20,023 nucleotides of DNA, taken from a virus. The position numbers were made by a program, and so were the translations under genes. The DNA is taken from IMG/VR virus record IMGVR_UViG_3300022744_000117, positions 1 to 20,023 of that record. The stretch is one strand, 5' to 3'. Every line of letters begins with the position of its first letter. Positions within the stretch are counted from its first letter, which is position 1. Below are positions 1 through 20,023 of the stretch, one piece after another. The notes under the pieces were generated by a model. It saw only the letters and a program-made list of their open reading frames with translations, was not told where the DNA came from and made no database searches.

Positions 1-258
1 ATCCGGGTCGCTGAACAGGAAACTATCGAAACTCGCCCGACGTGCCATGAAGAAGCCGATCAGAGTATCCACCTCGGGCGTTACCGCTGTATCGCGCAAA
101 AACTCGTAATTCAGAGAGAACGTCACCAGCGGATATTGCTGCATGGTGGCGCGCAGTTCCCGTCCCGAAACCGAGCGCTGCGCCTGCGTCTTGAATGACG
201 GTTTGCGGCCAACAGGAAGCGCCAGCCCGGGGAGGACTGGATAAACGGCATTGCCCAT
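1..258 (-). CDS. Distal tail protein, DUF2460 family (5' part, cut by left edge)
   Basis: The reading frame runs open from an ATG at 258 to the window edge, giving 86 residues and no stop. The product starts MGNAVYPVLPGL and continues with SVSGRELRATMQQYP, NYEFLRD and a segment ending FDSFLFSDPD. I recognise this as the N-terminal half of the DUF2460 family (usually about 200 aa), found in lambda-like siphophages just downstream of the tape measure gene and thought to belong to the tail tip. An AAGG motif lies upstream of the ATG, and the tape measure stop ends 2 bp before it. The plus-strand and alternative minus-strand frames here do not resemble phage proteins. The call rests on remembered family features; the C-terminal half is outside the window. 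Confidence 0.85.
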   Translation of the reverse strand, partial: MGNAVYPVLPGLALPVGRKPSFKTQAQRSVSGRELRATMQQYPLVTFSLNYEFLRDTAVTPEVDTLIGFFMARRASFDSFLFSDPD

Positions 259-260
259 GT

Positions 261-2714
261 TTAAGCCTTAGAGGGTGTGAAGTTGCGCGCCATCTGGCGC
301 AGACCAGGGGCCAGCGTGTGACTGTTCTTGCGGAAAAAATCACGGACGCTACTAGCGTCCATGGCGTGAATGGTCACGTTCACCCCACCGCCGCTGACGC
401 CTTTTTCACCAAGCTCACGGATGGTGTCCGCATGCTTGGCCGGCAGCATCATTTCCCGCTCGTGGTAGCGCATCAGGCCGGTGGCGCCTGCTGGAATATC
501 CCATCCGCCCTCGGCAGATGGGATGCTCGACGCGTACCCGGCAACGGTGGCAAATGCCGTTCCGGCAGCAGCCGGCGCGATTGCCGGGCCGATGACCGGA
601 ATGCCAACCAAAGCCTTGAATGCCCCGGCCATTGCCTCGTAGGCATCAACCATGATCGCCTTGATCGCAGAGCCGGCCTGTATGAGCAGAGATTCGCCAG
701 CGCCTGCCTTCTCGGCTAAAACCCGCGCCGCCGTTGCGCTTGTGGTAGCTGCAGTCTTGGTGGTTTCCATCACCAGCCATTTCGCCGTCATCTGCGCACA
801 AACATTTACCGATTCGGTCAGCAGCGTCCTAAAAATATTTCCAACTGCTTGCCGTAGCGTCTGAGCCTTCAGGATCATGCCGCTGACTGTCTGGCCGAAC
901 GACGATTCCATGCTGTTCGAGATGCGTTTCCAAGGATCGTTTTCTTCAACCCTGAGCTGCGTCTCGATCTTCCGCTTGTCCAGTTCGTGTTTCCGGTCGA
1001 TTTCGAGTAGCTGGTTTTTCAACTTCTGGTACTCGACCGGGTTCATGTTCGGATCTTTGGCAAGGAGTTGCATCCGTTGCTCAACAGCTTGCCGTGCAAT
1101 CTCATACCGCGCCTGCTCAAACTGGCGGTCAAATTGGAGCTTCTGCTCTTTGTTGATCAGCCCGAGTGCAAGTGATTCCTCCGCTTCCTGCTGCTGGATG
1201 TCGATAGCGTTGGATGCCGAGCGCTTCCATTCCTCGACCTCTTCCTGTGCCAGCGCTCGGCCTTCCTGGGCTTTTTTCTTCAGGATTTGAAGCTGCATGT
1301 CGGCGGACTTCTTCATCACCGCGCCGTACTCTTTGTCGCCCTTGTCGAGCGTTGCCAACTTGTCGTCCCAGTATTTCTTTTCGTCCTCAAGCGACATTTC
1401 GTACATGTCATGTTCGAGCATGTACTTGGCCTTCAGTTTGGCTAGATCAGCCTCCCACGCCGGCATCATGGACTTCGTCGCAGCGGCTTTTTTCTCCTTT
1501 TGATTCGGATCGACAAAGCTCTTTCCCTTCGCTTCCTTCGGCGCGGTATCAGTCGGTCGGCTGAAGAGGTTGGTGATTTTCTCGATGGTCTCTTCCGACG
1601 ACTTGAGCATTTCGTCGAGCGACTGCGACCAGGCACCGGAGATAACCCCGCCGACTCCCTTGATCTCGTTTGCCGCCCCGGAAAAGTCGCCGGTCACCGC
1701 CTTGGCAATCGCTGCGGCCAGCGCGCGAATCGGCTCGGCCACGGTGACAACCATGGCGTTGATTGTTTCCCACACCACAGTGACGCCATTCTTCAGCGCC
1801 CAGAACGTAGCGATCAGGCCGCCGACTGCTCCCTTGATGACGGTCACGGCAGCCGGTCCAATGCTCGAGAACCATTCTCCAAGCTTGGTCAGCACCGGCA
1901 TGACCGCGTCGCCGATGGCTTTTCTGATGGCACTCATGACATCGTCGACGTCGTTCATCGCGGCCTTGTATGCCTTGGCAGCCGCAACGTTCTCGACGCC
2001 AACAATCAGGCCGAGTTCTTCCTGCTTCTGCTTGGCAGCGTCGATCACCTCGTTGTTCAGCTTGAGCATGGACATGACCTCTGCCCCGCCCTTACCGAAC
2101 ATGGCCTGCGCTGCCAGCGTGCGGTCGGTGCCTTCCTTGTAGCCGTTCAAGACCTTGATGCCATCCATCATCAGATCTTTCATGTTCCGGTACTCGCCGT
2201 TGGCATCCCGTGTCTTGAGGCCCATGGCGTTCAGGCCGTCCTCGTTGGTGCGCAACTGGCGGCTCAGTTGCTGCGACGCGCCGATGAATGTTTCTGAACT
2301 GGAATAAATGTCACCGAGGGCAACGTTGAGTGCGCTGGCTTCGGTCGTGCTGATGCCGAGCGCCTTGGCAAGTCCGTTGGCTTCACCTGTGAGTTTCTTG
2401 CTCTCGTCTACGCCAGCCTTAAAAACAGCGCCTCCGGCCAGTACAGCTGCCATGCCGGCCAGCATTACATTCACCTTGCCGAAAACGCTGGTCAATGATG
2501 AAAAACTGCCAGCAATTCCGTCGTTCGCCGCTTTGACAGATTCGCTCATTGTCGTCATGTGCCCACCGACAACGTTTTTTAGACCGGCGACGGATGCGCG
2601 CATTCGCTCAGATGAACGTTCGACATCATTTGCAGCCTCTTCCATGCTTGGCTTAAGAGGCGATGTATCTGCCGTGATGCGGACGTCAATTTCGTTTTCT
2701 TGTGGCATTCCCAT
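261..2714 (-). CDS. Tail tape measure protein
   Basis: This 817-aa protein is the longest in the tail module and has tape measure features. The N-terminus is helical and begins with a VRITADTSPLKPSMEEA segment typical of the family. A hydrophobic segment lies at about residues 82-97, and others at about 287-345 and 715-745. A long charged coiled-coil region rich in K, E and Q occupies about residues 395-600. Family members set tail length and help DNA cross the membrane; at about 1.5 angstrom per residue, 817 residues suggest a tail near 120 nm (estimate). It follows the tail assembly chaperone genes and precedes the DUF2460 gene, the expected order. An AGGGA motif sits 8 bp before the ATG at 2714; a second ATG at 2708 is an alternative start. 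Confidence 0.93.
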   Translation of the reverse strand: MGMPQENEIDVRITADTSPLKPSMEEAANDVERSSERMRASVAGLKNVVGGHMTTMSESVKAANDGIAGSFSSLTSVFGKVNVMLAGMAAVLAGGAVFKAGVDESKKLTGEANGLAKALGISTTEASALNVALGDIYSSSETFIGASQQLSRQLRTNEDGLNAMGLKTRDANGEYRNMKDLMMDGIKVLNGYKEGTDRTLAAQAMFGKGGAEVMSMLKLNNEVIDAAKQKQEELGLIVGVENVAAAKAYKAAMNDVDDVMSAIRKAIGDAVMPVLTKLGEWFSSIGPAAVTVIKGAVGGLIATFWALKNGVTVVWETINAMVVTVAEPIRALAAAIAKAVTGDFSGAANEIKGVGGVISGAWSQSLDEMLKSSEETIEKITNLFSRPTDTAPKEAKGKSFVDPNQKEKKAAATKSMMPAWEADLAKLKAKYMLEHDMYEMSLEDEKKYWDDKLATLDKGDKEYGAVMKKSADMQLQILKKKAQEGRALAQEEVEEWKRSASNAIDIQQQEAEESLALGLINKEQKLQFDRQFEQARYEIARQAVEQRMQLLAKDPNMNPVEYQKLKNQLLEIDRKHELDKRKIETQLRVEENDPWKRISNSMESSFGQTVSGMILKAQTLRQAVGNIFRTLLTESVNVCAQMTAKWLVMETTKTAATTSATAARVLAEKAGAGESLLIQAGSAIKAIMVDAYEAMAGAFKALVGIPVIGPAIAPAAAGTAFATVAGYASSIPSAEGGWDIPAGATGLMRYHEREMMLPAKHADTIRELGEKGVSGGGVNVTIHAMDASSVRDFFRKNSHTLAPGLRQMARNFTPSKA

Positions 2715-2717
2715 GAT

Positions 2718-3334
2718 TTATTCCCTCGTTGGCAAACCGTGCTGGCGTAGCAGATCGTCAAATTCAGTCTTGGTCAGGGTGTTGACTGGGATGAACTCGG
2801 CGGCCTGTTCAAGCGACCCGGCGTCAGTGGTCGACATGCCTGTCGGCTCGAAGCCGAGATAGGCGGCAACCATGCGATGCAATGGCGGGTTATCCGACCA
2901 GTACAAGTTCAGAGCATTGAGCCTGGGAAGGTCGACGTGCTCTGCGATGTAGTCCCACGTCCATCCCGTACAGGCGACGACGTGGGCGTACAGCGCCGGC
3001 CAGTCGATTACTTCACAGGCTCTTGAGCTTCCCCCGCTTCAATGGCCTTTCGCTTAAGCCCGGAAACATCCATGACCGCCTCAAAGACCTCGGCCATGTT
3101 GCCAACATCGAGCATGTCGGCCACGTCTTCGCGGGTGGTTTCCGGGTAGTTCCGCTTGAGTGCCGAATGGGCAGCGTCAATAACCGTCGCCACCTGTTTG
3201 GCATCTCCAATGTCGCCATTGAACTTGCTGACCCGGTCTTGCAATTGCTCAAGAGCACCGAGCGCGAGAGGTGGGACGATGTATTTAATACCGCCCATCA
3301 CAACGGCGATCCCCTTATGTTTCACGATTGCCAT
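2718..3334 (-). CDS. Tail assembly chaperone GT fusion, made by -1 ribosomal frameshift
   Basis: This is a proposed frameshift product of about 205 aa that shares its first 101 residues with the 108-aa G-type protein. After the G-frame codons GCG GGG, a -1 slip on the run GGGGGAA leads into a frame reading GGA AGC TCA, then ACEVIDWPALYAHV, TGWTWDYIAEHVDLPRLNAL and LYWSDNPPLHRMVAAYLGF, to a TAA at 2718. This T segment has the short Trp-rich pattern typical of tail chaperone T domains. It has no good start of its own: the first start-like codon (TTG at 2906) lies inside the conserved part, and a TGA in the T frame just upstream of the G run closes it. The layout copies lambda G/GT, where the fusion helps load tail tube protein onto the tape measure. 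The slip itself is inferred from frame geometry. Confidence 0.8.
3008..3334 (-). CDS. Tail assembly chaperone, G-type
   Basis: The 108-aa product starts MAIVKHKGIAVVMGG and contains a helical region around residues 25-100. It lies between the tail tube gene and the tape measure gene, where lambda-like phages carry the G chaperone. Such proteins are needed for tail assembly but are absent from the virion. The start at 3334 has an AGGAG motif 8 bp upstream that overlaps the tail tube stop codon, so translation of the two genes is probably coupled. The gene ends with TAA at 3008, just after the frameshift site that yields the longer GT product. Sequence alone only weakly identifies the family; position and the frameshifted T domain make the call firm. 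Confidence 0.85.
   Translation of the reverse strand: MAIVKHKGIAVVMGGIKYIVPPLALGALEQLQDRVSKFNGDIGDAKQVATVIDAAHSALKRNYPETTREDVADMLDVGNMAEVFEAVMDVSGLKRKAIEAGEAQEPVK
3029..3035 (-). promoter_or_regulatory. Candidate -1 frameshift slippery site GGGGGAA
   Basis: On the minus strand the G-frame codons GCG GGG GAA GCT contain the run GGGGGAAG. A -1 slip of the peptidyl-tRNA from GGG to GGG is perfectly matched. The A-site pair (GAA to GGA) is not, so P-site slippage may dominate. The site resembles the lambda G/GT slippery sequence GGGAAAG. It is the only homopolymeric run in the short window where the T frame is open and the G frame is not yet stopped. Confidence 0.7.
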
Positions 3335-3340
3335 GCCCGG

Positions 3341-4108
3341 TTACTCCTGCACGTAGATGTCGCCGAGCGTGGTCCCACTGGCGTCAGCATTGGCCGAAAA
3401 GTCGAACGACGGGATGTTGAAATCGTCCAGCTTCGTAGAGAGCAGCTGGAGCTTGGTCGAGACAACCGACTCCAGAATTACCAGGGAGCGTTTCGCCTGA
3501 TAGGTGGTCTGCATGAACACCTTCAGGGCCGGGGCCTGCCCCATCGCCACGTTGGTCATGGTGATGCGCTTTGCTCCAGCGGCCGCGTAGCTGTAGCGGT
3601 AGGAGATATAGACCTTCTTGCCGGTATCGGCAGCGGCGAAGGTATAGACACCGGCCGCGACGCTGTACTGGCCAGTGGCCGGGGCGCTGGCAACACGGGT
3701 CATCGGGACAGCGTTGGAATCCAGCACGCCCATGTCGTCGATGAAGGTGCCGGAGGACGGCGGGGTCACGGTGATGGTGAAGGGGGTCGCCGGGATGACA
3801 GTGCCGACGTCGTCGGTGTTGATCGCCTGCATCGTGCCAGCGGTGACGCCGGTACCAAAGAACAGCGAATTGAGGGCCGCGCCGTGAATCTGGGCGCCCT
3901 TGAATTTGCCGGTGGTCTTGACCTTGCCACGCGCGACGGTCAAGGCAAACTGCTTGCTGCCGTACAGTTCCTTGAGGTCACCCGAGAAGTCGAGGGACAT
4001 TTCCTGCATTGCGCCGATGCGAATCGGGGTCGGGTTGCTGATTGCGTTGCCCTGGGCATCGTAAAGCGGGACGGCGAAGAGGTCGCCAGCGCCAAAAGCG
4101 AGTTGCAT
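3341..4108 (-). CDS. Major tail tube protein
   Basis: The 255-aa product starts MQLAFGAGDLFAVPLYDAQGN and contains MQEMSLDFSGDLKELYGSKQFALTVARGKVKTTGK-type segments seen in siphophage tail tube proteins. Its middle part (about residues 95-170) is rich in T, V, P, G and Y and looks like a beta-sandwich insert. The tube protein polymerises around the tape measure to form the inner tail tube. The start at 4108 has a clear GGAG 8 bp upstream. A longer frame beginning at 4141 is rejected because it would read through the terminator hairpin. The gene sits between the tail terminator and the G chaperone genes, as expected. A terminator-like hairpin stands immediately upstream. Confidence 0.85.
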   Translation of the reverse strand: MQLAFGAGDLFAVPLYDAQGNAISNPTPIRIGAMQEMSLDFSGDLKELYGSKQFALTVARGKVKTTGKFKGAQIHGAALNSLFFGTGVTAGTMQAINTDDVGTVIPATPFTITVTPPSSGTFIDDMGVLDSNAVPMTRVASAPATGQYSVAAGVYTFAAADTGKKVYISYRYSYAAAGAKRITMTNVAMGQAPALKVFMQTTYQAKRSLVILESVVSTKLQLLSTKLDDFNIPSFDFSANADASGTTLGDIYVQE

Positions 4109-4127
4109 GATGGATCTCCTGGAAAAT

Positions 4128-4148
4128 AAAAACCCGCACAAGGCGGGT
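4128..4148 (-). terminator. Intrinsic-terminator-like hairpin upstream of the tail tube gene
   Basis: The minus strand has stem ACCCGC, loop CTTGT and stem GCGGGT, followed by a run of Ts. It lies in the gap between the tail terminator gene stop (4169) and the tail tube start (4108). Confidence 0.75.
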
Positions 4149-4168
4149 TCGGTGGGGTGGTTGGTGCG

Positions 4169-4591
4169 TCAGGTTGCGGTGATGACTATCGGGATGATTG
4201 CCACGGCCTGGTCGCCCAGCGTCCCTTCGTCGGTTTCGATGGCGCCCTCAATGCGGCAATGCTGTACAAGGCCGCCGAGGGTGTTAGTGTTGCGGACAGG
4301 GTTGTCCGGCTGCAGCGCGGCCTCGATGGCGTCGGCGATGTTGTTCAACTGCGTGGACGGAAAGTCGCTGCCGGTGCTGCTGGTATAAATGTACACATCG
4401 ACCGTTAGCGTCCAGACCGTTCCGACGCCCTGCTGCCGGTGTGCAAGCTCGTTTTTCTGGGCCTGAAAGAGCGCCGGCTGCTGGCTGGCCGGCACGTCGC
4501 TCCAGTGCTTGAGCTTGCGCCCCTTGGTCTTGATGCCCGGCACTGCCGCCAACTTGTCGTACAGGGCCTGATAAATCGCTTCCCGGTTCAT
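4169..4591 (-). CDS. Tail terminator / tail completion protein
   Basis: The 140-aa product starts MNREAIYQALYDKLAAVPG and contains RKLKHWSDVP, QPALFQAQKNE, a LTVDVYIYT strand, LNNIADAIEAALQPDN and an acidic C-terminal part ending IIPIVITAT. This matches the small alpha/beta tail terminator type (gpU-like), which caps the tail tube and joins it to the head. It starts with an ATGA overlap on the preceding gp10-like gene, with GGAAGGA upstream, so the two are coupled. The order gp6-like, gp10-like, tail terminator, tail tube is standard for HK97- and lambda-like phages. The role rests on length, strand pattern and position rather than on any catalytic motif. Confidence 0.78.
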   Translation of the reverse strand: MNREAIYQALYDKLAAVPGIKTKGRKLKHWSDVPASQQPALFQAQKNELAHRQQGVGTVWTLTVDVYIYTSSTGSDFPSTQLNNIADAIEAALQPDNPVRNTNTLGGLVQHCRIEGAIETDEGTLGDQAVAIIPIVITAT

Positions 4592-5076
4592 CTTCTGATT
4601 CCTTCCGCAACGGCCCTGTCCAATTCGGCCAGAATTTCAGGCTTCATGTCGTCCAGGGCAGAGCGCAGGAAAGAGCGCTCCTTGATGTTCTGCTTCATGG
4701 CGTGCGCCTTCACCGTCGCCCAGACCGGGTGCTTCAGTTGCTTGCCCCACGCCTGCCTCACCAGTCGGACATGCTCCTTGACGGTGACCGTCTCGGTGCT
4801 GCCGTACTCGTGCTTCTTGCCGTACTTGACGTTGGTGCTGACGACGCCGGTCACGGCGCCGTTATCCGTCACCAGGCGCTGGTCGATGGAGCGCCGCAGC
4901 GTGCCGGTGCGAACCTTCAGCACCTGGCCGGACAGCTTCTCCTGCATGACCTTGCGCTGCAGCTTGAGGATCAGGCGCCCGATTGATTCGGTGACGCGCG
5001 ATCTGATCCCGTCGGGCAGCGCCCGGAAGCGCCGGGCGATTTCCTTGTCGCCGACGACAGTGCCGGCGGGGATCAC
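4588..5076 (-). CDS. HK97 gp10-like head-tail connector / tail component
   Basis: The 162-aa product contains GDKEIARRFRALPDGIRSRV near the N-terminus, then VLKVRTGTLRRSI and VSTNVKYGKKHEYGS. The VRTGTLR followed by a YxxxxEYG pattern is typical of the HK97 gp10 family, which functions in head-tail joining. It begins with GTG at 5076 in a GTGA overlap with the gp6-like gene and has a GGTGG ribosome-binding motif; the next gene follows with an ATGA overlap. The C-terminus (FLRSALDDMKPEILAELDRAV) is helical, as usual in the family. The length is normal and nothing suggests damage. Confidence 0.87.
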   Translation of the reverse strand: MIPAGTVVGDKEIARRFRALPDGIRSRVTESIGRLILKLQRKVMQEKLSGQVLKVRTGTLRRSIDQRLVTDNGAVTGVVSTNVKYGKKHEYGSTETVTVKEHVRLVRQAWGKQLKHPVWATVKAHAMKQNIKERSFLRSALDDMKPEILAELDRAVAEGIRR

Positions 5077-5621
5077 AGCGGCACCACCTTCCGGTAATTG
5101 TTCAGGATCGTCTGGACCGAGTCGGGCATGTCCTTGACGACGAACGACACGGTTTCGCCCGCGAGGCTCTTGGACATGTGGCCGATGCGGTCGCGCTCCT
5201 TGAAGCGCAGCGAGACAAGCTCGATGCAGGCCTGCTCGATTTCCTTCGGCGTCTCGATGAAGCCGCCCGTGTAGGCAAGCTGCACGTTGCCGATGCCTCG
5301 GCTGAAAACGTAGCCGGTCAGGATTATCCGGTTCGCGTCGAAGCGGTAGCCCGGCGTCCCGAAATCCGTACTGGCTGGAATTGGCCGACCGTCGACCACG
5401 ACGCCCTGGACGCTGGTCACCGGGTAATCGGCGAAAACCATCCGGCAGCCGCCCGTTCCGTCGCGTACCTCGTTGTAAGCCTGAGAGGCGAAGGAGCGAT
5501 TCAGCCAGGTCTGGATAAATTCAGACGCCGAGGCAATCAGGCGAGTCAGCAGCGCGTCATCGTCCGTCGTCTGGATTCCGAGCCACGCCTTGGTGTTTTC
5601 CAGTGTGGTCAGGTCGGCCAT
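5073..5621 (-). CDS. Head-tail connector protein, gp6-like (phage gp6 family)
   Basis: The 182-aa product begins MADLTTLENTKAWLGIQTTDDDALLTRLIASASEFIQTWLNRSF, the typical start of HK97 gp6-like connectors (adaptor proteins that attach under the portal). A central beta part with DYPVTSVQGVVVDG and a GYRFDANRIILTGY segment follows, then VQLAYTGGF and a helical PKEIEQACIELVSLRFKERDRIG segment. The family usually has a shorter form of about 100 aa and a longer one near 180-200 aa; this is the longer. It starts at 5621, 5 bp after the small Ala-rich gene stop, with a modest GAG motif upstream, and its stop overlaps the GTG of the next gene. Confidence 0.87.
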   Translation of the reverse strand: MADLTTLENTKAWLGIQTTDDDALLTRLIASASEFIQTWLNRSFASQAYNEVRDGTGGCRMVFADYPVTSVQGVVVDGRPIPASTDFGTPGYRFDANRIILTGYVFSRGIGNVQLAYTGGFIETPKEIEQACIELVSLRFKERDRIGHMSKSLAGETVSFVVKDMPDSVQTILNNYRKVVPL

Positions 5622-5626
5622 GGTTC

Positions 5627-5905
5627 TTACTCGGTGGTGCCAGCGGCGGCCTTGGCGGCAGCTTCGGCTTCAGCAGCAGCGGCCTTGGCCTGTGCCTTCG
5701 CTTCGGCCTTGGCGGCAGCTTCGGCAGCCTTGGTGGTGGCGGCGATGTCCTCGGCCGTCAGGGCGACCTGCTTGAAGCCGTGCGGGGCCAGCAAGGAATG
5801 GTAGTCGCCGTTTTCCGGCACTTCGATCTGGCCTTTGTTGTCGACGTTGAACTGTTCGCCGCCGACAGAAATGCCGGTGCAACCTTCAGGGGCTTGGTAC
5901 TTCAT
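5627..5905 (-). CDS. Small head-region protein with Ala/Lys/Glu-rich tail
   Basis: The 92-aa product has a folded-looking N-terminal half (MKYQAPEGCTGISVGGEQF, then VDNKGQIEVPENGDYHSLLAPHGFKQV) and a C-terminal half made almost only of A, K and E that should form one long helix. Similar small proteins occur between the major capsid and connector genes of many siphophages; their function is not certain, and a decoration or capsid accessory role is only inferred. GGAG lies 8 bp before the ATG at 5905. A terminator-like hairpin separates it from the capsid gene. The helix is encoded in part by a 22-bp direct repeat. Confidence 0.75.
   Translation of the reverse strand: MKYQAPEGCTGISVGGEQFNVDNKGQIEVPENGDYHSLLAPHGFKQVALTAEDIAATTKAAEAAAKAEAKAQAKAAAAEAEAAAKAAAGTTE
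5647..5725. repeat. 22-bp direct repeat in the Ala-rich coding tail
   Basis: The same 22-bp sequence occurs at 5647-5668 and 5704-5725, 57 bp (19 codons) apart and in the same frame, encoding the A/E/K helix of the small head protein. It probably reflects in-frame duplication, so copy number may vary without breaking the gene. Confidence 0.85.
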
Positions 5906-5929
5906 GGTTTGAATCTCCTGTCAGAAAGG

Positions 5930-5954
5930 AAAAAGGGGAGGCCGAAGCCCCCCC
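5930..5954 (-). terminator. Intrinsic-terminator-like hairpin downstream of the capsid gene
   Basis: On the minus strand an 8-bp stem (GGGGGGGC with GCCTCCCC, one G-U pair) closes a UUCG tetraloop and is followed by TTTTT. It lies between the capsid stop at 5974 and the next start at 5905. Confidence 0.8.
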
Positions 5955-5973
5955 TTGCACAGCGCCGTAGCGA

Positions 5974-7650
5974 TCAGCCGTTGGCGATGTTGCTGATGAC
6001 GCCCATGGAGAACGGCGCGTAGTGCTGCAGGACGCCGTCGGCATAGACGCCGTACTCGTACTTGCGGGTGCGCAGCGGCCACTCCAGTTGGTAGTAGTCC
6101 TGACGCAGCAGCATCTGGGCGACGTTCGACACGTTGGCCAGCGGGTAAGGCAGGCGCTCGGTGTAGAAGAAGACCGTACCGGCCGGCATGTTGGGATGCA
6201 CGACGATAGGCACTTCCTGACCAGTGACCTTGTTCCAGTAGGAACCGACCACGATACCGGCCGCGATGGCGTTGGTCTGGGCGTTGATGTTGGCGTTCAG
6301 CTTCAACAGCGGGGCGCCACCGTTCGCGATCACCTTCTTGGTGATGTTGATCAGTTCCTGTGCCGACACGTAAATCTTGGTCGGCGACAGGCGGTAGCGG
6401 TTGTAGAAGTACACGAACGCCTGCTCGAATTCCACGATGCCGCCAGCGCCGTCAGAGGTCAGCGGCGTGCCTTGGCCGGCGGTGCCGGTCGGCTGCTGAA
6501 CCACGTAGGCACCGCTGCCCGACTTGATGGCTTGATACAGCAGGCCGTCGAAGTCCAGCGCGGAAGTGGAGTTGTCGGAAGCTGCCAGCGTGGAGGCCAG
6601 TTGCGCGGCACCGTTCGACGCGGCGGTGATGACCGTCGAGTTGATGGAGGTGACAGCGTTCAGGCGCTCGGAACCGGCCGGGCCAACGAACCAGGCATAA
6701 CCGACAGCGCCGGCAACCGGAGCGACGGTCGCGGAAATCGAGCCGGTGGAGCCGGTCGTTGCCACGGTGGCGCTGGCCGACTTCTGGGCAGAGCCGCCGC
6801 CGAAGGTGTCGGAGGTGCCGTCAGCGTTGGTGCGGGTGATCTGGCACGGGACGACAGCGGTGGAGGCGTCGAAGTACTGGCCGGTGGAGCCGTTGTTCAC
6901 GCCGACGACGTCGAGGTAAGCCTGCAGGCCGAGAGCCACGCAGATGACGGACCACGTTGCGGCAGACAGGGTGCCGCCAGTGGTGGAGCCAGCCAGCGTC
7001 GGGGTCGGGGTCGTACCCATGCTGACGGAGGTGTTGCCGCCGAGGATCAGGCGCTCTTCCTGAATCATCGTGGCTTCGAGGGTCTGCATGACGGCTAGGG
7101 CCTTCACGTCCTCGTAGTTCTTCGATGCGTAGTTGGCTTCGAAGGTCACGTTGTTTTCCAGACCGAAGCCACGGAAGGCGGCGAAGTACTCGGCCTGGGC
7201 GTGGGTGATCACGCCGCCGCGCTTGCCTTCGGCGACGCCGCCGCGCATGTTGCCGACGTTGATGTTGGTGATCGCCTTCCAGTTGGCCTGCGTCGCGTAG
7301 CCGCCGCCGATACGGGCGATGGAGTTGCGCAGCGGGGTCATGACCGGGTAGAGCTTCTTCGACGGCCCTTCGAGGTTGTAGGCCTGCAGGCCCGAGGTTG
7401 CATTACCCGGCTGGACGAACGACTTGATGATGTCGTCCGGCGAGGATTGGGCTACTTTCAAAAGGGCCAGAGTTTCTGCGGTGGTATTGCTGCCAACGGT
7501 GCCGAGCATGCCGAAGCCGATCATTGTTGCCAGCGAATCGTGGGACGAGGAAACCAGATGGACGACATCGAACCCGGCTGCATGGGCAAGGCCGACAGCC
7601 AGGGCGCCGACTGCGAGAACAATGGCTCGCGTGATGCTGGATTTTTGCAT
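5974..7650 (-). CDS. Major capsid protein with unusual signal-peptide-like N-terminus
   Basis: The 558-aa product lies between the prohead protease and connector genes. It carries capsid-like segments: NINVGNMRGGVAEGKRGG (about 129-146), FGLENNVTFEANYASKNYEDVKALAV (about 162-187), EERLILGGNT (about 198-206), and a C-terminal part with YNRYRLSPTKIYVSAQE and PNMPAGTVFFYTERLPYP. An Ig/fibronectin-like insert lies near residues 290-345 (GAVGYAWFVGPAGS). The first 25 residues look like a Sec signal peptide: MQKSSITR, a hydrophobic core, then AHA before AGFD; another hydrophobic stretch lies near 41-52. The start at 7650 has AGGA 8 bp upstream. A longer frame from 7683 would start inside the terminator T-tract and is rejected. 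Hairpins flank the gene on both sides. Confidence 0.85.
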   Translation of the reverse strand: MQKSSITRAIVLAVGALAVGLAHAAGFDVVHLVSSSHDSLATMIGFGMLGTVGSNTTAETLALLKVAQSSPDDIIKSFVQPGNATSGLQAYNLEGPSKKLYPVMTPLRNSIARIGGGYATQANWKAITNINVGNMRGGVAEGKRGGVITHAQAEYFAAFRGFGLENNVTFEANYASKNYEDVKALAVMQTLEATMIQEERLILGGNTSVSMGTTPTPTLAGSTTGGTLSAATWSVICVALGLQAYLDVVGVNNGSTGQYFDASTAVVPCQITRTNADGTSDTFGGGSAQKSASATVATTGSTGSISATVAPVAGAVGYAWFVGPAGSERLNAVTSINSTVITAASNGAAQLASTLAASDNSTSALDFDGLLYQAIKSGSGAYVVQQPTGTAGQGTPLTSDGAGGIVEFEQAFVYFYNRYRLSPTKIYVSAQELINITKKVIANGGAPLLKLNANINAQTNAIAAGIVVGSYWNKVTGQEVPIVVHPNMPAGTVFFYTERLPYPLANVSNVAQMLLRQDYYQLEWPLRTRKYEYGVYADGVLQHYAPFSMGVISNIANG

Positions 7651-7681
7651 GGTAGTGATCCTTATTTGATGGAGTTGAAAC

Positions 7682-7701
7682 AAAAAACCGCCCGAAGGCG
7701 G
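7682..7701 (-). terminator. Intrinsic-terminator-like hairpin upstream of the capsid gene
   Basis: On the minus strand CCGCC, a UUCG loop and GGCGG are followed by six Ts. It lies between the protease stop (7728) and the capsid start (7650). Only about 30 bp separate the T-tract from the capsid start, too little for a full promoter. Confidence 0.8.
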
Positions 7702-7727
7702 CGAATGGCTTGGTTGATGGGGCCGGC

Positions 7728-9110
7728 TTACGCTGCTTTGCCGGAGTGGATGGACTTGATCAGGGTTGCTACTTCATTGACCTCGCCCTTGTGGTCGGTC
7801 ACGGGATCGACCTTGGTAGCGTTGTCATTGACGGTTTCGCCGGAGTCGGCTGCTTTCGCGATGGCCTTCAGCAGTGCCTTGCCCGGGGCGGGCATGGCTT
7901 CCAGTTCGGCAACGCGCTTGGTCAGGGTGTCGCGCTGGACGGCCAGGGCCTTGACGAAGTCGGCGGCGATTTCGCCTTCCTTGCAGCCAACCGCCGCGCA
8001 GGCTTTCAGCAGATCGTCGTGGGCTGCGCTGACCTTCTTCAGATCGTCGCCCTTGGCTGCCTTGTCGGCGTCGTCGTCCTTTTCATCATCCTCGTCAGCA
8101 TCGGCATAGCCGAGCTTGTTGAGGTGGTCGCAGGCTTCCTGCGCTGCCTTGTGGATCGCGCCAAGCGCCTCCTTGGTGGATTTGCTGAAGCGCTTGCCGG
8201 CCTTCGCCAGATCGATGCCGCGCGCGGCCATCTCGATCACATCGACGTCGCCGGCCTGCGCCTTGAGTTGGGCCAGCAGTTCGGCGGTTTCCTCGGCGGC
8301 CATGTCCTTGAAAATCTGGATGCCGGTGGCGAACCAGGCGCGAAGCTGGGCCGGGATCGGGCTGTTGTCGCCCTCGTAGTCGGCCTCGCACTGCGCGTCC
8401 TGACAAATCCAGCCGAGGGTGTAAATCACAGAGGCGAAGTCCTGCACGGACCACATGCCCTTCTTGAGATCGTCGCCAATCGCGGCAGCGGTCTTCGTTT
8501 CAGCAGGGGCGGCTTCCGTTCCGGTTTTCTCGCCTTCCGTTCCGCTTTCGGCCGGTTTTGTTTCGCCCTTCGCCAGTTCCAGCAGGCGTTCCGGGGTGAC
8601 GTCGCCCTTGTTCAGAAGATCGGCCAGCGCATCGACGGCGCTGATTTCCTCGACGGTCTCGGCCTTGTACATGGTGAAAACCGCGTCAGGGTTGGCCGGG
8701 CGATCAACCAGGCTGACTTCGATCAGCTTCAGGCCCTTGATGACGGCCTTGTTCAGTTCGTCGCGCTCGGTGACCTTGCCGCCGATGCTGAAGCCTTTGT
8801 AAACGCCGGCCTTGACCTTCTTGACGGCCTCGGAATCGACGACGTGAGCGCCGAACCACGTCTTGCCGTCTTCCAGTACCTCGGCCTCGATAGCGGTGCC
8901 TGCGGCCTTCGGTTGGTGCATTTCGCGGACGGCGCCGAACTTCATGTAGTCGGGCAGCGCTGCCTTCATCGCGTCGGCGGTGATGGTTTCGCCGTCACTG
9001 TCTTTGGTCTCGGTGCTTGCGAAGCCCCAGACCTTAATCGTGCCGTCGTCAAGTTCCTCGGTCTTGGAGAGGTCGATGCTGGCGAAGATTTTTTTCAGGG
9101 TTTTGCTCAT
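7728..9110 (-). CDS. Prohead protease (S78/XkdF-type) with C-terminal scaffold-like region
   Basis: The 460-aa product has an N-terminal protease part of about 150 residues. It reads IKVWGFASTETKDSDGETI, with candidate catalytic His65 in REMHQPKAAG, Ser108 in YKGFSIGGKV and Asp136 in IEVSLVDRPANPDA, typical of XkdF/S78-like capsid maturation proteases. The remaining 300 residues are helical and very acidic and include a DADEDDEKDDD stretch near residue 340, as expected for a scaffold that guides capsid assembly and is then removed by the protease. No separate scaffold gene is seen, which supports a fused role. An AAAGGA motif lies 8 bp before the ATG, and the portal gene ends 12 bp upstream. 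The protease call is firm; the scaffold role is inferred. Confidence 0.88.
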   Translation of the reverse strand: MSKTLKKIFASIDLSKTEELDDGTIKVWGFASTETKDSDGETITADAMKAALPDYMKFGAVREMHQPKAAGTAIEAEVLEDGKTWFGAHVVDSEAVKKVKAGVYKGFSIGGKVTERDELNKAVIKGLKLIEVSLVDRPANPDAVFTMYKAETVEEISAVDALADLLNKGDVTPERLLELAKGETKPAESGTEGEKTGTEAAPAETKTAAAIGDDLKKGMWSVQDFASVIYTLGWICQDAQCEADYEGDNSPIPAQLRAWFATGIQIFKDMAAEETAELLAQLKAQAGDVDVIEMAARGIDLAKAGKRFSKSTKEALGAIHKAAQEACDHLNKLGYADADEDDEKDDDADKAAKGDDLKKVSAAHDDLLKACAAVGCKEGEIAADFVKALAVQRDTLTKRVAELEAMPAPGKALLKAIAKAADSGETVNDNATKVDPVTDHKGEVNEVATLIKSIHSGKAA

Positions 9111-9122
9111 GGGAAAGTCCTT

Positions 9123-11318
9123 TCAGGATTGTTCGTCGTCGATTACGGGCAGTACGTCGCACCGGCATTGCGGGTGCAGTGGGCAGTCCTTCCCGCCTTC
9201 GAAAGTGCCGTCGACCGGCGCTGTCTTGCCGTTCATGTCTTGGCATTCGTCGCAGCACTCGTCTGCAGTGAGCCATTCCTTTTTGCTGACCAGTCCGCTG
9301 GACTTCCAGCCTTCGACTGATCCGGCAATGTCGGCCCGGGCGATTTCGGTTCTGGCGATGACCTCGGCGCGCTTCTCGCTGAAGGCGTAGTCATCAAGGA
9401 TGGCGTTAGCCATGTCCTGAGTGCTCCAGCCATCGTCAAGCGCCTGCTCAGTGATGCCGCGCAACCATTCACGGGTGCCATCGGTGATTTGCCACTGAGC
9501 GTTCGGGTTGGGTACCAACTCGCCGTCGACCAACTTCATGCCGACCATTTCGGCTGCCCGGTCGCTGGCCCATGCTTCGGCGCGCTTGCGCATCAGGTCG
9601 TCGATGTCGTCCGACTCGATCCCGATCTGCGATAGCGCCTCGCTGCCGCCGGAAACGGCAATCGACGCCAGATACGGTTCGACGGTTTCGACCAGATCGC
9701 CCCAGTCGTCAAAGTCGAGAGAATCGACGATGTGACGGGCTTTCTCGCGGGTGCCGCCGCCCTGGTCGGACTTTTCCAGCCCCATCAGGTCGGCAAGCTG
9801 CTCGGCGATCTTCGGCGCCTGTGCCTTCAGAAAGCCGGCGACGGCCTTCGCCATCTTCTTGGTGGCGCGACCTACTGCCGGGCGGTCCCGGTCAATAGGC
9901 CGCACGCCTTTTTTTGCCTTGGTCATCGCCTCCTTGTCGGGCGGTGCCTTGTCATCCGGCTTCTTCCCGTTGCCGGGCGGCTCGGGGTCGTCTTCGGGCG
10001 GGTCGTCCTCGCCAAGGCCAAGCATCGGCGGTGGTGCCGGCCAGGCTGCGTCGCGCTGCTCCTGCGTCAGCGGTTCCTTGCCCAGATCGGCGCGGACCTC
10101 GTCCGGCGTCATGACCTTGGCGGCCACGTAGATGGCGGCAATCTCGGCCTTTTCTTTCGGCGTCGTGATTTCGTCATCGACCCATGCGAATTCGAGGTCA
10201 GTGATGCCGAAGTAACGCACGATGACCGAGTCGATCATCGACTTGACCCAGTTCTTGTTCGGAGCCAGGCCTTCGGAGAGCGATTGCTCCCGGGAGGTTG
10301 TGGCGGTGGCCCGATTGACCTGGGCGACGAACGGCGTCGGCTCGATGCTGAAGCAGAAGCAGACCACGCGCGCCAGCCATTCGTCGTACATGTCCTTGAG
10401 CGGCGGCTGCTTGATCTCGACCGGCTTCGCGCCTTCGGGGATGAAGCGGCCGTAGTGCTTGCTCTGGCCCTGCGTGATGGTGTCCCACCACTCCTGAAAG
10501 AGTCTGATCTGGTCCGGGTTCCACTCTTTCGGCACCGAGAAAAGCAGGTTCGGGACGTTGCCCTCGGTGTAGTAGCTCAGTTGGTTGGCCTGCCGGCGCA
10601 ACGCGATATTGACCGTGATGATGATCTGCTCGACCGGGCTGTAGCCATAGACCTTGTGGGTCCGGACGTTGCGAGGCATGTAGAGCAGTTCGTCGCGGGT
10701 GTAGTTGATCGCCGGCACGCCCTTGAGAATCTGCTGATAGGCAGGGTCCGGGGCAAGCGGCGTGCGGCCAAAGTCATCCAGCACGCGCTTGATCGTGGCG
10801 CCGTCGACCGGCTCCAGTGCGTACAGTTCGCCGCCGAGGGTGTGGCGGGGATAGACGGTCGGGGCATCGATGACGAACAAGTCCTCGAGCAGCATGCGCA
10901 ACCACGTCGACCAGTTGTGCTCCTTGTCGGGCTGCAGGAAGAACTTGGTCAGTTCGTCGCAACGGGCGTCCGGCTTGGCCTTGTCGTCCTTCGGCTTGAT
11001 GTGCCACTTCAACTTCTCCATCTGATCCTTGCGGGTCTCGATGACCAGCCGGAGGATGTCGTAGTTGTCGGCCAGGGCGCGCATCTGGTCGAACGTGACG
11101 GCCTCGCCAGTGCGCGGGCGCGTCTGGGTGTTGTAGCCGACCTGATAGTCGAACTGGCGACCAATGACGGACGGCTTCTGCTCGGCCGGGACCATCTCCG
11201 GCAGCGGGGCCATCGGCCCGAACCAGTCCGGCGCCTTGCCGGTGATCGCCAGGCGCAGGCCTGCGGCCACGCGCGCAACGATGCCCGGCTCAATGGGGGT
11301 TTTGGTTGGTTGGGTCAT
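9123..11318 (-). CDS. Portal protein fused to MuF-type minor head protein
   Basis: The 731-aa product joins two head proteins. Residues 1 to about 435 read as a portal (Mu gp29/DUF935-like: ALADNYDILRLVIETRKDQMEKLKW, LLEDLFVIDAPTVYP, VYGYSPVEQIIITVNIALRRQ, RATATTSREQSLSEGL). A Pro/Asp/Lys-rich linker follows at about 435-470. The rest resembles MuF head morphogenesis proteins, with RAEVIARTEIARADIAG near 650 and a C-terminal Cys/His cluster (CCDECQDMNGKTAP, then CPLHPQCRCDVLPV). The portal forms the DNA entry ring, and MuF proteins are injected or internal head proteins. The 29-bp overlap with the end of the terminase gene suggests coupling. No stop or frameshift separates the two parts, so the fusion is in the sequence as given. 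Confidence 0.9.
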   Translation of the reverse strand: MTQPTKTPIEPGIVARVAAGLRLAITGKAPDWFGPMAPLPEMVPAEQKPSVIGRQFDYQVGYNTQTRPRTGEAVTFDQMRALADNYDILRLVIETRKDQMEKLKWHIKPKDDKAKPDARCDELTKFFLQPDKEHNWSTWLRMLLEDLFVIDAPTVYPRHTLGGELYALEPVDGATIKRVLDDFGRTPLAPDPAYQQILKGVPAINYTRDELLYMPRNVRTHKVYGYSPVEQIIITVNIALRRQANQLSYYTEGNVPNLLFSVPKEWNPDQIRLFQEWWDTITQGQSKHYGRFIPEGAKPVEIKQPPLKDMYDEWLARVVCFCFSIEPTPFVAQVNRATATTSREQSLSEGLAPNKNWVKSMIDSVIVRYFGITDLEFAWVDDEITTPKEKAEIAAIYVAAKVMTPDEVRADLGKEPLTQEQRDAAWPAPPPMLGLGEDDPPEDDPEPPGNGKKPDDKAPPDKEAMTKAKKGVRPIDRDRPAVGRATKKMAKAVAGFLKAQAPKIAEQLADLMGLEKSDQGGGTREKARHIVDSLDFDDWGDLVETVEPYLASIAVSGGSEALSQIGIESDDIDDLMRKRAEAWASDRAAEMVGMKLVDGELVPNPNAQWQITDGTREWLRGITEQALDDGWSTQDMANAILDDYAFSEKRAEVIARTEIARADIAGSVEGWKSSGLVSKKEWLTADECCDECQDMNGKTAPVDGTFEGGKDCPLHPQCRCDVLPVIDDEQS

Positions 11319-12756
11319 TGGTCTTCGCCTGTTGGGCTTGCTGGGCCATCTGCTGCATGTAATCCAGCATCCCGAAGTTGTGGATGTTCAATTCGTCGAA
11401 GGCGTCCGAGCCGGCGTCGACTTGGTCGTCGTGCGAACCGTTCGGAAACACGCGCTTTTCGCTGACCAGGGCATCGTTCCATTCGGCACGCAGCATCATC
11501 ACGTTGCCGACATTGACCTGGGCGGCGAACGGTTCGCCTCGGGTGATCTTGTCGCCTGATACTGGCTTCGCTGTAACGGTGTAGCCGGCCAGCAGTTTGG
11601 TAAAGTTGGCTGCCTGCGATTTGCCGGCTTGCCCGGGGTCTTGGGGAATCCGAATGCGAACGCCCGGACCGTCCCGCTTCGCCGTGTTGAGCAGCGCGGC
11701 CTCGACCGTTTCCGGCCCACCGCGCAACCTGACGATGTCGGCAATGATCCAGCGGCCCGACGGTGTAACGCCAAGCTTGTAGCCGACCGTCCAGTCAGGG
11801 TCTTTGCCGGGTTCCTCGATGCTGGCGGCAAAGTCCCATGCCCTGACAAATCGCGTGTCTGCCGGAATGGCGTCGACGATCTCGATCTTGTCTGGCTTGA
11901 AGATGTTGCCCTCGGGCGGTGCCGGTCGCTGCTGGTACTGCCCAGCGAACGTGTAGGGCGCGGCAGACTGCATTCGGCGCAGCACCTCAACGCTGTGCTT
12001 CTCCGGCCACAAGGCCGTTCCGTCCTCTCGCAACGCAGGAAGGCAAACAAGCTCCCATTCCTCGCCGTTGCCACCATTGAGCAGCCAGCCGGCCAGATCG
12101 TTCTCATGCAGGCGCTGCATGATCAGGATGATCGGGGTGTCCGGGCTGTTCTTCCGGCTTTCGAGCGTGTTCTGGAACCACTCGATGACGCCTTGCCGGA
12201 TCACGTCGCTGCGCGCTTCGTCAGCCTTGTGCGGGTCGTCGATGATGATGGCGCCGCCGAATCCTTCTCGGTGCTTACCTGCACCGTATCCGGTGATGGT
12301 GCCGCCCGCGCCGGTTGCATAGACGATGCCGCCGGCAGTTGTTCTCCATTCGTCCTTCGCCTTGCTGTCGTCCCGCAGCGTGGTTCCGGGGAAGATGCTC
12401 CGGAACTCGGGGGACGAAACGACCTCGCGGCACTGCCACGAGTTGTTTCCAGCCAGCCGGCCCGAGTAGCTGGTGTGGATGAACTCAGCGTCAGGAACCA
12501 TGCCGAGGCACCAAGCCATCCAATTCACGACCGCCAACTCGGTCTTGGAGTAGCGCGGTGGGATGTTGATGATCAGGCGCTTGGTGCGACCGATGAAAAC
12601 CCGGTCAAGTGCGCTGCAAATCTCCTGATGGTGAGGTGCGCGCAGCCACTGAAACCCTTTGCGCTGCAGGAACATCCAGCGGGCGAAGAAGTAGAAATCA
12701 GTTCTGGCTTTTTTCCTCGCCTCGGCCATTTCTTTGGGCGAGAAGTTACGGCGCAC
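11290..12756 (-). CDS. terL: Terminase large subunit
   Basis: The 488-aa product is the ATP-driven DNA packaging motor and nuclease. Visible motifs are the Walker A-like IPPRYSKT (65-72), Walker B IIIDDP (170-175), the coupling motif LIMQRLHENDLAG (about 211-223) and RNase H-type nuclease acids: Asp308 in VRAWDFAAS, Asp373 in QDPGQAGKSQ and Asp443/444 in NGSHDDQVDAGSDAF. Length is normal for this family. Translation starts with GTG at 12756, with GAGGTG about 6 bp upstream, immediately after the small subunit stop. The C-terminus ends in a Gln-rich tail (MQQMAQQAQQAK). No intein or truncation is seen. Confidence 0.96.
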   Translation of the reverse strand: MRRNFSPKEMAEARKKARTDFYFFARWMFLQRKGFQWLRAPHHQEICSALDRVFIGRTKRLIINIPPRYSKTELAVVNWMAWCLGMVPDAEFIHTSYSGRLAGNNSWQCREVVSSPEFRSIFPGTTLRDDSKAKDEWRTTAGGIVYATGAGGTITGYGAGKHREGFGGAIIIDDPHKADEARSDVIRQGVIEWFQNTLESRKNSPDTPIILIMQRLHENDLAGWLLNGGNGEEWELVCLPALREDGTALWPEKHSVEVLRRMQSAAPYTFAGQYQQRPAPPEGNIFKPDKIEIVDAIPADTRFVRAWDFAASIEEPGKDPDWTVGYKLGVTPSGRWIIADIVRLRGGPETVEAALLNTAKRDGPGVRIRIPQDPGQAGKSQAANFTKLLAGYTVTAKPVSGDKITRGEPFAAQVNVGNVMMLRAEWNDALVSEKRVFPNGSHDDQVDAGSDAFDELNIHNFGMLDYMQQMAQQAQQAKTNDPTNQNPH

Positions 12757-12758
12757 GG

Positions 12759-13151
12759 CTACACCTCTTCGTCGAGTCTCCGGGCAATGGCTGCGGCCTC
12801 TTCTGGCGTAACCGGCCCGGAGGTCTCAATCGGCCCGCCGTCACGGCCTGACAACTCGACCGCCTGCGGTGATTCCTTCCAGCGCGCCCTGGTTTTCAGC
12901 CAGAAGATCATCGCCGTCGTGTCACCACTGAGCGCTTTCGAATAAAGCGTCATGGCGATCTTGGCGTTGGCTTTCACCCGGCCGGTGTCCAGTTCTGCTT
13001 GGAAATGCTTGCGCAGGGTTTTCTCTGCGATGGGCTTGCCTGCCTTGTCGAGGATCAGGGCGGTCATTTCCTCGACGGGAATGCCGAAGGCGGCGAACTG
13101 CTCGACCAGCTTGCGCTGCTCGTCAGTCGGTTGGAATGTCGGCCTTGCCAT
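12759..13151 (-). CDS. terS: Terminase small subunit (DNA-recognition)
   Basis: The 130-aa product begins MARPTFQPTDEQRKLVEQFAAFG and has a helix-turn-helix-like part (IPVEEMTALIL, then GKPIAEKTLRKHFQAELDTGR) followed by NAKIAMTLYSKALSGDTTAMIFWLKTRARWKE, a combination common in small terminase subunits of proteobacterial phages. It would bind the packaging site and hand DNA to the large subunit. It lies directly before the large subunit with a 2-bp gap. The chosen ATG at 13151 overlaps the upstream methyltransferase gene by 29 bp; upstream AAAGG is only a weak ribosome-binding motif, so reinitiation is likely. A 12-residue longer form is possible. Confidence 0.85.
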   Translation of the reverse strand: MARPTFQPTDEQRKLVEQFAAFGIPVEEMTALILDKAGKPIAEKTLRKHFQAELDTGRVKANAKIAMTLYSKALSGDTTAMIFWLKTRARWKESPQAVELSGRDGGPIETSGPVTPEEAAAIARRLDEEV

Positions 13152-14448
13152 GATCGTTGCCTTTCCGGGCGGCCTCGATGTCGGCAAAGGTCATGTCCGA
13201 TTCGCCGAGGTGCGCCTGCTGCCCGGTGAAGTCCTGCCAGCGCTTCACGATCACGTCGCAGTAGCGCGGGTCCAACTCCATCAGGCGTGAATGCCTGCCG
13301 GTTTTCTCGCAGGCGATCAACGTCGAGCCAGAGCCGCCGAACAGGTCGAGCACCACATCACCGCCCCGGCTGCTGTTCGTGATCGGGTACTCGATCAGCG
13401 CCACGGGTTTCATGGTCGGGTGCACATCGTTCCGGCTCGGCCGGTCGAAGTTCCAGACGGTCGTCTGCTTGCGGTCGCTGTACCAACGGTGCGGTCCGGT
13501 TGGCTTCCAGCCGTACAGCACCGGCTCGTGTTGCCAGTGGTAATCCTGCCGACCCATGACAAGCGACTGCTTGACCCAGATGCAGCACTGCGCCAGCTTG
13601 AATCCGGCGTCGGTCATGGCCTTGCGAAAGTTCATGCCCTCGCTGTCGGCGTGAAACACGTACAGCCCGGCGCCGTCTTTGGCGACCGAGAACATGGCCG
13701 TGTAGGCGTCGAGCAGGAAGCGGTAGAAAGCCTCGCCCGACATGGAGTCGTTCTGGATCGTCAGCTTGTCCGACGTGCCGCCCTGGTAGGCGACGTTGTA
13801 CGGCGGGTCGGTGACGATCAAGTCGGCCTTGTAGCCGTCCATCAGGCGGGCCACGTCGTCGATGCTGACGCTGTCGCCGCACATGACTCGGTGATTGCCA
13901 AGGCGCCAGATGTCGCCAGCCTGTGACACGGGGTCGGCCGGTGGCTCGGGCGTTTCGTCGTCCTCAGTCAAGCCGGCTTTCGGCTCGGTCGGGAACATGT
14001 CGCCAAGCTCCAACTCGTCGAAGCCAGTCAGCGACAGGTCGAAGCCGTCTGCTTGCAATTCTCCAAGCTCAAGGGCCAGCAACTCGGAGTCCCAGCCGGC
14101 CAGCTCCGCCAGCTTGTTGTCGGCGATCACGAAGGCGCGGAACTGCGCGTCAGTCCAGCCGGAGGCGTCCAGCACGGGCACCGTGCCATCGGGGAACGGC
14201 TCTGCGCACTGAGCACGGCCGGGCGGTGGATACAGGCGCTTGCCGGCGGCGTAGAGCTTGCGGACGGCGGCCAGTGTGCCGTGGCCCTTGGCGATGACAC
14301 CGTCGCGCACCACTATGGCGCCCACCATGCCGAACTCGTCGAGGCTGGCGGCAATCTGGGCCACCTGGCTGTCCGAGTGGGTGCGGCTGTTCCGGGCGTA
14401 CGGAATCAGCGCCTCGATGGGCCTGTGCTCAATCGATAGCTTGGACAT
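13123..14448 (-). CDS. ParB-domain / beta-class DNA methyltransferase fusion
   Basis: The 441-aa product has a ParB/sulfiredoxin-like N-terminus (residues 1 to about 115: MSKLSIEHRPIEALIPYARNSRTH, VVRDGVIAKGHGTLAAVRKL) and a C-terminal N6-adenine/N4-cytosine methyltransferase domain. Catalytic motif DPPY is at 214-217 and the SAM-binding FGGSGST at 370-376; this order (catalytic motif first) is beta class. No restriction nuclease is adjacent, so it is an orphan methylase that may protect phage DNA or act near packaging. It is the second gene after the late promoter, directly before the small terminase. The start at 14448 lacks a clear ribosome-binding motif. A longer frame from 14523 would run through a terminator hairpin. 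The specificity cannot be read from the sequence. Confidence 0.92.
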   Translation of the reverse strand: MSKLSIEHRPIEALIPYARNSRTHSDSQVAQIAASLDEFGMVGAIVVRDGVIAKGHGTLAAVRKLYAAGKRLYPPPGRAQCAEPFPDGTVPVLDASGWTDAQFRAFVIADNKLAELAGWDSELLALELGELQADGFDLSLTGFDELELGDMFPTEPKAGLTEDDETPEPPADPVSQAGDIWRLGNHRVMCGDSVSIDDVARLMDGYKADLIVTDPPYNVAYQGGTSDKLTIQNDSMSGEAFYRFLLDAYTAMFSVAKDGAGLYVFHADSEGMNFRKAMTDAGFKLAQCCIWVKQSLVMGRQDYHWQHEPVLYGWKPTGPHRWYSDRKQTTVWNFDRPSRNDVHPTMKPVALIEYPITNSSRGGDVVLDLFGGSGSTLIACEKTGRHSRLMELDPRYCDVIVKRWQDFTGQQAHLGESDMTFADIEAARKGNDHGKADIPTD

Positions 14449-14486
14449 GGTTTTAATAGCCGGTAAAAACGCAGGGCGCGGGGAAT

Positions 14487-14521
14487 AAAAAAGCCCGCAA
14501 CAGGCTGAAACCTGCGCGGGC
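14487..14521 (-). terminator. Intrinsic terminator after the first late-leader gene
   Basis: On the minus strand GCCCGC pairs with GCGGGC, the inner CAGG and CCTG add further pairs, and TTTTTT follows. It lies downstream of the small gene ending at 14573 and upstream of the methyltransferase start at 14448. Confidence 0.85.
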
Positions 14522-14572
14522 AAATCACCTTCAAGGAGAGAGAGGTGGAGACAGCGGTAAGCGGAAACCCTG

Positions 14573-14818
14573 TTAATCCGGGGCTTCCGTGAATGTCACG
14601 TAATAGCGCTTGCCCGGCTTGAAAAACTCAGCAGCCGGGGCGTTGGCGTCGATTTGCATCCAGCACTCGCCGGATGGGGTTGCCTTCGTAAAGGCTTCGT
14701 TTTCTCCACCCTTGCCATAGATCGCGCCAAGGCGAACTTTGTGACATTGGTAGGTTTCGGAATAACGCGTCGTTTCGACGGCGTTGCAATTCATCTTCGC
14801 CACTACTGCTTGGCTCAT
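14573..14818 (-). CDS. Small conserved phage protein of unknown function
   Basis: The 81-aa product starts MSQAVVAKMNCNAV and contains VRLGAIYGKGGENEAFTKATPSGECWMQIDANAPAAEFFKPGKRYYVTFTEA. I recall similar proteins of about 75-85 aa in many phages (a charged N-terminus, then ATPSG, then FxPGKxYYxxFTEA), but I know no function. The start at 14818 has GGAGA 7 bp upstream. The frame stays open further upstream to 15007, but that would cover the late promoter and terminator and is rejected. It is the first gene after the late promoter and is bracketed by two intrinsic terminators, so it may be transcribed at a basal level even without antitermination. Confidence 0.75.
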   Translation of the reverse strand: MSQAVVAKMNCNAVETTRYSETYQCHKVRLGAIYGKGGENEAFTKATPSGECWMQIDANAPAAEFFKPGKRYYVTFTEAPD

Positions 14819-14898
14819 GGTGTTTCTCCTGTAAATGCCCAATGGGCTGGGTAGTACAGGCTTTTGTCTTGCGGTCTTACGGCCTGAAAAAAGGCAAC

Positions 14899-14928
14899 AA
14901 AAAACCCGCCGGCTTTCGCGGGGCGGGT
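14899..14928 (-). terminator. Intrinsic terminator just downstream of the late promoter (tR'-like)
   Basis: On the minus strand ACCCGCC pairs with GGCGGGT (7 bp), with a partly paired interior, followed by six Ts. It lies roughly 30-55 nt after the predicted start of transcription and before the first downstream gene (14818). Confidence 0.85.
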
Positions 14929-14962
14929 CTTGGGGGGAATGCGGGTACTTATCTGAAATCGG

Positions 14963-14991
14963 ACTATACTGGGCATTGTTTGCCCGGTCAA
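14963..14991 (-). promoter_or_regulatory. Strong sigma70-type late promoter (pR'-like) with inverted repeat in spacer
   Basis: On the minus strand the -35 TTGACC (14991-14986) and the -10 TATAGT (14968-14963) are separated by exactly 17 bp. The -35 includes the TGA stop of the Q-like gene. The spacer holds a perfect inverted repeat, GGGCA, 5 bp, TGCCC (14985-14971). In lambda, the Q binding element lies between -35 and -10, so this repeat is a candidate binding site for the Q-like protein. Transcription would start near 14954-14957. Confidence 0.8.
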
Positions 14992-15593
14992 GCCCCAACC
15001 ATGCCAATGTCCCTCAAACGTTCCTCGATGGCCTCGAAAGCGATGTGCTCCATCCCCGGGACGCTCGGCTTGTCCTTCTTCGCCTGAATCCCTGCGAAGT
15101 AGGCCATGACCTTGCCGTCGTGCGCGCTGACCGTGTTGCGGGCAATGTCGTGCTTCTCGGCCAGAGCCTCAAGGCTGACCCGCTCTTCCTTCTTCGAGAA
15201 GTAGCGGACGACGTACTCGCGGCGCATCAGGCCGTTGGCAATGCATCCGGCGAGGGCCGTAGTGCGAACGTGGTCCGACAGCGTGGCAATGGCGTCCGTC
15301 CATTCCTTGTTCGGCTTCTGTCCGGAGCAGCAGGAGGAACGGCACTGGCATGGCGTAGAGCGCGGAGCAATGCGCGCGATCAGGATCGCTTCGGCCAGCT
15401 TGCCCATGGCTTTGACCTCGGCGCGGATCATGCCGGCCTGACCGGCACCATCGAGACCGGACAAGCCTTTGCCGGCGAGGCGCGGCTCGTCTGCCAGTCG
15501 GTTCATCACCGGACGATCGTAGGACTGACCCGAGAAGTTGAAGGCAAACACCAGTGCGCTGTGTGCGCTTGTGAAAAGGCTCTCTCCCTGCAT
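14988..15593 (-). CDS. Q-like late antitermination protein (putative)
   Basis: The 201-aa product has a middle cysteine cluster (PCQCRSSCC, Cys82, 84, 88, 89) and a C-terminal helix-turn-helix-like segment, VSLEALAEKHDIARNTVSAHDGKV (139-162). Zn-like Cys clusters occur in some phage Q proteins. The strongest support is position: it is the last gene before a strong promoter whose -35 overlaps its stop, and that promoter is followed at once by a terminator, as in lambda Q-pR'-tR'. It starts with TAATG (ATG at 15593, sharing one base with the stop of the upstream gene) and GGAGA at good spacing. I do not recognise a specific named family, so another DNA-binding late regulator is the main alternative. 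Confidence 0.65.
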   Translation of the reverse strand: MQGESLFTSAHSALVFAFNFSGQSYDRPVMNRLADEPRLAGKGLSGLDGAGQAGMIRAEVKAMGKLAEAILIARIAPRSTPCQCRSSCCSGQKPNKEWTDAIATLSDHVRTTALAGCIANGLMRREYVVRYFSKKEERVSLEALAEKHDIARNTVSAHDGKVMAYFAGIQAKKDKPSVPGMEHIAFEAIEERLRDIGMVGA

Positions 15594-15799
15594 TACTCGC
15601 TCTCCTTGTAAATCGTACATTTCCCCTTGCGGCCAACCTTACGGCCCATGCTGCACGTGGCGAAAATCCGCTCTCCCGATGCGTCAAAGGTCAATCTCGC
15701 GCACCCTTTGCAGCCTTTCAGGCGGTGTTCGACTGCGTTTTCCTTGTCGATCATGACCTGCAGCGGGTCACGGTATTTGTGGGCTGGCAGGATCGTCAC
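15593..15799 (-). CDS. Small Cys-rich (zinc-ribbon-like) phage protein
   Basis: The 68-aa product begins with GTG at 15799 (VTILPAHKYRDPLQVMIDKE as translated codons) and has CKGC (residues 30-33), Cys49 and Cys61, a possible four-Cys zinc site. The C-terminus is basic (MGRKVGRKGKCTIYK). It has a GTGA overlap with the RusA stop and GGTGG upstream, so it is coupled to rusA. Similar small proteins occur near rusA and Q genes in lambdoid prophages; a role in regulation or DNA binding is possible, but I do not know a function. A longer frame starting at 15997 overlaps rusA in another frame and is a shadow. Confidence 0.7.
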   Translation of the reverse strand: MTILPAHKYRDPLQVMIDKENAVEHRLKGCKGCARLTFDASGERIFATCSMGRKVGRKGKCTIYKESE

Positions 15800-16215
15800 A
15801 GTGCGACCACCTTCACGAAAGCCCGAGCGGTGTCGGAATAGCGCTTGATGACCTTCACGTCGACCGCCTGCTTGTCGTCCTTGAAAACGATCTCGTTGCA
15901 GGCGTCCATGATCCCCTTGAGCACGTTGTCGACGTCGGGCTTGCTGACCGGGAACACGGTACCGGCCAAGGCCTCGCGCTGCTTCTTCTGGCTCCAACTG
16001 GCCGGCGGTGTGACGAACAGGGCAATCTCGACAGAGACAGCGCCCTCGAAAAGCGGCTTGCCCTGCATAGCTTCCTCGGCTTTGACCTTGACAAGGTTCT
16101 CGTAGCTGGCCGTTTTCTCCGGCGTGTAGGCGCTGACGAAGTTTCCACGGCGGGCAAATTTCGGTCTCCCCTTGCCGACTGGCGTGCCTGGCACGACGAA
16201 TGCGATGGTTGTCAT
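15796..16215 (-). CDS. rusA: RusA-type Holliday-junction resolvase
   Basis: The 139-aa product starts MTTIAFVVPGTPVGKGRPKF and has the RusA active-site region KPDVDNVLKGIMDACN (residues 92-107), with Asp94 and Asp96, and a second acidic part FKDDKQ with Asp113/114. This matches the catalytic aspartates of RusA-family crossover junction endodeoxyribonucleases, which cut four-way junctions during phage recombination and replication. Length is close to the 120-140 aa norm. The start at 16215 has GGAG upstream and an ATGA overlap with the preceding small gene. A frame extending to 16425 is rejected because it overlaps the upstream gene by 210 bp. Confidence 0.93.
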   Translation of the reverse strand: MTTIAFVVPGTPVGKGRPKFARRGNFVSAYTPEKTASYENLVKVKAEEAMQGKPLFEGAVSVEIALFVTPPASWSQKKQREALAGTVFPVSKPDVDNVLKGIMDACNEIVFKDDKQAVDVKVIKRYSDTARAFVKVVAL

Positions 16216-16466
16216 TTTGTTTTTTTCTCCTTGATGTTGAGGAACTTCAAGCCAGGCCAGCGTTGCAGTCCTGAGCGTTGATCGGGGTCGGACCTGTCCG
16301 GCCTGTAGCCTTCGCAGCGGCGCAGAAGCTTCCGGTCTGGCTCGTAGTTCCGTCCGGCGACGATTTCGCCCCGGCGTGCGGCCATGCACGGGCCGTAGCT
16401 GCCGATCTGGGTGCATGTGGCGCACGTGCGTCGGTCGTCGGTGTCTGGGATGGTTGGGAGCGACAT
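16212..16466 (-). CDS. Small Cys-rich phage protein of unknown function
   Basis: The 84-aa product (start MSLPTIPDTDDRRTCATC) has CATC (residues 15-18), Cys26 and a later Cys in RRCEGYRP, plus a DPDQRSGLQRWPGLKF segment. Four Cys in CxxC..C..C order suggest a small metal-binding fold. I recall similar proteins with RRCEGY and RWPGL in phages of GC-rich proteobacteria, without a known function. The second ATG (16466) is chosen because AGGGGAG lies 10 bp upstream; it starts 1 bp after the DUF1376 stop. An earlier ATG at 16487 would add seven residues and overlap that stop. Confidence 0.72.
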   Translation of the reverse strand: MSLPTIPDTDDRRTCATCTQIGSYGPCMAARRGEIVAGRNYEPDRKLLRRCEGYRPDRSDPDQRSGLQRWPGLKFLNIKEKKTK

Positions 16467-16467
16467 A

Positions 16468-17406
16468 TCAGACGCGCTCCCCTGCATCTATTCGGGCCTT
16501 CCTGACCTGTTCTTCGGTGACGCCTGCGCTGGCAAAAACCCGGTCTTTGAACTGGTAAAACTGTTCTCCGGATAGTTGCGCAATCCCAAGCTCGGCGGCT
16601 TTGGCCTCGATGCCTGGCGAGGTCATAAACCAAGCCTTCGGCGGTGGCAGCTTGCCGACCGCGCTGGGGCAGGTTACCTGCTTCATGACCTTGGCCACGA
16701 ACACGTCGAGGAACCCGGCGTTGATCGCGGCGGTGTCGCCCTTGGTGATTCGATCATCGACAGCCCATTCGTAGGCAAGGGCAAGCTGGTCGTAGGTAAC
16801 GCCTGCATCTGCCCACGCTTGCAGCCTTGGGTCTTGGGCTTGAATGGCTGCCATCTTCCCCCGAGCCTTTTCCCATCCCCTGATCGCCACAGCGAAGCGA
16901 ACGGCGGCGCTCAGTTCTTCGCCGGAGCTACCAGTGGTTAAATCGCTGCTGCTCGCTATAGGTTTTATATCTGGTGTCTGGTGTCTGGTGCTTGGTGCTT
17001 GGTGAGCTTTCTGTTGGGTTTCGTTTTCAGAACCGACAAATAACCCGGTTGGTTTTTGTTGGGTTTCGTTTTCAGAACCTGTAACCGTCTTTTTCGGACG
17101 GCCGCCTTTCTTCCCGTTTTCCTTGGCGGCGATGATCTTGACTTGCGCCTTGATGATTTCTGCATCGGCACGCTTGTTGATCCAGACATCGCCATTCAAC
17201 GTGAAAAACTCGCCGAGAATGTCGTCGACGGCCTGCTTCTCTTCCTTGGTGCGGGCGCGGGCGAGGCGGTGAGCCTGCGAAGCCGGAATCCCGGCCTCGG
17301 TGCTGTAGTACCTGTCGAGCAGCAGGTTGTAAGCACCGTGCTCAAGCATTGATAGGTGGGCGGTGTCCTTGGCATAGTCGCCGAGGTGTCGTTCGTAATA
17401 GTTCAC
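16468..17406 (-). CDS. DUF1376-domain replication-type protein
   Basis: The 312-aa product starts with GTG at 17406 and reads NYYERHLGDYAKDTAHLSMLEHGAYNLLLDRYY, the hallmark of DUF1376 (YdaU type), often found where phages keep replication initiation genes. Residues 1 to about 95 form this domain. Residues 105-150 are a low-complexity linker with GSENETQQK twice (110-118 and 125-133), then HQAPSTRHQTPDI. A helical C-terminal part with WEKARGKMAAIQ and GFLDVFVAKVMKQV follows. GGAGGG lies upstream, and GTGA overlaps the methyltransferase stop, which fixes the start; the frame extends 48 codons further but only as overlap. No helicase loader or DnaB is visible nearby. The replication role is inferred from context. 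Confidence 0.85.
   Translation of the reverse strand: MNYYERHLGDYAKDTAHLSMLEHGAYNLLLDRYYSTEAGIPASQAHRLARARTKEEKQAVDDILGEFFTLNGDVWINKRADAEIIKAQVKIIAAKENGKKGGRPKKTVTGSENETQQKPTGLFVGSENETQQKAHQAPSTRHQTPDIKPIASSSDLTTGSSGEELSAAVRFAVAIRGWEKARGKMAAIQAQDPRLQAWADAGVTYDQLALAYEWAVDDRITKGDTAAINAGFLDVFVAKVMKQVTCPSAVGKLPPPKAWFMTSPGIEAKAAELGIAQLSGEQFYQFKDRVFASAGVTEEQVRKARIDAGERV
16969..17003. repeat. Heptanucleotide tandem repeat (five units) inside the DUF1376 gene
   Basis: On the plus strand five 7-bp units follow each other: ATCTGGT, GTCTGGT, GTCTGGT, GCTTGGT and GCTTGGT. They encode part of the linker of the DUF1376 protein. Because 7 is not a multiple of 3, gain or loss of one unit would shift the frame. 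Confidence 0.85.
17012..17079. repeat. 23-bp direct repeat in the DUF1376 linker
   Basis: Identical 23-bp copies lie at 17012-17034 and 17057-17079, 45 bp (15 codons) apart and in frame. Each encodes GSENETQQ-type sequence in the linker. Confidence 0.88.
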
Positions 17407-19229
17407 GCTGCCCTCCGCGTGATTGCCATATCGGACAGGTTTGCCTTTACCAGCGCAGCGGCAAGAGGTGGACAGACGCTGTTGCCGCACATTCGGACCT
17501 GCGCCGATTTGGTCAGAGTGATGCGCTTGCCCTCGGGACTGATGCCCCACTCCGTGATGTAGGACTCGGGGAAGCCTTGCGCCCTGAAAAGCTCCTTCGG
17601 GGCCAGCATGCGCAGTCCTATGTCTGCGATGGCGTATTCCTCTCCGGCGACGGTTACGAGGCCGTAGCGGTCCTTGGTGGTAACCGTATGCAGGGGTTCC
17701 TGCATGTTCGGGTCTTGGTCGGTGCCGTAGTACTTGATCAGGAAGGCGCGAACCTCTGCGAAGTGGGTGCCCTGGGCGCTGATGGTATGCAGCTGTTCGT
17801 CAGTCGGTTGTCCGTCCTGGCTGGTGCCGCGCAGCTTGACCATGTTGCTGGTGACGATGCCGTGGACGTTCCCTGTGCTATCCCTGACGGGATTTCCGCC
17901 GGCAGTAATCGTGTGGATCGGCTCAGCCAGATCGCTGCCAACGGATCCTGAGCGAAACTTCGTCAGGTGAGCAGTTACCAGGCTGTTGTGATCCGAACTG
18001 GTGACCGTATGCAGCGGTTCGCCATGCAGGCTGTGGCCGACAACGCCGCCGTAGTGCTTCGCCATGAAGGCTGAAACCAGCGCGTGCTTCTGGCTTCCGA
18101 CCAACGTTCCAAGCGGCTTTGCCATATCGAGCGCCCGTGGTGCCTGGCCATCGCGTTCGCCGTATCCGGTCTGGACTAGCGTCGGCGCAATCAGCGCATG
18201 GTGTCCGCCCTTCGTCTGCGCGCAGATGGTGCGCAACGGTTCATCCACCGGCATGCAGCGCGGGGTCGAGGCGTTGGCGTGTTCGGTCAGGACGGGAACA
18301 ACAATGGCGCGATGGTTTTCAACAGTAAGCGTGCCGAATGGCTTGTTGGTCGGTACTGGCTTTCCTGAAAACGTTGGCCCCCCTGCGCCAACGATGAACG
18401 GCTCGGCCGCATTCACCACGTAGCGCATGATCCCTTTGGCGATCCGGCGCAGCGTGGCGTCGGCCAGCGGTCGGGAACGCTCAAAGATCGACGGACATGG
18501 CAGTGAGAAGTCGATGCACTCAGCAGCGGTGCGCCACGGATGCATTACCGCCCCGTCTGAATTAAGAATGCGGCCATTGCGCCCCTTGAATCGCTTATCC
18601 GTCGGGTCGTAGTGCGTCGGCTCCGGCCAGACAATCGGCTGTCCATCGCGCCGGGCGATCAGGAATAGGCGCTTGCGGATCGTCGGCGTGCCGTAATCGC
18701 AAGCGCGCAGCTCGCGGTGCTCGACCTGATAGCCCTGTCGGCGAAGTGCGTTGCAGAAGGCATTGAACTCACGCCCCTTGTTTTTTGGGCAGGGTCGGGC
18801 TTTGCCTTCGGCGTCGACCACCAGCGGCCCCCAGGTGCGGAACTCTTCGACGTTCTCGAGCATGATGACACGGGGCCGAGCCACAGCGGCCCAGCGCAGC
18901 GCCACCCAGGCGAGGCCGCGAATCTTCTTCTCGACTGGCTTGCCGCCCTTGGCCTTGCTGAAGTGCTTGCAGTCCGGCGACAGCCAGACCAGACCGACCG
19001 GGCGGCCCTGCGTGACTTCGCGGGGATCGATTTCCCACACGCTCTCGCAGTAGTGCTTCGTCTCCGGGTGGTTGGCCGTGTGCATTGCGACGGCTTCCGG
19101 ATCGTGATTGATGGCAATGTCGACGCGGCGACCGAGCGCAAGCTCGATGCCCGTAGATGCACCACCTCCACCAGCAAAGTTGTCGATGATCAACTCGCCG
19201 TGAATATCGAGATTGAGTTGCATGGTCAC
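17403..19229 (-). CDS. Orphan DNA (cytosine-5) methyltransferase with seven-repeat recognition region
   Basis: The 608-aa product has C5-methyltransferase motifs: SAM-binding DNFAGGGGAST (16-26), catalytic loop LSPDCKHFSKAKGG (83-96; Cys87 in a P-D-C rather than P-P-C context), ENV (125-127), TIRKRLFLIAR (183-193) and the C-terminal CGNSVCPP (581-588). Between motifs VIII and IX, residues about 277-530 hold seven imperfect repeats of 30-40 aa with a core like EPLHTVTxxDxxxLV. The family is larger than typical bacterial enzymes (about 330-420 aa) because of this region. No restriction enzyme gene is nearby. It probably protects phage DNA from host nucleases. GTG at 19229 is chosen: GGAGGG lies 5 bp upstream and GTGA overlaps the previous stop; ATG at 19223 is an alternative. 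Confidence 0.95.
   Translation of the reverse strand: MTMQLNLDIHGELIIDNFAGGGGASTGIELALGRRVDIAINHDPEAVAMHTANHPETKHYCESVWEIDPREVTQGRPVGLVWLSPDCKHFSKAKGGKPVEKKIRGLAWVALRWAAVARPRVIMLENVEEFRTWGPLVVDAEGKARPCPKNKGREFNAFCNALRRQGYQVEHRELRACDYGTPTIRKRLFLIARRDGQPIVWPEPTHYDPTDKRFKGRNGRILNSDGAVMHPWRTAAECIDFSLPCPSIFERSRPLADATLRRIAKGIMRYVVNAAEPFIVGAGGPTFSGKPVPTNKPFGTLTVENHRAIVVPVLTEHANASTPRCMPVDEPLRTICAQTKGGHHALIAPTLVQTGYGERDGQAPRALDMAKPLGTLVGSQKHALVSAFMAKHYGGVVGHSLHGEPLHTVTSSDHNSLVTAHLTKFRSGSVGSDLAEPIHTITAGGNPVRDSTGNVHGIVTSNMVKLRGTSQDGQPTDEQLHTISAQGTHFAEVRAFLIKYYGTDQDPNMQEPLHTVTTKDRYGLVTVAGEEYAIADIGLRMLAPKELFRAQGFPESYITEWGISPEGKRITLTKSAQVRMCGNSVCPPLAAALVKANLSDMAITRRAA
17640..18401 (-). repeat. Seven-copy degenerate protein repeat region within the C5 methyltransferase
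   Basis: The codons for residues about 277-530 encode seven related units, with cores GTLTVENHRAIVV, RTICAQTKGGHHALI, GTLVGSQKHALVS, HTVTSSDHNSLVT, HTITAGG with VHGIVTS, HTISAQGTHFAEV and HTVTTKDRYGLVT. DNA copies are partly conserved: ACCGTATGCAG occurs near 17683 and near 18004 on the plus strand. Confidence 0.8.
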
Positions 19230-19435
19230 GAAACCCTCCGTGGGCTATGGCACATCACGCAGGTGAAGCGGCCTGACTTGCTGTACTTGCCGCTGGCGGC
19301 CGTCCGTATCTTTCCGCAGCAGCAGCACAGATCGCGTGCCGGGATTTTGGTGATACCTGGCAGTGTGTCGCGCGCAGTTCGTTCGCGCTGGCGGTCCTGC
19401 GCATAGGGCAGTGATGGGTGATAGAGGTCGGTCAT
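19226..19435 (-). CDS. Small Cys-rich phage protein (zinc-binding-like)
   Basis: The 69-aa product begins MTDLYHPSLPYAQDRQRERT and has a run CCCC (residues 45-48) and a later CVMC before HSPRRVS. The Cys pairs about 17 residues apart, flanked by basic residues, look like a small zinc finger that could bind nucleic acid; this is inference. The start at 19435 forms ATGA with the regulator stop and has AGGGG upstream; the next gene overlaps with GTGA. An earlier ATG at 19459 would overlap the regulator by 28 bp and is less likely. I do not recognise a named family. Confidence 0.72.
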   Translation of the reverse strand: MTDLYHPSLPYAQDRQRERTARDTLPGITKIPARDLCCCCGKIRTAASGKYSKSGRFTCVMCHSPRRVS

Positions 19436-19890
19436 TTTTGCCCCTTCGGTTCCCGGCAATAAATCCGGAATGTCAGGGCCATTAGTTCTTCGACGGTGCG
19501 GTGAATGTGCTGGCTGACATCGGTCAGGTCGGCGCGCTCCCTGTTGTCGATCTCGCCGTCAGCGACCGACTCCTTGAACTTGGTCGAAAGTTCACCAAGT
19601 TCGGAATAAAGCTCGTTGAACTTGGCAAGTAATTCGTCTCGGTCGATGTTGCTGTGTTCGGGCAGCTTCATGAAAACGCCGCCGGACAGTTGGGCGATTG
19701 CATCGGCAAAGAACGTCGTACCGGAGGTGTGCTGCATCTGGATCGCGGTTTCGACCAGCAGCGACTGGCCCTTGCGTTCGTAGATGCGGTTCTCAAGGCA
19801 CATGCGGCTCATGCCGAGAGCGCCGGCCATTGCGTCCCAACCGCCCGGGAATGACTTGATCATGCGCTGATAGGCTTGTTTCAATTCCAC
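19432..19890 (-). CDS. CII/YmfL-like phage regulatory protein
   Basis: The 152-aa product starts with GTG (MELKQAYQRMIKSFPGGWDAMAGALGMSRMCLENRIYERKG), a helix-turn-helix-containing N-terminus that I recognise from the YmfL/CII regulatory family (Phage_CP76) of e14-like prophages. Residues about 45-75 (QSLLVETAIQMQHTSGTTFFADAIAQLSGGVF) belong to the same family. The C-terminal half is helical and acidic, with regions such as DRDELLAKFNELYSELGEL. It would take part in the lysis-lysogeny decision as an early activator or regulator. A G-rich ribosome-binding motif lies about 7 bp before the GTG. It is the first complete gene of the early operon visible here. Confidence 0.85.
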   Translation of the reverse strand: MELKQAYQRMIKSFPGGWDAMAGALGMSRMCLENRIYERKGQSLLVETAIQMQHTSGTTFFADAIAQLSGGVFMKLPEHSNIDRDELLAKFNELYSELGELSTKFKESVADGEIDNRERADLTDVSQHIHRTVEELMALTFRIYCREPKGQK

Positions 19891-19920
19891 AATAACCCCC
19901 TATTTCCTGTGGTTTTCTGG

Positions 19921-20023
19921 TTACTGGGCCGGCGCTACAGTGCCTTTGTCGGCGAATTGCTCGGGACAAAGAATCTGGATGTCGGTCAAGGGAGGGCCAA
20001 AATGTTTAGCCAGTTTTTCAGCC
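19921..20023 (-). CDS. 3' end of an early gene in the cro position (partial)
   Basis: From the right edge an open frame reads AEKLAKHFGPPLTDIQILCP, then EQFADKGTVAPAQ, and stops with TAA at 19921. Only about 34 codons are in the window. The gene lies 30 bp upstream of the CII/YmfL-like regulator, where lambdoid and e14-like phages keep the Cro-type repressor. A Cro-like C-terminus is plausible from position alone; no DNA-binding helix is in view. The tail has no stop in this frame up to the edge, which supports real coding. Confidence 0.5.
   Translation of the reverse strand, partial: AEKLAKHFGPPLTDIQILCPEQFADKGTVAPAQ

Follow-up and report, generated by a model that had tools for sequence, protein, structure and literature searches.

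The gene at 15593-14988, on the minus strand of a viral DNA stretch of 20,023 nucleotides (IMG/VR record IMGVR_UViG_3300022744_000117, the whole of which is hereafter called the window), very probably encodes a member of an undescribed family of Q/AlpA-type late antiterminators whose dyad binding element lies in the promoter behind the gene, antitermination itself being a predicted activity. Three independent lines support the Q-like reading, namely the predicted fold of the protein, the conserved arrangement of promoter, dyad, GATA element and terminator, and the co-variation of the dyad with the recognition helix. The same fold, architecture and dyad co-variation support the suggestion of an earlier note, made from the sequence alone, that this might be a Q type not described before with its predicted binding site in view.

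Anatomy of the early/late junction

The gene starts with ATG at 15593, has the ribosome binding site AAGGAG 5' of the ATG and stops with TGA at 14990-14988, within the -35 box TTGACC of a late promoter that matches the consensus at 10 of 12 positions. This overlap, the 17-bp spacer, the TATAGT -10 box, the perfect inverted repeat GGGCA-N5-TGCCC inside the spacer and the intrinsic terminator downstream had all been read from the letters in the earlier note, and each was found again on the minus strand to within a base or two (Table 1). The promoter is the sole promoter-like site on the minus strand in 20 kb, and in the window as a whole 2 such sites were found compared to 4.1 expected by chance. 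Folding a longer stretch around the first terminator gave a z-score of -2.6.

Table 1. Positions of features at the early/late junction and in the late operon of the window.
Feature	Position	Strand	Details
CII-like regulator (phrog_101, PF06892)	19432-19890	minus	upstream of replication genes
C5 cytosine DNA methyltransferase	17403-19229	minus	early side
RusA Holliday-junction resolvase	15796-16218	minus	early side, two genes upstream of the antiterminator gene
Q/AlpA-type antiterminator gene (predicted)	14988-15593	minus	201 aa; AF2 model, fold matches, conserved columns
Specificity residues	A151 15143-15141; R152 15140-15138; N153 15137-15135	minus	N153 explains the operator half-site best
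Recognition helix (predicted, residues 152-167)	15093-15140	minus	helix from AF2 model
Late promoter	14963-14991	minus	-35 TTGACC 14991-14986; -10 TATAGT 14968-14963; 17-bp spacer 14985-14969
Predicted binding element (Q-site), perfect dyad GGGCA-AACAA-TGCCC	14971-14985	minus	in promoter spacer; co-varies with residues 151-153
Candidate sigma-dependent pause signal GATAAG, -10-like	14948-14953	minus	roughly +4 to +9 in the predicted transcript; relatives show in-register enrichment of GATA
Intrinsic terminator, tR'-like	14899-14929	minus	hairpin 14929-14903, then U6; -17.2 kcal/mol, z -3.0
82-aa gene	14573-14821	minus	between the first two terminators; matches only the C-terminal quarter of phrog_6978
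Second intrinsic terminator	14493-14521	minus	3' of the 82-aa gene; z -3.9
Late operon	261-14451	minus	ParB/DNA methyltransferase, terminase small and large subunits, portal, head protease, connectors, tape measure
N6/N4 DNA methyltransferase fused to ParB-like domain	13123-14451	minus	late side
Intergenic terminator within late operon	7687-7702	minus	terminator scan and folding
Intergenic terminator within late operon	5933-5956	minus	terminator scan and folding
Intergenic terminator within late operon	4130-4150	minus	terminator scan and folding

The arrangement is conserved. The gene was directly followed by a promoter and a terminator at 118 of 179 distinct loci of relatives, these being public contigs that were unequally sampled and for which correction for relatedness was approximate, compared to 6 of 341 other long-ORF ends and 3 of 442 random windows. 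A stop codon overlapping TTGAC was seen in many relatives. The GATAAG at the start of the transcript had been offered as a candidate promoter-proximal pause signal and graded weak; the element stood and proved better supported than that grading, as GATA was found in roughly 22 of 37 effective sequences where 3.4 would be expected, in most cases 18-19 nt downstream of where the -10 box begins.

Downstream of the junction, one promoter and five intergenic terminators serve a late operon of about 15 kb, so that the operon needs something that overrides termination. The 82-aa gene would be expressed only if the first terminator were passed. Upstream on the minus strand lie the CII-like regulator, the C5 methyltransferase, a primosomal-type protein and RusA. 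DNA methyltransferase genes flank the early/late junction, one on each side.

The protein family and its predicted fold

The window protein is laid out as N-terminal helices with a flexible loop, a CxCxxxCC cluster at residues 82-89 and a C-terminal helix-turn-helix. The most conserved motif of the family, GxGLxGLDGAxQAGMI (residues 41-56), belongs to the N-terminal part. The cysteine cluster, which had been noticed in the sequence beforehand, is real and consists of C82, C84, C88 and C89, and in the conserved columns C82, C88 and C89 reach 90% conservation or more.

An AlphaFold (AF2) model built from 78 sequences had a pLDDT of 87.6 and a pTM of 0.83 and was confident except around residues 24-39. 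When it was compared to a library of solved structures with VIA-align, AlpA was the top match, its loading complex giving Z 12.9 and its loaded complex Z 11.9, the former alignment covering 145 residues, near full length, at 3.0 Å and 19% identity. Qlambda came second (Z 7.5) and Q21 (Z 4.6) was within background, unrelated rows reaching at most 5.0. A model made for a divergent clade that is 33% identical to the window protein again had AlpA at the top, with Z 11.9 and the next row at 5.1. A whole-length AlpA-type antiterminator fold is predicted for the family, the match resting on a predicted model and helical proteins being able to reach middling Z by chance. The helix-turn-helix-like C-terminus suspected earlier is present in the model, in the fold of the AlpA, Qlambda and Q21 antiterminators. 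Of the earlier proposal of a lambda-type switch, the late-switch reading held, but the nearest solved structure is AlpA and not lambda Q.

AlpA and Q proteins are alike in contacting DNA through a C-terminal helix-turn-helix and in building a ring inside the RNA exit channel from an N-terminal segment (PMC9371919). In the model, the part that corresponds to this segment contains both the loop of low confidence and the GxGLxGLDGAxQAGMI motif, and by this likeness the N-terminal part may act as a nozzle.

Sequence searches gave the protein no name, in line with the earlier failure to recognise a family from the letters. No fitting family was found in Pfam, NCBIfam or PDB sequences and no useful match among PHROGs, the named-family searches returning generic helix-turn-helix matches only. 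The lambda Q family (PF03589) was absent from the Pfam matches of the window protein at E up to 1. With hhalign, the family scored a probability of 0.1 against a single lambda Q sequence and had no significant match to single lambda Q and 21Q-type sequences; in the lambda Q alignment, non-significant overall, GLSGLDGAGQAGMI of the family pairs ungapped with LSGTDVMAAMGMA of lambda Q. Single sequences stood in for deep lambda Q and QuuD profiles because scans for relatives of these proteins gave near-identical copies only. The 21Q family (PF06530) had no Pfam or profile match to the window protein, and the 82Q family (PF06323) matched neither the protein (E up to 1) nor the whole window, control genomes being silent as well. 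When the complete set of PDB chains was searched with profiles, AlpA was absent from the matches at E up to 10. As the named Q families were not reached by sequence, the product of the gene is best named for its fold and anatomy, as a Q/AlpA-type antiterminator, and not for its sequence, as a lambda Q, 21Q or 82Q protein. A search of the open literature, with subscription journals outside its range, found no earlier description of the family.

Some members of the family weakly match sigma-70 region 4, which the helix-turn-helix of 21Q also resembles (PMC6606751), and the protein might on that account be a sigma region 4-like activator that raises initiation at the late promoter. We consider this very unlikely, since a near-consensus promoter with 10 of 12 matches should not need an activator and the terminators would stay unexplained. 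Activators, moreover, usually bind upstream of the -35 box.

Homologues were found in phages of Bordetella, Burkholderia, Achromobacter and Shewanella, where they are annotated as 'hypothetical protein' or 'gp2', and on many IMG/VR contigs. In one Burkholderiaceae-type family, 398 genomes were sampled and 45 of them had prophage homologues, and a phylum-wide genome sample had homologues in few genomes. The family thus ranges over phages and prophages of Burkholderiales and some other Proteobacteria. Members of the window protein's own clade are 69-74% identical to it. Two weak genome hits were set aside: in one (L557) the profile aligned over residues 92-168 only and the protein looks like a generic LuxR-type helix-turn-helix, and in the other (L558) the search placed the match at residues 82-154.

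Co-variation of the promoter dyad with the recognition helix

Taken alone, the window dyad is moderately unusual (p of about 0.007 against shuffles of its own spacer and about 0.05 against other windows of the same sequence). In a first sample of 46 unique spacers a dyad at p<0.05 was found in 54%, with a mean dyad score of 4.9 compared to 3.0 in control windows. Comparison of the repeat at the same position in relatives, a check that had been proposed along with the original reading, showed that symmetry is kept while the letters follow residues 151-153 of the protein, which sit at the start of its predicted recognition helix. ARN and VRN go with the half-site GGGCA, HRN with GTGCA, HVN and HIN with GTGTG, xRD with CCGCA, xRQ with CGACA and DRH with CGCCA.

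Among protein pairs less than 50% identical outside the helix-turn-helix, half-site identity was 0.855 when residues 151-153 all matched and 0.317 when none did. Control windows (upstream of the -35 box, gene end and +1 to +10) showed little or no effect of these residues. A partial Mantel test, which controls for overall identity and is not a full phylogenetic model, gave r 0.33 compared to at most 0.15 in 2000 permutations, and N153 was the top residue among all 201. A smaller effect of residues 151-153 was observed at +11 to +20 of the relatives' transcript (agreement 0.55 compared to 0.29), which may reflect an additional contact or common descent of the promoter block.

The code can be followed within the window protein's own clade, in which residue 153 and half-site change together: N with GGGCA in the window and L063, D with CCGCA in L012, Q with CGACA in L010 and H with CGCCA in L009. 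L062, also of this clade, has D at residue 153 and the expected change of half-site. There are exceptions among close relatives, the dyads of L007 and L011 (both RN) being degenerate and L008 (RQ) having none. The HRHT proteins L522 and L535 have half-sites resembling CGACA or GTACA and not CGCCA, and residue 151 therefore also matters.

The operator rule was set down first, and only then were loci that lack an adjacent promoter scanned; those that could be assigned to a class and had a dyad promoter no more than 3.2 kb away formed the held-out set. The predicted half-site was found in 17 of 18 promoters (12 of 13 unique spacers), compared to 6.5 on average and at most 13 in 5000 shuffles; the rule had first covered all RHT proteins and was narrowed to DRH after L522 and L535 deviated, which adds one failure if counted. 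Most of the held-out promoters lie hundreds of bases to kilobases downstream of the gene because extra genes have been inserted in between.

In L041, L094, L098, L100, L062 and L035 extra genes separate the antiterminator gene from the promoter by 1.3-2.9 kb, which, judged from the sequences, looks like insertion of cargo at the early/late junction. In Achromobacter phage CF418P1 (L004) a tRNA-Val gene (3644-3730) lies between the two.

In many loci, the window included, the dyad starts only a few bases from the stop codon, as it would if it were a 3'-terminal hairpin in the mRNA of the gene itself, or palindromic by chance, and unbound by the protein. We give this reading almost no credence and reject the hairpin, since the letters of the arms track residues 151-153 of the helix-turn-helix and since the dyad moves with the promoter, remaining in its spacer when the promoter is 241-2947 bp away behind inserted genes. 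As far as comparison of sequences can tell, the window protein evidently recognises the dyad between the two boxes of the late promoter, and the site can be predicted from three residues across more than 100 relatives.

A protein that reads a dyad between the -35 and -10 boxes could in principle be a DNA-binding repressor or timing switch that blocks polymerase without antitermination, as this is the classical place of a repressor site. Several observations make such a repressor improbable. Over its whole length the predicted fold is that of antiterminators rather than repressors; the terminator and the GATA element are conserved right behind the promoter; the gene precedes the promoter rather than following it; and an operon with five terminators and no second promoter would be left unexplained.

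A proposed model of the late switch

Under the antiterminator reading, the protein would be produced from the last early gene and its C-terminal helix-turn-helix would bind the inverted repeat between the -35 and -10 boxes of the promoter just behind that gene. It would probably do so as a symmetric pair placed about one helical turn apart, the half-sites being about 10 bp apart, which suggests a pair on one face of the DNA. RNA polymerase starting from the late promoter would probably pause at the -10-like GATA element with sigma still bound. The protein would then move into the RNA exit channel, and its N-terminal segment would serve there as the nozzle that blocks terminator hairpins. Polymerase would read through the first terminator, at 14929-14903, and through four or more others in the late operon.

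We give an even chance to the more specific proposal that this is a separate family whose members load on a palindromic late-promoter site as dimers with two-fold symmetry, with residues 151-153 setting the half-site. If it is true, the late switches of related prophages resident in the same cell would be orthogonal and would not activate each other. A site readable from three residues makes recognition of DNA by an antiterminator directly testable with a few swaps, and it makes hidden late promoters findable in unannotated prophages.

Comparison with known systems

Three sequence-unrelated phage Q families and AlpA have been described so far (PMC9371919). The present family would add a further one and ties AlpA of Pseudomonas more closely to the phage late switch. 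AlpA of Pseudomonas aeruginosa (PDB 7XYA/7XYB; PMC7969949, PMC9371919) is the best structural match, shares the C-terminal helix-turn-helix and has the same order of parts, with an element between -35 and -10, a -10-like element in the initial transcript and a terminator downstream. It contacts its site through K138, S139, T140 and H142 (PMC7969949, PMC9371919), and its K-S-T pattern resembles R152-N153-T154 of the window protein when motifs are compared rather than aligned. In contrast, AlpA has no detectable sequence similarity to the family, controls host lysis genes and binds as one molecule to the non-palindromic GGGACGN5GGTA (PMC7969949, PMC9371919), whereas the window family adds the conserved cysteine cluster and the dyad site.

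Lambda Q (PF03589; PDB 7UBN), the second-best structural match, shares the order of last early gene, promoter with terminator and late genes as well as a binding element in the promoter spacer, but has no Pfam or profile similarity and a different arrangement of cysteines. Phage 21 Q (PF06530; PDB 6P18/6JNX) likewise has a late antiterminator fold and two subsites in the promoter; these are, however, direct repeats of TGAGCA bound by two protomers (PMC6606751) rather than an inverted repeat, and its sequence does not match. The GATA element agrees in position and kind with the -10-like pause element needed by Q proteins and AlpA.

The family profile matched no Gaf protein at the 30 DUF6456 (GafY/GafA) loci that were searched. 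GafZ of the Caulobacter gene transfer agent is an antitermination protein, and a palindrome between -10 and -35, GCGCCCG-CTGGCGC, is essential for its binding (PMC11150451). It differs in acting together with GafY and in the chromosome, and its authors found no resemblance in structure to AlpA or Q (PMC11150451), whereas the window protein matches AlpA. With 21Q on direct repeats and AlpA binding as a single molecule, the site of GafZ is the sole palindromic one of this kind described.
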